Source of the DNA: Paraburkholderia sp. IMGN_8
GTDB taxonomy: Bacteria > Pseudomonadota > Gammaproteobacteria > Burkholderiales > Burkholderiaceae
DNA: 64,000 nucleotides
Direction of reading: 5' to 3'
Assembly (NCBI RefSeq): GCF_038050405.1
Contig: NZ_CP150900.1
Coordinates: forward strand, 2,604,001 to 2,668,000
The notes under the pieces are model-generated. The model was not told where the DNA came from. It saw only the letters and a list, made by a program, of their open reading frames with translations, and did not search any database. Numbering within the stretch: the first letter of the stretch is position 1; each line of letters starts with the position of its first letter. The translations under genes and the position numbers were made by a program. Below are positions 1 through 64,000 of this stretch, in pieces.

Positions 1-3000
1 CGAGCATCGAGTGCGACATGTCGTCGAACTGGTACGGCACGCCGGTCCAATGATGCAGCGTACGCAGCAGCATCGCATTGAGCCAGATGAACCCGGTCAC
101 ACCGACCACCGCCTGCAACGGCACACGATATTCGCCGATCGGCACGCCAAGGCGGCTGATGCGCACGAGCCACAGCGCCGCCAGCGCGAAAATCACCGCC
201 TGCACCAGATCGAGCGGATTGAAGAGCGGCAGGCGCGCCCACGCGCCGCCGTCCTGGGTGAGGTTCGCAAAGAAGGTCCACACCCACATCACCAGCACGA
301 GCGGTGTCGACGCGATCGCGCACAGCCGCACGATGCTGTCGCGCCGCGCGAGCCATAGGCCGGCGAAAGCAAACGCGCTCCAGCCGACGAGGAACACCTG
401 CTGCAGATTGAACGACGCCAGCACTGCATCGACATCGTACGCGGCATGAAAATGATGGTGCAGCGTGCGCAGCAGCAACGCGTTGAACCACAGGAACAGC
501 GTGGCGAGCACGGCGTAGTCGAAAGCGCGCGGATGCCATGTCAGACCCAGCTCGCGCAGGCGCCGCAACCACACGGCGAAAGCGATGAACGCGAGTATCT
601 GCGCGACGTCGAGCGGATTCACGATCGGCAGCCAGAAAAGCGGTGCGGCGCTGCCGTCGCTGATAACGCTCGCGATACTCCACCCCCACAGCAAAGCCGC
701 GAGAGGCGCCGCGCCCCACACCTGATAAGCCTGCGTGTAGCGCGCAACCGGCCAGCGCAGACGGTGCCCGACGGCTGCCACCAACAGCAGCAGAATGCCG
801 AAACCATAGGCCCACGCGCTCCAGCTCCACGCTCCTTCGGGCACATACGCGCGCAAACCCCAGTAGCCTTCGAGCGCGAAGAGCACGCCGACCGCCCAGA
901 ACATCAGCGTATGCAGCGGTGCGAGCACGCGGTCGCCGACATCGCGCTGCTGACGCCACAACAACACGTAGGTGAATGCCGCAACGATCGCGCAAACCAG
1001 CCAGCCGTAGCCGCTAACCGGCGTTATGCTGTACATGAACAGGCTCGCCACCAGCAACGCGAGGGATGGCACCAGCGTCAGCGCCGGCCACTCGGCGAGC
1101 GGCCAGCTCAGCTTGCGGCGCGCGCCATGCGCAAGCCAGGCGGTCAGCGTGGCGAGCAGTGCGACGAACGCGTCCTCGAAGCGAGCGCTGTCATAGGAAA
1201 GATGGGCATGCGCATATTCGAAGATTTCGTGGATGCCGCCCAGAACCCACCACAGCAGCCCCCAGATTGCGGCGACAAGACCGATCTGCGGCATCCACGC
1301 GTGCCACGCGCTCGCTTCGCTGCGGCCATGCAGACGCCATCCCGTGAAAATAGCGGCGAGGGCAATCAGCGCCGTGGCGATATAGGCGCCATTCAGGACC
1401 GGCCAAACCTCCCTGTAATCGATCTGCAGTCCAGTGCCGGCGATAAACGCGCAGGCCGCGGCCAGTTGCATCAGCAAGCCGAAACCGAACGCGGTCAGAC
1501 GCCGCTGGCGCACGCCGAGCCAGGTGATCGCGGCGCCTTCGATGGCCCACGTGGCGCTCGTCGTCGGGCCGCTGAAAGCGAGCGGTACGGCCAGCGTCGC
1601 GAAAATCACAGCCAGCGCCAGCATGGCCTCGAACAGCATGCCCAGGCGCTCGCGGCGTCGCGCCAGCCAGGCCGCGATCGCGAGGTAGAACGCGGCCAGC
1701 GCCACCGCGCTCCACGCCAGACCGAACTCGGTGCTTTTCATCAATGCGGCTTGCAGGCCGATGGCGACCAACGGGGTGCCGAATACCAGCGTACCGTCGA
1801 CGTAATGCTTGAGCGCAAGCTCGCGGCGCACCGCGTACAGCAGCGCAATGCCGACGTACATCAGGAAGAACAGAATCAGGAACGGTTCGGTGCTGGAGAG
1901 CAGCTCGGGCCGGTAGGCCGTCATGCCCCACGCGGCGCCGATCGAAAACGTGAACACGAAACCGAGCAGATTCAGCGGACGCCACGCCTTGAACCACGCA
2001 ATCGCGAAGATGCCGGCGTTGAGCAGCGCGTAGTAGCTGAACAGCATCACGTGACTGCCGCCGCCGGTCGAGAGCAGCACCGGCGCGAGAAAACCACCCG
2101 CGCTGCCCATGAAGGCGAGCGAGGACGCATTCTGCCGCACCGCCAGAAACGCACTCAACGCGCAGATCGCGATCATCAGCGGCAGTGCCGCGCCGGCCGG
2201 CAGCAGATGATAGAGCCTGGTAGCGGCAAACACCGTCAGGTACAGCGCGCCGACGCCGCCGCCCTGCAAGATCAGCCCATATGCGCCACGGCGCTCGCCG
2301 ATGCGCCAACCGACGGCGAGCAACGCGGTCGCGGCAAGCGCGACGCCGGCAAGGCGGAATTCGATCGGCAACAGGCTGTTGTCGGCCGCGTACTTGAGCA
2401 GGAAGGCGATGCCGAAGAACAGCACGATGATGCCGACCCGCACCACCGTGTTGCCGCCGAACAGCCAGTCGCGACCGGCTTTGAAGAGGCGTTCGGCGAG
2501 ATCTGGCCCGCGCGGCGATGCAGGCGGTGTTTGGGGCAGCGGCGGCGGAGTCGGGATCGATGCCGACACGAGCGGCGCGACCGGCACAGCCGCAGCGGCG
2601 CCTGTCGACGCCGGCGGCGTGACTGCACCGACGCTCGCCGCAGGACTCACGGCCGCGGACTGCGCCGGCGCGACCTCCGCCGCGCGGCGCTGCTTCCGGA
2701 CCGTTGCAGGAGGCATCGCGTACGGACGCGGCACAGCCGCGGGCGGCCGCAGTTTGAACATCGGAGGTGGAGCGCTTGCTGCTTCGCCGACGGACGCGCC
2801 CGTGGCAGCGCCGCCGCGCAGTTGCAGGATTTCACCGCGCAGTACGACAATCTCCCGCTCGAGCCGCTCGACACGCGCGGCCAGTTCATTGGGCGGATTC
2901 CAGCTATCGGTCGCGGCCGGCTTAGCCGTGGGTTCGGTCGCCGCGTCGCGAGGCTTTTTCATCACCATGCGCGCAAGCGCAAAGCCGACGAGCGCACCCA

Positions 3001-3088
3001 CCACAGTACCGTTAGTGATCGAAAAGTCGTACGACAAGGCGATCCCGATACCGATCACCGCGCCGAACACCACGAATATCCAGCTCAT
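1..3088 (-). CDS. DUF2339 family multi-pass membrane protein, C-terminus beyond the left edge
   Basis: At least 1029 codons are present and the frame is open to base 1. The start is the ATG at 3086-3088, with AGAGGG a few bases upstream. The N-terminus (MSWIFVVFGAVIGIG) is one membrane segment. It is followed by a charged helix likely to coil (residues ~45-65), a Pro/Ala-rich linker of ~100 residues, and then a very long run of hydrophobic segments separated by short loops. The linker plus twenty or more helices is the DUF2339 architecture, usually about 900-1100 residues. These proteins sit in the inner membrane and have no established biochemical role. The gene stands alone: the 617 bp upstream hold no convincing gene. 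Family assignment is from overall architecture and sequence feel. Confidence 0.85.
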   Translation of the reverse strand, partial: MSWIFVVFGAVIGIGIALSYDFSITNGTVVGALVGFALARMVMKKPRDAATEPTAKPAATDSWNPPNELAARVERLEREIVVLRGEILQLRGGAATGASVGEAASAPPPMFKLRPPAAVPRPYAMPPATVRKQRRAAEVAPAQSAAVSPAASVGAVTPPASTGAAAAVPVAPLVSASIPTPPPLPQTPPASPRGPDLAERLFKAGRDWLFGGNTVVRVGIIVLFFGIAFLLKYAADNSLLPIEFRLAGVALAATALLAVGWRIGERRGAYGLILQGGGVGALYLTVFAATRLYHLLPAGAALPLMIAICALSAFLAVRQNASSLAFMGSAGGFLAPVLLSTGGGSHVMLFSYYALLNAGIFAIAWFKAWRPLNLLGFVFTFSIGAAWGMTAYRPELLSSTEPFLILFFLMYVGIALLYAVRRELALKHYVDGTLVFGTPLVAIGLQAALMKSTEFGLAWSAVALAAFYLAIAAWLARRRERLGMLFEAMLALAVIFATLAVPLAFSGPTTSATWAIEGAAITWLGVRQRRLTAFGFGLLMQLAAACAFIAGTGLQIDYREVWPVLNGAYIATALIALAAIFTGWRLHGRSEASAWHAWMPQIGLVAAIWGLLWWVLGGIHEIFEYAHAHLSYDSARFEDAFVALLATLTAWLAHGARRKLSWPLAEWPALTLVPSLALLVASLFMYSITPVSGYGWLVCAIVAAFTYVLLWRQQRDVGDRVLAPLHTLMFWAVGVLFALEGYWGLRAYVPEGAWSWSAWAYGFGILLLLVAAVGHRLRWPVARYTQAYQVWGAAPLAALLWGWSIASVISDGSAAPLFWLPIVNPLDVAQILAFIAFAVWLRRLRELGLTWHPRAFDYAVLATLFLWFNALLLRTLHHHFHAAYDVDAVLASFNLQQVFLVGWSAFAFAGLWLARRDSIVRLCAIASTPLVLVMWVWTFFANLTQDGGAWARLPLFNPLDLVQAVIFALAALWLVRISRLGVPIGEYRVPLQAVVGVTGFIWLNAMLLRTLHHWTGVPYQFDDMSHSML

Positions 3089-3705
3089 CGCATCCCTCTT
3101 ATAGTCTTCTATCGAGATCCGTTTAGTCGCACGGATTAATGCGCCAATATTGCGCTAACAATACGGCGAAAATCGGCGCGCAGAATACCATGTTATCCGA
3201 GCGATCGAACCCTCCGGCAAACGAAATCGAATAACGGCAGATATCCGGCGATGCATCGTTGTTTTTTACTGTCAGATAATTGCCGATATCCGCACGGTTT
3301 CTCCACGCACGCACAGGGATAGGGAAGCCTTGCTTGCGCGGGCGCGTTAGCCGGTACGCTACGCATACCGTCGCCATAGACATCAGACCGGGAAAAGCGA
3401 ACGCTTAATTAGAAAGTCCGCGCCGAGCGCGATGCGGAGATAAGTGACCGCGCAATATCACCTGAAGAGGATATCGTCTGATCCTTGGCGCTACCCATTT
3501 GCGGCTTAACCTATCGGCAGCGAATTATTAATTGGCCGGATGAGCATTGCAGCAGGGATTAAATGCGGTGAAAACCGTTGCCGCGCGAGCGCGGCAAGCA
3601 ATCCGACACGCGACTGCCCGCGCTGCAACAGCACCAACCATGTCAAAATTCGGGATCGGCCACCGAGCCTTCAATCTCCCACATTTCATCCAAGGAAGCT
3701 TTTCA
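3089..3705. other. Intergenic stretch without a supported gene
   Basis: This 617 bp region is more A+T-rich than its neighbours. It separates the minus-strand DUF2339 gene from a plus-strand small gene. An 86-codon minus-strand frame (3123-3383) has no recognisable domain and no convincing ribosome site, so I leave it out. I see no tRNA, clear hairpin or repeat here. Promoters for the two divergent genes should lie in it, but I cannot place them confidently. Confidence 0.5.
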
Positions 3706-3987
3706 GTGGACATCAACAAACAGGTCGCGGCCCTCACCGCTTCGGAACTCCAGACCGCCGGTGCGAGCCAGGCGACGGCGATTGCGGTCAGCGTGCTGCT
3801 GCGCCATCTGCGCTCGCCTGAACTGGCAAAATTGCTGTCATCGGCATTCGAGAACCACCAGGCGGTCATGCTGCAAACGCCTTGGCCCGATCAGATGCTG
3901 CAAGCGTTCGAGTCGACCCGCCGCTTTCTCGAGGGCGCTACGCAAGCCGAGTTGCCCGGTACGCCCCCTCAAGCGCCGAGCGCCTGA
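3706..3987 (+). CDS. Small conserved-type protein of unknown function
   Basis: A 93-residue soluble protein. I chose the GTG at 3706 because AAGGAAG lies about 8 bases upstream; the frame is open further upstream, but the extension is Arg/Ala-rich and looks non-coding. The body (VDINKQVAALTASELQ) is predicted mostly helical, with Leu-rich amphipathic stretches (VLLRHLRSPELAKLLSSAF) and a low-complexity Pro/Ala tail. There is no signal peptide or membrane segment. I do not recognise the family. Codon use is typical of the window, which supports a real gene. It is followed by the tRNA-Leu terminator on the opposite strand. Confidence 0.6.
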   Translation: MDINKQVAALTASELQTAGASQATAIAVSVLLRHLRSPELAKLLSSAFENHQAVMLQTPWPDQMLQAFESTRRFLEGATQAELPGTPPQAPSA

Positions 3988-4027
3988 GCACTGTCGAGCC
4001 CGGGACACCCCGGGCACACAACGCGCC

Positions 4028-4068
4028 AAAAACAAAAAACCCCGTCAGTCCCAAGACTTAACGGGGTT
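4028..4068 (-). terminator. Rho-independent terminator downstream of tRNA-Leu
   Basis: On the minus strand, AACCCCGT pairs with ACGGGGTT (plus coordinates 4061-4068 with 4038-4045), followed by a T-rich tract interrupted by one G. It lies 15 bp beyond the tRNA 3' end, so it probably ends that transcript. Confidence 0.75.
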
Positions 4069-4082
4069 CTCTGCTACATGAA

Positions 4083-4169
4083 TGGTGCGAGGGAGGGGAC
4101 TCGAACCCCTACACCATTGCTGGCGTCAGGACCTAAACCTGGTGCGTCTACCAATTTCGCCACCCTCGC
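4083..4169 (-). tRNA. tRNA-Leu (anticodon UAG)
   Basis: An 87-nt cloverleaf including an encoded CCA (4083-4085). The acceptor strand GCGAGGG (from 4169) pairs with CCCTCGC. The D-arm region is GGCGAAATTGGTAGACGC and the T-arm is GGGGTTCGAGTCCCC. The long variable arm is typical of class II tRNAs. The anticodon loop TTTAGGT places UAG at 4135-4133. The outermost anticodon-stem pair appears to be a C-A mismatch. It reads CUN leucine codons. It is followed at once by a terminator on the same strand, so it looks monocistronic. Confidence 0.95.
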
Positions 4170-4309
4170 AGCCGGGCAAGACGCCGTGCGTCCCACCCGA
4201 TGTCCTGCATGCCCGCGGCCGCGTCAAAAACGTGCGTCCGAAAGCGTAAGCGCGAGATTCTAACCGATTGATTCGCGCTTGTCTGCATCTGTCTGAAGGG
4301 CGTCGATGC

Positions 4310-4315
4310 TACAAT
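4310..4315 (+). promoter_or_regulatory. Candidate -10 box for the synthase-like gene
   Basis: TACAAT within GATGCTACAATTTTT lies ~65 bp upstream of the GTG at 4378. It overlaps an alternative ATG (4306), which argues that the GTG is the real start. No good -35 hexamer is visible at standard spacing. Confidence 0.4.
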
Positions 4316-4377
4316 TTTTGGCTAGACGCACGCATGCCGTGCCCCTCTTCGCGTGCCCTTCCCCACATTCCAATCCA

Positions 4378-5202
4378 GTGAATTTCGACGAATATTGCCA
4401 GCAGAAAGCGGCGCCGCCCGGATCGAGCACTTACTATGCGCTTCGGCAGGCGCCCACAGCAAGCCAGCCGCTCTTGACCGCGTTGTTCGCGCTGCGCCGC
4501 GAGTTCGAGGAAACCGTTCAGGAGATCAGCGATCCCGCCATCGGCCGGACCAAACTCGCGTGGTGGCAAAACGAGATCGCCTCACTGGCTTCGGGTGCGC
4601 CGTCGCATCCGGTTTCAAAAGCGCTGGCGGCTTATCTGCCCGATACGAAGGCCGAGTTTCCGGCGTTGCAGGCATTGCTCGCCGGTTTTGAAATGGACCT
4701 CGACCAGGCGCGTTATCTCGACTACCCGAATCTGCGGCGCTATCTGCAAGGCGTCGGCGGCACGTTCGCGTCTCTGGTGGCGCGCGCGACGGCAAGGGAC
4801 ACGGCGCAGGCGGCGAACTGGTCCGCACCGCTCGGCGAGGCCCTGCTGCTTGCGCAGTTCGTCGTCGAAACCGGCAACGATGCGCGGCACGGCCGCATCT
4901 ATATTCCGATCGACGAAATGCAGCGCTTTAACGTCACGGCTGCCGATCTGATCAATCGCAAGTACAGCGACGCCTTTACGGCGTTGATGCGCTTCGAGAC
5001 AAAGCGCGCCCGCGATGCGTTGCACGCGGCTCTCGCCGCGCTGCCCGCCAAAGAGCGCCGCGCACAGCGCACCTTGGCCGCGCAGACGGCGCTGGCGTTG
5101 GCGCTGCTGGATGAAATCGAACGCGACGGCTTTCACGTGCTGCATCAGCGCATCGCGTTGACGCCGATTCGCAAGCTGTGGATTGCGTGGCGCGCCAGGT
5201 AA
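4378..5202 (+). CDS. Squalene/phytoene synthase-like protein with degenerate active site
   Basis: A 274-residue all-helical protein of the trans-isoprenyl diphosphate head-to-head synthase fold (VNFDEYCQQKAAPPGSSTYY, then LTALFALRREFEETVQE). The start is taken at GTG 4378; an in-frame ATG at 4306 would add 24 residues, but it overlaps a promoter-like TACAAT. In active family members the two Asp-rich motifs resemble DDxxD and RDxxED. Here the first reads EETVQE and the second VETGND before ARHGRIYIP, so several Mg-binding acids are replaced. That pattern recalls non-enzymatic relatives such as the NDUFAF6 group. No other hopanoid or carotenoid gene is nearby, unlike a true hpnCDE cluster. Fold membership is fairly sure; catalysis is doubtful. 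Confidence 0.75.
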   Translation: MNFDEYCQQKAAPPGSSTYYALRQAPTASQPLLTALFALRREFEETVQEISDPAIGRTKLAWWQNEIASLASGAPSHPVSKALAAYLPDTKAEFPALQALLAGFEMDLDQARYLDYPNLRRYLQGVGGTFASLVARATARDTAQAANWSAPLGEALLLAQFVVETGNDARHGRIYIPIDEMQRFNVTAADLINRKYSDAFTALMRFETKRARDALHAALAALPAKERRAQRTLAAQTALALALLDEIERDGFHVLHQRIALTPIRKLWIAWRAR

Positions 5203-5243
5203 GCGAGCGGGGTCATCCTCACCGCTTCGCTCACTGGCCCATA

Positions 5244-6488
5244 TCAAACGCGCAGCAAAGGTAGCGGCTCGAACCGCTGCTGCAAGATCGTGGACGCGTC
5301 CAACCCCCACCACGGTCCAAGCACGGTGGCGTAGAGCTGCCGGAAATCGACGCCGACCGGCAGATTGCCGTTGCCGTCGAGGCGCGCGAGCACCGGCGGC
5401 ACGCCATACAATCCGCCTCGCACGCGGCCGCCCATCACGAAGTGCGGTGCAACGGTGCCATGATCGGTGCCGTTGCTTTGATTCTCGCGCGGGCGCCGGC
5501 CGAACTCGGCATAGGTCATCACCAGCGTATCGTCCCAGCGGCCAAGCTCTAGCAGCGCGGACTTCATCGACGCGAAACCTTCCGCCAACTGCTTGAGTAG
5601 CGCCGCCTGCTGGCCGGGCTGGTTCTGGTGCGTATCGAAACCGTTCAGCGTCAACCGGATCACCGCGACGCCCTGCCCGCTGCGCGGCTGTCCTTGCGGA
5701 GCGTCCCGCAAGGGGACTTCCTTCGGGGAGTCGCCGGCGGCGAGCACCTGCATCGCGGTCTTGATCGAAGCGCCAAATGCTCCGCCGGGAAATACCGTCT
5801 TCAACTGCGCCTGGCCTTGCGTGGGACGCAGACGATCGGCCGCCTTCACGATGTCGTTCTCGACGTCGAGAATGTGCGCCAACTCGGGATTGCGCTCGTG
5901 AAGCGACACCGGCGTGGCGAGACGCGAGGCCTTGACGAACTGAGCGGGATTGACCAGCGCGATCGCGCGTGCGCCGTTCGCGAGCGGTCCCATTTCGGCA
6001 CTGCCGATCACCACGCCATCCGCGACAAAGCCGGGTGGAACCGGCGCCTGCGCGAACGCACGCGTGAGCCAGCCCTCGCGCAGATATTGATCCGAACGCG
6101 ATGCGGTGTCCCAGATCTCGATCGAGCGGAAATGCGACAGGTTCGGCTGTGCGTAACTGACGCCCTGCACGATCGCCAGTTGCTGGCTCTGCCAGAGCGG
6201 CATCAATGGCTGCAACGATGGATGCAACGCAGTCCGATCATCGAGTTGAATCGCCTGCTCGCGTTTGATGCCGATGCTCTTGCGCAACTGATGGTAAGTT
6301 GGATCGGCAAACGGAATCACGGTATTCAAACCGTCGTTGCCGCCCTTCAACTCGACGAGGATCAGCAGATTGCCGTAGCCGCGCTTCATTGGCGCGCCAG
6401 GCGCCGTTGCTTGTGCGCCGAACGCGCGCGGCAACCAGAGCGTCGCGCTCGCGGCCGCGCCCATCGAGAGAAAGCTGCGTCGTTTCAT
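5244..6488 (-). CDS. DUF1501 family exported protein
   Basis: A 414-residue protein starting MKRRSFLSMGAAASATLWLP, a twin-arginine-type signal ending near AFGA; GAGGTG precedes the ATG. The body has DUF1501 hallmarks: LVELKGGNDGLNTVIP near the N-terminus, LHPSLQPL, NLSHFRSIEIWDTA, and VMTYAEFGRR with TDHGTVAPHFVMG towards the C-terminus. DUF1501 belongs to the alkaline-phosphatase/sulfatase-like superfamily, and substrates are unknown. It lies 80 bp downstream of the DUF1800 gene, an association common across bacteria, and the two are probably co-transcribed. A short dispersed repeat is inserted in frame (5703-5730), encoding SPKEVPLRD in a likely surface loop. Confidence 0.88.
   Translation of the reverse strand: MKRRSFLSMGAAASATLWLPRAFGAQATAPGAPMKRGYGNLLILVELKGGNDGLNTVIPFADPTYHQLRKSIGIKREQAIQLDDRTALHPSLQPLMPLWQSQQLAIVQGVSYAQPNLSHFRSIEIWDTASRSDQYLREGWLTRAFAQAPVPPGFVADGVVIGSAEMGPLANGARAIALVNPAQFVKASRLATPVSLHERNPELAHILDVENDIVKAADRLRPTQGQAQLKTVFPGGAFGASIKTAMQVLAAGDSPKEVPLRDAPQGQPRSGQGVAVIRLTLNGFDTHQNQPGQQAALLKQLAEGFASMKSALLELGRWDDTLVMTYAEFGRRPRENQSNGTDHGTVAPHFVMGGRVRGGLYGVPPVLARLDGNGNLPVGVDFRQLYATVLGPWWGLDASTILQQRFEPLPLLRV
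5703..5730 (-). repeat. Dispersed ~30 bp repeat, copy 1, inside the DUF1501 gene
   Basis: On the minus strand it reads CCCCGAAGGAAGTCCCC and continues TTGCGGGAC. It matches copies near 19427, 39031 and 57940. The core GTCCC-N-GGGAC is palindromic. Here it is translated in frame as PKEVPLRD. Confidence 0.75.
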
Positions 6489-6568
6489 CCTGCACCTCGT
6501 TCGCTTGTCAGGGCGCGCGTCACGCCTAAGTCGATGGCCATGTCATTTCAACTGCGCAATTGAGTTGC

Positions 6569-8194
6569 TCATTTGAGTTGATACGCCGGGTCCATCAGCA
6601 ACGCTTCCAGATAGGCGCTGGCGGTCGAATCCGTTTCGATTGCATCGACCGGCGCTAGCGGCAAGACAGCATGCTGCAACTGAAGCTCCGCCGACAACCC
6701 GGGCTTCGCCGCCGGCGTGGTGTTGTAATGCGTCAGCCACGTGTCGATGTCAAATCGTACGCCGCCCTGGCCGACGCGCGCCACTGCCCGCTGCATCGGC
6801 GCATTCGTCTGGACGCCGCCCGACGCACCGCTCATCGCGTCCATCGCGTTCTTCGTGCGCCGCGGACCTGCAGCCTCGGTCGCGCGAAACAACTGCTCGA
6901 CGAATTGCTTGCGCGCGAGCAACGTCGAACTGTTGATCCAGTTCGTGCCGCCCGGCCACCCTTTGACGTTCGGCGGATAGAACAGGTTCTCGCCGAGCGT
7001 GCGAATCTGCGCGGCGAACGGTGCGGTGTTGTCGTAACCGATATCGAACGCACGCAATGTCCCGACCACGAATTCCACCGGCGATTTCACGAGCACGCCG
7101 CGATCGTCGTCGTCCCAGAATGCGTCGCTCAGGAAGAGGCCGCGCAGCGCCACCTTGATGTCGTAGTGACTTGCGCGAAACTGCGCGGCGATCGGCGCGA
7201 TGCGAGCCTGGTCGGGCGTGTCGGAGACGAACTCGCGCCAGAGTTTGCTTGTGACGAAGGTGGCGGTTTCCGGTCGCGCGAGCAGGATGTCGAGCACCTG
7301 ATCGCCGTCGAACGGACCGCTTCGACCGAGCACGGTCTTGTTGCCGTCGTCGTGCTGGTTGGGGCGCCATACGTATGCCTCGGTGTCGGGATCGAGACTC
7401 CAGCCTGTGTAGGCACGCGCGGCTTCCGATACGTCTTGCTGCGTGTAGTGCCCTTCGCCGAGCGTGAACAGTTCCATCACCTCCCGCGCGAAGTTTTCGT
7501 TGGGCTTGCCTTTGCGACTGTTCTCGCCATCGAGGTAGTGCAGCATCGCCGGGTCTTTCGCGACGTCGTGCAACAGCTCGCCGAAATTGCCGAGCGCGTC
7601 GCGGCGCAACAGGATGTTCTGCTGCGCCATTTGCTGCGGATACTGGACTTTGTCCTGACCCGACGTGAAATGGTTGTGCCAGAAGAGCGTCATCCGCTCG
7701 GTCAGCGGCGACGGTGTGCTCGCCATCTCACGCACCCACCACGCACGCAATATTTCGTAACGCTCGCCGCGCAAACGCTGTTCGTCGCGGCGCTGGTCGG
7801 CTGTCCATGCCTTGCGTGTTTCGCGTGTCGGGATCGGTTCGAGCACCCACGCGGGCATCGGCGTGATGGCTTCGGTCCGGGTTGCCGCCAGCACTTTGTC
7901 GACTGCCTGCTCTCGTGTCAGTCCGACGTATTGCGCGAGCTCGGCATTATCCGGCGCGAAACCTACGCGCGTGAGGAAGAAACGCGCGTCATCGGCGTCG
8001 AGGAAGTCCTGCTCGGATGGGGAGGCTGCGGGGGCGGCCGCTTGCGGGTGATGCTTCAGACGCGGCGCATGAGACACACCTTGCTGCACGGCAAACGCAG
8101 GCAAACTGTACGTAACCGCCGTGCACGCCACCGCCGCTACGATGGCAGCGACCGCCGGCCATCGCGCAAGATTACCGTCTGTCAGCAATTTCAT
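6569..8194 (-). CDS. DUF1800 family exported protein
   Basis: A 541-residue protein with an N-terminal signal-like hydrophobic segment (AAIVAAVACTAVTYSLPAFA). A short variable linker leads to the DUF1800 body: DARFFLTRVGFAPDNAEL, then MTLFWHNHFTSGQDKVQYP, ENFAREVMELFTLGEGHYT and FYPPNVKGWPGG. These are characteristic of the family, whose function is unknown. It precedes the DUF1501 gene on the same strand, which fits an exported two-protein system acting in the periplasm or at the cell surface. The signal looks Sec-type, whereas the partner's is Tat-type. Length is within the family range. Confidence 0.88.
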   Translation of the reverse strand: MKLLTDGNLARWPAVAAIVAAVACTAVTYSLPAFAVQQGVSHAPRLKHHPQAAAPAASPSEQDFLDADDARFFLTRVGFAPDNAELAQYVGLTREQAVDKVLAATRTEAITPMPAWVLEPIPTRETRKAWTADQRRDEQRLRGERYEILRAWWVREMASTPSPLTERMTLFWHNHFTSGQDKVQYPQQMAQQNILLRRDALGNFGELLHDVAKDPAMLHYLDGENSRKGKPNENFAREVMELFTLGEGHYTQQDVSEAARAYTGWSLDPDTEAYVWRPNQHDDGNKTVLGRSGPFDGDQVLDILLARPETATFVTSKLWREFVSDTPDQARIAPIAAQFRASHYDIKVALRGLFLSDAFWDDDDRGVLVKSPVEFVVGTLRAFDIGYDNTAPFAAQIRTLGENLFYPPNVKGWPGGTNWINSSTLLARKQFVEQLFRATEAAGPRRTKNAMDAMSGASGGVQTNAPMQRAVARVGQGGVRFDIDTWLTHYNTTPAAKPGLSAELQLQHAVLPLAPVDAIETDSTASAYLEALLMDPAYQLK

Positions 8195-8369
8195 CGTCGA
8201 TCATCCAGGTTGGCGGGACGTCATGGAAAGGCATCCGCACATTCAATGCGCTATGCCCTCTGGCGACTCAACGGCAGATTGGACGGGAAAGTTGACGGGG
8301 GAAGTGCAACGAAATCTTTCACATGCTGAGAACGCGCAATCGACGCGCCGCGCTCAGGCACGGCAAAAG

Positions 8370-8696
8370 CTACCGCTTATAGAGTTCGCGGACAGCGTCT
8401 TCGATGTGCTGACGTAACAGACGCCGTTCGTCGGGCGTCATATGGCCATCACGACGACGTTGATCCAGATCCGGGGGAACTGCGGTGCGCAACATGGCGT
8501 CTGATGCAGGGCGGTCGGTGTTCAGGTTGTGGCGATTGGCTTTGCCATTGCCTGATCGGGGCGCACGCTCGCTCGCAGCTCTGTCGGCGGAAGGCTGGGC
8601 GTGGGCAAGCGTTGGTCCCAGTGTGCCTGCAAGCGTACCGGCAGCCGCCAGTGCAATCACGCTTAGGCGCACATTCGGCCAAACCCCTCCCTTCAT
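8370..8696 (-). CDS. Small secreted protein of unknown function
   Basis: 108 residues. The ATG at 8696 is chosen because GAAGGGA lies 6 bases upstream; an ATG 24 bases further up lacks a ribosome site. Residues ~8-34 form a signal peptide ending in AHA. The mature part is polar and disordered, then ends in a helix (HMTPDERRLLRQHIEDAVRE). I recognise this 'M(S/T)PDER..LR..I.dA.relY' ending as recurrent in small exported proteins of Burkholderiales, but no function is known to me. It is on the same strand as, and upstream of, the DUF1800-DUF1501 pair, with a 175 bp gap, so co-transcription is uncertain. Confidence 0.7.
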   Translation of the reverse strand: MKGGVWPNVRLSVIALAAAGTLAGTLGPTLAHAQPSADRAASERAPRSGNGKANRHNLNTDRPASDAMLRTAVPPDLDQRRRDGHMTPDERRLLRQHIEDAVRELYKR

Positions 8697-8933
8697 GTTG
8701 TTCCCTTCGTGGCGCGGCAACCGGCTACCTCAAATGCGTATACAAACCCCGGTAACGAGCCGGGTACGAGAGTTTTGTCGAGTGAAGTATCCACCGAACA
8801 GCCGCATTCAGTAAAGCAGTCTACCTGTGCATGCTTTACGTCGTGCCACAGTGCGGGTAAATTTTGTAACTGACTGTAACCCGATAAATGGTGCAACCGC
8901 GCACCCCTTTCTAATCGCGCTAAGATGCCGACC

Positions 8934-9659
8934 ATGGAAACCAAAAACCCTTCGAAAATCCTCGTCGTCGACGACGATCCGCGCTTGCGCGATCTGCTGC
9001 GCCGTTACCTTGGTGAACAGGGCTTCAATGTCTATGTTGCCGAGAACGCGCCGTCCATGAACAAGCTCTGGGTGCGTGAGCGCTTCGATTTGCTGGTGCT
9101 CGACCTGATGCTGCCCGGCGAGGACGGCCTGTCGATCTGCCGCCGCTTGCGCGGCAGCAACGACCGCACGCCGATCATCATGCTGACGGCCAAGGGCGAA
9201 GACGTCGATCGCATTGTCGGCCTCGAAATGGGCGCCGACGACTATCTGCCCAAGCCGTTCAACCCGCGCGAACTGGTCGCGCGGATTCACGCGGTGCTGC
9301 GCCGCCAGTCGCCTTCCGAGCTGCCCGGCGCGCCGTCCGAGACCACTGAAGTGTTCGAGTTCGGCGAGTTCGCGCTGAATCTCGCCACCCGCACGCTGAC
9401 CAAGGCCGGCCAGGAAATCCCACTGACCACCGGCGAATTCTCGGTGCTGAAGGTGTTTGCCCGTCATCCGCGTCAGCCGTTATCGCGTGAAAAGCTGATG
9501 GAACTGGCGCGCGGCCGTGAATATGAAGTCTTCGACCGCAGCCTCGACGTGCAAATTTCGCGTCTGCGCAAGTTGATCGAACCCGATCCAGGCAGCCCGC
9601 GCTTCATTCAGACCGTCTGGGGGCTTGGCTACGTATTCATTCCCGACGGTGCAGCCTGA
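8934..9659 (+). CDS. ompR: OmpR-type response regulator
   Basis: 241 residues. The receiver domain (residues ~8-120) has the acidic pocket VVDDDPR, phosphoacceptor Asp57 in VLDLMLPGEDG, and the conserved Thr and Lys in IMLTAKGED and DYLPKPFNP. The C-terminal winged helix (~145-235) carries LTTGEFSVLKVFARHP and RSLDVQISRLRKLIE. I start at METKNPSK; an in-frame ATG three codons upstream (8925) is possible, and neither has a strong ribosome site. It lies 44 bp upstream of the EnvZ-type kinase gene. The pair is the osmolarity/porin two-component system by similarity; targets in this organism are inferred. Confidence 0.92.
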   Translation: METKNPSKILVVDDDPRLRDLLRRYLGEQGFNVYVAENAPSMNKLWVRERFDLLVLDLMLPGEDGLSICRRLRGSNDRTPIIMLTAKGEDVDRIVGLEMGADDYLPKPFNPRELVARIHAVLRRQSPSELPGAPSETTEVFEFGEFALNLATRTLTKAGQEIPLTTGEFSVLKVFARHPRQPLSREKLMELARGREYEVFDRSLDVQISRLRKLIEPDPGSPRFIQTVWGLGYVFIPDGAA

Positions 9660-9703
9660 GTTTGTTCCCGCCTCCCGTTTTTGATTTCAGATAAGAAGGG
9701 CCC

Positions 9704-11053
9704 ATGCGGATCGACCGGCGCCTCCTGACGCTCGCGTTCGGCGGCCTTTTCTGGCGGACCTTTCTGTTGATCGCGCTGTTGATCGCAGTCAGTCTCGCCG
9801 CGTGGTTCCAGAGTTTCCGGGTGATCGAACGCGAGCCGCGCGCACAGCGCGTGGCTCTGCAGCTGGTTGCCATCGTGAAGCTCACGCGCACCGCACTCCT
9901 CTATTCCGATCCCGACCTGCGGCGCGCGCTGCTGCAGGATCTCGAGAGCAATGAAGGGGTGCGCGTGTATCCGCGGGAAACCTCCGATAAGTACAAACTG
10001 CAACCCGACGAGTCGCTGAACCGGCTGATCGAACACGACATTCGCGGCCGTCTCGGCGACGACACGGTGATCGCGCAGACCGTCAACGATATCCCCGGCG
10101 TCTGGATCAGCTTCAAGATCGACGACGACGATTACTGGGTGGCGCTCGATCGCGATCAGCTGGACAACGCCACCGGTTTGCAATGGGCCGGCTGGGGGGT
10201 GTTCGCGCTGGCACTGTCGCTGTTCGGCGCGGCGTTCATCACGAGTCTTGTGAATAGGCCGTTTGCCCGGCTCGCGATGGCCGCGCGCAAGGTTGGTTCC
10301 GGACAATCGCCGGAGCCGCTGCCGGAGCGCGGCATGGGCGTGGCCGCCGAAACCAATCGCAGTTTCAACCAGATGGTGCAGGACCTCGAACAGCTCGAGG
10401 CCGACCGCGCGCTGATGCTCGCCGGTATTTCGCACGACCTGCGCACCCCGCTCGCGCGGCTGCGACTCGAAACCGAAATGAGCCCGTCCGACCAGCAGAC
10501 CAAGGACGCGATGGTCGACGACATCGAACAGATGGACATGATCATCGGCCGATTCCTGGATTACGCGCGTCCGGTGCAGCGTGTGCCGGAACCTGTCGAC
10601 CTTTCCGTGATCGCAGGAGAACTGGCCGCGCGTATGGCCGGCGAGGACAGCATGCGGCTGATCACGCGCCTCGCGCCCTCCGCGGTGATCGAGGCCGACG
10701 AGACCGATATGCGGCGCGTGGTTGGCAATCTGCTGGAGAACGCACGCAAGTACGGGCTCAGCGACGGCGACGGCATCCCGCATGTGATTCTGGAAACGCG
10801 GGTGTCGCACTCGCGGGTCGAGCTGTCTGTCGTCGACGAAGGGCCGGGAATTCCGGAAGACCAACTGGCACTTGTCACACGGCCGTTCTATCGTGTGAAT
10901 TCGGCGCGCACCCAGGCGAACGGCACAGGCCTTGGCATGGCAATTGTGCAGCGGCTAGTGGGCCGATATCGAGGGGCGCTGCGCTTGCGCAATCGCACGC
11001 CAGGCCCGGGTCTCGAGGTCACGATCGAGTTTCCGCTGGCAAAAGGCGCCTGA
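9704..11053 (+). CDS. envZ: EnvZ-type sensor histidine kinase
   Basis: 449 residues, inner membrane. Transmembrane helices are at ~17-38 and ~161-184, bounding a periplasmic domain of about 120 residues. A HAMP linker follows, then HisKA with His244 in AGISHDLRTPLARL. The ATPase lobe has an N-box at NLLENARKYG, G1 at VVDEGPGIPEDQL and G2 at TGLGMAIVQRLV. It phosphorylates and dephosphorylates the OmpR encoded just upstream. The two genes are in the same direction with a short gap, so they form one operon. The 186 bp after the stop hold the ahpC promoter region. Confidence 0.9.
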   Translation: MRIDRRLLTLAFGGLFWRTFLLIALLIAVSLAAWFQSFRVIEREPRAQRVALQLVAIVKLTRTALLYSDPDLRRALLQDLESNEGVRVYPRETSDKYKLQPDESLNRLIEHDIRGRLGDDTVIAQTVNDIPGVWISFKIDDDDYWVALDRDQLDNATGLQWAGWGVFALALSLFGAAFITSLVNRPFARLAMAARKVGSGQSPEPLPERGMGVAAETNRSFNQMVQDLEQLEADRALMLAGISHDLRTPLARLRLETEMSPSDQQTKDAMVDDIEQMDMIIGRFLDYARPVQRVPEPVDLSVIAGELAARMAGEDSMRLITRLAPSAVIEADETDMRRVVGNLLENARKYGLSDGDGIPHVILETRVSHSRVELSVVDEGPGIPEDQLALVTRPFYRVNSARTQANGTGLGMAIVQRLVGRYRGALRLRNRTPGPGLEVTIEFPLAKGA

Positions 11054-11127
11054 TCAGAAGGGCTGCCGATCGGCTCCTGCGACCTTGCGACGCCTTGAAT
11101 AATAACTATCCAGACGTTAGAAAAAAA

Positions 11128-11150
11128 CTATTGATAGAATATTTCAATAG
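11128..11150. promoter_or_regulatory. Candidate OxyR operator upstream of ahpC
   Basis: CTATTGA (11128-11134) and TCAATAG (11144-11150) form a perfect 7 bp inverted repeat in an A+T-rich stretch 90-112 bp before the ahpC ATG. ATAG/CTAT half-sites at 11106-11109, 11128-11131, 11134-11137 and 11147-11150 resemble OxyR-type spacing. Control of ahpC by OxyR is well known in proteobacteria; this particular site is inferred. Confidence 0.45.
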
Positions 11151-11239
11151 AGATACAGTCAAAAATCATGTAACGCGCTCGTTACGATGAGCTGGTAGGT
11201 TGAACAGGCTGTTTTTCCAACACACCTAGGAGTATCGGA

Positions 11240-11788
11240 ATGAAAACCGTTGGCGATAAAGTCGAAGCGTTCACCATCACTGCTGCGAAGCCGGGCTTCA
11301 ACACTCACGAAGAAAACGGCGTGTCGGCATTCGAAGAGATCACGGAACAGTCGTTCCCGGGCAAATGGAAAGTCATCTACTTCTACCCGAAGGACTTCAC
11401 GTTCGTGTGTCCGACGGAAATCGTCGAGTTCGGCAAGCTGGTCAAGGATTTCGACGAGCGCGATACGGTGTTGTTGGGCGGCAGCGTGGACAACGAATTC
11501 GTGAAACTGGCATGGCGCCGTGAGCACAAGGACCTGAGCAAGTTGAACCACTACTCGTTCGGCGACGTCAAGGGCGAGTTGATCGACCAACTCGGCGTGC
11601 GCGACAAGGAAGCGGGCGTGGCGTTGCGCGCAACGTTCATCGTCGATCCGGACAACACGATTCAGCACGTGTCGGTGAACAACCTGAACGTCGGCCGTAA
11701 CCCGGAAGAAGTGCTGCGCATTCTGGACGGCCTGCAAACGGACGAACTGTGTCCATGCAACCGCGCAGTCGGCGGCGCAACGCTGTAA
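11240..11788 (+). CDS. ahpC: Alkyl hydroperoxide reductase C (peroxiredoxin)
   Basis: 182 residues, cytoplasmic 2-Cys peroxiredoxin that reduces H2O2, organic peroxides and peroxynitrite. The peroxidatic Cys57 sits in DFTFVCPTEI, with the PKD turn before it. The C-terminal TDELCPCN supplies the resolving cysteine (Cys171 or Cys173). A ribosome site CTAGGAGT precedes the ATG. It lies upstream of ahpD rather than ahpF, the arrangement known from mycobacteria, where AhpD recycles AhpC using dihydrolipoyl partners. Codon use is strongly optimised (in the last ~80 codons about 34 end in C and 5 in T), in sharp contrast to ahpD next door. Confidence 0.93.
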   Translation: MKTVGDKVEAFTITAAKPGFNTHEENGVSAFEEITEQSFPGKWKVIYFYPKDFTFVCPTEIVEFGKLVKDFDERDTVLLGGSVDNEFVKLAWRREHKDLSKLNHYSFGDVKGELIDQLGVRDKEAGVALRATFIVDPDNTIQHVSVNNLNVGRNPEEVLRILDGLQTDELCPCNRAVGGATL

Positions 11789-11801
11789 GCATTGCAGGTG
11801 A

Positions 11802-11840
11802 AAAGCCCGCTAAGCTTGAAAGAGCCAGCGGGCTTTTTTA
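11802..11840 (+). terminator. Terminator between ahpC and ahpD
   Basis: AAAGCCCGCT (11802-11811) pairs with AGCGGGCTTT (11827-11836) around a 15-nt loop and runs into TTTTTT. It sits 13 bp after the ahpC stop and 25 bp before the ahpD start, so it probably ends most ahpC transcripts and lowers ahpD expression. Confidence 0.8.
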
Positions 11841-11864
11841 TCGACAACCCGATAGGAGATATCA

Positions 11865-12389
11865 ATGGAATTCTTGTCTTCGATTAAGGCGCTCGTGCCT
11901 GATTATGCCAAGGACATTCGGCTTAATCTGGATGGGACGATTGCGCGGTCGTCGCTCGAGGGGAATGACGCGGTTGGGGTCGCGCTGGCGGCTGCGTTTG
12001 CCGCGAAAAGTACGGTTATTGCCGATGCGATTCGTAACGCGGGAGTTTTGTCTCCTGAGGAGACGAATGGCGCGTTGACTGCCGCTGCGCTGATGGGGAT
12101 GAATAATGTCTGGTATCCCTATGTCGAGATGACGGATAGCGCTGATTTGAAATCTCAGCCGGCGCAGTTGAGGATGAATGCTTATGCTTCGCATGGCGGG
12201 GTTGATAAGCGGCGGTTTGAGATGTATGCGCTGGCAGCTTCTATTATTGGTAAATGCCATTTTTGTGTGAAATCACACTTTGATACGCTGGTCGCTGAGG
12301 GGATGAGTTCTACTCAATTGCGGGATGTGGGCCGCATCGCGGCGGTGGTTAACGCTGCTGCGCAGGTTATTGCTGCTGAAGGTAAATAG
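11865..12389 (+). CDS. ahpD: Alkylhydroperoxidase AhpD
   Basis: 174 residues, all-helical carboxymuconolactone-decarboxylase fold. The catalytic motif is Cys131-H-F-Cys134 followed by His138 in IIGKCHFCVKSH, which reduces AhpC disulfides or peroxides directly. The start has TAGGAGAT six bases upstream. It follows ahpC after an intervening terminator. Codon use is odd: over the last 82 codons about 35 end in T and only 8 in C, the reverse of ahpC. Protein motifs are intact, so the gene looks functional. The anomaly increases towards repeat element A, which begins within 5 bp of the stop codon. Confidence 0.92.
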   Translation: MEFLSSIKALVPDYAKDIRLNLDGTIARSSLEGNDAVGVALAAAFAAKSTVIADAIRNAGVLSPEETNGALTAAALMGMNNVWYPYVEMTDSADLKSQPAQLRMNAYASHGGVDKRRFEMYALAASIIGKCHFCVKSHFDTLVAEGMSSTQLRDVGRIAAVVNAAAQVIAAEGK

Positions 12390-12393
12390 TTGG

Positions 12394-13200
12394 CTTTTTT
12401 TGCCTTTGGCGGCGGCATTTGGTTGTACGCCTGCGGCGTTGGCATTTTCTTTTCTTATTGGTTTATTAGCGTCGCCCCTGTGCGGGGCGGCACCTACTTT
12501 TCTTTGCCGGCCGCAAAGAAAAGTAGGCAAAAGAAAGCGGCTCAAACCGCTAATGCTAAGCGGGTTCCTCGCGCAGTCACGGTAGTGGAACATCTGGAAT
12601 CCGTGCCCTCGCACACTCCGCGCTGGTGACAAGGCAGTCATTCTTCCGGCGGCGCTACGCGCGCCGTAGCGGTACTTCTTGAAACCGATGGGACGTACGC
12701 GCTTCCCGCGTCATTCGCCCCGCCTCGCACTGCGCGCTCGCCGGAACGGTCTGCCAGGGAAACTAGGGGCTTCGTTTGTGCGTCGTTGGGGCCATCGGCT
12801 TTGCCTCGGCGAGGCGCTGAATAGTGGAAGTGCGAGCCATTTCGCCGAACAAAACGCAGCCAAGAGTTGCGCTTGAACGACCGCTGGCGCCGGAAGCGCC
12901 CGAGACGGTTTGGTGAAGTACCGCTACGGCGCGCGTAGCGCCGCCGGAAGTATGACTGCCTTGTCACCAGCGCGGAGTGCGCGAGGGCACAGATTCCAGA
13001 TGCACCACCACCCCTCCAAGCCAGGGGACCCGCTTAAGAATTAGCGGTTTGAGCCGCTTTCTTTTGCCTACTTTTCTTTGCGGCCGGCAAAGAAAAGTAG
13101 GTGCCGCCCCGCACAGGGGCAACGCTAATAAACCAATAAGAAAAGAAAATGCCAACGCCGCAGACGTACAACCAAATGCCGCCGCCAAAGGCAAAAAAAC
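12394..13200. repeat. Palindromic intergenic repeat element, copy A
   Basis: The left arm (12394-12687) and the right arm (12906-13200) are nearly identical inverted repeats of about 294 bp. Both begin outside with TTTTTTTGCCTTTGGCGGCG and contain, in order, a 33 bp hairpin, an AGCGG/CCGCT mini-hairpin, and GGTGACAAGGCAGTCAT. Between them lies a ~218 bp core that includes CTCGCCGGAACGGTCTGCCA on the plus strand. The element fills the whole gap between the convergent genes ahpD and ispF. Short open frames in it follow the repeat and have no ribosome sites. No transposase is seen. The same element recurs at 26383-27166. Confidence 0.88.
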
Positions 13201-13204
13201 AAAT

Positions 13205-13684
13205 TCAATTCTTGATTAACAAAACAACAGCTTGGGCTTCAATGCCCTCCCCCCGCCCGAGGTAACCCAGCTTCTCATTAGTCTTGGCCTTAACATTAAC
13301 CCGCTCAACCGGCAGGTTAAGATCCGCAGCAATATTAGCCCGCATCCCTTCAATATGAGGAGCAAGCTTAGGCGCCTGAGCCACAACACTGCTATCAACA
13401 TTGGCAATAGAAAACCCAGCCGCCGCCACGCGAGCAAAGCACTCCCGAAGCAAAACCCGACTATCCGCGCCAGCGAACTTAGCATCAGTATCGGAGAAAT
13501 GCCGCCCGATATCCCCCATCGCAGCAGCGCCAAAAATAGCATCAGTAATAGCATGCAACAGCACATCCGCATCCGAATGCCCGAGCAGCCCGCGCTCATA
13601 AGGAATCGTCACGCCGCCGATAATCAACGGACGCCCCGGCACCAGCGCATGCACGTCATACCCCTGCCCAATCCTGAAATCCAT
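13205..13684 (-). CDS. ispF: 2-C-methyl-D-erythritol 2,4-cyclodiphosphate synthase
   Basis: 159 residues. MEP pathway enzyme that cyclises CDP-ME-2-phosphate to ME-cPP, acting as a trimer in the cytoplasm. The divalent-metal Asp and His are in GYDVHAL, and the family signature [14 protein letters not shown] follows; the C-terminal [17 protein letters not shown] is also conserved. ATG 13684 matches the usual [10 protein letters not shown] start; a TTG three codons upstream is possible. It follows ispD with a 37 bp gap. The 3' half is unusual: over the last 57 codons about 25 end in T and 7 in C. The gene faces repeat element A, which starts 5 bp past its stop. Confidence 0.93.
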
Positions 13685-13721
13685 ATGCGTCAAGTCCGCT
13701 AATAAAAATTGAAACCGTCAA

Positions 13722-14435
13722 TCAGGAAGCCGGCGGCCGGCAAAGAATCGCCTCGGCCAGATCAAAGTCTTCCGGATAAGTGACCTTGAAGTTGCGCAAG
13801 CTACCCTGCACCAGCTTCGGTGCGTACCCAAGCCACTCGATCGCGCTCGCCTCATCGGTCAAATCGTGACCGTCCGCCTGCGCCCGCAGAATTGCTTCAC
13901 GCAACATGCCGATACGGAACATCTGCGGCGTCTGCGCTTGCCATAAACCATCGCGTGCCTCGGTCCGGGCAATCCGTCCATCGGAAGACCCCGCATCGAT
14001 ACGCTTCAACGTATCCGCCACCGGCAGCGCCATGATGCCGCCCACTGCATCGTCCTTCAGCGCGCCAATCAGCGTGCGAATCAGGGAAGGCGTAATGCCC
14101 GGCCGTGCCGCATCGTGCACCAGCACCCAATCGTCGTCGTGGGCGCCGAATTCGGCCAGCGCATGCAATCCGTTCAGCACCGACGCCTGGCGCGAAGCCC
14201 CGCCGGAACGGCGCACGGCGAAACGCAAGCCGCTGAAACGGCGAGCGTCGAAGTGCTGGTCGTCAGGTGCAATCACGACCAGCGTCTGCGCAAACTCACT
14301 GCACGCGTCGAACGCGGCCAGCGAGTAATGCAACATGTCGCGGCCGGCAACGGTGCGATACTGTTTGGGCATCGCGGCGCCGGAACGGCTGCCGGTGCCT
14401 GCGCACGGAATCAGGGCAAATAGGCGGGAAGTCAC
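13722..14435 (-). CDS. ispD: 2-C-methyl-D-erythritol 4-phosphate cytidylyltransferase
   Basis: 237 residues from the GTG at 14435. It transfers CMP to MEP in the MEP isoprenoid pathway. Nucleotide-binding [10 protein letters not shown] and [10 protein letters not shown] are near the N-terminus, [12 protein letters not shown] in the middle, and a conserved [10 protein letters not shown] and AQTPQMFR follow. An upstream in-frame ATG would add 24 residues that do not resemble the family, so I prefer GTG although its ribosome site is weak. It is transcribed with ispF. The promoter probably lies in the 121 bp divergent region shared with mfd. Confidence 0.92.
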
Positions 14436-14474
14436 GAGTGCGGATGCCGCGAAGTCAAAGTAAAGGACGGATTT

Positions 14475-14480
14475 TATAAT
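14475..14480 (+). promoter_or_regulatory. Candidate -10 box for mfd
   Basis: TATAAT in GATTTTATAATAGG lies 77 bp upstream of the mfd start in the ispD/mfd divergent region. The minus strand at the same place reads TTATAAAAT and could serve ispD, although this would fall inside the optional longer ispD frame. No -35 element is clear for either. Confidence 0.4.
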
Positions 14481-14556
14481 AGGTCCTTCGCATCCACGCC
14501 CCGACACGCGTAAACTTGCCGATCACGTGTGAGCCTGAGGCCGCCTTTTCTCTTCT

Positions 14557-17500
14557 ATGCCAGACATCGCCGCATCATCGCAGTACTCTCCGCCCGTCGC
14601 GCCCGTCAAGGCCGGCCAGCGTTTCGCCTTCGACGGCACGCACGGCTCGTCCGATGCGCTGCTGATCGCCCGCTACCATCTCGCCTACCGCGAGAAGATG
14701 CCGCTATTGGCGGTCGTCTGCGAAAGCGCCGTCGATGCGCAGCGTCTGTCGCAGGAAATCGGCTTTTTTGCGCCCGAGGCACGCGTGCGTTTGCTGCCCG
14801 ACTGGGAAACGCTGCCTTACGACACCTTCTCGCCTCACCAGGACCTGGTGTCCGAGCGCCTCGCCACGCTGCACGATCTCGGCGAGAGCCGCTGCGACAT
14901 CCTGCTGGTACCCGCCACCACCGCGCTGTACCGGATGCCGCCCGCGTCGTTCATGGCCGGCTACACGTTCTCGTTCTCGCAAGGCGAGCGCCTCGACGAA
15001 GCCAAACTCAAAGCGCAATTGACGCTCGCGGGCTACGAACACGTAAGCCAGGTGGTGCGTCCCGGCGAATACTGCGTGCGCGGCTCGCTGCTCGATCTCT
15101 ATCCGATGGGCTCGCCGCTGCCGTACCGGATCGACCTGTTCGACGACCAGGTCGACTCGATTCGCGCGTTCGACCCTGACACGCAGCGCAGCCTCTATCC
15201 GGTGAAAGACGTGCGTCTGCTGCCGGGCCGCGAATTCCCGTTCGACGAAGCCGCCCGCACCGCCTTCCGCAGCCGCTGGCGCGAAACCTTCGAAGGCGAC
15301 CCGAGCCGCGCGTCGATCTATAAGGACATCGGCAACGGCGTGCCGTCGGCCGGCATCGAATATTATCTGCCGCTCTTCTTCGACGACACCGCCACGCTGT
15401 TCCATTACCTGCCCGAGGGCGCGCAACTGGCGTTCGTCGGCGATCTGGACGCGGCAATCAAGCGCTTCACCAACGACACGAAGCAGCGCTACAACTTCCT
15501 GTCGCACGATCGCGACCGGCCGATTCTGGAGCCACAGCGCCTGTTTCTGTCGGACGAAGATTTCTTCACGTTCGCCAAGCCGTTCGCGCGGCTCGTGCTG
15601 CCCACCAACGCGGGCGGCGGCTGGTCCTTGCCGTTACCGAACCTCGCGATCGATCGTCACGCCGACGATCCGGTGTCGGCATTGCGCGCCTATCTCGACA
15701 CCACGCCGAACCGCGTGCTGTTCGCGGCCGAATCCGCAGGCCGTCGCGAAACGCTGCTGCAACTGCTCGCCGACAATCATCTGAAGCCCGCATCGAGCGA
15801 CAGCTTCCAGGACTGGCTCATCAGCGACGCGCGTTTTTCGCTAGGCGTCGCGCCGCTCGCCAACGGTTTTGCCGTGCCGCTCGACGGCATCGCGATCATC
15901 ACCGAAACCGAGCTATACGGACCGCTCGCGCGCCGCGCGGGACGCCGTCGCCAGGAACAGGCGAGCAACGTCGATTCGATGGTGCGCGACCTGTCCGAGC
16001 TGAAGGTCGGCGATCCGGTCGTGCATGCGCAGCACGGCATCGGCCGCTATATGGGCCTCGTCACCATGGATCTCGGCGAAGGCGAAACCGAGTTCCTGCA
16101 CCTCGAATATTCCGGGGAAAGCAAACTGTACGTGCCGGTCGCGCAACTGCACGTAATCTCGCGCTATAGCGGCGCCGATCCGGAAAGCGCGCCCTTGCAC
16201 TCGCTCGGCTCCGGGCAGTGGGAAAAGGCCAAACGCAAAGCCGCGCAGCAGATTCGCGACACCGCAGCCGAACTGCTGAACCTGTACGCCCGTCGCGCCG
16301 CACGCGAAGGCCACGCGTTCGCGCTCGAACCGAAAGATTACGTGAAGTTCGCCGAGAGCTTCGGCTTCGAGGAAACACCGGACCAGGCCGCGGCCATCGC
16401 CGCCGTGATCGGCGACATGACGAGCGGCAAGCCGATGGATCGCCTCGTTTGCGGTGACGTCGGCTTCGGCAAGACCGAAGTGGCGTTGCGAGCGGCATTC
16501 ATCGCGGTGATGGGCGGCAAGCAGGTCGCGCTGCTCTCGCCGACCACGCTGCTCGCCGAACAGCACACGCAAACCTTCAGCGATCGCTTCTCCGATTGGC
16601 CGGTGCGTATCGCCGAACTGTCGCGCTTCAAGTCGACCAAGGAAGTCAACGCGGCGATCCAGCAGATCAACGAAGGCAGTGTCGATATCGTGATCGGCAC
16701 GCACAAGCTGCTGTCGTCGGATGTGCAGTTCAAGCGCCTCGGGCTCGTGATCATCGACGAGGAACACCGCTTCGGCGTGCGTCAGAAAGAGGCGTTGAAG
16801 GCACTCAGAGCCGAAGTGGACGTGCTGACGCTCACCGCCACGCCGATTCCGCGTACCCTCGGCATGGCGCTCGAAGGCTTGCGCGATTTCTCAGTGATCG
16901 CTACCGCGCCGCAAAAGCGCCTCGCGATCAAGACCTTCGTGCGTCGCGAGGAAGAGAGCGTGATCCGCGAAGCGATGCTGCGCGAACTGAAGCGCGGCGG
17001 CCAGGTGTACTTCCTGCATAACGAAGTCGAGACGATCGAGAATCGCCGGCAGATGCTCGAAGCGCTGGTGCCCGAAGCACGTATCGCGGTCGCGCATGGA
17101 CAGATGCATGAGCGCGAACTCGAACGCGTGATGCGCGACTTCGTCGCGCAACGCGCCAACGTGCTCTTGTGCACGACGATTATCGAAACCGGTATCGACG
17201 TGCCGAGCGCCAACACGATTCTGATTCATCGCTCCGACAAATTCGGTCTTGCGCAGCTGCATCAGCTGCGTGGCCGCGTGGGCCGCTCGCATCACCAGGC
17301 GTATTCGTATCTGCTGGTGCACGATCCGCAAGGTTTGACGAAGCAGGCGCAGCGCCGGCTCGAAGCGATCCAGCAAATGGAGGAACTCGGTTCGGGTTTC
17401 TATCTGGCGATGCACGACCTCGAAATTCGCGGCACGGGCGAAGTGCTCGGCGACAAGCAATCGGGCGAGATTCACGAAATCGGTTTCCAGCTCTATACCG

Positions 17501-18039
17501 ACATGCTGAACGACGCCGTGAAGGCGCTCAAGGAAGGCAAGGAGCCCGACCTCACCGCGCCGCTTGCCGCGACCACCGAGATCAACTTGCACGCACCGGC
17601 GATTCTGCCCGCGGACTATTGCGGCGACGTGCAAGAACGTCTGTCGCTCTACAAGCGCCTCGCGAACTGCGAACACAACGATTCGATCGACGGCATTCAC
17701 GAAGAGTTGATCGACCGCTTCGGCAAGTTGCCGCCGCAAGCGCATGCGCTGGTGGAAACGCATCGTCTGCGGCTGGCGGCGAAGCCGCTGGGGATTTCGA
17801 AGATCGATGCGGGCGAAGCCGTGATCGGTTTGCAATTCATCCCCAATCCGCCGATCGACGCGATGCGGATCATCGAGATGGTCCAGAAGCATAAGCACAT
17901 CAAGCTCGCCGGCCAGGACAAGTTGCGTATCGAAACGCGCAGCCCGGATCTGGCCGTTCGGGTCGCGACGGTGAAAGAAACCTTGCGCGCGCTCGGAGCG
18001 CCCAGCCGCGGCACGGCCGCCGCTGCTGCCGCGCGATAG
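14557..18039 (+). CDS. mfd: Transcription-repair coupling factor
   Basis: 1160 residues, the usual Mfd length. It removes RNA polymerase stalled at lesions and recruits UvrA. The UvrB-like N-terminal module (~1-350) includes LLPDWETLPYDTFSPHQD. The RNAP-interacting domain begins near KVGDPVVHAQHGIGRYMGL. The helicase core has Walker A CGDVGFGKTEVALRA, Walker B VIIDEEHRFGVRQKE, motif III LTATPIPRTL, and lobe-2 motifs TTIIETGIDVPSAN and QLRGRVGRSHHQAYSYLL. A TRCF C-terminal domain follows. ATG 14557 is the first reasonable start. It is divergent from ispD and is followed 151 bp later by the argE-like gene. Confidence 0.96.
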   Translation: MPDIAASSQYSPPVAPVKAGQRFAFDGTHGSSDALLIARYHLAYREKMPLLAVVCESAVDAQRLSQEIGFFAPEARVRLLPDWETLPYDTFSPHQDLVSERLATLHDLGESRCDILLVPATTALYRMPPASFMAGYTFSFSQGERLDEAKLKAQLTLAGYEHVSQVVRPGEYCVRGSLLDLYPMGSPLPYRIDLFDDQVDSIRAFDPDTQRSLYPVKDVRLLPGREFPFDEAARTAFRSRWRETFEGDPSRASIYKDIGNGVPSAGIEYYLPLFFDDTATLFHYLPEGAQLAFVGDLDAAIKRFTNDTKQRYNFLSHDRDRPILEPQRLFLSDEDFFTFAKPFARLVLPTNAGGGWSLPLPNLAIDRHADDPVSALRAYLDTTPNRVLFAAESAGRRETLLQLLADNHLKPASSDSFQDWLISDARFSLGVAPLANGFAVPLDGIAIITETELYGPLARRAGRRRQEQASNVDSMVRDLSELKVGDPVVHAQHGIGRYMGLVTMDLGEGETEFLHLEYSGESKLYVPVAQLHVISRYSGADPESAPLHSLGSGQWEKAKRKAAQQIRDTAAELLNLYARRAAREGHAFALEPKDYVKFAESFGFEETPDQAAAIAAVIGDMTSGKPMDRLVCGDVGFGKTEVALRAAFIAVMGGKQVALLSPTTLLAEQHTQTFSDRFSDWPVRIAELSRFKSTKEVNAAIQQINEGSVDIVIGTHKLLSSDVQFKRLGLVIIDEEHRFGVRQKEALKALRAEVDVLTLTATPIPRTLGMALEGLRDFSVIATAPQKRLAIKTFVRREEESVIREAMLRELKRGGQVYFLHNEVETIENRRQMLEALVPEARIAVAHGQMHERELERVMRDFVAQRANVLLCTTIIETGIDVPSANTILIHRSDKFGLAQLHQLRGRVGRSHHQAYSYLLVHDPQGLTKQAQRRLEAIQQMEELGSGFYLAMHDLEIRGTGEVLGDKQSGEIHEIGFQLYTDMLNDAVKALKEGKEPDLTAPLAATTEINLHAPAILPADYCGDVQERLSLYKRLANCEHNDSIDGIHEELIDRFGKLPPQAHALVETHRLRLAAKPLGISKIDAGEAVIGLQFIPNPPIDAMRIIEMVQKHKHIKLAGQDKLRIETRSPDLAVRVATVKETLRALGAPSRGTAAAAAAR

Positions 18040-18190
18040 GGTGCCATAGCGTTCGATAGCGCGCGATTAAAAAAAACGCGCCACGTCTAGCCGTTTTACG
18101 TTCATGCTGCGGTGCGCAAAACGCGCGCCGCAGCATACGGCCGTGTTTTTTTTGGGTATGATCGAAAGACTCAAATGCTGGAGTCTCGCC

Positions 18191-19468
18191 ATGTCTCACG
18201 TCGCTGAATCAGCGCAGTCCTCGCAAACGCCCGCCTCCGCATCAAACTCCTCCTCGCCTGCTTCGGTCCCTGCCTCGCTTCCCTGGGTCACCCGCCTCGT
18301 GTCAATGGACACGGTGAGCCGCAATCCGAATCTCGGCCTGATCGAAACCGTGCGCGACGAACTGCGCGCCGTCGGTATCGAAGCGACGCTCACCCACGAC
18401 GACAGCGGCAAATGGGCCAACCTTTTCGCGACGATTCCCGCGCACGATGGCGAGACCAACGGCGGCGTGGTGCTATCGGGTCACACGGATGTCGTGCCGG
18501 TCGACGGCCAGCAATGGGACAGCGATCCATTCAAGCCGGAAATTCGCGGCGACAAACTATACGGGCGCGGCACCTGCGACATGAAAGGCTTCATCGGCGC
18601 GGCGCTTGCGCTAGTACCCGAGATGCAGCGCGCGAGGCTCGCGAAGCCGATTCACTTCGCGCTTTCGTTCGATGAAGAAGTGGGTTGCGCGGGCGCCCCG
18701 CTGCTGATTGCAGACCTGATGAAGCGCGGCGTGAAGCCGGACGGCTGCATCGTCGGCGAGCCGACCAGCATGCGCCCGATCGTCGCGCACAAGGGCATCA
18801 ACGCGTATCAATGCTGCGTGCGCGGCCAGGCCGCCCATTCGTCGCTGACGCCAAAGGGCTTGAACGCAATCGAATACGCCGCGCGCCTGATCTGCTACAT
18901 CCGCGATATGGCCGACCAGTTCCGCGAGCAAGGTCCGTTCGACGAGCTGTACGACGTGCCCTTCACCACCGCGCAAACCAGCACCATCACCGGCGGCAAT
19001 GCGATCAACACGGTGCCGGCCGAATGCCGCTTCCAGTTCGAATTCCGCAATCTGCCCACGCTCGATCCCGAACCGATCTTCGCGCGCATCGAACAATACG
19101 CGCGCGAAACGCTGCTGCCGAAAATGTTGCGCGAGCATCCGTTGGCGGCCATCGAGATCACTAAAATCGCCGCGGCGCCCGGGCTCGATTCGTCGGAACA
19201 GGCGGCCATCACGCAACTCGTGCGGGCGTTGACCGCCGACCAGGACAAACGCAAGGTGGCATACGGCACGGAGGCGGGGCTGTTCTCGCTGGCGGGAATT
19301 CCCAGTATCGTGTGCGGGCCTGGCGACATCCAGCAGGCGCACAAAGCGAACGAATTCGTCGCGCTCGATCAGCTTGTCGCTTGCGAGCGCTTCCTGCAAA
19401 AATTCATTCACAGCATGTCGGTCGACGCCTCGAAGGAAGTCCTCTTGGGGGACGCACACGCGCACTGA
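18191..19468 (+). CDS. argE: Acetylornithine deacetylase-type M20 peptidase
   Basis: 425 residues, cytoplasmic dinuclear-zinc amidohydrolase. Metal and catalytic motifs are LSGHTDVVPVDG, GRGTCDMKGF and DEEVGCAG; the dimerisation lid follows, and GTEAGLF with a late His completes the active site. This pattern is typical of ArgE, which converts N-acetylornithine to ornithine; a related acyl-amino-acid deacylase cannot be excluded. I start at MSHVAESAQ; the longer upstream frame is low-complexity. A Ser/Ala-rich leader of ~30 residues precedes the conserved domain. The last dozen residues (SKEVLLGDAHAH) come from copy 2 of the dispersed repeat. The next gene starts 56 bp downstream in the same direction. 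Confidence 0.85.
   Translation: MSHVAESAQSSQTPASASNSSSPASVPASLPWVTRLVSMDTVSRNPNLGLIETVRDELRAVGIEATLTHDDSGKWANLFATIPAHDGETNGGVVLSGHTDVVPVDGQQWDSDPFKPEIRGDKLYGRGTCDMKGFIGAALALVPEMQRARLAKPIHFALSFDEEVGCAGAPLLIADLMKRGVKPDGCIVGEPTSMRPIVAHKGINAYQCCVRGQAAHSSLTPKGLNAIEYAARLICYIRDMADQFREQGPFDELYDVPFTTAQTSTITGGNAINTVPAECRFQFEFRNLPTLDPEPIFARIEQYARETLLPKMLREHPLAAIEITKIAAAPGLDSSEQAAITQLVRALTADQDKRKVAYGTEAGLFSLAGIPSIVCGPGDIQQAHKANEFVALDQLVACERFLQKFIHSMSVDASKEVLLGDAHAH
19427..19454 (+). repeat. Dispersed ~30 bp repeat, copy 2, at the 3' end of argE
   Basis: The copy runs from GCCTCGAAGGAAGTCC into TCTTGGGGGAC. It has the same polarity and reading frame (KEV-LGD) as copy 1 and supplies most of the final residues of the ArgE-like protein. 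Confidence 0.7.
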
Positions 19469-19523
19469 AACTGAGCGGCTCGACAAGAGTCCTACGCATA
19501 TCGACAAAAACTACGCCCACGCC

Positions 19524-20558
19524 ATGTCAACCGCCACGCCGCAGCACACCGACCATACGATCGACGGCGAGCCGATCCCTACGCTCGACGACATCGCCAC
19601 GCAGCATTTTGCGTTGGCGCCGTGGGTCACGCGAACGCCGGTGTTCGACCGGCTCGACTTTCCGTCGCTGGAAGGCACGGTGGTGAACTTCAAGTTCGAA
19701 CTGCTGCAAGCGGGCGGCAGCTTCAAGGCCCGTGGCGCGTTCACCAACCTGCTGGCGCTCGACGAAGCGCAACGCAGCGCGGGCGTCACCTGCGTATCGG
19801 GCGGCAATCATGCAGTGGCGATCGCCTATGCGGCGATGCGTCTTGGCATCAGCGCGAAGGTGGTGTTGTTCCGCGCGGCCAATCCGGCGCGTGTCGCGTT
19901 GTGCCGGCAGTACCGTGCCGAGATCGTGTTCGCGGAAAACCTCGCCGAAGCGTTCGAACTGGTGCGCCGTATCGAGGCGGAGGAAGGCCGCTACTTCGTG
20001 CATCCGTTCAACGGCTATCGCACGGTGCTGGGCTCGGCCACACTCGGCTACGAATGGACCACGCAAACGCCCGACCTCGAAGCGGTGATCGTGCCGATCG
20101 GCGGCGGCGGCCTCGCCGCCGGCGTCGCCACGGCAATGAGGCTCGCGAATCCACGTGTGCATGTGTACGGCGTCGAACCCGAAGGATCGGATGCGATGGG
20201 CAAGAGCTTCGCCGCCAATCACACGGTCAAGATGGGCCCCATGCACAGCATCGCCGATTCGCTGATGGCGCCGCACACCGAGGAATACAGCTACGAACTA
20301 TGCCGCCGGCACATCGACCAGCTCGTCACCGTATCGGACGATCAACTGCGCTCGGCCATGCTGATCTTGTTCGGACAACTTAAGCTAGCGGTCGAACCGG
20401 CCTGCGCCGCCGCAACGGCGGCGCTGCTCGGACCGTTGCGCGAAAAGCTGCAAGGCAAGCGTGTCGGCGTTCTGCTATGCGGCACCAACACTGACCCGGT
20501 CAGTTTTGCCGCACACATCGAACGGGCTCGCTCGCTGACGCCGGAGTCTCCGGTTTAA
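19524..20558 (+). CDS. Threonine/serine dehydratase-like PLP enzyme
   Basis: 344 residues, fold-type II PLP enzyme. The Schiff-base Lys is in GGSFKARGAF, the phosphate-binding Gly loop in IGGGGLAAGV, and SGGNHAVAIAYAA and LLCGTNTD fit the threonine ammonia-lyase/serine racemase branch. There is no C-terminal ACT domain, so it resembles catabolic (TdcB-like) rather than feedback-regulated biosynthetic enzymes. The exact substrate is not decided by the sequence; hydroxyectoine-type lyases share this architecture. The start is the ATG at 19524, 56 bp after the argE-like gene, so the two may be co-transcribed. The longer upstream frame runs through argE and the dispersed repeat and is not credible. 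Confidence 0.82.
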   Translation: MSTATPQHTDHTIDGEPIPTLDDIATQHFALAPWVTRTPVFDRLDFPSLEGTVVNFKFELLQAGGSFKARGAFTNLLALDEAQRSAGVTCVSGGNHAVAIAYAAMRLGISAKVVLFRAANPARVALCRQYRAEIVFAENLAEAFELVRRIEAEEGRYFVHPFNGYRTVLGSATLGYEWTTQTPDLEAVIVPIGGGGLAAGVATAMRLANPRVHVYGVEPEGSDAMGKSFAANHTVKMGPMHSIADSLMAPHTEEYSYELCRRHIDQLVTVSDDQLRSAMLILFGQLKLAVEPACAAATAALLGPLREKLQGKRVGVLLCGTNTDPVSFAAHIERARSLTPESPV

Positions 20559-20656
20559 TCCCATTTAACAATCCATAACGCCTTTCCCGGCTAAGGGACT
20601 AGTCTATCCTTCTGAGCTTGGTATCATTCGGGTATCAATTTTCAGGGGGAACCTCT

Positions 20657-21094
20657 ATGAGCATGATCAAGGAATTCAAGGAATTTGCCCTCAAGGGCAA
20701 CGTGATGGATCTCGCCGTCGGTGTGATTATCGGCGGTGCTTTTTCCACCATCGTCAATTCGATTGTTAAAGACCTGATCATGCCCGTTGTCGGACTTGCT
20801 ACCGGCGGCCTCGATTTCTCCAATAAATTCGTCCGTCTGGGCGATATTCCGGCCAGCTTCAAAGGTAGCCCAGAGTCGTATAAAGACTTGCAGACGGCAG
20901 GCGTTGCCGTATTCGGTTATGGCTCGTTTATCACCGTCCTGATCAACTTCATCATCCTCGCGTTCATCATCTTCCTGATGGTCAAGTTCATCAACAATCT
21001 GCGCAAGCCGGCTGAGGCCGCGCCGGCCGAGCCGCCGGAAGATGTGCTGCTGCTGCGCGAAATCCGCGATTCCCTGAAGAACCCGGCGCATTAA
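20657..21094 (+). CDS. mscL: Large-conductance mechanosensitive channel
   Basis: 145 residues, homopentameric inner-membrane channel that opens under hypo-osmotic shock. GGGGGA lies 7 bases before the ATG at 20657. The N-terminal amphipathic helix is [22 protein letters not shown]1 is [20 protein letters not shown], and a periplasmic loop with FGYGSF follows. TM2 is [20 protein letters not shown], and the cytoplasmic helix ends in [13 protein letters not shown]. All family elements are present and length is normal. It converges on the hybrid-kinase operon, separated by strong hairpins. Confidence 0.96.
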
Positions 21095-21097
21095 GCA

Positions 21098-21125
21098 TTG
21101 GACCCGGCACATCAGCCGGGTCCAA
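21098..21125 (+). other. Perfect hairpin just after mscL
   Basis: TTGGACCCGGC (21098-21108) and GCCGGGTCCAA (21115-21125) form a perfect 11 bp stem with a 6-nt loop. It has no T-tract of its own and lies directly before the true terminator, so it could act as a 3' stability structure. Confidence 0.6.
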
Positions 21126-21128
21126 TAA

Positions 21129-21168
21129 AAAGGCCTGCTGCGATTGACTCGCAGCAGGCCTTTTTTAT
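21129..21168. terminator. Bidirectional terminator between mscL and the hybrid kinase gene
   Basis: AAGGCCTGCTGCGA pairs with TCGCAGCAGGCCTT around TTGAC and is flanked by A5 on the left and T6 on the right. It can therefore serve both convergent transcripts. Confidence 0.85.
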
Positions 21169-21217
21169 CGTGCGCTCAACATACCCGCACGCAGCGCGAA
21201 AATGTCCATCCGGTGCA

Positions 21218-23191
21218 CTATTCGTCCTGCTGCGCCTTCCGATTCGCCACGCTTTCGATCATCGTTTCAAGCTGGCCGAAATTGACCGGTTTGGTCAAAT
21301 GCGAAGTGAAACCGGCGCTCAGACAACGGCGCACGTCTTCGTCGGTGCCGAAGCCTGTCAACGCAACCGCGGGCACGTCCGAATGCTCGCGGAACGCCCT
21401 GATGAAATCGAGGCCTGTGCCGTCGGGCAAACCCACGTCGCTGATCACCAGCTCAAAGGTGCGCGCCTGAGTAGCGGCCAGCGCATCGTCCACGCGCCCG
21501 ACCACCGTCACGTCATGTCCGAGGCCGCGAATCAGCTGCGCCATCACCTCCGCGGTATCGAGGTGGTCCTCAATTAACAGAATGGTCAGGAGACCTGCCG
21601 CATGCACTTCGGCCGGTGCGCTCACGAGGGGCGCTTCGGCAGGTTTCGCGGCGGTCGGCAGCGTGATCGTGAAAGTCGCGCCGCAATGCGCGCCCGGGCT
21701 TTGCGCGATCACCGTGCCGCCATGCACGTCGGTCAGCGCCTTGGTGATCGCAAGGCCGAGGCCGAGCCCGCCGAACTGCCGCGTCATGTTCTGGTTGCCC
21801 TGCTCGAACGCGTTGAACAGCTTGCCGATCTGCTCCGGTTCGATGCCGATACCCGTGTCTTCAACCGAGATCTGCACGTGCATGCGTTCGTCGCGCGTGC
21901 GCACGTAGATATGGCCGCCGTCCGGCGTGAACTTGGCGGCGTTGCGAATCAGGTTCCACAACATCTGTTGCAGCCGTGCACGGTCGGCCAGCACGTAATG
22001 GTGCTGCGCGTTCTTGTGCACGTGCACGTCCTGCTGCTTGACCTGGATCTCGCTGCGAAACAGTTCGAGCACGCTGTCGAGCACGTCGTGCACGTCGACG
22101 GTTTCCAGCGATAGGCGCAGCTTGCCGTTCGCCACCCGCGTGAGGTCGAGCAAGTCGTCGATCAGCCGCGCTTCGAGTTCGACGTTGCGACGGATCATGC
22201 GCACACTCGCGCGCGCCTGCTCGGGCAGATCCGCAATCATCTCCAGCACGCTGGCGCCGGCCAGTACCGGCGTAAGCGGCGTGCGCAATTCATGCGACAG
22301 CATCGCCAGAAAGCGGTCTTTCGCGCGGTTGGCCTCTTCGGCGGTCTGGCGGGCGGCCTGCTCCGACGCGAGCAGGCGTTCGCGCTCCTCGATCGCTTCA
22401 CGCTGCGGATGAATGTCCGTGCAACTGCCGAACCATTTGCTGACGTTGCCGTCGGCGTCGCGCATGGCGACCACGCGGGCGTCGAACCAGCGATATTCGC
22501 CGTCGTGGCGGCGAATCCGCAGTTCGTGCCGATAGTCGCCGGCACCGCTCTTCACCGCCCTGAGCCAGGTGCTGCGGATTTCCTCGCGGTCGTCTGCATG
22601 CACGGCGTCGAGCCATGCGAGGCCGTATGAACTGCTTTCGGCCAGCCCCGTGTAGTCGAACCACTGCTTCGACAGAAAATCGCAATCGCCCTCGGCGTTG
22701 CAGGTCAGCACAAGGTGCGGCAACGCTTCCGACAAGGTCCGGTAATGCTGTTCGCGATCGCGCAGCAGCAAGGCTTCGTCCGAGGCTTTCTGCAAGCGCA
22801 CTTGCGACAGCACCCGCTCGACGGCTTCGGGCAGGTAATCGAGGTAATCGCCGGATTTCGGCACCACGTCGGACACGCCCGCGCGCAACGCTTCGATCAC
22901 GCGGGATTCGTCAGTGAAACCAGTCACGAGAATGGCGGGAATCCGCACGCCCTCAGCGCGCAAGCGGCGAAAGAAGTCGAGGCCGGTCTCCGGCCCGCTG
23001 AGCTGGTAATCGAGCACCAGCAGGTCGGGAGAGCTCGCGGCGAGCCGCTCGCGGGCCGCCTCGACACCGGCGCAGATCGCCACCCGGCAGCCGGCGCGCT
23101 CGAGCGACTTGCGCGCGAGCCGCAGAATACCTTCGTCGTCGTCGACGACCAGCACATACGCGGCGGGCAGCGTGGATACTTCTGGGGTCAT
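21218..23191 (-). CDS. Hybrid sensor histidine kinase with receivers at both ends
   Basis: 657 residues, no transmembrane segment, so cytoplasmic. Domain order is receiver (~10-125, Asp in LLVLDYQLSGPETG), PAS/PAC (~150-275, LVLTCNAEGDCDFLSKQWFD), HisKA (His in FLAMLSHELRTPLTPVL), HATPase (NLIRNAAKFT, VEDTGIGIEPEQIG, GLGLGLAITKAL) and a second receiver (~535-650, LVISDVGLPDGTGLDFI). The ATG at 23191 has GAAGA upstream; a TTG two codons earlier is less likely. It is the last gene of a three-gene minus-strand operon, 78 bp after a stand-alone receiver. The likely relay is the membrane kinase to the small receiver to this hybrid kinase. No DNA-binding output is encoded locally. Confidence 0.88.
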   Translation of the reverse strand: MTPEVSTLPAAYVLVVDDDEGILRLARKSLERAGCRVAICAGVEAARERLAASSPDLLVLDYQLSGPETGLDFFRRLRAEGVRIPAILVTGFTDESRVIEALRAGVSDVVPKSGDYLDYLPEAVERVLSQVRLQKASDEALLLRDREQHYRTLSEALPHLVLTCNAEGDCDFLSKQWFDYTGLAESSSYGLAWLDAVHADDREEIRSTWLRAVKSGAGDYRHELRIRRHDGEYRWFDARVVAMRDADGNVSKWFGSCTDIHPQREAIEERERLLASEQAARQTAEEANRAKDRFLAMLSHELRTPLTPVLAGASVLEMIADLPEQARASVRMIRRNVELEARLIDDLLDLTRVANGKLRLSLETVDVHDVLDSVLELFRSEIQVKQQDVHVHKNAQHHYVLADRARLQQMLWNLIRNAAKFTPDGGHIYVRTRDERMHVQISVEDTGIGIEPEQIGKLFNAFEQGNQNMTRQFGGLGLGLAITKALTDVHGGTVIAQSPGAHCGATFTITLPTAAKPAEAPLVSAPAEVHAAGLLTILLIEDHLDTAEVMAQLIRGLGHDVTVVGRVDDALAATQARTFELVISDVGLPDGTGLDFIRAFREHSDVPAVALTGFGTDEDVRRCLSAGFTSHLTKPVNFGQLETMIESVANRKAQQDE

Positions 23192-23269
23192 GCGCAATCT
23201 TCTTTGGCTAGGTCTGGTGTAGCTATGTTTGTAACGGGCGGCTTTCGGGCGTCTGCCAAGAGGCGCCCG

Positions 23270-23749
23270 TCATGGCGCCGCCAGCCGATGACCGGGCGGC
23301 AGCTTGACCACCTGCAGAAAAAAGCCGAGACGCCGCACCGCTTCGATGAACGCATCGTACTCGACCGGCTTGGTGATGTAGACGTTGCAGCCGAGTTCAT
23401 AGCAGCGCGCGATTTCGCGCGGATCGTCGGTCGTGGTCAGGACGATAACCGGCACCGCGGCGGTCTGCGGCGAATCCTTCAAACGCCGCAACACTTCGAA
23501 ACCATCGACGCGCGGCATCTTCAGATCCAGCAGCACGACGAAATTCGTCAGATCTTCGCGTGGCGGATAGGGACTCGCGGCGGCGTCGGCCGGCGCGGGG
23601 CCGAAAAAATAATCGAGTGCTTGCTGACCGTCGCGAAAACGCACGAAACCGTTCGAAATACCGGCGCGGCGCAAATTGCGCTCGACGAGCGTTGCGTGGC
23701 CGTCGTCGTCTTCGATCAGCACGATGCTGACCGTCTCCCCGTGACTCAT
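23270..23749 (-). CDS. Single-domain response regulator, Rcp1-like
   Basis: 159 residues consisting only of a receiver: IVLIEDDDGHATLVERNLRR at the start, phosphoacceptor Asp in FVVLLDLKMPRVDGFEVLRR, Thr in VIVLTTTDDPRE and Lys in VYITKPVEYDAF. The long insert between the acidic pocket and the phospho-Asp (FGPAPADAAASPYPPREDL) is typical of the Rcp1 group that partners phytochrome and CHASE-type kinases. It has no output domain, so it probably shuttles phosphate between kinases. It lies 89 bp downstream of a CHASE3-type kinase gene and 78 bp upstream of the hybrid kinase gene, all in the same direction. Confidence 0.88.
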   Translation of the reverse strand: MSHGETVSIVLIEDDDGHATLVERNLRRAGISNGFVRFRDGQQALDYFFGPAPADAAASPYPPREDLTNFVVLLDLKMPRVDGFEVLRRLKDSPQTAAVPVIVLTTTDDPREIARCYELGCNVYITKPVEYDAFIEAVRRLGFFLQVVKLPPGHRLAAP

Positions 23750-23838
23750 ATGCCCTCCGTACCGGCGATTCGTTTACGCATATTGTTTCTAAGTATCCCC
23801 ACTATTGCCCCGGCTGCCGATCTCAATTCGATAGCACT

Positions 23839-25449
23839 TCAATGGCGCGCCGGTTGCTCCGGCAGCACGACGAAAAAGGTCGACCCCGCGCCTTCCGCCG
23901 ACTCCACCCAAACCCGGCCGCCGTGCCGCTCCACCATGCGCCGCACCACCGCAAGCCCGATGCCCTCGCCGCTCGCGACGTCGCCGTGCAGACGCTGAAA
24001 CGCGCGGAACACCTTCGACATATACGCGGCCGGAATCCCGAGTCCATTGTCGCGCACGTAATAGGTGCGGGTGCGCAGCACGCCCGGCTCCTTTTCGTCC
24101 ACCGGTTCCGGCTCCAGCGCGCCGATCTCGATGCGCCCGTGACGCACCGGGTCGAGATAGTTGAGCGCGTTGCCGATCAGGTTACTGAAAATCTGTTCGA
24201 TCGCGCCCGGGTCGCCCCACGCGGGCGGCAACTCGCGCACGGTGACCACCGCCGCGCGCTGCTTGATCGCGCCCTGCAGCGCATCGACCACCCGGCCCAC
24301 CACTCGCCCGACGCTCACGCGCTGCCACTGATATTCGAGCCGGCCGGCACGCGAAATGCGCAGCAGCGCGTCGATGATCGCCGCGGCCCGCGTCACCGCG
24401 GTACGCAGATATTGCAATGACTCCCGCACGTCGCCGTCGAGGATATGCACCATGCGTCGATGCTCGGCTTGCGGCAAGTTGGCCGCCTCGACGGTCCTGT
24501 GCAGTTCGTCGCACGACACCTGTAACTCTTTCGAAAAACCTTGCAGATTCACCAGCGGCGAGCGTAGATCGTGCGACACGCTATAGATGAACATTTCGTT
24601 GTCTTGCGTTTCCTGGCGCAACTCCTCGTTGACGCCCGCGAGCTCCTGTGCACGCGCCTGGAGCCGCGCTTTCAGCATGGCCTGCTTGCCTTCCGCCTCG
24701 CGCAAACGGGCGCCAGTCTGATGAAGCACCGCGTCGAGTGCGGCGATTTCGTCGTTGCCGGAAAGCGGCGCCGCGAGCGGCCGCCCGTTGCCCAGACGTT
24801 CAGCGTTATCGGTCAACACTTCCAGCCGCCGGCCGATGCTGCGCGCAAACACCACGGCGGTGGCTGCCCAGATCAGCATCGAGCCGATCACCGCGGCGAT
24901 CAGCGCATATTGCTGGCGCTCGCGCCGCCGCGCGAGAGACGCGTCGCGCTCGGCGTCGAGCCGCGACGCCTCTTTGTCGAACGCAGCGAGTTCGTCGCGG
25001 AACAGCGCGATCTGCTGAGGCAGCGCACCGCCTTCCAGCGCGGCGAACGAATTCAGACTGCGCCGCGCATGTAGCGCCTGCGAGATCGCGGCGGTCTGCG
25101 CGCGATACGCTTCGATCGCCTGTTGCATCTTGCGCACGCGCCGGACTTGCTGCGGCGTATCGGCGACTAGCGCCTCGAGGTGCGCAAGCCGGTCGCCGAG
25201 CTCAACCCACACTGTATGACGGTCAATAAACAATGGATCGCCGACGACCATACCCGTGCGCACCCGCGCGGCCTGACGCAGCAGCGGATCGACAATGGCC
25301 GACGACTGATAGAGGATCTGCTTGCTGTTGGCGACCCACTGCGCGGCCTGCGCCGTTTGCTCCTGGGTATCGAAGACGACGCCCAGGAGCGCCAGCTCGA
25401 CCACGCTCGGCACTGCAATCAGCAGCAGACCCTTGGTGAAAAGTTTCAT
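23839..25449 (-). CDS. Membrane sensor histidine kinase with a CHASE3-type sensor
   Basis: 536 residues. TM1 is at ~7-28, and a helical periplasmic domain of ~150 residues (NSKQILYQSSAIVDPLLRQA onward) resembles CHASE3. TM2 is at ~183-203, followed by HAMP, a coiled coil, HisKA (His in FIYSVSHDLRSPLVNLQGF) and HATPase (NLIGNALNYL, VRDNGLGIPAAY, GIGLAVVRRMV). Such kinases are usually cognate to Rcp1-like receivers, and one is encoded next. I start at ATG 25449 (MKLFTKGLLL); a GTG at 25467 would add six residues. It is the first gene of the signalling operon. The stimulus is unknown. Confidence 0.87.
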   Translation of the reverse strand: MKLFTKGLLLIAVPSVVELALLGVVFDTQEQTAQAAQWVANSKQILYQSSAIVDPLLRQAARVRTGMVVGDPLFIDRHTVWVELGDRLAHLEALVADTPQQVRRVRKMQQAIEAYRAQTAAISQALHARRSLNSFAALEGGALPQQIALFRDELAAFDKEASRLDAERDASLARRRERQQYALIAAVIGSMLIWAATAVVFARSIGRRLEVLTDNAERLGNGRPLAAPLSGNDEIAALDAVLHQTGARLREAEGKQAMLKARLQARAQELAGVNEELRQETQDNEMFIYSVSHDLRSPLVNLQGFSKELQVSCDELHRTVEAANLPQAEHRRMVHILDGDVRESLQYLRTAVTRAAAIIDALLRISRAGRLEYQWQRVSVGRVVGRVVDALQGAIKQRAAVVTVRELPPAWGDPGAIEQIFSNLIGNALNYLDPVRHGRIEIGALEPEPVDEKEPGVLRTRTYYVRDNGLGIPAAYMSKVFRAFQRLHGDVASGEGIGLAVVRRMVERHGGRVWVESAEGAGSTFFVVLPEQPARH

Positions 25450-25884
25450 GTTCGCCCAATGGGTCACTCAGGCCCCGGCGGCACGCGAGGACAGCTTGCC
25501 GCCTGACCATGCTGCCGGGCCGCGGTGCCGGACGGCGAGCACGGCGCGGCGCAGCCGGACGGGCCATTATCGACGCGAATGTGAGATATTTCAACGTAGA
25601 GGCAAGATGGGCTCGCCCACATAAAAATGACTTTTTTATTGATCACATGTGTTTTTTCGGCGGCGCGTGCGTCTATGATGGAAACAGATGTGTTGGGAAG
25701 CGAAAGCGCGCGGCGAGGCGATTCGGCATGATTCGTGCGGGAGGCGGTGTGACGGCGCAGTCGTCGAATCACCGTGAATCCGGCCTTGTCGTATGCTATA
25801 AAAGATCGACGTGCGGCGCGCGAAGCCGGGAGTGGTCGCATGAGGACGCTGCGTTTCTTGCAATTCTTTTTCAGGCGAATTTTT
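25450..25884. other. Divergent intergenic region with promoter-like sequence
   Basis: This 435 bp gap lies between the kinase operon (minus) and a plus-strand unknown gene. Its middle is A+T-rich (about 25620-25660) and includes TTGATCACATGTG, which resembles half of a CRP/FNR-type site. Nothing in it looks translated except a possible N-terminal extension of the following gene. Confidence 0.4.
25797..25802 (+). promoter_or_regulatory. Candidate -10 box for the following unknown gene
   Basis: TATAAA in TATGCTATAAAAGATC lies 83 bp upstream of the start at 25885. The -35 region is weak. Confidence 0.35.
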
Positions 25885-26334
25885 ATGTCCTTCCCGAAAA
25901 AGCGTAGACGCGCGAAGGTGGACGGCGATGAGTCGTTCCTCGCGGTGCTGCGGCATTTCAAACCATTCGGTCAGCTCGACACCAAGATTGCGCGCGCTCG
26001 CGCGCAGGATGAACCGGTGCTCTATGCGCATGTGCTGCCAGGGCTCGATGTCCTTTTGTGCAGCGTGCGAGGGGCGCAGCCGCCTTATCCGGCGCCGGCT
26101 GAGTTGCGGCGGCGTTGTATTGAGTCCATTACCAATGCGTTGGAACAGCCGCTCGATGGGCTGGAGAACGGCGGGTATTGGTATGAGGCCGATGGGTTTG
26201 GGTTTTTGGTCTTTGCCAGCCGGGCCAGGGGGAAGATCCTGACGGAGTTTGGAGCCACCCGGGTTGGTGGCGCCCGTAGGGGGGTTCGGCGGCAGGATGC
26301 CGCTGGGGATGCCGCTCCGCGGTCTTTGAGGTAA
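25885..26334 (+). CDS. Unknown basic protein facing repeat element B
   Basis: 149 residues from MSFPKKRRRAKVDGDE; an ATG at 25840 with GGGAG upstream would add 15 residues and is a fair alternative. The N-terminus is strongly basic. The middle (FLAVLRHFKPFGQLDTKIAR, then YAHVLPGLDVLLCSVRG) and GGYWYEADGFGFLVFAS look like a folded domain, which I do not recognise. The tail is Arg/Gly-rich. Third positions shift from C towards T near the 3' end (about 25 T to 17 C over the last ~85 codons). The stop codon is ~50 bp from repeat element B. Some C-terminal residues may be a product of sequence decay. Confidence 0.55.
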   Translation: MSFPKKRRRAKVDGDESFLAVLRHFKPFGQLDTKIARARAQDEPVLYAHVLPGLDVLLCSVRGAQPPYPAPAELRRRCIESITNALEQPLDGLENGGYWYEADGFGFLVFASRARGKILTEFGATRVGGARRGVRRQDAAGDAAPRSLR

Positions 26335-26382
26335 GGTTTTTTGCCTTTCAGGCGGATTTTGTTCTGTCTGCCTGGGGTGGTG

Positions 26383-27166
26383 ACTTTTTTTTCTTTGCCT
26401 TTGGCGGCGGCATTCTTCTGTGTGCCTGCGGCGTTGGCCTTTTCTTGATTTGATATTGGTTTATTAGCGTTCCCCCTGTGCGGGGGGCACCTACTTTTCT
26501 TTGCCGGCCGCAAAGAAAAGTAGGCAAAAGAAAGCGGCTTCACACCGCTAACTCTTAAGCGGGTCCCCTGGCTTGGAGGAGGCAGTGGAGCATCTGGAAT
26601 CTGTGTTCTCGCGCATTCGGCGTGAGTGACAAGGCCGTCATACTTCCGGCGGCGCTACGCGCGCCGCAGCGGTACTTCATCAAACCGCCTGCCATTTTTG
26701 GCACGCTACGCTACTTCATCAAACCGCCCGCCACGTCTGACGCCCTGCGGTACTTCATAAAACCGCGAGTCTTCTCTAGCGTACTAGCGGCACTTCCAAA
26801 CCGTAAGTCATTCGGCGGCTCGCCGAGGCGAAGCCGATGGCACCCACCGCGCGCAAACGAAGCCCCTGGTTTGCCTGGCAGACCGTTCCGGCGAGCACGC
26901 AGTGCGAGGCGGGAAGAATGACTGCCTTGTCACCAGGGCGGAGTGTGCGAGGGCACCGATTCCAGATGCTCCACTGCCTCCTCCAAGCCAGGGGACCCGC
27001 TTAAGAATTGGCGGTGTGAAGCCGCTTTCTTTGCTTACTTTCTTTGCGGCGCAAAGAAAGTAAGTGCCTGCCCCGCACAGGGGCGACGCTAATAGACCAC
27101 TAAGAAATCAAGGAAAGGCCAACACCGCAGGCGCACAGACAATGCCGCCGCCAAAGGCAAAAAAAC
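26383..27166. repeat. Palindromic intergenic repeat element, copy B
   Basis: The left arm (~26383-26688) and right arm (~26914-27166) are inverted repeats of each other and of the arms of copy A. They share the TTTGCCTTTGGCGGCGGCAT end, the CAAAGAAAAGTAG-type hairpin, GCTTAAG..GGGTCCCC and GTGACAAGGC. The core contains the copy A core as its reverse complement (26819-26913, TGGCAGACCGTTCCGGCGAG) plus a 39 bp tandem repeat. The right arm is shorter and more diverged. It fills the gap between two convergent genes, as copy A does. No transposase is present. Confidence 0.85.
26671..26802 (+). repeat. 39 bp tandem repeat inside element B
   Basis: TACTTCAT-containing units begin at 26673, 26712 and 26751, and a diverged fourth (CACTTCCA) at 26791, giving a period of 39-40 bp. 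Each unit carries TACTTCATCAAACCGCC or a close variant. Copy A has a single equivalent (GGTACTTCTTGAAACCG) per arm. Confidence 0.75.
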
Positions 27167-27191
27167 TTCACCACGAAGGCAAACAAAAAAA

Positions 27192-29669
27192 TCAACTCCC
27201 TTTATATTCAGCCGCATTAGCCGGCGCCCCAACAGCCGGCCTCTTACCACTCACAGCAGGCGAAGAACCAGACTTATTACCCACCACACCGTCTAATGAA
27301 ATAGCAGCTTTAGGCAGCTGCTTCTGCCCCGGCGGCGGCGCGGTCGGCGCCTGCCTCACCTGCGACAGCAACTGATTACAAGCCAACGGCTTACTATTGC
27401 TAGGCGCGAGCAATGGAATCAACGCTGCAAACGGATTGATCAACCCAAGTCCGATAACAGCACCGCCTCGCAATGCCAACGCGGCAGCATCAACCCCGAC
27501 ATGGGGATCCTTGAAAGTCCCCTTCACATACAACGGCGAGCGCAGCGAAAACACCCGGAAACCCTTGGTATGCGGATGCACGCCAAGGTCCATCGATTCG
27601 TCGCGCAAATTCACGTTACCGTCGATGTCGATCACCGCATCGTCCGTATCGAGCGCGAAGACGCGCGTATCAAGCACGCCGTTGGTCGCGACAAAATCGG
27701 CCGCGGCGCAGTTGATCTTCACGTCGCGATTGCCAAACAGCTTTTCGTAGACGACGTTCGCCACGTTCAGGCCGGCCGCCTCCATCAACAGGCGGCTCAC
27801 CGTACCGTCGGTAATCAGCGCCTTCACCTCGCCGTTCGAAGTCGCAGCCAACGCTGCAGGCGAATTGCCGGTTGCGCTCAGCGCCGCGTCGCCGTTGATC
27901 TCGCCAAGCGCGTTTTGCATGGTCTTGAAGTTCGGGAACAGTTGCTTGAGCTTCAGATGGCGCGCCGATGTGGAGAAGCGCCCCTTGAGCGGCGCCGTGC
28001 TGCCGTCCAGACGAATGTCGGATGCCAGCGTGCCGCCGGCCACGCCGAACTTCAACGGCTCCAGCGACAGCACGCCGTCAGTCAGGATGACGTGCGTGTA
28101 CAGATCGGTGATCGGCAAGCTCACGTCCTTGACGATGCGGCGGCCGGTGAACTTCACGTCGGCGTCGATCGCCTTCCAGCGGTCGGTGCGGAATTCTTCG
28201 ACCGGCAGCGCCTTGTTGCCGGGCTGTCGCGTCGTGTCGCCGCGCCTCGCCTTGCTCGCGTTCGAGTCCGCGCCGATCACCGGCGCCAGATCGGCGAATT
28301 GCAACAGGTGCGACACCAGTTCACCCTCCAGCAGCGGACGCGGCTCGCGCGCCGTATAGATCAGCGAACCATTCAGATCGCTGGCACCTACCCGGCCCGT
28401 AAAATTTTCATACTTGAAGATGCTGCCGCCGGCCCTGAACTGACCGACAAAACGGCCCTCGGTCACATACGGCGGCGTGTCGGGCAAGGTCACGCCGGTC
28501 AGCGCATAGAGCCGCGCCATGCTGTCGCCTTGCAGCCAGAGCCGCAGGTCGACCGCGGCGAGATGCGCCGGATCGGTAATCGTGCCAACCAGTCCGACAT
28601 GCAGATCGCCGGCCTTGACATCGGCCTGCACCGGGAATGGCCGGTTGGCATCCTGCAACGCCAGCACGCCGCCAACCTTGCCGCTGCCCGACAGCGGCGT
28701 CTTGTTGTAGGTGCCCTTGATGGTCCAGCCAATCGCATACGGCGGAATCGCCGGCTTGGCGCTGCCCGCCGTGCTCGTCCCGCCAGCGGTCGATGCCGAT
28801 GCGGCCGCTGCACCGCTCGCGCCCTCGCTTGCCGCTTTGCCTGGCTCCTTTGAACCGCCGGCGACCAGCGCACCCGAGGCGCCTGCGCCCGCTGTCGCAG
28901 CCGAAGCATGAACGTCCGTCGACGCGGCGCCGGAAGCTGCCGCCGCCGAAGCCGCTGCTGCCTCGGACGCCGCCGCGGCGCTCGCCTGCGCGGCAAGCTT
29001 GCTCGCGCCCGCCTTGCCGACCGCCTCCGCCGACGCGTTGCGCGACGCCTCTTCCTGCTGTTTCATCGCCTCGCCGATCGGAATCGGCTGGCCGAGCGTA
29101 TCGATGACGGTCTGCATCTCGATCTTCTTCTGCTGGTCCGACAGCGCGACATTGCCCTTCGCAAACGCGATGTCGTGCAGATCGAGCTTCCATTCCGAAG
29201 GCCCGGTCGAAGCGGGCAACTTGAAGGTCCAGTTATTGCTTCCGTCGAGCAGGCGCTCGAGGTCGACCGAAGGATTCACGAGGTTAATCGCGGGAATCAC
29301 GATGTCGTGCGCGAGCAGCGGCAAGACCTTGACCTCGAAGTCGATCTCGTCGAGCGTCGCGAAGTGCGGCTGTTTGCTCCACTCCGGATTGCCCACCGTG
29401 ATGTTGGCCGCCGAGAAACGCGGCGAGGGCACCCAGCCACGCCAACCGGCCTCGCCCGCCGGCTGCCGCCACCCTACTTTCAGATCGCCGGTGATCGCGA
29501 ACGGCCGGCCGATCGCCTGCGTGACTTTGTCGTTGACCCACGGTCGAGCCCGGTTCCAGTCAAAGGTCAGAATAAAAATCGCCAGCGCAGCAATCAGAAC
29601 GACGATGATCCCCATCAGCCATGCGATGATTTTCCCGATCCGTCTTCCGATTGTGCTCGACACTGCCAT
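27192..29669 (-). CDS. AsmA family protein
   Basis: 825 residues from ATG 29669, with GGAG 7 bases upstream. One N-terminal transmembrane helix (IIAWLMGIIVVLIAALAIFI) anchors it in the inner membrane, with a large periplasmic body. RPWVNDKVTQAIGRPFAITG and LKVGWRQ are the classical AsmA N-terminal signature, and the C-terminal half has the LDGSTAPLKGRFSTSARHLK and DLGVHPHTKGFRVFSLRSP segments seen in AsmA_2 domains. AsmA-like proteins are proposed to bridge the periplasm for phospholipid or outer-membrane transport. Residues ~225-330 are an Ala/Ser/Gly-rich low-complexity insert. The last ~75 codons have about 28 T-ending and 4 C-ending codons. The gene faces element B. Confidence 0.88.
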   Translation of the reverse strand: MAVSSTIGRRIGKIIAWLMGIIVVLIAALAIFILTFDWNRARPWVNDKVTQAIGRPFAITGDLKVGWRQPAGEAGWRGWVPSPRFSAANITVGNPEWSKQPHFATLDEIDFEVKVLPLLAHDIVIPAINLVNPSVDLERLLDGSNNWTFKLPASTGPSEWKLDLHDIAFAKGNVALSDQQKKIEMQTVIDTLGQPIPIGEAMKQQEEASRNASAEAVGKAGASKLAAQASAAAASEAAAASAAAASGAASTDVHASAATAGAGASGALVAGGSKEPGKAASEGASGAAAASASTAGGTSTAGSAKPAIPPYAIGWTIKGTYNKTPLSGSGKVGGVLALQDANRPFPVQADVKAGDLHVGLVGTITDPAHLAAVDLRLWLQGDSMARLYALTGVTLPDTPPYVTEGRFVGQFRAGGSIFKYENFTGRVGASDLNGSLIYTAREPRPLLEGELVSHLLQFADLAPVIGADSNASKARRGDTTRQPGNKALPVEEFRTDRWKAIDADVKFTGRRIVKDVSLPITDLYTHVILTDGVLSLEPLKFGVAGGTLASDIRLDGSTAPLKGRFSTSARHLKLKQLFPNFKTMQNALGEINGDAALSATGNSPAALAATSNGEVKALITDGTVSRLLMEAAGLNVANVVYEKLFGNRDVKINCAAADFVATNGVLDTRVFALDTDDAVIDIDGNVNLRDESMDLGVHPHTKGFRVFSLRSPLYVKGTFKDPHVGVDAAALALRGGAVIGLGLINPFAALIPLLAPSNSKPLACNQLLSQVRQAPTAPPPGQKQLPKAAISLDGVVGNKSGSSPAVSGKRPAVGAPANAAEYKGS

Positions 29670-29813
29670 TGAAGGCTCCGCGGTTTCTTCTTGGTTATGC
29701 AACTGACAGCACGTATCGTGCCTGATAGTTGCCGTTTTATCATGCCGCACAGCTCAAGTGCACGTCGCGTGTGATGGGAATGTCACAGCGACGTCACGGC
29801 CACGCCCGAGAAA

Positions 29814-30551
29814 ATGCAAAACCCCACAACAAATCCGCTCATGAACGATGTTCCTTTAGTCCTTGCCGACGGCATCGCCCGGCGCGATGCGCTGCGCGGG
29901 CAAAGCCTCCTGCAGCCGACCCATTTCGCCTTGCAGGCGGGCGACCGAGTCGCGGTCACCGGGCCGTCGGGGTCTGGCAAAAGCGTGTTTCTGCGCGCAC
30001 TGGCCCTGCTCGATCCGCTGGATGCAGGACGCGTCATGTGGCACGGCGCGCCGGTCGAGCGCGCCGCGATTCCCCGTTACCGGCGCAACGTCGCGTATAT
30101 CCGGCAACGGCCCGCGCTCCTCGACGGCAGCGTCGAAGACAATCTGCGCTATCCGTTTGAGCTGCGTACGTATCGCGATGTCCGCTTCGACCAGGCGCGT
30201 GCTGCGAACCTCGCCGCTCAGGCCGGGCGCGGCGGCGATTTCCTCGACAAGCGCGCGAGCGAACTCTCCGGCGGCGAGGCGCAGATCGCCGCGCTGATCC
30301 GTGTCTTGCAACTGGCGCCCGAAGTCCTGCTGCTCGACGAGCCGACCGCATCGCTCGACCCGGAATCGTCGCGTGCGATCGAGGGCCTGGTGCACGCGTG
30401 GTTCGATGCCGATCCAGGCGGGCATGCATCGGTGTGGGTGTCGCACGATCCGGCGCAGGCTGTACGCATGAGCGAGCGGCATCTGACGATGCGCGCCGGT
30501 GTGCTCGACGAATCAGCCGTGACGCAGGCTCATCAGGAGTTCGACCAATGA
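29814..30551 (+). CDS. fetA: ABC transporter ATPase, FetA/YbbL-like
   Basis: 245 residues. Walker A is VTGPSGSGKSVFLRAL, the Q-loop is YIRQRPALLDG, the signature is ELSGGEAQIAALIRV and Walker B is VLLLDEPTASLDPES. The partner gene overlaps its stop by 4 bp (ATGA) and encodes a UPF0014 permease. This pairing is the FetAB exporter of E. coli, linked there to iron homeostasis and peroxide resistance. An internal ATG at 29841 is a possible alternative start. It is divergent from the AsmA gene with a 144 bp gap. Confidence 0.85.
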   Translation: MQNPTTNPLMNDVPLVLADGIARRDALRGQSLLQPTHFALQAGDRVAVTGPSGSGKSVFLRALALLDPLDAGRVMWHGAPVERAAIPRYRRNVAYIRQRPALLDGSVEDNLRYPFELRTYRDVRFDQARAANLAAQAGRGGDFLDKRASELSGGEAQIAALIRVLQLAPEVLLLDEPTASLDPESSRAIEGLVHAWFDADPGGHASVWVSHDPAQAVRMSERHLTMRAGVLDESAVTQAHQEFDQ

Positions 30552-31354
30552 CATTGCAAAACCTGAGCCTCTGGGACGTGGCGATTGCTGCGTTATTGAT
30601 TGTCGTGAACGGCGTGGTCTCGGTGGCCCTCAAGCTGGACCTCGAACGCACGCTGGCGTGGGCGGCAGCGCGCACCGTGCTGCAGTTGCTGGCAATTGGC
30701 TATGTGCTCGGCTGGGTGTTCCGCTATGACCACTGGTTCGTGGTGCTGCCGTTGATGATCGTGATGACGCTGATCGCCGGCTTCGCGGGCGCACACCGCG
30801 GCAACCGCACCTATGCCGGGCAACGTGTGGACAGCGTGTTGTCGATCTGGGTCAGTTCGTGGCTGGTGGCGGCGGTCGGACTCTTCGTCGTGATTCGCAT
30901 TCATCCGTGGTACGAGCCGCAATATGCGATCCCGATCCTCGGCATGATCCTCGGCAATACGTTGACCGGCGTGTCGCTCGGCATCGAACGGATGACCGAG
31001 GAATTGACCGCGCGGCGCGACCGCGTCGACATGGTGCTCGCACTCGGCGCGACGCGTTGGGAAGCGGCGCAGGCGCCGGCGCGGCAGGCCGTGCGCGCGG
31101 GCATGATGCCGACGCTGAATCAGATGGCGGTGGTCGGCGTGGTGAGTTTGCCCGGCATGATGACCGGCCAGGTGCTGGCCGGTCAGTCGCCGTTGCAGGC
31201 GGTGCGCTATCAGATTGTGATCATGTTTCTGATCGCGGCATCGTCGGCTTTGGGGACGGTGGGCGCGGTGCTGCTGACCTACCGGCGGCTCTTCTCGGCC
31301 GAGCATCGGTTTCTGGCCGCGCGGCTGGTGGAGCGGCCGGCGACGCAGCGTTGA
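30548..31354 (+). CDS. fetB: ABC transporter permease, FetB/YbbM-like (UPF0014)
   Basis: 268 residues. The ATG at 30548 overlaps the ATPase stop, so the two are translationally coupled. About seven hydrophobic helices are visible, starting with SLWDVAIAALLIVVNGVVSV and then TVLQLLAIGYVLGWVF. The conserved cytoplasmic loop GNTLTGVSLGIERMTEEL continues into ALGATRWEAAQAPARQAVR, and VVGVVSLPGMMTGQVLAGQSP is the most diagnostic stretch of the family. It forms an inner-membrane transporter with FetA, probably exporting iron or another metal. The gene converges on a DUF6013-like gene 20 bp away, with no obvious terminator between them. Confidence 0.87.
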   Translation: MTLQNLSLWDVAIAALLIVVNGVVSVALKLDLERTLAWAAARTVLQLLAIGYVLGWVFRYDHWFVVLPLMIVMTLIAGFAGAHRGNRTYAGQRVDSVLSIWVSSWLVAAVGLFVVIRIHPWYEPQYAIPILGMILGNTLTGVSLGIERMTEELTARRDRVDMVLALGATRWEAAQAPARQAVRAGMMPTLNQMAVVGVVSLPGMMTGQVLAGQSPLQAVRYQIVIMFLIAASSALGTVGAVLLTYRRLFSAEHRFLAARLVERPATQR

Positions 31355-31374
31355 CTACCTTCGCCGCGCACGAC

Positions 31375-31938
31375 TCAACGCTTCGCCGATACGGCCACCT
31401 GGGTGCCATCGGTGAGCGTCAGCGTCTTCGTGCTGCCGTTGGTCGGCATCGTAAAGCGCAGAATCTGGCTGATGCTCACGTCGTTCGGACACTTGAGCGT
31501 TTTGCCGGCGCTCGTCACCGTCTTGACGCCGTGCGGCGTCTGCGCCTGGAAGCTCAGTTGCACGGTCGCGGTGCCGTCACTGGCGACCACGGGCGCAAAG
31601 CGGATCTGCGTCTGACGAATCATCGCGCCGTTGGTATCGACCGGCAGCGATGCGTAATTCGGACAGGTGTCAGCCGCAGGGACCGGCCCACCCGGCGGCA
31701 CGGTCTTCCACGTGAAGTCATCCGATTCGCCGGAGCGGATCGTGCGCGTTTCCTGTGAATTGCCGAACTGTTTCGACGTGACGCGGACTGTATAGCGGAT
31801 CGGACCATCGGTAGCGGCCTGCGACGTGACCGTGATCGGCGTGGCCGCATGGGCCACCGGCACGAGCGCGCCGGGCGCCAAAGCGCAGGCGAGAGAAGCA
31901 ACAAGCGAAACGGCGGAAAATCTGAAGCTCGAGCTCAT
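31375..31938 (-). CDS. Secreted protein, DUF6013-like
   Basis: 187 residues. A signal peptide ends at PVAHA (residues ~1-31). The mature part is beta-rich (PITVTSQAATDGPIRYTVRV, QTQIRFAPVVASDGTATVQL) with two cysteines (TCPNY and LKCPND) that could form a disulfide. There is no lipobox or membrane anchor, so it is probably periplasmic or secreted. I associate it with the Burkholderiaceae family DUF6013, of unknown function; this is recognition from memory, not a search. It is a single gene. Confidence 0.7.
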   Translation of the reverse strand: MSSSFRFSAVSLVASLACALAPGALVPVAHAATPITVTSQAATDGPIRYTVRVTSKQFGNSQETRTIRSGESDDFTWKTVPPGGPVPAADTCPNYASLPVDTNGAMIRQTQIRFAPVVASDGTATVQLSFQAQTPHGVKTVTSAGKTLKCPNDVSISQILRFTMPTNGSTKTLTLTDGTQVAVSAKR

Positions 31939-32273
31939 ACTGTCACCTCGTTGTTGTGCCGCTGCGCGCTCGCTTAAGCGCTACTGCCTGACTCCAGCCT
32001 GATGGCGACCGGCCGGGCGAACCACGAGACACGCAACTGTTTTAGCATGATGCCCTACCAGTCTAACGCCAAGCGGCCATGCGCGCGCTTCATACGAATC
32101 GGGTGTTAACCCGCTTGCGGTGACGCGTTTTCTGCGTGTGCGATTCGCGGCTGATTGCAACGATTCGCCCCTTACACCCTGCCCCGACCTCCCGTTGGGT
32201 CCTCTCCGAAAGACACATGGCCGGCGACGCATTTGCGAGGCCGGCCATGCTCGGTTATCGGACTACGCGCGGC
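31939..32273. other. Intergenic region with one strong hairpin
   Basis: This 335 bp gap lies between the upstream end of the DUF6013-like gene and the 3' end of the oxidoreductase gene, both on the minus strand. Apart from the hairpin at 32216-32249, I see no gene or repeat. The part next to 31939 should hold the promoter of the secreted-protein gene. Confidence 0.5.
32216..32249 (-). terminator. Hairpin after the oxidoreductase gene
   Basis: CATGGCCGGC (32216-32225) and GCCGGCCATG (32240-32249) form a perfect 10 bp stem with a 14-nt loop, 24 bp beyond the oxidoreductase stop. On the minus strand the following sequence is TGTCTTTC, so the T-tract is weak. Confidence 0.5.
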
Positions 32274-33290
32274 TTAGAAACCCGTCAGCACCAGCTTGCC
32301 GATCGCACGCCCCTGTTCGAGCAGTTGATGCGCGCGGCGCAGGTTTTCGGCGTTGATCTTGCCGAGATCCTGACCGACCGTCGTGCGTAACGTGCCCGCA
32401 TCGACCAGACGCGCGACTTCGGTCAGCAGCTTATGCTGCTCGATCATGTCGGGCGTGCCGAACATCGAACGCGTAAACATGAACTCCCAATGGAACGCGG
32501 CGCTTTTCGCCTTCAACAGTTCGACAGGGACCGGCTTGCCGTTTTCGACGATCGTGCAAATGCCGCCCTGCGGTTTGACGACTTCGGCCGCCGCCGGGAA
32601 GTGCTTGTCGGTGTCGTTGAACACCAGCACGTAATCGACCTGGTCGATGCCGATCTTCTTCAACTGCGCCGGCATATCGCCGAAGTGATCGATGATGTGA
32701 TCCGCGCCCAACTCCGTCGCCCACTTCGCCGATTCGGGACGCGAGGCGGTCGCGATCACGTTCAGCTTCGCGAGTTGCCTGGCCAGTTGGATACCGATCG
32801 AGCCGACCCCGCCCGCACCGCCGATGATCAGCACCGTGCGGCCCTCGTCCGCGCCTTGCGGCGATACGCCAAGGCGATCGAACAGCGCTTCCCACGCGGT
32901 GATCGCGGTCAATGGCAAAGCGGCCGCGTGGGTGAAATCGAGCGACGCCGGCATGCGCCCGACAATGCGCTCGTCGACCAGATGGAACTCACTATTGGCG
33001 CCCGGCCGTGTGATGCTGCCGGCATAAAACACCGGATCGCCGACCTTGAAGAGCGTGACATCCGGCCCGACCGCCGCCACCGTACCGGCGGCGTCCCAGC
33101 CGAGTATGCGCGGCTCTTTCTCGACGGTGTCTTTCGGGGCGCGTACTTTGGCATCGACCGGATTGACCGAGATCGCTTCGACCTTCACCAGCAGGTCACG
33201 GCCGGTGGCTTCGGGTTTCTGGATTTCGACATCGATCAACGCTTCGGCTTGATCGATCGGCAAATAACGATAGAGACCGACTGCTTTCAT
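32274..33290 (-). CDS. Zeta-crystallin-type zinc-binding alcohol dehydrogenase family protein
   Basis: 338 residues. The ATG at 33290 has AGGAG 5 bases upstream. A GroES-like domain (~30-120, VNPVDAKVRAP, LGWDAAGTVAAVG) is followed by a Rossmann domain with LIIGGAGGVGSIGIQLARQL. The Cys ligands of true zinc alcohol dehydrogenases are absent, which fits NAD(P)H-dependent quinone or enone reductases. It is divergent from a LysR-type gene with a 171 bp gap, so it is a likely target of that regulator. The physiological substrate cannot be read from the sequence. Confidence 0.85.
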   Translation of the reverse strand: MKAVGLYRYLPIDQAEALIDVEIQKPEATGRDLLVKVEAISVNPVDAKVRAPKDTVEKEPRILGWDAAGTVAAVGPDVTLFKVGDPVFYAGSITRPGANSEFHLVDERIVGRMPASLDFTHAAALPLTAITAWEALFDRLGVSPQGADEGRTVLIIGGAGGVGSIGIQLARQLAKLNVIATASRPESAKWATELGADHIIDHFGDMPAQLKKIGIDQVDYVLVFNDTDKHFPAAAEVVKPQGGICTIVENGKPVPVELLKAKSAAFHWEFMFTRSMFGTPDMIEQHKLLTEVARLVDAGTLRTTVGQDLGKINAENLRRAHQLLEQGRAIGKLVLTGF

Positions 33291-33461
33291 CACAACTCCT
33301 GTTCGTTCAGATGGGGTTGAAGGACTGGCGAACTTTGCGGGTGGCGTCTGGTGCTCCTCACCGCCGACGCCGCCTCCGATCGCCTTGACGTCATCGTAAG
33401 CCGGTTCTTATTCTCATAAAACAGCCATAATGACTGAAACATCTTTTTGAATTTCAGAAGA

Positions 33462-34415
33462 ATGGATCACCCTGCTCATCCCGCGCCACCTAGGCCCCGC
33501 GACCGGGAGCGCCTCGATCTGCTCGACGTCGCGTTGTTCGTCCGGGCGGCCTTGCTGGCCAATCTGTCGGCGGCCGGCCGCGAATTCGGCTTGTCGGCGG
33601 CGGTGGCGAGCTCGCGGATCGCGCAACTGGAAAAGCTGCTCGGCGCGCGCCTGCTGCACCGGACCACGCGCCATATCAGTCTCACGCAGGACGGCGAAGT
33701 GTTCATGACGCGCGCCCAGACGCTGCTCGATGCGGCCGCTGCAGCGCGCGCCTCGGTCGGTCGCGCCCAGGCCGAACCGCAGGGCCGCTTGCGGGTGTCG
33801 ATGCCGTCGTCGTTCGGGCGGCAGCACGTGTCACCAGTGATCAGCGAGTTTCTGCGTCGCTATCCCGGCGTGAGCGTCGATTTGCGGTTGACCGATCAAC
33901 TGGTCGATCTGGTCGATGCGGGCATCGACGTGGCGATCCGGGTCGGCGTGTTGAAGGATTCGTCGCTGGTGGCGCGGCGTCTCGCGGCAAACCGCCGCGT
34001 GATCTGCGCAGCGCCCGCCTATTTCGCCGCTCACGGCACGCCGCATCATCCTTCGGACCTGACACAGCACGAATGCGTGATCCTCTCGGACCAGCGCGAC
34101 TGGGCGTTCGTGACGCCCGCCGGTCCGCTCGATGTGCGTGTGAGCGGGCGCCTCGTCACCGACAACGGCGAAGTGATTCGCGACGCGCTCCTGGCCGGTT
34201 TCGGCATCGCGCTCAAATCGACATGGGACGTTGCCCCGTATCTGCGCAGCGGTGAACTGGTCAGCGTGCTCGACACCTATCCGCTCGCGGAGAAGGTCGC
34301 AATCTGGGCGGTCTATCCGAGCCGGGCGTTCGTGCCGCCCAAGACATTGGCGTTCATCGAGTTCCTTTCCGCGCATTTCGGCGATCCGCCGTATTGGGAC
34401 GCAGAGCCTGACTGA
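33462..34415 (+). CDS. LysR-type transcriptional regulator
   Basis: 317 residues. The winged helix-turn-helix (~15-75) carries NLSAAGREFGLSAAVASSRI, AQLEKLLGARLLHRTTR and SLTQDG. The C-terminal periplasmic-binding-like effector domain follows (GRLRVSMPSSFGRQHVSPVI, then GIDVAIRVGVLKDSSLVARR). ATG 33462 has AGAAG upstream; an in-frame TTG 15 bases earlier is unlikely. Being divergent from the oxidoreductase gene, it probably regulates that gene and itself. This CrgA/DsdC-like subgroup often controls redox-enzyme neighbours. The effector is unknown. Confidence 0.9.
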   Translation: MDHPAHPAPPRPRDRERLDLLDVALFVRAALLANLSAAGREFGLSAAVASSRIAQLEKLLGARLLHRTTRHISLTQDGEVFMTRAQTLLDAAAAARASVGRAQAEPQGRLRVSMPSSFGRQHVSPVISEFLRRYPGVSVDLRLTDQLVDLVDAGIDVAIRVGVLKDSSLVARRLAANRRVICAAPAYFAAHGTPHHPSDLTQHECVILSDQRDWAFVTPAGPLDVRVSGRLVTDNGEVIRDALLAGFGIALKSTWDVAPYLRSGELVSVLDTYPLAEKVAIWAVYPSRAFVPPKTLAFIEFLSAHFGDPPYWDAEPD

Positions 34416-34480
34416 GGCGCAGCGGATCGCGGGGCAAACACGGAATCGAGCGTCGCCGGTTCGACTAATGCGCTTCAGCG

Positions 34481-35728
34481 TCAGGCACGGTCCGCCGGTT
34501 CGAGCTCAACCGGCACCGCGGCGAAACCGCGAAACCGCACGCGCCCACCGCGAGTCGGCGCGCCGTCGAGACGATACGCCGGAAAACGCTGCACAAAGCG
34601 CCCGATCGCGATCCGTGCCTCGAGGCGCGCAAGCGACAGCCCCGCGCATTGATGAATGCCGAAGCCAAACGCCAGATGCCGGTTCGGATCGCGGCGGATG
34701 TCGAAGCGATCCGGCTCGGCGAACTGCTCCGGGTCGCGATTGGCCGCGCCGATGCATAGCGTGACGGGCGTGCCGCCCGCCACCGCGACGCCGCCGATCT
34801 CCGTATCGACGGTAGTCATCCGGTTGCCGAGTTGATTCGAACTCTCGAACCGCAGACATTCTTCGACCGCCGTGTCGATCAGCGACGGTTCGCGCAGCAG
34901 CGCCGCGCGTTGCTCCGGCCAGTCAGTCAGCGTGACGAGGCCGTTGCCGATCAGATTGGTGGTCGTCTCATGACCGGCATTCAGAATGAAGATGCAGTTT
35001 TGCAGCAACTCCACTTCCGACAATTGCTCGCCGTCCCCTTCGCCCTGGATCAGGCGCGTCAGCACGTCATGCTGCGGATCGCCGGGTTCGCGCCGGCGCC
35101 GCGCCACCAGATCCTGCAAATAGCCGACGAACTCGCCAACCGCACGGTTGCCGCGTTGGAGCTGCGCGTCGCTCAGCGACGGCTCGAGCGCGCCGAGAAT
35201 CGCCAGCGACCAGCCGCGCAACGGCTCGCGCTCCGCGTGCGGTACATCCAGCAGATTGCCGATGATCTCGACCGGAATCGCCGACGCGAATTCGCCGATC
35301 AGGTCGATCCGGCCGCGCCCCGCGGCGGCATCGAGCAAGCCGTCGACGAGGCGGACCAAGCCCGGCTCCATCGCCGCGATCGCGCGCGCCGTCAGCGCGC
35401 CGGCGATCAGTTTGCGCACCCGCGTATGCCGCGGCGGATCGTTAAAGACGAGACTGGTTGTGTGATGCGTGTAGAGCGGCGAATCGCCATACTTCGGCCT
35501 GAATTCGACCGTCTTGTCGGAACTGAAGGTTTTGGGGTCGCGGTAGACCGCCTGCACGTCGCGAAAACGCGTCAGAAAGAGCGATCCGTCCGGCATGCGC
35601 TTGATGGGCTCATGCATACGCAGCGCGTGGTAGATCGGGTACGGGTTGGCGTAGAAAGCCGGGCTCAGGTGGCGCAGATCGAAGTCGCGCGCAAGGGTGA
35701 GCGCGTCGGTAGCGGTCGCCGGGGTCAT
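34481..35728 (-). CDS. Cytochrome P450
   Basis: 415 residues, soluble bacterial type. The I-helix oxygen-binding motif is NAGHETTTNLIGNG, the ExxR motif is in EECLRFES, and the heme-ligand loop is AFGFGIHQCAGLSLARLEAR with the Cys thiolate. The N-terminus (PAFYANPYPIYHALRM) and FNDPPRHTRVRKLI are also typical. ATG 35728 has GGAG upstream; a 50-residue upstream extension is Arg-rich and implausible. No ferredoxin or ferredoxin reductase is encoded nearby, so electrons must come from a distant partner. Substrate unknown. It converges on the LysR gene. Confidence 0.92.
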   Translation of the reverse strand: MTPATATDALTLARDFDLRHLSPAFYANPYPIYHALRMHEPIKRMPDGSLFLTRFRDVQAVYRDPKTFSSDKTVEFRPKYGDSPLYTHHTTSLVFNDPPRHTRVRKLIAGALTARAIAAMEPGLVRLVDGLLDAAAGRGRIDLIGEFASAIPVEIIGNLLDVPHAEREPLRGWSLAILGALEPSLSDAQLQRGNRAVGEFVGYLQDLVARRRREPGDPQHDVLTRLIQGEGDGEQLSEVELLQNCIFILNAGHETTTNLIGNGLVTLTDWPEQRAALLREPSLIDTAVEECLRFESSNQLGNRMTTVDTEIGGVAVAGGTPVTLCIGAANRDPEQFAEPDRFDIRRDPNRHLAFGFGIHQCAGLSLARLEARIAIGRFVQRFPAYRLDGAPTRGGRVRFRGFAAVPVELEPADRA

Positions 35729-35902
35729 CGGTTGTCTCCGTGTGGTGCGCCTCGTGGCTGGTCCAATGCACGCGGTATGCCATGCGCCGCCGGGTGGACG
35801 CAATCGGTTCGATGAGCGCAATGGATGCAGGGGCGTCGTTCGATGCGCCAGTATGAACCGGGCGCCTGACGGTTGCACGCGGGCTGCATGGCGCCGAACC
35901 GT

Positions 35903-35908
35903 TACAAT
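35903..35908 (+). promoter_or_regulatory. Candidate -10 box for serB
   Basis: TACAAT in CCGTTACAATAGCGG lies 58 bp before the serB ATG and resembles other promoter hexamers in this window. The -35 is not obvious. Confidence 0.45.
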
Positions 35909-35965
35909 AGCGGGATTTTCCGCGCGCGCCGCGCGCCCGTCCCTTCCTGCGTCACTGCGCCGTCA

Positions 35966-36805
35966 ATGAACCTCGTCATCCAAAGCCCCGCGCCCCTGTC
36001 CGCCGACCATCATAAAACGCTCATTGCGCTCGCGCGCGGCTCGCACGCCAGCGTCATCGACGCGAACGCGATTCGCATCGCCGACGCCGCCGTTTCGCAG
36101 CGCGCCGATCTCGAGGTCTATTGCGGCACCCATCAACTGGACTACGCGTTTGTCGAAGCAGGCCGCCAGTTGCGCGATTTCGGGCTGGTCGCGATGGACA
36201 TGGATTCGACGCTGATCACGATCGAATGTATCGACGAAATCGCCGACTTCTGCGGGCTGAAGGCCGAAGTGGCCGCTATCACCGAAGCGTCGATGCGCGG
36301 CGAAATCAAGGACTTCAATGAAAGCCTGACACGCCGCGTGGCACTGCTCAAAGGACTCGACGCCAGCGCGCTCGAACGCGTTTATGAAGAGCGGCTGCAG
36401 CTCTCGCCAGGCGCGGAACGGATGCTGGCCGGTGCGAAGGCTGCGGGTTTGAAAACGCTGCTGGTGTCTGGCGGATTCACGTTCTTTACCGAAAAACTGA
36501 AGGCTCGGCTTGGTCTGGATTTCACGCACGCCAACACGCTCGAAATCGTGGACGGGAAGTTGACTGGCAAGGTGAGCGGCGAGATCGTCAACGCTGACGT
36601 GAAGGCACGCACGCTGCGCGACACGTGCGCTCAACTGGGCATCGAACCGGCCCGCGCGATCGCAATGGGCGACGGTTCGAACGATCTGAAGATGATGGCC
36701 GCAGCAGGCCTATCCGTCGCGTTCCGTGCGAAGCCGGTGGTGCGCGAAGCCGCTAGCGTGGCCTTCAACCATGTTGGGCTGGATGGGTTGTTGCGGTTGT
36801 TTTAA
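35966..36805 (+). CDS. serB: Phosphoserine phosphatase
   Basis: 279 residues, cytoplasmic HAD-family enzyme completing serine synthesis from 3-phosphoserine. The nucleophile motif is MDMDSTLITIECIDEIAD, motif II is LVSGGFTFF, and motif III/IV is MGDGSNDLKMMAAAGLSVAF. The ~85-residue N-terminal part precedes the HAD core as in other SerB proteins. ATG 35966 (MNLVIQSPAP) lies downstream of a TACAAT box, so the longer upstream frame is excluded. It is divergent from the P450 gene and converges on metC and the small candidate gene. Confidence 0.94.
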   Translation: MNLVIQSPAPLSADHHKTLIALARGSHASVIDANAIRIADAAVSQRADLEVYCGTHQLDYAFVEAGRQLRDFGLVAMDMDSTLITIECIDEIADFCGLKAEVAAITEASMRGEIKDFNESLTRRVALLKGLDASALERVYEERLQLSPGAERMLAGAKAAGLKTLLVSGGFTFFTEKLKARLGLDFTHANTLEIVDGKLTGKVSGEIVNADVKARTLRDTCAQLGIEPARAIAMGDGSNDLKMMAAAGLSVAFRAKPVVREAASVAFNHVGLDGLLRLF

Positions 36806-36859
36806 TGCGCTGGCGATGCGCCGGCCGGCAGAGCGCGACAGCCGGCGCACGCCTCGGAC

Positions 36860-36943
36860 TCACTTGTTGTGCGACGCTATGACAAGCGCTGCGGTCATGA
36901 AGACCAGGCAGGAGAAAAACACGCCGCCCGCCCACCAGCACAT
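36860..36943 (-). CDS. Candidate 27-residue membrane peptide
   Basis: The frame encodes MCWWAGGVFFSCLVFMTAAL followed by VIASHNK. This is one continuous hydrophobic helix with aromatic residues at the start and a polar end, the profile of bacterial small membrane proteins. It lies in the serB-metC gap on the minus strand. A possible AAGG is 11 bases upstream, which is poor spacing. A perfect inverted repeat (36992-37009) lies ~50 bp upstream. Evidence is composition only; chance is possible. Confidence 0.35.
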   Translation of the reverse strand: MCWWAGGVFFSCLVFMTAALVIASHNK

Positions 36944-36991
36944 CCGATCGAAGCCTTATGCACACCGTCGTAGCGTCGAGATCCGGCGTCG

Positions 36992-37009
36992 ACCATTCGG
37001 TCGAATGGT
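36992..37009. other. Perfect 8 bp inverted repeat
   Basis: ACCATTCG-GT-CGAATGGT, between the metC terminator and the small candidate gene. It could be an operator or the stem of a leader hairpin; it has no T-tract on either side. Confidence 0.5.
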
Positions 37010-37030
37010 TAGGCCTGCTGTTTATATTGA

Positions 37031-37067
37031 CAAAATAAAAACCCATCGGAACCGCGTCCCGATGGGC
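37031..37067 (-). terminator. Terminator of metC
   Basis: On the minus strand CCCATCGG pairs with CCGATGGG (plus 37059-37066 with 37042-37049), followed by a TTTTTATTTT tract. It lies 33 bp after the metC stop. Confidence 0.8.
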
Positions 37068-37099
37068 TTGCATGACAGATTGCCGAAACGCTCAGGCGT

Positions 37100-38284
37100 T
37101 CAACCCAGCGCCGCCAGGCTGTGCTCGATATCCGCGCGCAAATCGGCCTCCTCTTCCAGTCCGATATAAAACCGTACCAGCGTGCCGCGGTGCGGCCACT
37201 GCGCTGCGGTGCGCATCGACGCGACGTCGTACGGCATCGCGAGACTGTGCGCGCCGCCCCAACTCCAGCCGAGCGAAAACAGTTCCAGCGACTCGCAGAA
37301 CGTATCGATTTGCGCCGCGCTGTAACGTCCATCGAACACGACGGAAAACAGGCCACCCGCGCCCGTGAAGTCGCGCTTGAAGAATTCATGCCCTGGACAA
37401 TCGGGCAGCGCCGGGTGCAATACCGCAGCGATTTCCGGCCGCGCCTTCAGCCATTTGGCAAGGCCAAGCGCCGCGCGGTCGTGCTGTTCGAAGCGCAGTT
37501 GCATGGTCGGCAGACTGCGCAGGATCAGCGAACAGTCGTCCGAGGACACGCCGATGCCCATGCGCATACGTGCAGCCTTCAGCTTCAGATGCAACTCGCG
37601 GTCGACGGTAATGGTCGCGCCCATCAGCACGTCTCCGCCGCCCGACTGGTACTTGGTCAGCGCCTGCACCGAGATATCGACGCCGTGATTGAACGGCCGG
37701 AACCCGAGCCCCGCCGACCACGTGTTGTCAATGGCCGTGACGACGTTGCGCGCTCGCGCCGCCGCGGTGATGGCGGGCACGTCGGCCACTTCCATCGTGA
37801 CCGAGCCGGGCGCTTCCAGCCAGACCAAACGCGTATTCGGCTGGATCAGATCGGCGATGCCCGCGCCGATCATCGGATCGTAGTAACGCACCGTGATGCC
37901 GAAATCGCGCGCCAGCCAGTCGCCATGATCGCGGTTCGGCGAGTAGACGTTATCGGGAATCAACACGTCGTCGCCGGCCTTGACGAGGCCGAAGTACACG
38001 TTCGAAATCGACGACAGCCCCGACGGTTGCAACAACGCATGATTGCCGCCTTCGATGGTGGCGAGCCGCTGCGCCAGCGCGAGCGAAGTCGGCGTGGCGT
38101 GCAGGCCGTAGCGCCATTGCGCGTCGTTTTTCCAGTCGAGCGCGCGCATCGTCGCGAGATCGGGGAACACGACCGTCGAAGCCCGCATGACCGGCATCGA
38201 GAACGACTCGAAGCCCGGCGTGAGCTGATCCTCGGCGCGCACGATGCGGGTTTGCAGACCGCGTTTGAGTTTGGATTGGGTCAT
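37100..38284 (-). CDS. metC: Cystathionine beta-lyase (trans-sulfuration enzyme family)
   Basis: 394 residues, PLP-dependent fold-type I. The Schiff-base Lys is in QALTKYQSGGGDVLMG; the cofactor-binding YGLHATPTSLALAQRLATI and the substrate-site VWLEAPGSVTMEV are conserved. W-S-W-G-G near the C-terminus (LGWSWGGAHSLAM) is characteristic of the MetC branch rather than cystathionine gamma-synthase. It cleaves cystathionine to homocysteine, pyruvate and ammonia. It is transcribed alone: a terminator follows, and 150 bp upstream the next gene ends on the same strand, without clear coupling. Confidence 0.9.
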   Translation of the reverse strand: MTQSKLKRGLQTRIVRAEDQLTPGFESFSMPVMRASTVVFPDLATMRALDWKNDAQWRYGLHATPTSLALAQRLATIEGGNHALLQPSGLSSISNVYFGLVKAGDDVLIPDNVYSPNRDHGDWLARDFGITVRYYDPMIGAGIADLIQPNTRLVWLEAPGSVTMEVADVPAITAAARARNVVTAIDNTWSAGLGFRPFNHGVDISVQALTKYQSGGGDVLMGATITVDRELHLKLKAARMRMGIGVSSDDCSLILRSLPTMQLRFEQHDRAALGLAKWLKARPEIAAVLHPALPDCPGHEFFKRDFTGAGGLFSVVFDGRYSAAQIDTFCESLELFSLGWSWGGAHSLAMPYDVASMRTAAQWPHRGTLVRFYIGLEEEADLRADIEHSLAALG

Positions 38285-38434
38285 GGTGAATGTAGGTAAG
38301 AACCAGACGGAGACGAATCAAGACGCAGATCGCGCGCGGATCTGCCACGCGCCGCACACGCAAGAGTAGACGAGCCGGCGGGATTTCGCCTGGCTGACGG
38401 CGCGCGAGCCATCAGGCCCGTGGGGCAGCCAACT

Positions 38435-39118
38435 TTACTCGCCGGTTTGCAGGTTGCTGACCCCGCCCACCGCGTGACCACCGCCTGCCGCCGAGGCCGG
38501 TGCAGCGGCGGCGGTGGCGCCTGCGGACGGCGGCGGCGGCGCCGCCTTGTTCGCGGCAGCGCCAGCAGCCGTAGCAGCCGGCACTGCCTGCCCCGCTGCC
38601 AGCGGCTTCAGATCGAACGCCAGCGGACTGGAATCGTCGACGTTCATCCGTTCGCCAGTGACCGAACCATCGGCGGCGAACTTGCCGACCCAGTTCCCGG
38701 TGATATGCGTGCCGTCGTTCGACTCCTCGACTTCGAGCACATCGCCGTCGCGGTCGCCGGCGATCAGGATCACTTCGCCGGTATCGGTGTATTGATACTC
38801 GCCGTGCACGCCGGCCGGATCGTCGGTTTTCGCGCCGAGCCGCAGCACGATCTGACGCGAACCCAGCATACCGGCGTAGCGCGGGAACTTCGCGAATTCG
38901 GGGCTTGGTTTGAGCGGCAACTGAATCGGCGGCGGCGCCGCCAATTCCTTCACCGCGTCGCTTTCCGCCCATGCCTGCGCCGGCATCAACGCCGCTGCAC
39001 CGGCACACAGCAATGCGGCGACGCTCACTACGCCCCGAAGGAAGTCCCCCTGGGGGACTGAACAACCTGCCCAACCACGCCGACGCACCGCGCCCTTCAT
39101 CGCTTTCAATTCCTGCAT
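38435..39118 (-). CDS. Secreted or periplasmic protein of unknown function
   Basis: 227 residues. The ATG at 39118 has AAGGAAGGAAA upstream, the best ribosome site around. The signal peptide is unusually long: a basic n-region (MKGAVRRRGWAG) is separated from the hydrophobic h-region (VVSVAALLCAGAAALMPAQA) by residues encoded by copy 3 of the dispersed repeat. The mature part has a beta-rich domain (PRYAGMLGSRQIVLRLGAKT, GEYQYTDTGEVILIAGDRDG, THITGNWVGKF) and an Ala/Pro-rich tail. I do not recognise the family. It lies 61 bp downstream of bktB on the same strand, so it is possibly co-transcribed. Confidence 0.7.
   Translation of the reverse strand: MQELKAMKGAVRRRGWAGCSVPQGDFLRGVVSVAALLCAGAAALMPAQAWAESDAVKELAAPPPIQLPLKPSPEFAKFPRYAGMLGSRQIVLRLGAKTDDPAGVHGEYQYTDTGEVILIAGDRDGDVLEVEESNDGTHITGNWVGKFAADGSVTGERMNVDDSSPLAFDLKPLAAGQAVPAATAAGAAANKAAPPPPSAGATAAAAPASAAGGGHAVGGVSNLQTGE
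39031..39060 (+). repeat. Dispersed ~30 bp repeat, copy 3, inside a signal-peptide coding region
   Basis: CGCCCCGAAGGAAGTCCCCC runs into TGGGGGACTG, the best-preserved palindrome (GTCCCC-CT-GGGGAC) of the four copies. It is antisense to the gene it interrupts, which reads it as SVPQGDFLRGV. Confidence 0.8.
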
Positions 39119-39179
39119 CCGTTTCCTTCCTTGGTGCCTGATACCTGCTTTCCTGCCTGGTACGAGTTCGCTGCCGGCC

Positions 39180-40364
39180 TCAAATCCGTTCGAAGATCGC
39201 CGCAATGCCCTGGCCGCCGCCGATACACATCGTCACCAGCGCATACCGGCCGCCAACCCGCTGTAACTCATACAGCGCCTTGACGGTAATCAGCGCGCCG
39301 GTCGCGCCGATCGGGTGACCGAGCGAAATGCCCGAGCCGTTCGGATTGACCTTCGCGGGATCGAGGCCGAGTTCCTTGCTGACCGCGCACGCCTGAGCGG
39401 CAAACGCTTCGTTCGCTTCGATCACGTCGAGATCGGCGACCGCCAGGCCGGCGCGCTCGAGCGCCTTGCGCGTCGCCGGCACCGGGCCGATGCCCATGTA
39501 TGCCGGATCGACGCCGGCATGCGCGTACGAAACCAGCCGCGCCAGCGGCTTGATGCCGCGCTGTTCGGCGACGCCGCGCTCCATCAGCACGACCGCCGCG
39601 GCGGCGTCGTTGATGCCCGACGCGTTCCCGGCCGTCACCGTGCCATTTTCCTTCGCGAACACTGGCTTGAGCTTCGAGAAATCTTCCGCCGTCGCATTCA
39701 TGCGTGCGTGTTCGTCCGTATCGAACACGACGTCGCCCTTCTTCGACGGGATCGTGATCGGCAGGATCTGTTCCTTGAAAAAGCCGCTGGTGATCGCATT
39801 AGCCGCGCGACGATGCGATTCGAGCGCGAGCGCGTCCTGCGCTTCACGCGAGATGTCGTATTTGTGCGCGACGTTCTCGGCGGTCACACCCATATGGATC
39901 GACTGGAACGGGTCGTTCAGCGCACCCATCATCATGTCGACGAGACGCGCATCGCCCATGCGCTGACCGAAGCGCGCGGCGGGCATCGAATACGGCGCGC
40001 GGCTCATGCTTTCCGCGCCGCCGCCGATCGCGATATCGGCGTCGCCTAGCAGCACGCTTTGCGCGGCCGACACGATCGCCTGCAGACCCGAGCCGCACAG
40101 GCGGTTCACGGTCAACGCGGGCGCGTGTTGTGCGACGCCGCCGTTGATCGCGGCCACGCGCGCCAGATACATGTCCTTCGGTTCGGTATGGACGACGTTG
40201 CCGAACACCACATGGCCGACTTCGTCGCCCGACACGTTCGCACGCGCCAACGCTCCACGCACCACGCGGGCACCGAGATCGGTCGGCGGAAAATCCTTCA
40301 GGCTGCCGCCAAAGTCGCCGATTGCCGTACGCACACCGCTTACCACCACTACGTCCCGTTGCAT
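39180..40364 (-). CDS. bktB: Beta-ketothiolase BktB
   Basis: 394 residues, thiolase superfamily. The acyl-accepting Cys90 is in [13 protein letters not shown], the catalytic His in [15 protein letters not shown] and the second Cys in [18 protein letters not shown]. The opening ([20 protein letters not shown]) and [20 protein letters not shown] closely match Cupriavidus/Burkholderia BktB as I remember it, which condenses acetyl-CoA with propionyl- or longer acyl-CoA for PHA copolymers. It is downstream of rimO and the sugar kinase gene, about 2.6 kb from phaR. It is clearly distinct from the phaA product in the same window. Confidence 0.88.
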
Positions 40365-40432
40365 CGCTCGCTCCTCTTTAGTCTCTCAAGATGATCTCGC
40401 CTTGGCGGGCCGCGCGTCGCAGCGCGTCGTGA

Positions 40433-41428
40433 TCAGCCAGCCAGGATGTGCTCGACCGTCGCCCGCGAAGGGATCGGCGCGACGGCGCCGTAACCTTGCG
40501 TCGACAGCGCGGCGGCGACGTTCGCATAACGCGCCGCCTCGAAAGGATCGTCGCCGGCCACGATGCGCGCGATGAACGCGCCGCCGAAGCAGTCGCCCGC
40601 GCCGGTCGCATCGACCGCGTTGACGGCGTGGCCCGGCACGACGCGCCGCTCATTGGGCGTCGCGATGTACGAGCCTTCCTTCCCTAGCTTGAGCGCGACC
40701 ACACGCGGACCGCGCGACAGCAGGAAATCGACGATCTCGTCGCGGCCGGTCAGACCGGTGAGTTCGGTCACGTCGTCCCAGCTCGGCAAACAGATGTCGG
40801 TCTGGCGGATCGCTTCGAGCATCACCGCGCGCGCCCGGCCGAGCGGCCACAGCTTCAAGCGCAGGTTGGTATCGAAGCTCACGCGCACGCCGTTGGCACG
40901 CGCATGTTCGATCGCGGCGAGCGCCGCATCGCAGGCGCTCAGGCTGATTGCGAGGCTGATGCCGGACAGATGCAGGACCTTGGCAGCGGCAATCGCATCG
41001 AGCGGCAGATCGTGCGGCGCGTAGCGGCTCGCGGCAGAGCCGGCGCGCAAATAGTCGAACGCGTGGCCGCCCGGACCGTGCGAGACGAAATACACGCCGG
41101 TCGATGCGTACTCATCGACACGCACGAGCGACGTATCGACCTGCTCGCGCTCCCACAGATCGATCAGCAAACGCCCGAAATGATCGCTGCCGACCGCCGA
41201 GACGAAACCGGTCTTCGCACCTTGCCGCGCCGCCGCGATACAGAAGTTCGACGTATCGCCGCCGAAGCCTTGCAGGTAGTTCGGTTGATCCTTCGCCGAC
41301 TGGTTGAATTCGATCATCGCCTCGCCGAGCGCGAGGATTTCCGGGGGCCGGCCTTCCGGGGGCCGGCCTTCCGGGGGCCGGCCATCCGGGGGCAGGCCTT
41401 CCGGCATATGAGTCGTGCTCGCGGCCAT
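40433..41428 (-). CDS. kdgK: PfkB-family sugar kinase, 2-keto-3-deoxygluconate kinase-like
   Basis: 331 residues, ribokinase fold. ILALGEAMIEFNQ opens the conserved domain, GGDTSNFCIAAARQGA is the sugar-binding region, and AVDATGAGDCFGGAFIARIV is the PfkB signature with the catalytic Asp. The PNYLQGFGGDT context suits KDG kinases, which feed the Entner-Doudoroff pathway by making KDPG. Preceding the domain is an extra tail with four PPEGR/PPDGR-type units encoded by a 15 bp tandem repeat. It starts 3 bp after the rimO stop and precedes bktB by 68 bp, so an operon is likely. Confidence 0.8.
   Translation of the reverse strand: MAASTTHMPEGLPPDGRPPEGRPPEGRPPEILALGEAMIEFNQSAKDQPNYLQGFGGDTSNFCIAAARQGAKTGFVSAVGSDHFGRLLIDLWEREQVDTSLVRVDEYASTGVYFVSHGPGGHAFDYLRAGSAASRYAPHDLPLDAIAAAKVLHLSGISLAISLSACDAALAAIEHARANGVRVSFDTNLRLKLWPLGRARAVMLEAIRQTDICLPSWDDVTELTGLTGRDEIVDFLLSRGPRVVALKLGKEGSYIATPNERRVVPGHAVNAVDATGAGDCFGGAFIARIVAGDDPFEAARYANVAAALSTQGYGAVAPIPSRATVEHILAG
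41341..41400 (-). repeat. 15 bp tandem repeat in the kdgK N-terminus
   Basis: Four units of CCGGGGGCCGGCCTT (plus-strand view) start at 41341, 41356, 41371 and 41386; the third and fourth carry single-base changes. The 15 bp period is in frame, so gain or loss of units changes the tail length without a frameshift. Confidence 0.9.
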
Positions 41429-41431
41429 CGC

Positions 41432-42823
41432 TTAAACCTCGCCCCACAGATCGTGGCCGTCGGCGCCGGTGATCTTCACCGACACGAAATCGCCGACCTT
41501 GTAACGCTTTGACGCCTTGGTGGCGGGCGCGATATACACGACGCCGTCGATCTCCGGCGCGTCCGCCGCGGTACGGCCGATGCCGCCGTCGGCGTTGATC
41601 TCGTCGACCAGCACCTTCAACGTCTTACCGACCTTCTTCGCGATGCGCCTGGCCGACACTTCTTCGGCCACTTCCATGAAACGCGCACGGCGTTCCTCAC
41701 GCACTTCGTCGGGCAACGCGCCGTCCAGTTCATTGGCCGTGGCGCCTTCGACCGGCGAGTATGCAAAACAGCCGACCCGATCCAGTTCCGCCTCGCGGAT
41801 GAAATCGAGCAGCGTCTGGAACTGCTCTTCGGTCTCGCCCGGGAAACCGGCGATGAAGGTGCTGCGAATCGTCAGATCGGGGCACATTTCGCGCCACGCC
41901 TTCACGCGCTCCATCACCTTCTCGGCGTTGGCCGGACGCTTCATGCGCTTCAGCACTTCCGGATGGGCGTGCTGGAACGGCACGTCGAGATACGGCAGCA
42001 CATGGCCCTTGTACGGACCTTCGGCCATCATCGGGATCACTTCGTCGACGCTCGGATACGGATACACGTAATGCAAACGCACCCACGCGCCATATTGCGC
42101 GGCCAGCTCGCCCAGCGCGCCGACGAGATCGGTCATGCGCGTCTTGATCGGCTTGCCGTTCCAGAAACCCGTACGGTATTTGACGTCGACGCCGTAAGCG
42201 CTGGTGTCCTGCGAAATGACCAGCAACTCCTTCACGCCCGACTTGAACAGGTTCTCCGCTTCGAGCATCACTTCAGCGACCGGACGCGACACGAGATCGC
42301 CGCGCATCGACGGGATGATGCAGAACGTGCAGCGGTGGTTGCAGCCTTCGGAAATTTTCAGGTACGCGTAGTGGCGCGGCGTGAGCTTCACGCCCGCAGC
42401 CGGTACCAGATCGACGAACGGATCGTGCGGCTTCGGCAGATGGTTGTGCACTGCCTGCATCACTTCGCCGACCGCGTGCGGGCCGGTCACGGCCAGCACC
42501 TTCGGATGCACTTCTTCGATCAGCCCCGTGCCGCTCGCGCTCTTCTTCGCGCCGAGACAGCCGGTGACGATCACCTTGCCGTTTTCGTGGAGCGCTTCGC
42601 CGATCGCGTCGAGGCTTTCCTGCACGGCTTCGTCGATGAAACCGCAGGTGTTGACGACCACGAGGTCCGCGCCATCATACGTGCCGGAGATCTCATAGCC
42701 CTCGGCACGCAACTGCGTGATGATCTGCTCGGAGTCGACAAGCGCTTTAGGGCAGCCGAGGCTGACGAAACCGACCTTCGGAACGGAAGGCGTCGGCACG
42801 GCGGGGGTAGAGGTCTGCGACAT
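41432..42823 (-). CDS. rimO: Ribosomal protein S12 methylthiotransferase
   Basis: 463 residues. It adds a methylthio group to an Asp of ribosomal protein S12 using two [4Fe-4S] clusters. The N-terminal UPF0004 domain supplies three cysteines ([33 protein letters not shown]). The radical-SAM domain has [18 protein letters not shown], and a TRAM domain closes the C-terminus ([18 protein letters not shown]). Length is normal for the family. It is upstream of, and nearly overlaps, the sugar kinase gene. Confidence 0.95.
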
Positions 42824-43003
42824 AGGGTGGGTCCGGCGTATAGCGGTGACGATGGCGACAAATGGGGACCGTGCGGCAGGAACTACGGAGTTAAAGGGTC
42901 ACAAAGGCCCTACCCCGGCAAAACGCCCCGCGCACGCAACCCGCCATTGTACCGCGCCGGCGGTCCTCCGCTTGCGCCCCCGCCGCCAACGCTGCTTGCG
43001 CCG

Positions 43004-43624
43004 TTACTTCTTCTCCGGCTCCGGATTGCTTTGCGGATTTTCAGACGGATTTGCCGGCGCATTAGCCGCATTCACCGGGCCACCCGGCGTAAACGGGAAG
43101 GTGCTGAACATGGACTTCGCCTGGTTCTGCATTTGCTCCTGCATCTGCACGAACATGTTCTTCGACTGCTCGATGTAGCTGGTCATCATGCCCTGCATCA
43201 TCGGCGCCTGCATGTTCATGAATTGCGACCAGACTTCGGGATTCATCGCTTTGCCTTCGTACAGGTTCTTCGACTGGTCGGCGAGTTTCGCCTGAATGTC
43301 GATGAACGCCTGGATGTTCTTTTCCAGATACGTGCCCATCATGCCCTGCATCGCATGACCGTAGAAACGGATGATCTGCGACAGCATCGACGACGAGAAC
43401 ATCGGCAAGCCGCCGCTCTCCTCTTCGAGAATGATCTGCAACAGGATGGCGCGCGTCAGATCCTCGTTGCTCTTCGCATCGATGACCTTGAAATCCTCCT
43501 GATCCAGCACGAGCTGTTTGACGTCCGTCAGCGTGATGTACGTGCTTGTCTCGGTGTCGTAGAGCCGACGATTCGGATATTTCTTGATCAGTCGTTCGGC
43601 TGTTTTCTTTGTAGTAGTGGTCAT
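43004..43624 (-). CDS. phaR: Polyhydroxyalkanoate synthesis repressor
   Basis: 206 residues. The N-terminal PHB_acc DNA-binding domain (IKKYPNRRLYDTETSTYITL) and the following LILEEE-type repeat region match PhaR, which binds both the phasin promoter and PHA granules. The Met/Gln-rich helix (MQGMMTSYIEQSKNMFVQMQ) is typical, and a Pro/Asn tail follows. It is last in the cluster phaC-phaA-phaB-phaR on the same strand, 134 bp after phaB. No phasin gene is in the window, so its main target must lie elsewhere. Confidence 0.93.
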   Translation of the reverse strand: MTTTTKKTAERLIKKYPNRRLYDTETSTYITLTDVKQLVLDQEDFKVIDAKSNEDLTRAILLQIILEEESGGLPMFSSSMLSQIIRFYGHAMQGMMGTYLEKNIQAFIDIQAKLADQSKNLYEGKAMNPEVWSQFMNMQAPMMQGMMTSYIEQSKNMFVQMQEQMQNQAKSMFSTFPFTPGGPVNAANAPANPSENPQSNPEPEKK

Positions 43625-43758
43625 GTGACGCCTTTGAGCGCGAGTTGAGCGCGAAAACGGCGCCCTGTCGACTGCGCAATCGGGTTATTGCGCAATCGAG
43701 ACGCCGCCGGAACCATCTGAGCTAAAGCACGCCGCCTTGTGAGCGGCGCGCTCGTGAC

Positions 43759-44499
43759 TCAGCCCATATGCAAACCGCCATTCAGCGAAAAATCAGCGCC
43801 CGTGGAGAAACCCGATTCGTCCGACGCGAGCCATGCCACGATCGAGCCGATTTCGTCCGGCTGGCCGAGACGGCGCACCGGAATCGTTGCGACAATCTTT
43901 TCCAGCACGTCCGGGCGGATCGACTTGACCATATCGGTGCCGATGTAGCCCGGCGACACGGTGTTCACCGTCACGCCCTTGGTGGCCACTTCCTGCGCCA
44001 GCGACATCGTGAAGCCGTGAATCCCGGCTTTCGCGGTCGAGTAGTTGGTCTGGCCGAACTGGCCTTTCTGCCCGTTCACCGACGAAATGTTGATAACCCG
44101 GCCAAAACCACGCTCGACCATGCCGTCGATCACCTGCTTGGTGACGTTGAAGAGGCTAGTCAGGTTGGTGTCGATCACCGCCGTCCAGTCTTCGTGCGTC
44201 ATCTTGCGGAACACGACGTCGCGCGTGATGCCGGCATTGTTCACCAGCACGTCGATTTCGCCGACTTCGGCCTTGACCTTGTCGAACGCGGCTTTGGTCG
44301 ACTCCCAGTCACCGACGTTGCCTTCGGACGCGATGAAGTCGAAGCCCAGCGCCTTCTGCTCTTCAAGCCACTTCACGCGGCGCGGCGAGTTCGGGCCGCA
44401 GCCTGCGACCACCTTGAAGCCTTCTTTGTGTAGCCGCTGGCAAATGCTCGTGCCGATGCCGCCCATCCCGCCCGTTACGTAAGCAATTCGCTGTGTCAT
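43759..44499 (-). CDS. phaB: Acetoacetyl-CoA reductase
   Basis: 246 residues, short-chain dehydrogenase. The NADPH-binding motif is YVTGGMGGIGTSICQRL, NNAG is in LVNNAGITRDVVF, and the catalytic Ser and Tyr-Lys are in NISSVNGQKGQFGQTNYSTAK. It reduces acetoacetyl-CoA to (R)-3-hydroxybutyryl-CoA, the monomer used by PhaC. It sits between phaA (158 bp upstream) and phaR. Motifs and length match the Cupriavidus/Burkholderia enzyme. Confidence 0.94.
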   Translation of the reverse strand: MTQRIAYVTGGMGGIGTSICQRLHKEGFKVVAGCGPNSPRRVKWLEEQKALGFDFIASEGNVGDWESTKAAFDKVKAEVGEIDVLVNNAGITRDVVFRKMTHEDWTAVIDTNLTSLFNVTKQVIDGMVERGFGRVINISSVNGQKGQFGQTNYSTAKAGIHGFTMSLAQEVATKGVTVNTVSPGYIGTDMVKSIRPDVLEKIVATIPVRRLGQPDEIGSIVAWLASDESGFSTGADFSLNGGLHMG

Positions 44500-44657
44500 A
44501 AACTAGACTCCGTTGTCGTTTTCGAGGCGCCGACCGGCTGCCCCATTCCTCGCCTTGTACTTCATCTCCGCTGCCGCCGGGCGACCGGCCGGCGAGGCCA
44601 CTGCTCACCGCGCGCCGCCTGCTGTAACGAGGCGCGCGGCAACCATGCTTTACCGCC

Positions 44658-45839
44658 TTAAGCGCGCTCGACCGCCAGCGCCACACCCATGCCGCCGCCG
44701 ATACACAGCGACGCCAAACCCCTCTTCGCATCGCGTTTCTGCATTTCGTGCAGCAGCGTGACGAGAATCCGGCAACCGGACGCGCCGATCGGATGGCCGA
44801 TCGCAATCGCGCCGCCGTTCACGTTGACCTTCGACGTGTCCCAGCCCATCTGTTTGTGCACGGCGAGCGCCTGCGCGGCAAACGCTTCGTTGATTTCCAT
44901 CAGGTCGAGATCGGCCGGAGTCCAGCCGGCGCGTTCCAGGCAACGGCGCGAAGCCGGCACCGGGCCCATGCCCATCACCTTCGGATCGACGCCTGCGTTG
45001 GCGTAGGCCTTGATGCGCGCGAGCGGCGTGAGGCCGAGCGCTTCGGCTTTCTTCGCCGACATCACGATCACCGCCGCCGCGCCGTCGTTCAGACCCGACG
45101 CATTCGCCGCCGTCACAGTGCCTTCCTTCGAGAACGCCGGCTTCAGGCCCGCAAGCGATTCGGCCGTCACGCCATGACGCACGAATTCATCCGTTGCGAA
45201 ACGCAGCGGCTCGCCCTTACGTTGCGGAATTTCGACCGGCACGATTTCGTCATTGAAGCGGCCCGACTTCTGCGCGGCTTCCGCCTTGTTCTGCGACAGC
45301 GCCGCGAACGCGTCCTGTTGCTCGCGCGTGATGCCGTATTCCTTGGCGACGTTTTCCGCCGTCACGCCCATGTGGTACTGGTTGTACACATCCCAGAGGC
45401 CGTCGACGATCATCGAGTCGATCAGCTTCGCATCGCCCATGCGGAAACCGTCGCGCGAACCCGGTAGCACGTGCGGCGCCGCGCTCATGTTTTCCTGACC
45501 GCCGGCGATCACGATGTCGGCGTCGCCCGCGATGATCGCGTTGGCTGCCAGCATCACGGCCTTCAGACCCGAGCCGCACACCTTGTTGATCGTCATGCCT
45601 GGTATGGACGAGGGTAGCCCTGCCTTGATCAGCGACTGACGCGCCGGGTTCTGACCGGAGCCGGCCGTCAACACCTGGCCCAGGATGACTTCGCTCACCT
45701 GCTCGGGCTTCAGACCGGCCCGCTCGAGAACGGCGCGAATCACCGTGGCTCCGAGATCGGGCGCGGCGATCTTCGCCAGCGATCCACCGAATTTACCTAC
45801 TGCCGTACGGGCGGCCGATACGATCACAACATCAGTCAT
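44658..45839 (-). CDS. phaA: Acetyl-CoA acetyltransferase
   Basis: 393 residues from the ATG at 45839, which has GGAGG 8 bases upstream; the ATG two codons earlier is too close to that site. The active-site Cys88 is in [14 protein letters not shown], the His in [13 protein letters not shown] and the C-terminal Cys in [13 protein letters not shown]. It condenses two acetyl-CoA into acetoacetyl-CoA as the first step of PHB synthesis. It follows phaC by 167 bp. Confidence 0.94.
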
Positions 45840-46006
45840 TTCCATATCCTCCGGGCATGTCGGCCAGTTGCGCCGCAGCCCGTCAAGTTAAAAATCTCGT
45901 TGATCTTCCGCTCTTACTCAATCAGGCGCTCGTTCAGACCATCCAGCGAAGCGCGCCATGAAATTTCCGCCGTGAGACCTCCGCTGTGAAATCTCATTAC
46001 ACACCA

Positions 46007-47914
46007 CTACTCGCGCTGCCGCACATAACGCCCCGGCGCCGGCTCGATGACCGGGAATTCGGCCGAGCCAGGTTTGGCGCGCGGCTTCACTTTCTTGCCG
46101 CCGTACTGATCGAGCCAGTTGGTCCATTCGGGCCACCAGCTGCCGGGTACCTCGGCGGCCTGACCCAGCCACTCGTCCGGGCTTTCAGGCAGCGTCCTGG
46201 CGTCGCCTTCCAGCACCCAGTAATTGCGTTTTTTCTTCGCCGGCGGATTGATCACGCCCGCGATATGGCCGGACGCGCCGAGCACGAACTTCAGCGGCCC
46301 GGTCAGCAACGGCACTGACGCATACGCAGTTTGCCACGGCACGATATGGTCTTCGCGCGAACCGTAGATGAAAGTCGGCACGTCGATCTTCGACAGGTCG
46401 ATCGGCTCGCCGCACGTGGTCAACGCACCCGGCTCACGCAGGCGATTCTCGAGATACGTATTGCGCAGATACCAGACGTACATCGGACCCGGCAGACTGG
46501 TCGAATCGCTGTTCCAGTACAGCAGATCGAACGGCACCGGCGTGCGCCCTTTGAGGTAGTTGTCGACGACGTAGTTCCACACCAGATCGTTCGGCCGCAG
46601 GAACGAGAACGTGTTGGCGAACTCGATGCCGCGCATCAGCCCCGGCGCGCTGCCATTCTTGCCGCCGATGGTCTGCTCGCGCATCTGCACATGCGCTTCG
46701 TCGACGAAAATGTCGAGTACGCCCGTGTCCGAGAAGTCGAGCATCGCGGTGAGCAAGGTCATCGACGCAGCCGGATGTTCGCCGCGCGCGGCCGCCACCG
46801 CCAGCGCCGTAGCCAGCATCGTACCGCCCACACAAAAACCGAGCGTGTTGATCTGCTCGCGGCCGCTGATATTGCGCACCGTATCGATCGCAGTGAGCAC
46901 GCCCTCGCCGATGTAATCGTCCCACGTTTTATGCGCAATGGATGCATCCGCGTTGCGCCACGAAATCAGAAACACCTGATGACCCGAATCGAGTCCGTGC
47001 GCGACCAGCGAGTTCTCCGGCTGCAGATCGAGAATGTAGAACTTGTTGATGCAAGGCGGCACGATCAACAGTGGCCGTTCGCGCACGGTGGCCGTACGCG
47101 GCTTGTACTGGATCAACTGGATCAGGTCGCTTTCGAACACCACCGAGCCTTCGGTGTTCGCTAGATTCTCGCCGACCACGAAACGCGATTCGTCAGTCTG
47201 CGAAATTTTGCCGCGCTGCAAGTCGCTGAGCAGGTTCATCACGCCCTGCCGCAAGCTCTCGCCCTGACTATCGAGCAAGGTTTTTTGCGCTTCGGGATTC
47301 AAGGCGAAGAAATTGCTCGGCGACGCCGCCGCGGTCCACTGCTGCACCGCAAAGCGAATGCGCTCGCGCACCTTCGGTTCGGTTTCGAGCGCGTCGACCA
47401 TTTCCTGCAGATAGCGCGCGTTCAACAGATACCATGCGGCGGTGAACGCGTAGGCCGGCGTCGAACTCCACGCGTCGGAACTGAAGCGGCGGTCGTTGAG
47501 TTCGGGGATCTTCGTCGTGGAAGCGGCTGCCTGCTGGATCAACTCCATCGCCTCGCGGGAATAATCGGCTTGCAGCTTTTGCAGACGCTCCGATGGGATC
47601 GCCGCGCTTGGGACATTGAGCCCGGCGAATGACGGCAGCGGCGGCATCGACGACATGGATGCCGCGGCCGCCTTGCTGAAGTCCGGCATGCCGGGAAACG
47701 ATGGCATCTGCGGTATCTGCATCGACATTTGCGGCATTGAGAAAGGCGCGCCATTGCCGCCGGGCGGTGCGCCGAGCGAACGCCATGCGTTCATCCAGGC
47801 GTCGAATAACTGCTGCATGCCGGCGGCTGAAGGTGCGCCGCTCGTACCGGCCTGCTGCGTATGCTCCGTCGAGGAGTCCGTGCTAGGGGAAGCTGAGGAA
47901 TGTGATGCTGCCAT
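46007..47914 (-). CDS. phaC: Class I polyhydroxyalkanoate synthase
   Basis: 635 residues, somewhat longer than the ~590 of the Cupriavidus enzyme because of an N-terminal Ser/Thr- and Met/Pro-rich region (PQMSMQIPQMPSFPGMPDFS). The lipase-like box is GFCVGGTML with nucleophile Cys361; the catalytic Asp and His lie in TFIYGSREDHIVPW and LGASGHIAGVINPP. It polymerises (R)-3-hydroxyacyl-CoA into granules. No phaE or phaR subunit of class III/IV enzymes is needed. It is first in the pha cluster, with a well-formed sigma-70 promoter upstream. Confidence 0.95.
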   Translation of the reverse strand: MAASHSSASPSTDSSTEHTQQAGTSGAPSAAGMQQLFDAWMNAWRSLGAPPGGNGAPFSMPQMSMQIPQMPSFPGMPDFSKAAAASMSSMPPLPSFAGLNVPSAAIPSERLQKLQADYSREAMELIQQAAASTTKIPELNDRRFSSDAWSSTPAYAFTAAWYLLNARYLQEMVDALETEPKVRERIRFAVQQWTAAASPSNFFALNPEAQKTLLDSQGESLRQGVMNLLSDLQRGKISQTDESRFVVGENLANTEGSVVFESDLIQLIQYKPRTATVRERPLLIVPPCINKFYILDLQPENSLVAHGLDSGHQVFLISWRNADASIAHKTWDDYIGEGVLTAIDTVRNISGREQINTLGFCVGGTMLATALAVAAARGEHPAASMTLLTAMLDFSDTGVLDIFVDEAHVQMREQTIGGKNGSAPGLMRGIEFANTFSFLRPNDLVWNYVVDNYLKGRTPVPFDLLYWNSDSTSLPGPMYVWYLRNTYLENRLREPGALTTCGEPIDLSKIDVPTFIYGSREDHIVPWQTAYASVPLLTGPLKFVLGASGHIAGVINPPAKKKRNYWVLEGDARTLPESPDEWLGQAAEVPGSWWPEWTNWLDQYGGKKVKPRAKPGSAEFPVIEPAPGRYVRQRE

Positions 47915-48390
47915 ACCTGCTTTTGACCGATAAGTCCTTGCGGACGGGTTGAGAGGCAGGTTTTGCGCACGTGGGCGATTGCTCGCGACCTCGTCACGCC
48001 CTGTCCCTTGTACGAGGAGCTAGGAGGAACATTCTTGCTCCCCATCGCAAGGCATGTCAATGCTTGTTCCCGATTTTGCCGCAGTGCGATACTTTTTTAA
48101 TTATCGTTTTCCCTGTGTAGCAGATCGCGCTTTCGGCACGCGCCTCGAAAAACAGATTCGCCAAGGAAACAAGCTCCCATACGGCATAGGTTTAAGTGCG
48201 TTTATCCGTTCGTGTGCCAATGCTTTTCGCGGCAGATTTACGCATATCCGACGAATTCCGGCAGCGCAGCAAAAAAGCCTGCTGCGCCTCCGAACAAACC
48301 CTCATACGCGTCCCCGTAGGCATGCGCTGCGTTCGCTAACGCACACGTGACTGCACTGGAGACTGCCACGCCTGCCAGGCGGTGCACCCG
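47915..48390. other. Intergenic region upstream of phaC
   Basis: This 476 bp gap lies between the start of phaC and the stop of pgeF (both minus strand). The phaC promoter is at 48031-48060. The stretch 48085-48110 is A+T-rich (ACTTTTTTAATTATCG). GCGTTCGCTAACGC (about 48330) is a small inverted repeat with arms GCGTT/AACGC. I find no convincing coding frame. Confidence 0.5.
48031..48060 (-). promoter_or_regulatory. Sigma-70 promoter of phaC
   Basis: On the minus strand, TTGACA (48060-48055), an 18 bp spacer, then AAGAAT (48036-48031). From memory, the described Cupriavidus phaC promoter has the same layout (TTGACA, 18 bp, AACAAT). It lies ~117 bp upstream of the phaC start codon. Confidence 0.7.
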
Positions 48391-49248
48391 CTAGTCCGCG
48401 ATCGTCTGCGCCTGATCGTCCAGCCAGATCAGCGCGGCCATGCGGCCTGTTTCGCGATCGCGGCGATAGGAATAGAAACGCTCACGTTGCGTGACCGTAC
48501 AAAGGTCGCCGCCGACAATCCGGGTTACGCCGAGCCGCTGCAAACGCAAGCGCGCGAGCGCCGCGAGATTGGCCAAATACTTGCCTGCATTTTGCGGATG
48601 CGGAACGAACGCATCGGCAGTGGCGTCGCGTTGTGTACCGTCAACACCGTTCATGAAGGCGTCACGCACGTCTGCGCCGACCTCGAAAGCATCGGGTCCA
48701 ATCGCCGGACCGAGGTAGGCATAGAGCGATGCTGCCTCGACGCCCGCGAGATCGGCGACGCGCTGCGCCGTCTGTTCGACGATGCCTGCCGCGAGGCCTC
48801 GCCACCCCGCATGAGCCGCGCCGACCGCGCGGCCCGCTTCATCGCACAACAACACCGGCATGCAATCGGCAACCATCACGACGCATACCGTGCCGGGCCG
48901 GTCGGTCACGCTGGCATCGGCCCGCGTCGGCGCGCCGCTCGCGCGAGCTTGCGCGAGTACATCTTCTGCTCGCACAATACCGGCACCGTGAATCTGCTCG
49001 AGCCAGGCGGCCTCGCCGACACCCGCCAACGCCAGAAGACGCGCGCGGTTGGTTGCGACCGCGGCCGGATCGTCGCCGGCCTTCATGCCGAGGTTCAAAC
49101 CGCCGGGCTGATCCACGCCGTCAACCCAACGGCCGAACGGCGGCTGGCTCATGCCGCCATTGCGCGTCGTGACGAGCGCGCGCACGCGCGGCGATACATT
49201 CCATGCGGGTTGCACAACATCGGCAAACGTCAGCTCGGGCAAGCTCAT
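48391..49248 (-). CDS. pgeF: Peptidoglycan editing factor PgeF (YfiH family)
   Basis: 285 residues. Cu-oxidase_4 family motifs: [58 protein letters not shown] and [16 protein letters not shown]. The Cys-His-His cluster that binds metal is present. In E. coli the protein prevents misincorporated Ser in peptidoglycan stems; older annotations call it polyphenol oxidase or laccase-like. Its ATG overlaps the rluD stop (ATGA), so the two are translationally coupled, a conserved arrangement. Confidence 0.9.
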
Positions 49249-50513
49249 GCGTGGTCGTCCCCGTCGTGTTCATCGGCTTCGTCGTCGTGGCCGGGTGCAT
49301 CGCCTTCTTCAGCGTCTTCGTCAAGCGACACGACGTAGTCTTCGTCCTCATAGTACGTCTCGTCGAACTCGCCGGCGTCGTCGCGTCCCAAACCGAGCGC
49401 GGCCGACAGCACCGCCATGTCTTCCGGCACATCCGCGCGCCATTGCATCGTCCGGCCGGTTTGGGGATGGATCAGGCCGAGGCGCCACGCATGCAGCGCC
49501 TGGCGCGCGAAGCCGTCGGGCAGCGGCGTGACCGAGCGCTTGCCGCGCGCGCGTCCATACACCGGGTCGCCGAGCAGCGGATGGCCGATGTGCGCGCAAT
49601 GCACACGAATCTGATGGGTGCGGCCGGTTTCCAGGTCGCAATGAATCGCGGTGACCGGCTGACGCTGCCAGATCGCAGTATCGACGCGCCGGAAATGCGT
49701 GCGCGCGGGCTTGCCCGATGCGCTCGTGACCACCGCCATGCGCGTGCGTTCGCGCGGGTCGCGGCCGATCGGCGCGTCGATCGTGCCCTCTTCAGGCATG
49801 TTGCCCCACACCAGCGCGAGATAACGGCGCTTGACCGTACGCGCCTGCAGTTGACGGACCAGATCGGTCTGCGCCTCGAGTGTGCGCGCGACCACCATCA
49901 AGCCGGAGGTTTCCTTGTCGAGCCGGTGCACGATGCCGGCGCGCGGCAGGCCTGCGGCGGCGTCGCCATAGCGGTACAGCAGACCGTTCAGCACAGTGCC
50001 GCTCCAGTTGCCGGCGGCCGGATGCACGACCATGCCAGCCGGCTTGTTGATGACCACCAGCGTGTCGTCCTCATAGACGATCTCGAGCGGCACCGGCTCG
50101 GGCGTGAACGCGAGTTGTTCAGGCAGCAGATCTGGCACGAGCTCGATGGTCGCGCCGAGCGGCACCGGTTGACGGATCTTCGCCGGCTTGCCGTCGATGC
50201 GCACACGCTCGGCCTCGATCCAGCTTTGCAGCCGGTTGCGCGAGAACTCGGGAAACACTCGGGCGAGCACCTTGTCGAGGCGTTCGCCGGCCAGTTCGTC
50301 GGGCACGGTGACGCTGCGCGGCGATTCGTCCGCCACGCGGCTGGCCACGGTCGGCACCAAGCCTGGCGCGCCGGCGGCGGCGAGCGCGTCGCTGCCGAGA
50401 TCGTCGTCGAGCGAATCGACGCCCAACGCGTCGGAGGGGTCAGCGCTTACGCTATAATCTTCGTTGCTATTCCCGGCACCGGTAGCGGTACCTGGAGTAT
50501 TTGAGCGGGTCAT
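49245..50513 (-). CDS. rluD: 23S rRNA pseudouridine synthase RluD
   Basis: 422 residues. It modifies uridines 1911/1915/1917 of helix 69. An S4 domain ([20 protein letters not shown]) is followed by the catalytic domain with [19 protein letters not shown] carrying the catalytic Asp, and [14 protein letters not shown] and [21 protein letters not shown] motifs. There is a long N-terminal acidic Ala/Asp leader (~75 residues) and a C-terminal acidic tail beyond the core. The first ~50 nt overlap the divergent bamD promoter. The longer leader could be wrong, since a later start would also contain the complete fold. Confidence 0.92.
50453..50458 (+). promoter_or_regulatory. -10 box of bamD inside the 5' end of rluD
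   Basis: TATAAT in TTACGCTATAATCTTCG, a perfect consensus, lies 94 bp before the bamD ATG. It is within the annotated rluD coding sequence on the opposite strand. Confidence 0.65.
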
Positions 50514-50551
50514 TGAGTCTGGGTCACCTGGACGTAAAGCTAGACTGGAAA

Positions 50552-51412
50552 ATGCGAGCCTTGAACACCATCACTAAAGCGGCGATCAATTTGGCGGCCA
50601 TCAAGAAGGCGGCCCGGAAAGTGGCCGGATACATTGCGTGTGCCGCAGCCGTCGCCATTGTTGCGGCTTGTCACGGCCTGCCGGAAAAGACCGACGAAAC
50701 GGCTACGTGGAACAACAACAAATTATATACGGAGGCGAACGACGCTCTGTCCGGTGGTGACTTCGGCAAGTGCGCCAAGTATTTCGAGATGCTGGAGGGC
50801 CGCGATCCGTTCGGTCACTTCGCACAGCAAGCGCAGATCAACGTCGCGTATTGCAACTGGAAAGACAACGAAAACGCCGCCGCGGACCAGGCGATCGACC
50901 GCTTCATCCAGCTGCACCCGGATCACCCGGACATCGCCTACGCGTACTACCTGAAGGGCATGATCCACTTCAATGACGACCTCGGTCTGTTCGGCCGCTT
51001 CTCCGGCCAGGACATGAGCGAGCGCGATCCGAAGTCGCTGCGCGAGTCGTATGACGCGTTCAAGGTCGTGGTCGACCGGTATCCGAACAGCAAGTACGCG
51101 CCGGACGCCGCGCAACGCATGCGTTACATCGTGAACGCGCTGGCGTCGCACGAAGTCCACGCGGCGGACTACTACTACCGCCGTGGCGCCTATGTCGCCG
51201 CGATCAACCGCGCGCAACTGGCATTGAAGGAATACAAGAACGCACCGGCGATCGAAGACGCACTGCACATCATGATGCTGTCGTACGAGAAGCTGAATCA
51301 GCCGCAACTGGCTGACGACACCAAGCGCGTGCTGGCCGGCACCTTCCCCGACAGCCCGTATATCACTGGGCATGCAAGGCCGGGTAAGGAAAAGTCGTGG
51401 TGGCAGTTCTAA
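50552..51412 (+). CDS. bamD: Outer membrane assembly lipoprotein BamD
   Basis: 286 residues. The signal ends in a lipobox, IVAACHG, with Cys as the lipidated residue. TPR-like repeats follow ([60 protein letters not shown]) and the conserved [20 protein letters not shown]. It is an essential part of the BAM complex that inserts beta-barrel proteins into the outer membrane. The ATG at 50552 gives a normal signal peptide; the upstream in-frame start overlaps the rluD start region. A strong terminator follows. Confidence 0.94.
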
Positions 51413-51436
51413 GTCACGCAACGCTCTGAAAACAAA

Positions 51437-51468
51437 AACGCCACGACTTCGGTCGTGGCGTTTCTGTT
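51437..51468. terminator. Bidirectional terminator between bamD and rlmD
   Basis: AACGCCACGAC (51437-51447), the stable TTCG loop, then GTCGTGGCGTT and TCTGTTT. The left side is A-rich (AAAACAAAAACG), so it can work in both directions for these convergent genes. Confidence 0.88.
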
Positions 51469-51516
51469 TGTGCAGACTGAGTGTGCAGATAGCGCTTTGG
51501 CTTGAAGCCCCTCGCT

Positions 51517-52935
51517 TCAAGCCCGCTCGAACAATGCAATCGACTCCACATGCGACGTGTGCGGGAACATGTTCACCACGCCCGCCCCCACCAGCCGATA
51601 GCCTGCCTCGTGAACCAGCAGACCGGCATCGCGTGCGAGCGTCGCCGGATTGCACGACACGTAGACGATCCGCGTGGGCAGCGGTCCATTGCCGCTCTGC
51701 GCGATCTCGGCCAGCGCCTTCGCCACCGCCAGCGCGCCTTCGCGCGGCGGGTCGACGAGGAATTTGTCGAAGTGGCCGAGCGCGCGCATGTCGTCGGCGG
51801 TGACTTCGAACAGATTGCGGCACGCAAACGACGTGTGCCCCGCGACGCCGTTCAGCTCAGCATTGGCCAGTGCGCGCGAGGTCAGCACGTCGCTGCCTTC
51901 AATGCCAACCACTTCCTTCGAAATTCGCGCGAGGGGCAGCGTGAAGTTACCGATCCCGCAGAACAGGTCGAGCACGCGATCCGTACGCGCCGGCGCCAGC
52001 AGACGCAGCGCGCGGCTCACCAGCACGCGGTTGATCTGGTGGTTCACCTGGGTGAAATCGGTCGGCTTGAACGGCATCCGAATGTTGTATTCCGGCAGCG
52101 TGTAGTCGAGCTGCACGTCGAGCGGATAGAACGGCGTAACCGTATCCGGGCCGCCCGGCTGCAACCAGAACTGCACCTTGTGCTCGTCGGCGAACTCGCG
52201 CAGCACCTGTTCGTCGGCTTCCGTGATCGGTTCCAGATTGCGCACCACCAGCGCCGTGACCGACGAGCCGACCGCGAGTTCGAGCTGCGGCATGCGATCG
52301 TAGATCGACAGCTTTCGGACCATGAAGCGCAACGGCATCAGCATTGCCGACACATGCGGCGGCAACACCTCGCAGGTCTTCATATCGGCGATGTAGCTGC
52401 TTTTCTTCTCGTGAAAACCAATGCGCATGCCACCTTTTTCCGGCAGGTAGCGCACCGCCAGACGCGCGCGATACCGGTATCCCCACGCCGGCCCGTGAAT
52501 CGGCCGGAACACGGTCTCCGGACGTAGCTTCGCAAGATGTTGGAGATTGTCTTCGAGTACGCGCTGCTTGACCGCCACCTGTGCGCGGATGTCGAGATGC
52601 TGCATTGAACAGCCGCCACAGATGCTGAAGTACGTGCATTTGGGCGTGGTGCGGATCACGCTTTCGCGCAGCACCTCGACGACCTCAGCCTGCTCGAATT
52701 TCGGCTTGCTGCGGTGAGTCGAGTAGCTGACGCGCTCACCGGGCAATGCGCCTTCGACGAAAATAACCTTGCCCGGCGTGCCGTCTTCGCTCTCGATACG
52801 GCCGACGCCGCGCGCTTCCATATCGAGCGAGACAATTTCGATGATCGGCTCATGGCCGGTAACAACGGGTGCTCGCACCGGAGCGGGCGCCTTCTGGCGC
52901 TTCGGCGAGCGACGATGGGGGGCAGTTCGGGACAC
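51517..52935 (-). CDS. rlmD: 23S rRNA (uracil-1939-C5) methyltransferase
   Basis: 472 residues from the GTG at 52935, chosen because AGGAAG lies 6 bases upstream. A basic leader is followed by a TRAM domain (~45-105, [20 protein letters not shown]). The [4Fe-4S] cysteines are in [14 protein letters not shown] plus a later Cys in [10 protein letters not shown]. The SAM-binding domain has [15 protein letters not shown], and the catalytic Cys is in [13 protein letters not shown]. It methylates U1939. It converges on bamD. Confidence 0.93.
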
Positions 52936-53082
52936 CTGCAACTTCCTGACAAACTTGGGGGAAAGGCGAGATTGTAGACGAACCTCCGCTCTTGCCAACG
53001 ATTTGGCGCGGCCGCAATCGCCAAAGCGTGTGCTGAGCGCCTCGCTCCCAGTTAGCGTACGGCGAACCGCTTCGCCGTAACC

Positions 53083-53859
53083 CTAGTTATCGAACGCGGC
53101 CAGATACTCGGCCCATTGTGGCGCCGCTTCCAGCGCAAGCGCGTTTTTAACCAGCATGATCTCGTCAGCATACTCTTCGGCGGAAAACGCGCCGCGGATC
53201 AACTGGAAGCGGCAATACAGCAGATACGTATTGACGACGTCGGTCTCGCAATAATTACGGATTTCCTCGATGCGGCCTTCCTGATACGCGTGCCACACCT
53301 GGCTGCCGTCCATGCCCATCTTGCCGGGAAAGCCGCACATCTTGGCGAGCGCGTCGAGCGGCGCATTGGCGCGCGCCTGATACATCGCCAGTACGTCCAT
53401 CAGATCCGTGTGACGCGCGTGGTAGCGGCTGATGTAGTTGTTCCACTTGAACTCGCGATCGTCCTCACCGAGATCCCAGAAACGGGAGGCCGGAATGCCG
53501 TTGACCAGCGCACGGTAATTCAGCACCGGCAAGTCGAAACCGCCGCCGTTCCACGACACCAGTTGCGGCGTGTACTTCTCGATCACGCGATAAAACGACT
53601 GCACCAGCGCGGCCTCACCGTCTTCCAGCGTGCCGAGCGAGCGCACCCGGAAACCGTTGTTGTCGCGAAATACGCAGGAAATCGCCGCGATCCGTTGCAG
53701 GTGGTGCGGCAGGAAATCGCTGCCGGTCTTCTCGCGGCGCGCGGCAAACGCGTGCTCGGCGACTTCGGCGTCGCTCAGCGTGGCGGGCAAATCTTCGAGG
53801 CGGCGAATGCCGGCGACATCGGGAATCGTCTCGATGTCGAAAACCAGGATCGGTGTCAT
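53083..53859 (-). CDS. DnaQ-like 3'-5' exonuclease (PolB-associated family)
   Basis: 258 residues. The exonuclease I motif VFDIETIPD with DxE acids is at the N-terminus, LVSWNGGGFDLPVLNYRAL is motif II, and the final acidic motif is NYCETDVVNTYLLYCRF. This is the predicted 3'-5' exonuclease family related to family B polymerases, and the biological role is not established. The start MTPILVFDIE at 53859 leaves only 4 bp after the rpoS stop, so the genes are coupled; a start at 53889 would overlap rpoS. Confidence 0.85.
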   Translation of the reverse strand: MTPILVFDIETIPDVAGIRRLEDLPATLSDAEVAEHAFAARREKTGSDFLPHHLQRIAAISCVFRDNNGFRVRSLGTLEDGEAALVQSFYRVIEKYTPQLVSWNGGGFDLPVLNYRALVNGIPASRFWDLGEDDREFKWNNYISRYHARHTDLMDVLAMYQARANAPLDALAKMCGFPGKMGMDGSQVWHAYQEGRIEEIRNYCETDVVNTYLLYCRFQLIRGAFSAEEYADEIMLVKNALALEAAPQWAEYLAAFDN

Positions 53860-53863
53860 TGAA

Positions 53864-54946
53864 TTAGAGAACGGCGTCCTTGCGCACACCGTTAGAGGCG
53901 AAGAAGCGCTTCAACCGCACCAGCGCTTCCTGCTGGATCTGGCGCACACGCTCGCGCGTGAGGCCCATTTCATCGGCCAGCTCTTCGAGCGTGGCCGGCT
54001 CGATATGGTTCAACCCGAACCGGCGCTCGATCACATGACGATGCTTATCCGACAGCCGCGCGAGCCAGGCGCGCGTCAGCGTTTCCAGCTCGCGGTGCTG
54101 CACCTCGGCATCCGGCGACTGGCTCTGATCGTCGGACAGCAGATCGAGCAGGCTGCTCGCCGGGTCCAGGTCGAGCGGCGCGTCGAGCGATGCGGTGTGC
54201 TCGTTCAGCGCGAGGATGTCGGTCACTTCGTCGGTGGTCTTGCCGGTCAGATAGGCAATGTCGTCGATGCTGGCGTCCCGGCGCTCGGCCGCTTCGCCCG
54301 AATTCATCGAATTTTTTTCCAGGTGGCGCTTGGCGCGCAGCACCTGGTTCAGTTCGCGGATCACATGCACTGGCAGACGCACGGTGCGCGCCTGGTTCAT
54401 GATCGCGCGCTCGATGCTCTGACGAATCCACCACGTGGCATACGTCGAAAAACGGAAGCCGCGTGTGGGATCGAATTTCTCGATCGCGTGCATCAGGCCG
54501 AGGTTGCCCTCTTCAATCAGATCGAGCAGCGGCACGCCGCGATTGAGGTAGCCCTTCGCGATACTGACCACGAGCCGCAAATTACGCTCGATCATCACCT
54601 GCCTCGCCTCGAACTCGCCCGCCTTGGCGAGGCGCGAATACTTCTGCTCTTCTTCGACAGTCAGAAGCGGCTTGACGCTGATGCGGTTCAGGTAGTGCTG
54701 AATCGTATCGGCCGTCAACTCGGCTTGCAACAGCGCGCGGAAATCGTCCGCGTCCGGCACGGCTTCGCCCACGCTTTCGCGCGTGTCACCGGCTTCTTCC
54801 GCACTGCCCTGGCGTTCGTCGAGATCGCGCTCTTCCACGATCTCTTCTTCGACTTCCGAAGCGCCGCCTTCCTCCACCAACGCGGACGTGGCACGGCTGA
54901 TCGTCTCAGACTCGGCTTGCTGCGGACGGCGCTTCGATTTCGGCAT
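53864..54946 (-). CDS. rpoS: RNA polymerase sigma factor RpoS
   Basis: 360 residues. Region 1.2 is at DTIQHYLNRISVKPLLTVEE. Region 2 has RLVVSIAKGYLNRGVPLLDL, FSTYATWWIRQSIERAIMNQ and the sigma-38-type RTVRLPVHVIRELNQVLRA. Region 4.2 has LTRERVRQIQQEALVRLKRF. The N-terminus is acidic and longer than in E. coli RpoS (330 residues), as is usual in Burkholderia. It directs stationary-phase and stress transcription. It follows nlpD by 11 bp; rpoS promoters inside nlpD are known in other bacteria, and I did not locate one here. Confidence 0.95.
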   Translation of the reverse strand: MPKSKRRPQQAESETISRATSALVEEGGASEVEEEIVEERDLDERQGSAEEAGDTRESVGEAVPDADDFRALLQAELTADTIQHYLNRISVKPLLTVEEEQKYSRLAKAGEFEARQVMIERNLRLVVSIAKGYLNRGVPLLDLIEEGNLGLMHAIEKFDPTRGFRFSTYATWWIRQSIERAIMNQARTVRLPVHVIRELNQVLRAKRHLEKNSMNSGEAAERRDASIDDIAYLTGKTTDEVTDILALNEHTASLDAPLDLDPASSLLDLLSDDQSQSPDAEVQHRELETLTRAWLARLSDKHRHVIERRFGLNHIEPATLEELADEMGLTRERVRQIQQEALVRLKRFFASNGVRKDAVL

Positions 54947-54957
54947 GGTCGTATCGC

Positions 54958-55896
54958 TTATTGCGGCGGCAAGTACTTCAGTGGGTCGACAGGTTTACCC
55001 TGCCGGCGAACTTCGAAATGCAACATCACGCGGTCGGCATCGCTATTGCCCATCTCAGCGATCTTCTGCCCTTTGGTCACCGCATCCCCCTCTTTTACCA
55101 TCAAAGCACGGTTGTGTGCATACGCGGTGAGATAAGTTGCGTCATGTTTGATGATAATGAGATTGCCGTAACCACGCAGCCCATTTCCGGCATAAACCAC
55201 GCGGCCATCCGCCGAAGCCTTGACCGTGTCGCCCGACGCGCCGCCGATATTGACGCCCTTGTTGGTCGAGTCGTTGAAGGTGCCGAGCAACGGACCACGC
55301 ACCGGCCAGGCGAACGCGACGTTGCCGGACGCGCCGGCCGTCGAGTCGCTCGCGGCGCCTGCGTTGGCCGGCGGCGTCAGCGAAGCGGTATTCGAACCTG
55401 AACCATATATAGGCGGCGCTGCTGCGACGCCTGCCGCTGCGCCCGTCGACGGCGCCGCGCTGTTGAGCGGCGCACTCTGCACCGCGCCGCCGCCGATCGG
55501 CGCGGTCGCGACGCCCGGCGTCAGTGCGGCAGTGTTAGCGCCCGGCGGCACCACGCGCAGCAACTGATCGACTTCGATCTGGTTCGGGTTGGTGAGATTG
55601 TTCCACGCCGAAATATCGCGGTAGTTCTGGCCGTTCTCGAGCGCAATCCGATACAGCGTATCGCCCGGCTTCACACGGTAGTAACCGGGCGGCGGCGGTC
55701 CAAGCGGCACGGCCGGCTGCTGCGCCGCTTGCGTGCTGAGCGTGCCGCCACCAGAGCGATCGACGACGGGTGCCTGATCGAGCCGGGAAGCACAGGCCGT
55801 CATCAACAGGGACAAGGCGAGCACGCACACGCTACGCTGGGTTACGGTCATAGGGGCATTCATTCTGGCTCTTTGCATCGCGCGCAACATACTCAT
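54958..55896 (-). CDS. nlpD: Murein hydrolase activator NlpD (LysM-M23 lipoprotein)
   Basis: 312 residues from ATG 55896. A start at 55863 with AAAGAG upstream or a TTG at 55905 after GGAG are alternatives I cannot rule out. Lipobox LMTACASR is followed by a LysM domain (YRVKPGDTLYRIALENGQNY, then LTNPNQIEVDQLLRV), a long Ala/Gly/Pro linker and a C-terminal M23 domain (VAFAWPVRGPLLGTF, GRVVYAGNGLRGYGNLIIIK, LHFEVRRQGKPVDPLKYLP). The catalytic zinc ligands are incomplete, as in other NlpD proteins, which activate the amidase AmiC rather than cleave murein. It follows pcm directly. Confidence 0.9.
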   Translation of the reverse strand: MSMLRAMQRARMNAPMTVTQRSVCVLALSLLMTACASRLDQAPVVDRSGGGTLSTQAAQQPAVPLGPPPPGYYRVKPGDTLYRIALENGQNYRDISAWNNLTNPNQIEVDQLLRVVPPGANTAALTPGVATAPIGGGAVQSAPLNSAAPSTGAAAGVAAAPPIYGSGSNTASLTPPANAGAASDSTAGASGNVAFAWPVRGPLLGTFNDSTNKGVNIGGASGDTVKASADGRVVYAGNGLRGYGNLIIIKHDATYLTAYAHNRALMVKEGDAVTKGQKIAEMGNSDADRVMLHFEVRRQGKPVDPLKYLPPQ

Positions 55897-55901
55897 CGGT
55901 G

Positions 55902-57029
55902 TCAAATCACTCCGGATTTTAAGGGTACAAAGAAAACGCGATCAAGCCGCGACTCGCGCCATTGCGCGGGTCCGAGGCGCTCGACCAGAGTCAGCACCTG
56001 GTTCTGGCCGTCCTGCGAGCCGACCGGCGCGACCAGACGGCCGCCGATCGCGAGTTGTTCAAGTAATGCTTGCGGTACGTCGAGCCCGGCCGCGGCGATC
56101 ACGATCGCATCGAACGGCGCCGCCGACGGCAGCCCAAGGCGACCATCGCCATAGTGCAGCCGGATGTTCGGAATACGCAGCGGACGCAAGTTCGTCTTCG
56201 CGCGTTCGGACAGCGGTTTGATGCGTTCGATCGAATAGACGTCCCGTGCGACCTGGCTCAGCACCGCCGCCTGATAACCGCAACCGGTGCCGATTTCGAG
56301 CACGTTGTTCAGCGCGCGACCCGCCGCGGCCAGCTCGATCATCCGGGCCACTACCGAAGGCTTGGAAATCGTCTGGTGATGACCGATCGGCAACGCGGCA
56401 TCTTCATAGGCCTGGGCCGCGAGGCCCGGGTCGACGAACATGTGGCGCGGCACCACCGACATCGCATTCAACACGCGCTGATCGGTCACGCCATTCGCTC
56501 GCAGGCGTTCGACCATCCGTTCGCGAACCCGTTCCGAAGTCAGCGCCAACGCGCCGTTCAAAGCGACGTTCGGTGCGGCAGCGCGCTCGCTGGATCTGGC
56601 AACGGGCTTGCCCGGCGACGCCGATTTGGGCGCGGCGCGCGCAGTCAATGTCGGCGCGGCGGTTTTCGCCTGGGGTTTGGGTTGTGGCTGGGCCTGGGGT
56701 TTGGGTTGTGGCTGGGCCTGGGGTTTGGGTTGTGGCTGGGCCTGGGGCTTAACTTGGGTCGTTAGCTGGGCTGCTGCCGGGGTTTTTACCTGGGGCTTCG
56801 CTTGCGGCTGAGCCTGCGCTCTAGTCTGCAGCTTCGCCTGAGGTTTTGTTTGAGGCTTGACCACGGAGCCGGACGGCGAGCTCTTCGCCGGTTGCTGGCG
56901 TGCATTCAGCGCCGCGCTCGCGGCGAGTGCCGCCGCGCGCACGTCGCCCGGACGCCCTTCGGGCCGGCGCGGTTCGCGCACCAGGTCCTCGAGGCCGAGC
57001 GGAAAGCGCTTTGCGCGCTCGCCAGTCAT
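55902..57029 (-). CDS. pcm: Protein-L-isoaspartate O-methyltransferase with a long repetitive N-terminus
   Basis: 375 residues, versus about 210 for E. coli Pcm. The methyltransferase domain is the last ~215 residues: [60 protein letters not shown] and [10 protein letters not shown]. It repairs isoaspartyl residues. The first ~160 residues are a Lys/Pro/Gln/Ala-rich, probably disordered tail with three exact QPQPKPQA units encoded by a 24 bp tandem repeat. ATG 57029 overlaps the surE stop (ATGA), so the start is well supported and the tail is translated. Confidence 0.92.
56669..56740 (-). repeat. 24 bp tandem repeat in pcm
   Basis: Three consecutive identical units of CCTGGGGTTTGGGTTGTGGC-TGGG (plus-strand view) start at 56669, 56693 and 56717, followed by a partial fourth. 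The unit encodes QPQPKPQA in frame on the minus strand. Confidence 0.95.
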
Positions 57030-57784
57030 GAAGCGTCGCTGCCGGCACGCGCCCAATCGCGCGCAGCGGGCAGCATTTGCGTGTGGGTCAGGTCGAGCTG
57101 CAACGGCGTGATCGACACATGGCCGTTGGCGACGGCGTGAAAATCGGTGCCTTCGCTGGCGTCGCGCGCGCTGCCCGAGGGGCCGATCCAGTAGATCGGT
57201 TCGCCGCGCGGGTTGGTCTGGCGGATCACCGGCTGCGAAGGATGGCGCTTGCCCAGGCGCGTGATCTGCCAGCCGCCGAGCTGCTCGTATGGCAGGTTCG
57301 GAATATTGACGTTCAGCAACGGATGCCCCGGCAGCGGATGGTCGAGGTAATGCGCAACGATTTCCGCCGCAACGCGAGCCGCATCTTCGAGATGCACCCA
57401 GTCCTTGTCGACCAGCGAGAACGCGATGGCGGGCACGCCAAACATGATGCCTTCGGTGGCGGCGGCCACGGTGCCCGAATAGAGCGTGTCCTCGCCCATG
57501 TTCTGGCCGTTGTTGATGCCCGATACGACGAGGTCCGGCGTGTGGTCCAGCATGCCGGTCAGCGCGATGTGCACCGAATCGGTGGGCGTGCCGTTCACAT
57601 AATAGAAACCGTTCGCCGAGCGCAGCACCGAGAGCGGCCGCGACAGCGTCAATGAATTCGACGCGCCGCTGCAGTTCTGCTCGGGGGCCATCACGGTGAC
57701 GTCCGCGATCGGCTTGAGCGCTTCGTAAAGCGCGGCAAGACCAGGCGCCAGATAACCGTCGTCATTGCTGATTAGGATTCGCAT
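57026..57784 (-). CDS. surE: 5'/3'-nucleotidase SurE
   Basis: 252 residues, cytoplasmic stationary-phase survival phosphatase. The metal-binding [15 protein letters not shown] opens the protein; [20 protein letters not shown] is the second signature; [20 protein letters not shown] is the typical C-terminus. ATG 57784 matches the family start; the longer upstream frame does not. It is first in the conserved block surE-pcm-nlpD-rpoS, overlapping pcm by 4 bp. Confidence 0.95.
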
Positions 57785-57939
57785 GCGGCGATTGTAACCG
57801 AGGAAAGAAGACGCGCGAACGACACGGCGGGTGGCGCGTGCGGCGCACACGTCGAGCACCCGGCGGGTCAGTATCGGAGACGCAAGAAACAATAAAAACG
57901 CACGGTCGTGCGACTTGCTTTACACTCAGAATATTTGCG

Positions 57940-57970
57940 ACGCCCCGAGGGAAGTCCCCTTGGGAGACCC
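57940..57970 (+). repeat. Dispersed ~30 bp repeat, copy 4, upstream of the quinone oxidoreductase gene
   Basis: CGCCCCGAGGGAAGTCCCCT runs into TGGGAGACC. It is the most diverged copy and lies 20 bp before the ATG, in the leader of the gene. If translated it would read APREVPLGD, the same frame as copies 1 and 2. Confidence 0.7.
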
Positions 57971-57989
57971 TGATCGATATGGAGACACG

Positions 57990-58964
57990 ATGCGCGCGAT
58001 TCGCTGCAATCAGTACGGGCCACCGGAGAGCCTGGTCGTCGAAAATCTGCCGGACCTCGAGCCGCCGCCCGGTCACGTCGTGATCGACGTCAAAGCCGCG
58101 GCCGTCAATTTTCCCGATGTGTTGATCATCGAGAACAAATACCAGTTCAAACCACCCCTGCCCTTTACGCCTGGCTCCGAAGTCGCGGGCGTCGTGCGCG
58201 CGGTCGGCGCGGATGTCACCCAGTTCAAGCCGGGTTCGCGCGTGGTCGCGTTCACCGGCTCGGGCGGGTTTGCCGAGCAGGCGGTGGCGCCCGCTGCGGC
58301 GTGCGTGCCGCTTGCCGACGGCGTCGAATTCGAACTGGCTGCGGCGTTCACGCTGGCCTATGGCACGTCGCACCATGCGGTGGTCGATCGCGGCGCACTG
58401 AAGGCTGGCGACACGATGCTGGTTTTAGGCGCGGCAGGCGGCGTTGGTTTAGCGGCAGTCGAAATCGGCAAGGCGCTCGGCGCGCGCGTGATCGCGGCGG
58501 CATCGAGCGACGAAAAACTCGCCATCTGTGTGAAGCACGGCGCCGACGCCACCATCAACTACAGCACCGAAGACCTGCGCGAACGCATCAAGGCGCTCAC
58601 CGACGGCAAAGGTCCGGACGTGATCTACGACCCGGTTGGCGGCGTGTATGCGGAACCGGCGTTTCGCAGCATCGGCTGGCGTGGGCGCTATCTGGTGGTG
58701 GGCTTCGCCAACGGCGAGATTCCGAGGCTGCCGCTCAATCTGACGCTGCTCAAAGGTGCGAGCATCGTCGGCGTGTTCTGGGGCGACTTCGCGAAGCGCG
58801 AGCCGCAACACAATCACGCCGCGTTCGAGCAGATGGTCGGCTGGATCGGCGAAGGCAAGCTCAAGCCGTATGTGTCGGCGCGCTATTCGCTCGAAGACAC
58901 CGGCCGCGCCTTGCGCGATATGGCGGAGCGCCGGGTGATCGGCAAGGTGGTGATTACGCCTTAG
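57990..58964 (+). CDS. NADPH:quinone oxidoreductase family protein
   Basis: 324 residues, zeta-crystallin/MDR superfamily without the catalytic zinc cysteines. The GroES-like half has VIDVKAAAVNFPDVLIIENK and PGSEVAGVVRAVG; the Rossmann half has LVLGAAGGVGLAAVEIGKAL. GGAG precedes the ATG at 57990. The upstream frame is open but runs through a dispersed repeat, so I exclude it. It is a single gene, divergent from surE, ended by a strong bidirectional terminator. Substrate unknown; quinones or acyl-CoA enones are typical of relatives. Confidence 0.87.
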   Translation: MRAIRCNQYGPPESLVVENLPDLEPPPGHVVIDVKAAAVNFPDVLIIENKYQFKPPLPFTPGSEVAGVVRAVGADVTQFKPGSRVVAFTGSGGFAEQAVAPAAACVPLADGVEFELAAAFTLAYGTSHHAVVDRGALKAGDTMLVLGAAGGVGLAAVEIGKALGARVIAAASSDEKLAICVKHGADATINYSTEDLRERIKALTDGKGPDVIYDPVGGVYAEPAFRSIGWRGRYLVVGFANGEIPRLPLNLTLLKGASIVGVFWGDFAKREPQHNHAAFEQMVGWIGEGKLKPYVSARYSLEDTGRALRDMAERRVIGKVVITP

Positions 58965-59004
58965 CCGCGGCACGCTCACGAAGCGCTTGCGGAAGCGTCA
59001 AATG

Positions 59005-59039
59005 AAAAAGCGCGCGGTTATCGGACCGCGCGCTTTTTT
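59005..59039. terminator. Bidirectional terminator between the quinone oxidoreductase gene and the ABC permease gene
   Basis: AAAAAGCGCGCGGT (59005-59018), loop TATCGG, ACCGCGCGCTTTTT (59025-59038). The A-run on one side and T-run on the other serve both convergent genes. Confidence 0.9.
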
Positions 59040-59057
59040 CTGGGCCATAGGCTTGCG

Positions 59058-59882
59058 TTAGAGCTTCTCCGTCTCACCCGTTTTCGGCTGCCATTTCATC
59101 AAACGCCGTTCGCCGATGCCGACGATGCCGTCGAGAATCAGCGCGAACGCGGTCAGCACCAGAATCCCGGCGAACACGGTATTGATATCGAACGTGCCTT
59201 CGGCCTGCAAAATCAGATAACCGACGCCGCGCGCCGAGCCGAGGTACTCGCCGACCACCGAGCCGACGAACGCCAGCCCCACCGAGGTATGCAAGCTCGA
59301 AAACACCCAGCTCATCGCGCTCGGCAGATACACGAAGCGCAGCAACTGCTTGCGGTTCGCGCCGAGCATGCGCGCGTTGGCGAGCACGACTGGGCTGACT
59401 TCCTTCACGCCCTGATAGACATTGAAGAACACAATAAAGAACACCAGCGTGACGCCCAGCGCGACCTTCGACCAGATCCCCAAGCCAAACCACACCCCGA
59501 AGATCGGCGCGAGAATCACACGCGGCATCGAGTTGGCAGCCTTGATATACGGGTCGAACAGCGCACTCGCGAGCGGCGACAGCGCGAGCCACAGGCCGAC
59601 GCCCAGCCCCAGCGCGGTACCGAGCGCAAACGCCAGCACGGTTTCGACCAACGTGATCCACAGATGCAGATAGATCTCGCCGCCCGCGAACCATTCCCAG
59701 ATTCGCTGCAGTACCTTCTGCGGCTCGCCGAAGAAGAACGCGGCTTTATTCGGATCGTCGAAATAGAACGCCGGCAGCAGCGTCGGACTGGTCAGCACGT
59801 ACCAGAGCACGAAGCACAGCACGAGCAGCAGCCACTGCCAGATCACCAGGTTCGCCCGGTTCGGGCGCAACGTCTTCCACAT
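59058..59882 (-). CDS. ABC transporter permease, SsuC/TauC-like
   Basis: 274 residues with about six hydrophobic helices (WQWLLLVLCFVLWYVLTSP, LVETVLAFALGTALGLGVGL, VALGVTLVFFIVFFNVYQGV). The cytoplasmic EAA-type loop, LGANRKQLLRFVYLPSAMSW, couples to the ATPase. It belongs to the nitrate/sulfonate/taurine/pyrimidine-precursor permease family. It is last of the minus-strand set of binding protein, ATPase and permease genes, 85 bp after the ATPase. The substrate cannot be told from the permease. Confidence 0.88.
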   Translation of the reverse strand: MWKTLRPNRANLVIWQWLLLVLCFVLWYVLTSPTLLPAFYFDDPNKAAFFFGEPQKVLQRIWEWFAGGEIYLHLWITLVETVLAFALGTALGLGVGLWLALSPLASALFDPYIKAANSMPRVILAPIFGVWFGLGIWSKVALGVTLVFFIVFFNVYQGVKEVSPVVLANARMLGANRKQLLRFVYLPSAMSWVFSSLHTSVGLAFVGSVVGEYLGSARGVGYLILQAEGTFDINTVFAGILVLTAFALILDGIVGIGERRLMKWQPKTGETEKL

Positions 59883-59967
59883 GGGTCGATTGCCTTACAC
59901 GGTTAATGGACTCAACTGCAAGACTCAACTGCAAGACGCAACTGCGGCCACAACCCTGCGGACGCAG

Positions 59968-60780
59968 TTAGACGGCCGTGAGTTGCTGCTGATAGCCCTT
60001 GAGCACTTCATCGCGCAACACGCTCCAGATTTGCGCGTGCAATTCGACGAAACGCGGATGCGCGCGAATTTCGGCGACGTCGCGCGGACGCGGCAAGTCG
60101 ATCGTGAATTCGCCGATCGGATGCGTGCCCGGCCCGGCAGAGAGCACCACCACGCGATCGGACATCGCAATCGCCTCATCCAGATCGTGCGTGATGAACA
60201 GCACCGCTTTGCGTTTGGCCGCCCACAAGTCGAGCAATTCGTTTTCCATCAACTGACGCGTCTGGATATCGAGCGCGGAAAACGGCTCGTCCATCAGGAT
60301 GATGTCGGGGTCGAGAATCAGCGTCTGCGCCATCGCGACGCGCTTGCGCATACCGCCGGACAGTTGATGCGGATAGCGGTCGCCGAAACCGCCGAGGCCG
60401 ACACGTTTGAGCCACTCGTCAGCTTTGCCGCGCGCTTCCGCCGGCGGTGCGCCCTGGAATGCGAGGCCGGCCACCACGTTGTCGATCGCCGAGCGCCATG
60501 GCATGAGCGCATCGGCCTGGAACATGTAGCCGGCACGCCGGTTGATGCCTTTGAGCGGCTCGCCGAACACGTTGACCGTGCCTGAGGACGGGTCCAGCAA
60601 GCCAGCGCCGACATTCAGCAGGGTCGACTTGCCGCAGCCGGTCGGGCCGACGACGGAGACGAATTCGCCCGGCGCGATCCGCAAGGTGGTGTCCTTGACC
60701 GCCGTGTAGCGCTGCGCGCGGTTATCGCGCGCGGCAAACGTGCAGGTGATGTTCTCGAGCGCCAGCGCGGCAACGGTCAT
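59968..60780 (-). CDS. ABC transporter ATPase, SsuB/TauB-like
   Basis: 270 residues. Walker A is SVVGPTGCGKSTLLNVGAGL, the signature is QLSGGMRKRVAMAQTLI, Walker B is IILMDEPFSALDIQTR and the switch His is in VLFITHDLDEAIAMSD. It belongs with the adjacent permease and binding protein. The gap to the binding-protein gene is 117 bp, so co-transcription is likely but not tight. Confidence 0.9.
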   Translation of the reverse strand: MTVAALALENITCTFAARDNRAQRYTAVKDTTLRIAPGEFVSVVGPTGCGKSTLLNVGAGLLDPSSGTVNVFGEPLKGINRRAGYMFQADALMPWRSAIDNVVAGLAFQGAPPAEARGKADEWLKRVGLGGFGDRYPHQLSGGMRKRVAMAQTLILDPDIILMDEPFSALDIQTRQLMENELLDLWAAKRKAVLFITHDLDEAIAMSDRVVVLSAGPGTHPIGEFTIDLPRPRDVAEIRAHPRFVELHAQIWSVLRDEVLKGYQQQLTAV

Positions 60781-60897
60781 CGTTCGACTCGCTTCGAAGA
60801 TCGGTTTCGGTTTGTCTGAGTTTGCCTGTTGTCGTGGCTGCGGTGATCAAGGCGGCGCGGCCGCTCTTGACCCGGCCTTCGACCCGGCAGGCATACA

Positions 60898-61935
60898 CTA
60901 CGCCTTGACGGTGGCCAGCGCTTTCTTGACGAAGTCGTTGGTCCACGCCTTCGACAGATCGATCGGCTTGCCCTGCACCGCCGGGTCGAATGCCTGCAAA
61001 GTTTTCAGCGAGGTAGCCGGGCCGTCGGCGGGCATCAGGCCATCCGGCGACATCGCCTCCTTCACGTGCTGCCATGCGTCCAGATACACCGCGCGGTCGC
61101 CGAGCAGATAGCCTTCCGGCACCGTGTTGATCAGCTCGCTGCCGGTGGCCGTTTGCAGCCATTTGAGCGCACGCACCATCGCGTTGGTCAGCGCCTGGGT
61201 GGTGTTCGGATTCTTCGTGATGAAGCTCTGCGACGCGTACAGGCACCCTGCCGGCATGTCGCCGCCGAACACGCTGCGCGTATCGGCCAGCGTACGCGTG
61301 TCCGACACGATGCGAATGTCGCCGGTCCGCTCGAGCTTGGTCATGACGGGGTCGAGATTGGCGATCGCGTCGATCTGGCCCGACTGCAGTGCGGCGATCG
61401 CGCCCGCGCCTGCGCCTACCCCGATGAACGCAACGTCTTTCGCGGTCAGCCCGGCTTTCGCCAGCACAAAGCTCGCCATGATCGCGGTCGACGAACCCGG
61501 CGCGGTCACGCCGATTTTCTTGCCCTTCAGATCGGCGATCGACTTGTAGTTCGGCAGCGCCTTCTTCGACACGGCGAGCACGATCTGCGGCGCGCGTCCT
61601 TGCAGCACGAATTCGCGGAACAACTGCTTCTGCGCTTGCAGCAGCAAGGTGTGTTCGAACGCACCGGAGACCACATCCGCGCTGCCGCCGACTGCCGCCT
61701 TCAGCGCTTGCGAGCCGCCGGCGAAATCGGAGATTTCGACTTCAAGTCCTTCGTCCTTGAAGTAATTGCGGCGCTCGGCAATGGTGAGCGGCAAGTAATA
61801 GAACAGATTCTTGCCGCCGACGGCGATCGCCACCTTCGCGGTTTCGGGTTTGCCCTGCGCGAAAGCGAGCGGGCTAGCGGTGAAAGTGGCGCCCGCGAGC
61901 GCTGCAGTTCCAGCAAGGAAGGTTCTGCGTTGCAT
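60898..61935 (-). CDS. ABC transporter substrate-binding protein, SsuA/THI5-like
   Basis: 345 residues from ATG 61935. The signal peptide MQRRTFLAGTAALAGATFTA carries an RR but the Tat motif is incomplete. The mature part opens with KVAIAVGGKNLFYYLPLTIA and shows GLEVEISDFAGGSQALKAAV and LKGKKIGVTAPGSSTAIMAS, typical of NMT1/SsuA-type binding proteins for sulfonates, nitrate, pyrimidines or aromatic acids. It heads a minus-strand set with the ATPase and permease. A CaiB-type CoA-transferase gene lies upstream on the same strand, which hints at an organic-acid substrate, but this is only contextual. Confidence 0.88.
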   Translation of the reverse strand: MQRRTFLAGTAALAGATFTASPLAFAQGKPETAKVAIAVGGKNLFYYLPLTIAERRNYFKDEGLEVEISDFAGGSQALKAAVGGSADVVSGAFEHTLLLQAQKQLFREFVLQGRAPQIVLAVSKKALPNYKSIADLKGKKIGVTAPGSSTAIMASFVLAKAGLTAKDVAFIGVGAGAGAIAALQSGQIDAIANLDPVMTKLERTGDIRIVSDTRTLADTRSVFGGDMPAGCLYASQSFITKNPNTTQALTNAMVRALKWLQTATGSELINTVPEGYLLGDRAVYLDAWQHVKEAMSPDGLMPADGPATSLKTLQAFDPAVQGKPIDLSKAWTNDFVKKALATVKA

Positions 61936-62090
61936 GGTCCGTAGTCTCCGACTTTTGTTGTCCGGCTTTTTTGTCTTTTGCCGCGGCGCTCGTGGGCACC
62001 GCGTTTGCGTCTGTTTGCGTCTCTGCGGTGCGGTGCGCGGGAAACAGTCGTGAATCATGCACGGCGCAAGTTCCCGAACCGCGCGTGCTC

Positions 62091-63326
62091 TCAGACTATC
62101 TGTTGCGCATGCAACCGTGCAATGTGGTCTGCATCATAACCTAGCGATTGCAGGACTTCATCGGTATGTTCACCCAGTTCCGGGCCGAGCCAGCGGGTTT
62201 CGCCGGGCGTTTCCGAAAGCTTCGGCGTGACCGACGGCAGCGCGATTTCCTGACCGTCCTGCCATTTGAAGCGCTGGATCATCTGACGCGCCATAAACTG
62301 CGGATCGGTGAACATGTCCGCGACGCTATAGATGCGGCCGACCGGCACGTCGGCGGCATTCAGCACGGCGAGCGCTTCGTCGATGGTGCGCGTGGCGAGC
62401 CACGCGGCAATCGCGCCGTCGATTTCCTGGGTACGCGGCACGCGGCCGTCGTTGTGCGCCAACGCGGGATCGTTCGCCAGATCTTCACGCTCGATTGCCA
62501 GCATCAGCCGCTTGAAAATCGGATCGCTATTGCCGCCGATCACGATGCTGCCGTCGCGGCACGGATAGGTGTTCGACGGCACGATGCCCGGCAGCGACGC
62601 GCCGGTGCGCTCACGCACCATGCCATACACGCCGTATTCGGGCACCACGCTTTCCATCATGTTGAACACGGCCTCGTACAACGCGACGTCGACGACCTGC
62701 CCCTTGCCGCCGTTCACCTGCTTGTGATGCAGCGCCATCAACGCGCCGATCACGCCATGCAGCGCCGCGATCGAGTCGCCGATCGAAATGCCGATGCGCG
62801 GCGGCGGCAAATCCGGATATCCAGTGATGTGGCGCAAGCCGCCCATCGATTCGGCAATCGCGCCGAAGCCGGGCCGGTCGCGATACGGCCCGGTCTGGCC
62901 GTAGCCGGACAGACGCACCATCACGAGCCCGGGATTCTCCGCGGACAAAACGTCATAGCCGAGCCCGAGCTTCTCGAGCAAACCCGGCCGGAAATTTTCG
63001 ACGACGATATCGGCTTCTTTCGCGAGACGCCGCACGATCTCCTTACCCTCTTCGGCTTTCAGATTGATCGTGACGGATTTCTTGTTACGCGCCTGCACGG
63101 CCCACCACAGCGACGTGCCGCCGACTTCCGGATAGAGCTTGCGCCATTTGCGCAGCGGATCGCCGCCTTTGGGATCTTCGATCTTGATGACGTCGGCGCC
63201 GAATTCGCCGAGAAAGCGCGCGGCGAACGGGCCGGCGATCAGCGTGCCAAGTTCGAGCACCTTGACGCCTGCGAGCGGGCCTTTGGGCACGGCTGCAGTT
63301 GCGCTTGGGTCGGGGGTGGCGCTCAT
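62091..63326 (-). CDS. CaiB/BaiF family (class III) CoA transferase
   Basis: 411 residues. ATG 63326 has AAAGGAG 6 bases upstream, so the long Arg-rich upstream frame (to 63761) is not part of the gene. Family motifs: VKVLELGTLIAGPFAARFLG, ADVIKIEDPKGGDPLRKW, the RNKKSVTINLKAEEG segment and FRPGLLEKLGLGYD. A catalytic Asp is expected in GRPGFGAIAESMGGL-type surroundings; I did not pin it down. It transfers CoA between organic acids, and the substrate is not determined. It is upstream of the ABC transporter genes (155 bp gap) and downstream of recR (83 bp). Confidence 0.9.
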   Translation of the reverse strand: MSATPDPSATAAVPKGPLAGVKVLELGTLIAGPFAARFLGEFGADVIKIEDPKGGDPLRKWRKLYPEVGGTSLWWAVQARNKKSVTINLKAEEGKEIVRRLAKEADIVVENFRPGLLEKLGLGYDVLSAENPGLVMVRLSGYGQTGPYRDRPGFGAIAESMGGLRHITGYPDLPPPRIGISIGDSIAALHGVIGALMALHHKQVNGGKGQVVDVALYEAVFNMMESVVPEYGVYGMVRERTGASLPGIVPSNTYPCRDGSIVIGGNSDPIFKRLMLAIEREDLANDPALAHNDGRVPRTQEIDGAIAAWLATRTIDEALAVLNAADVPVGRIYSVADMFTDPQFMARQMIQRFKWQDGQEIALPSVTPKLSETPGETRWLGPELGEHTDEVLQSLGYDADHIARLHAQQIV

Positions 63327-63409
63327 GTGTCTCCTTTCTTCTGTTCTGGCGGCGCCGCGCAGGGCCGCGTGCAGTTCGTCGACGCGGCGAGCGCGGCAAG
63401 CGCTTCGCG

Positions 63410-64000
63410 CTACATCGAGCGCCGGTCGAGCATCGCGCGGGCGATCGTGCCGGCGTCGACGTATTCGAGTTCGCCGCCCACCGGCACGCCGCGCGCGAGG
63501 CGCGTCACGGCAAGCCCGCGTGCCTTGAGCGTCTGCCCGAGGTAATGCGCGGTGGCCTCGCCTTCGTTGGTGAAATTGGTTGCAAGCACGACTTCCTTGA
63601 CGACGCCATCCGACGCGCGCTTCACGAGCCGGTCGAAGTGGATCTCCTTCGGGCCGATGCCGTCGAGCGGACTGAGCCGCCCCATCAGCACGAAATAGAG
63701 GCCGCGATAGGTCATCGTCTGTTCGAGCATGATCTGGTCGGCAGGCGTCTCGACGACGCACAGCAGCGTAGGATCGCGCTCAGGATCGAGGCAGACCTCG
63801 CAGATCTGCGCTTCGGTAAAGGTGTTGCACTTCTCGCAGTGCTGCAGATGCTCAGTCGCGAACAGCAGCGAGCGGCCGAGCTTTTCGGCGCCGTCGCGGT
63901 CGTGCTGCATCAGGTGGTACGCCATGCGTTGCGCGGACTTCGGCCCGACACCGGGCAGCGCGCGCAGCGCTTCGACGAGCGCCGACAAGGCGGAAGGTTG
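63410..64000 (-). CDS. recR: Recombination protein RecR, N-terminus beyond the right edge
   Basis: 196 residues are visible, lacking only the first few. The helix-hairpin-helix [20 protein letters not shown] is at the start. The zinc finger is [16 protein letters not shown], and the Toprim domain has [17 protein letters not shown]. The C-terminus is [20 protein letters not shown]. It works with RecO and RecF in gap repair. The frame stays open through the edge ([12 protein letters not shown]); an internal TTG start at 63988 would trim conserved residues. The dnaX and ybaB genes that usually precede recR would be outside the window. Confidence 0.95.

Follow-up and report, generated by a model that had tools for sequence, protein, structure and literature searches.

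Core orientation in a dispersed composite-palindrome family of Paraburkholderia is probably set by exchange between copies

Introduction

Two large palindromes, here called A and B, lie in intergenic spacers of Paraburkholderia sp. IMGN_8, within the 64,000-nucleotide stretch of contig NZ_CP150900.1 (positions 2,604,001 to 2,668,000) that constitutes the analysed window and from whose first letter all coordinates below are counted. A preliminary description of this DNA noted that both carry long inverted arms around a common core lying in opposite orientations, and suggested inversion by recombination between the arms, or independent insertion events either way round. Dispersed repeats that have become homogenised are a familiar phenomenon. 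How a core between such arms comes to lie both ways is the question addressed here.

Results

Element A (12395-13199) is composed of a left arm (12395..12687, plus strand), an asymmetric core of 218 nt (12688..12905, plus) and a right arm (12906..13199, minus). From the tip inwards the left arm contains a GCCCC hairpin, a 35-bp hairpin with two perfect 15-nt arms and a 5-nt loop (12493..12527), and an inner part; the 35-bp hairpin of the right arm is found at 13067..13101. Left and right arm pair as inverted repeats over 174 nt at 95% identity in their outer part (12395-12568/13026-13199) and over 107 nt at 92% in their inner part (12581-12687/12906-13012). In element B (26390-27165) the left arm (26390..26687, plus) contains a 35-bp hairpin at 26490..26524, and the right arm (26909..27165, minus) a 31-bp hairpin of another stem type at 27034..27064. 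Inverted pairing in B extends over 138 nt at 85% (26527-26664/26895-27032), with further outer pieces of 69 nt and 25 nt. The family-conserved part of the core, at 12710-12822 in A (plus orientation, positions 23-135 of the A core) and 26810..26922 in B (minus), matches at 88% over the 113-nt span on opposite strands. Alignment thus bore out the long inverted arms, their homology and the oppositely oriented common core.

A is situated between the convergent genes for a carboxymuconolactone decarboxylase family protein (11865..12389, plus, Pfam PF02627) and for ispF (YgbB family, 13205..13693, minus, Pfam PF02542), at 5 bp from the stop codon on either side. B has to its left a gene with no Pfam family (25774..26334, plus), homologs of which adjoin an AsmA-type gene in many of 80 loci compared, and to its right an AsmA family gene (27192..29750, minus, Pfam PF05170), with gaps to the stops of 55 and 26 bp, respectively. 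The reported position between convergent genes is therefore correct for A and B, but it is not a rule of the family, in which copies mostly adjoin 3' ends of genes and convergent spacers are enriched, not exclusive. Such spacers held 12 of 20 elements classed by hand in the annotated record AP028202, and 28 of 74 elements, among the matches listed, according to a rough gene caller that failed to call either neighbour of A or the plus-strand neighbour of B, and mislabels B.

Both elements belong to a dispersed, non-coding family of composite palindromes, with two inverted hairpin-rich arms of ~290 nt around an asymmetric core and a unit length of 0.7-0.9 kb. At least 75 paired copies, A and B among them, were observed directly in the 9.1 Mb genome; these paired elements, taken from among the matches listed, were the ones analysed, and the internal hairpin was counted genome-wide (194 copies, compared with 0 for a reversed control pattern). 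Since the RNA fold of the whole of A is also far more stable than that of 20 shuffles (z -34.5; one arm alone, z -3.1), the structure of A and B is not due to chance. The hairpin is present in 125 of 144 Paraburkholderia genomes, with 0 to 496 copies per genome. A phage collection contained no match to the family, and no description of it was found in the open-access PMC literature as judged by titles and abstract openings; this repeat family of Paraburkholderia and relatives is apparently undescribed so far.

Among the 75 paired copies from the matches listed, the core is in plus orientation in 41, in minus orientation in 30 and undetermined in 4, a near-random split (binomial p 0.24). Orientation was then tabulated per locus across strains for 126 elements on six chromid records, counting elements with both flanks matched and leaving aside 7 pairs with rearranged flanks. 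It was not fixed at every locus. With flanks 99.3% identical, orthologous sites differed in 3 of 58 comparisons; the figures were 6 of 24 at 96.1% and 27 of 82 (plus one ambiguous) at 91.3%. These classes have loci in common, so that the comparisons are not independent.

That orientation differs at orthologous loci, and that the arms are long inverted repeats, are both expected if a core is inverted in place when its two arms recombine, with rapid divergence or partial exchange afterwards. On the other hand, none of the 58 comparisons at 99.3% flank identity gave a clean flip with a near-identical interior: the three flips, at two loci, had re-oriented identities of 0.817, 0.817 and 0.892, as against a mean of 0.948 in the 55 unflipped comparisons. 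Over all divergences the flipped ortholog was the rank 1 match in only 3 of 36 comparisons, and other copies are usually at least as close to a flipped core as its own ortholog is. Of the preliminary proposal, homologous arms and a core found both ways hold, whereas a simple in-place flip fails as the general cause, and we regard this explanation as unlikely.

Two of the three rank 1 cases concern a single locus, L226, where flanks and arms are nearly identical between orthologs and the interior is entirely different. The L226 interior is closest to its own flipped ortholog, both in identity (0.817, next 0.771, among 60 elements) and in the longest exact tract (58 bp, compared with 40 bp for the next locus, among 126 elements). 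L226 may represent in-place inversion or exchange, as either fits. No donor for the three flipped alleles examined (L226, L309 and L332) was found among the copies on their replicons; the longest tracts that L309 and L332 have in common with other loci are 96 and 88 bp, typical values on their replicons being 44-45. Nor was a near-identical L226 interior found in the 144 genomes of the genus, with four candidates scored per genome.

Exchange of interiors between loci was, in contrast to clean flips, seen directly. Mean interior identity was 0.943, 0.828 and 0.767 at 99.3, 96.1 and 91.3% flank identity, and in the latter two classes orthologous interiors are at the level of paralogs (0.82 and 0.766). 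Interior identity was below 0.92 in 16 of the 57 comparisons with flanks of at least 98.5%, a cut-off that took in 57 of the 58 close comparisons. In the same 57 the hairpin module had a mean identity of 0.969 and the outer tips 0.935; the tips diverge as fast as the interiors.

Seven donor pairs, chosen from the longest common tracts, were examined. Exact donor tracts of 139 bp (L231 to L230), 155 bp (L315 to L316) and 154 bp (between the two L317 copies, from position 2280 to 8832) were found. Over the copied tract the recipients are 0.85-0.88 and the donors 0.97-0.99 identical to their own orthologs, with flanks at ~99% in both cases. The cores of the L317 pair lie in opposite orientations (0.665 identical directly, 0.925 after flipping), and the recipient kept its own orientation. 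In pairwise comparison, 8 of 20 elements had at most 50 bp in common with any copy on the same replicon. At L236 a crossover breakpoint falls within an arm, and ~11 kb between two copies is inverted. All these exchanges were observed at loci of relatives, A and B themselves not being among them. Synteny breaks were also seen at copies. Assembly errors may contribute to the differences observed in these comparisons.

The arms are likewise mixed across the family. For the 66 of 75 elements with full arms on both sides, arm identity was 0.9015 within an element and 0.888 (sd 0.004) between elements, and in the best-match test (64 elements) 5 of 128 arms matched their own partner best. Maintenance of the palindrome by arm-to-arm conversion within one element was therefore rejected, and an early sign of it at L216/L217 did not hold family-wide. 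A small excess remains, strongest at the tips and reached in 0 of 1000 shuffles, and it follows that the arms of one element have to some extent exchanged sequence with each other or arrived together.

Could A and B instead be independent insertions of a MITE- or REP-like mobile element, with the orientation fixed on arrival? The wide range of hairpin counts among congeners, the near-random orientation across loci and the finding that the same gene pairs have no element between them in most relatives examined are in line with this idea, and insertion either way round may act at first arrival. However, core content and orientation change at loci that are already occupied. Inspection of 44 tip pairs by eye showed no target-site duplication, and a clean empty/filled site pair, which would define the junctions, was looked for among relatives but not found. 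The only Y1_Tnp match in the genome (C1:365736-366026) lies in a 3.3 kb locus free of the element, and Y1_Tnp was matched in all 29 genomes searched, whatever their hairpin number (12 with at least 115 hairpins, 17 with none). A RAYT/REPIN type of mobiliser was rejected on these grounds; the genome-wide search, restricted to Y1_Tnp, thus gave no parent transposase, and Pfam found no recombinase family in the four genes adjoining A and B. We consider independent insertion quite improbable as the source of the opposite cores.

Terminator-like hairpins occur in the arms on both strands. In A, one (12471..12491, plus) faces transcripts from the left gene and its mirror image (13103..13123, minus) those from the right gene. 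GC-rich hairpins followed by a T run are above chance, with 7 sites at A (1.8 expected, sd 1.4) and 8 at B (1.5 expected, sd 1.3; six within the element and two to its left), the T tails being mostly interrupted. From their sequence the arms are putative two-way transcription terminators for the adjoining genes, an assignment weaker than those above. The outer left arm of A (12407..12503, minus) also matches the Rfam family RF02421 Bp1_684 with 46.2 bits (gathering 44), the other three arm tips scoring below gathering at 37.9, 36.6 and 33.5 bits.

A large structured RNA or sRNA, with the palindrome as its selected secondary structure, is very unlikely: the Rfam matches, the fold of A and the concerted change of local hairpin halves (matching in 116 of 117 parsed arms; 15 of 132 did not parse) speak for it, but arm-arm agreement nearly equals that of random arms, neither A nor B contains a promoter-like site, cores run with co-directional neighbours in 18 cases and against them in 14, showing no relation, and arm mismatches read on the core strand include 319 G-U and 372 A-C among 16827 cells. 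As G-U is not in excess among left-right arm mismatches, a strand-specific RNA was rejected.

Discussion

We favour the explanation that core orientation is set by exchange between copies through their inverted arms, and not by a dedicated switch; exchange of the middle parts probably explains why the core is found both ways. The agent would be ordinary homologous recombination of the RecA type, initiated within the arms, which are nearly identical. Each arm being the inverted repeat of its partner, the whole interior could be swapped between copies in either direction, and orientation would therefore drift towards random. Replaced interiors, copied tracts, changed orientation at orthologous loci and one inverting crossover are direct observations; since no donor was found for a flipped locus, we infer the step from exchange to flipping.

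The elements have features in common with several known systems. Like REP, BIME and REPIN sequences they are intergenic, palindromic, of high copy number and close to gene 3' ends, and the ~290-nt arms contain a short hairpin headed by GTAG or GTAA, which may resemble REP-type repeats. They differ in size, the palindromes measuring 0.7-0.9 kb and REP units 20-40 bp, singly or in pairs, and, unlike in REPIN/RAYT systems, the single Y1_Tnp gene has no adjoining element and copy number does not track such genes. The main text of a survey of GTAG/CGTC REPs (PMC3733652) contains no occurrence of 'Burkholderia'. MITEs are also non-coding and dispersed, with terminal inverted repeats as present in A and B, but the palindromes show no visible target-site duplication and the greater part of each element consists of arm. 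As in invertible DNA switches, a segment between inverted repeats occurs both ways; in contrast to these, the flipped cores observed to date are not inverted copies of near-identical sequence, no promoter-like site lies inside A or B, and the four genes adjoining these two show no recombinase family. RF02421, a Burkholderia sRNA candidate, corresponds to ~100 nt at the outer end of the arms (one of four tips above gathering), but the matching stretch forms the end of a repeat that each element carries twice, in dozens of copies. In the main text of PMC3521395 neither '684' nor 'repeat' occurs. Human Y chromosome palindromes have, in outline, inverted arms and gene conversion too, although their arms are homogenised within one palindrome whereas the bacterial arms mix family-wide.

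The family thus offers palindromes of ~0.8 kb that exchange interiors between loci of either orientation, visibly so at 99% flank identity, and hence a countable natural assay of recombination at bacterial palindromes. It also calls for caution with the Rfam sRNA family RF02421, which overlaps a repeat. As a tentative extension, which we hold to be possible but doubtful, the family may be a genome-wide pool of orientation-free, exchangeable cassettes, whose hairpin-rich arms would recruit recombination as well as insertion sequences; core content and orientation would be reshuffled while flanks diverge by 1-4%, and the spacers would be systematic rearrangement sites in Paraburkholderia chromosomes, possibly selected for two-way termination. 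The synteny breaks suggest that the copies shape chromosome structure, and strain comparisons at palindrome-bearing spacers follow recombination, not descent.

Structure of elements A and B

Both elements are spaced palindromes (A, 12395-13199; B, 26390-27165), in line with the inverted arms reported in the preliminary description. Their arms are chains of short hairpins, running through a T-run tip, GCCCCTGTGCGGGGC, a 31-35 bp hairpin based on ACTTT(T)CTTTG, AGCGG..CCGCT and a GC-rich inner hairpin. The opposite core orientation also described there holds, as the asymmetric core adjoins the left arm in A and is reversed and adjoins the right arm in B, and each element does lie in a convergent spacer, with 5 bp left on either side of A. 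The outer arms match Rfam RF02421 (Bp1_684, a Burkholderia sRNA candidate) at 12407-12503, 13091-13187, 26402-26500 and 27054-27160, and this family may be a fragment of the palindromic repeat.

Distribution and presence at the A and B loci

The genome of IMGN_8 (9.1 Mb, two contigs) contains many copies, and a pattern count of the internal arm hairpin gave 194 matches versus 0 for the reversed pattern. Arms from a sample of 74 stretches and the window were paired by script into 75 elements (41 with plus, 30 with minus and 4 with unassigned core orientation), giving a total of at least 75; single-arm copies, ten of which were inspected, are also present. The hairpin was found in 125 of 144 genomes of the genus (0 to 496 per genome) and in 132 of 299 genomes of the family, where repeated double-digit counts occurred only in the same genus and two others (g10, g24), and one g3 genome had 11. 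Matches were present in 21 records of a plasmid collection, and none in a phage collection.

The gene to the left of A was detected in 39 of 77 genomes. Thirty loci were compared, one being that of IMGN_8 itself, and both genes could be placed in 28 of the other 29. Long arms separate the genes in four of these relatives and a small version in two, while 21 have just 25-299 bp and one (L058) has 1436 bp without an arm match. At the B locus, arm matches adjoined the AsmA-type gene in 1 of 80 named loci (L172, where its partner gene was not detected); the named relatives retrieved with this gene are mainly Paraburkholderia and Caballeronia, with a few Burkholderia. Copies are therefore gained and lost at individual loci.

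No duplication was seen at the element ends of 44 tip pairs, and neither a junction usable for studying arrival nor a mobiliser was found, the latter with Y1_Tnp matches checked in 29 genomes (present in all 29, single in 23). One gene with a Y1_Tnp domain lies at L135 (C1:365736-366026), followed by a frame that we take to be gltB-like.

Insertion sequences were observed in or beside several copies. Three 1309-bp inserts (L081, L098 and L121, on C1 and C2) interrupt arms at the same hairpin point, one in the opposite direction, which suggests an IS110-type element targeting this repeat; Pfam identified an IS110-family transposase in L081 and L121, and the translated sequence in L098 is identical. 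Two 1273-bp inserts (L131, L069) occupy the hairpin apex in opposite orientations, with an rve-type transposase (Pfam on L131). Further arm inserts with transposases occur in L113 (rve and HTH_21), L079 (Tn5-type) and L076, presumably IS30-like. In AP028202, the next gene on one side of 3 of 20 elements (L362, L364, L365) is an annotated IS256 or IS5 transposase.

Core orientation at orthologous loci

Core orientation per locus across strains, the check proposed at the outset, was tabulated on six large replicons from the plasmid collection, from three P. largidicola-clade (W01-W03) and three P. caribensis (W04-W06) strains. Anchors gave 126 elements, including most but not all P. caribensis copies; both flanks had to match consistently, and orientation was accepted as given in the public assemblies. 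Orientation differs at orthologous loci, in 3 of 58 comparisons at a mean flank identity of 99.3%, 6 of 24 at 96.1% and 27 of 82 (plus one ambiguous) at 91.3%, the comparisons being non-independent as they have loci in common. By strain pair, flips numbered 1/12 (W01-W02), 1/17 (W04-W05), 4/14 (W04-W06) and 4/11 (W01-W04), the last being one of the nine distant pairs, which ranged from 2/9 to 4/9.

Exchange between copies

Interior identity was 0.943, 0.828 and 0.767 at flank identities of 99.3, 96.1 and 91.3%, a much steeper drop than that of the flanks, and at 96% and below it equalled that of unrelated copies. Divergence is likewise rapid in the outer tips (0.935), and the hairpin module keeps an identity of 0.969. 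The best match was the flipped ortholog in 3 of 36 comparisons and the unflipped ortholog in 49 of 127.

Seven pairs, chosen for long shared tracts, were analyzed for donors. In three, donor and recipient could be identified, with an exact tract of 139-155 bp common to two copies on the same replicon; over the tract the recipients were 85-88% identical to their own orthologs and the donors 97-99% to theirs, with flanks at about 99%. Polarity was ambiguous in two pairs (146 and 175 bp tracts), and two had no donor ortholog for comparison. Cores were opposite on the replicon in one polarised pair and one pair lacking a donor ortholog, with the tract in core register, so sequence is exchanged between copies whatever their direction.

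The recipient in the opposite-core donor/recipient case kept its orientation, and no donor was found for the flipped loci. At L226, where a wholly different interior lies inside nearly unchanged flanks and arms, in-place inversion of the core is a real alternative, because the longest common exact tract (58 bp) is with its own flipped ortholog. In W01, one left flank meets an inverted neighbour at a breakpoint within an arm of an element. Compared with W03, some 11 kb lying between two copies is inverted, with no match obtained for the far right end of this inversion. In L331 (P. caribensis MWAP64), the left flank and left element part match strain 852011 and synteny breaks within the element.

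Exchange between copies is documented in relatives, and we infer it for A and B. Within IMGN_8, exact tracts of 108-148 bp are common to different loci, direct and inverted, in slices that take in the inner arm halves, where an inverted match can also represent left arm versus right arm. Left and right arms of the same element agree at 0.9015, a value reached in 0 of 1000 shuffles, versus 0.888 (sd 0.004) for shuffled partners, and the excess is greatest at the tip. Local hairpin halves, with two stem versions, match each other in 116 of 117 parsed arms; linkage inside an exchanged tract could be another source of this agreement. On the core strand, G-U was not over-represented among the arm-arm mismatches.

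Gene context and possible function

By a rough gene caller, 28 of 74 elements occupy convergent spacers; among the remaining gene pairs, 61 of 383 are convergent (Fisher p 4.5e-5). In the annotated AP028202, 12 of the 20 elements are convergent, 5 co-directional and 3 divergent, which places the end of a gene next to 29 of the 40 element sides. Hairpins resembling terminators occur on both strands, with 7 at A against an expected 1.8 and 8 at B against an expected 1.5, although two of those at B lie outside the element. As judged from sequence, the elements may thus plausibly act as two-way transcription terminators.
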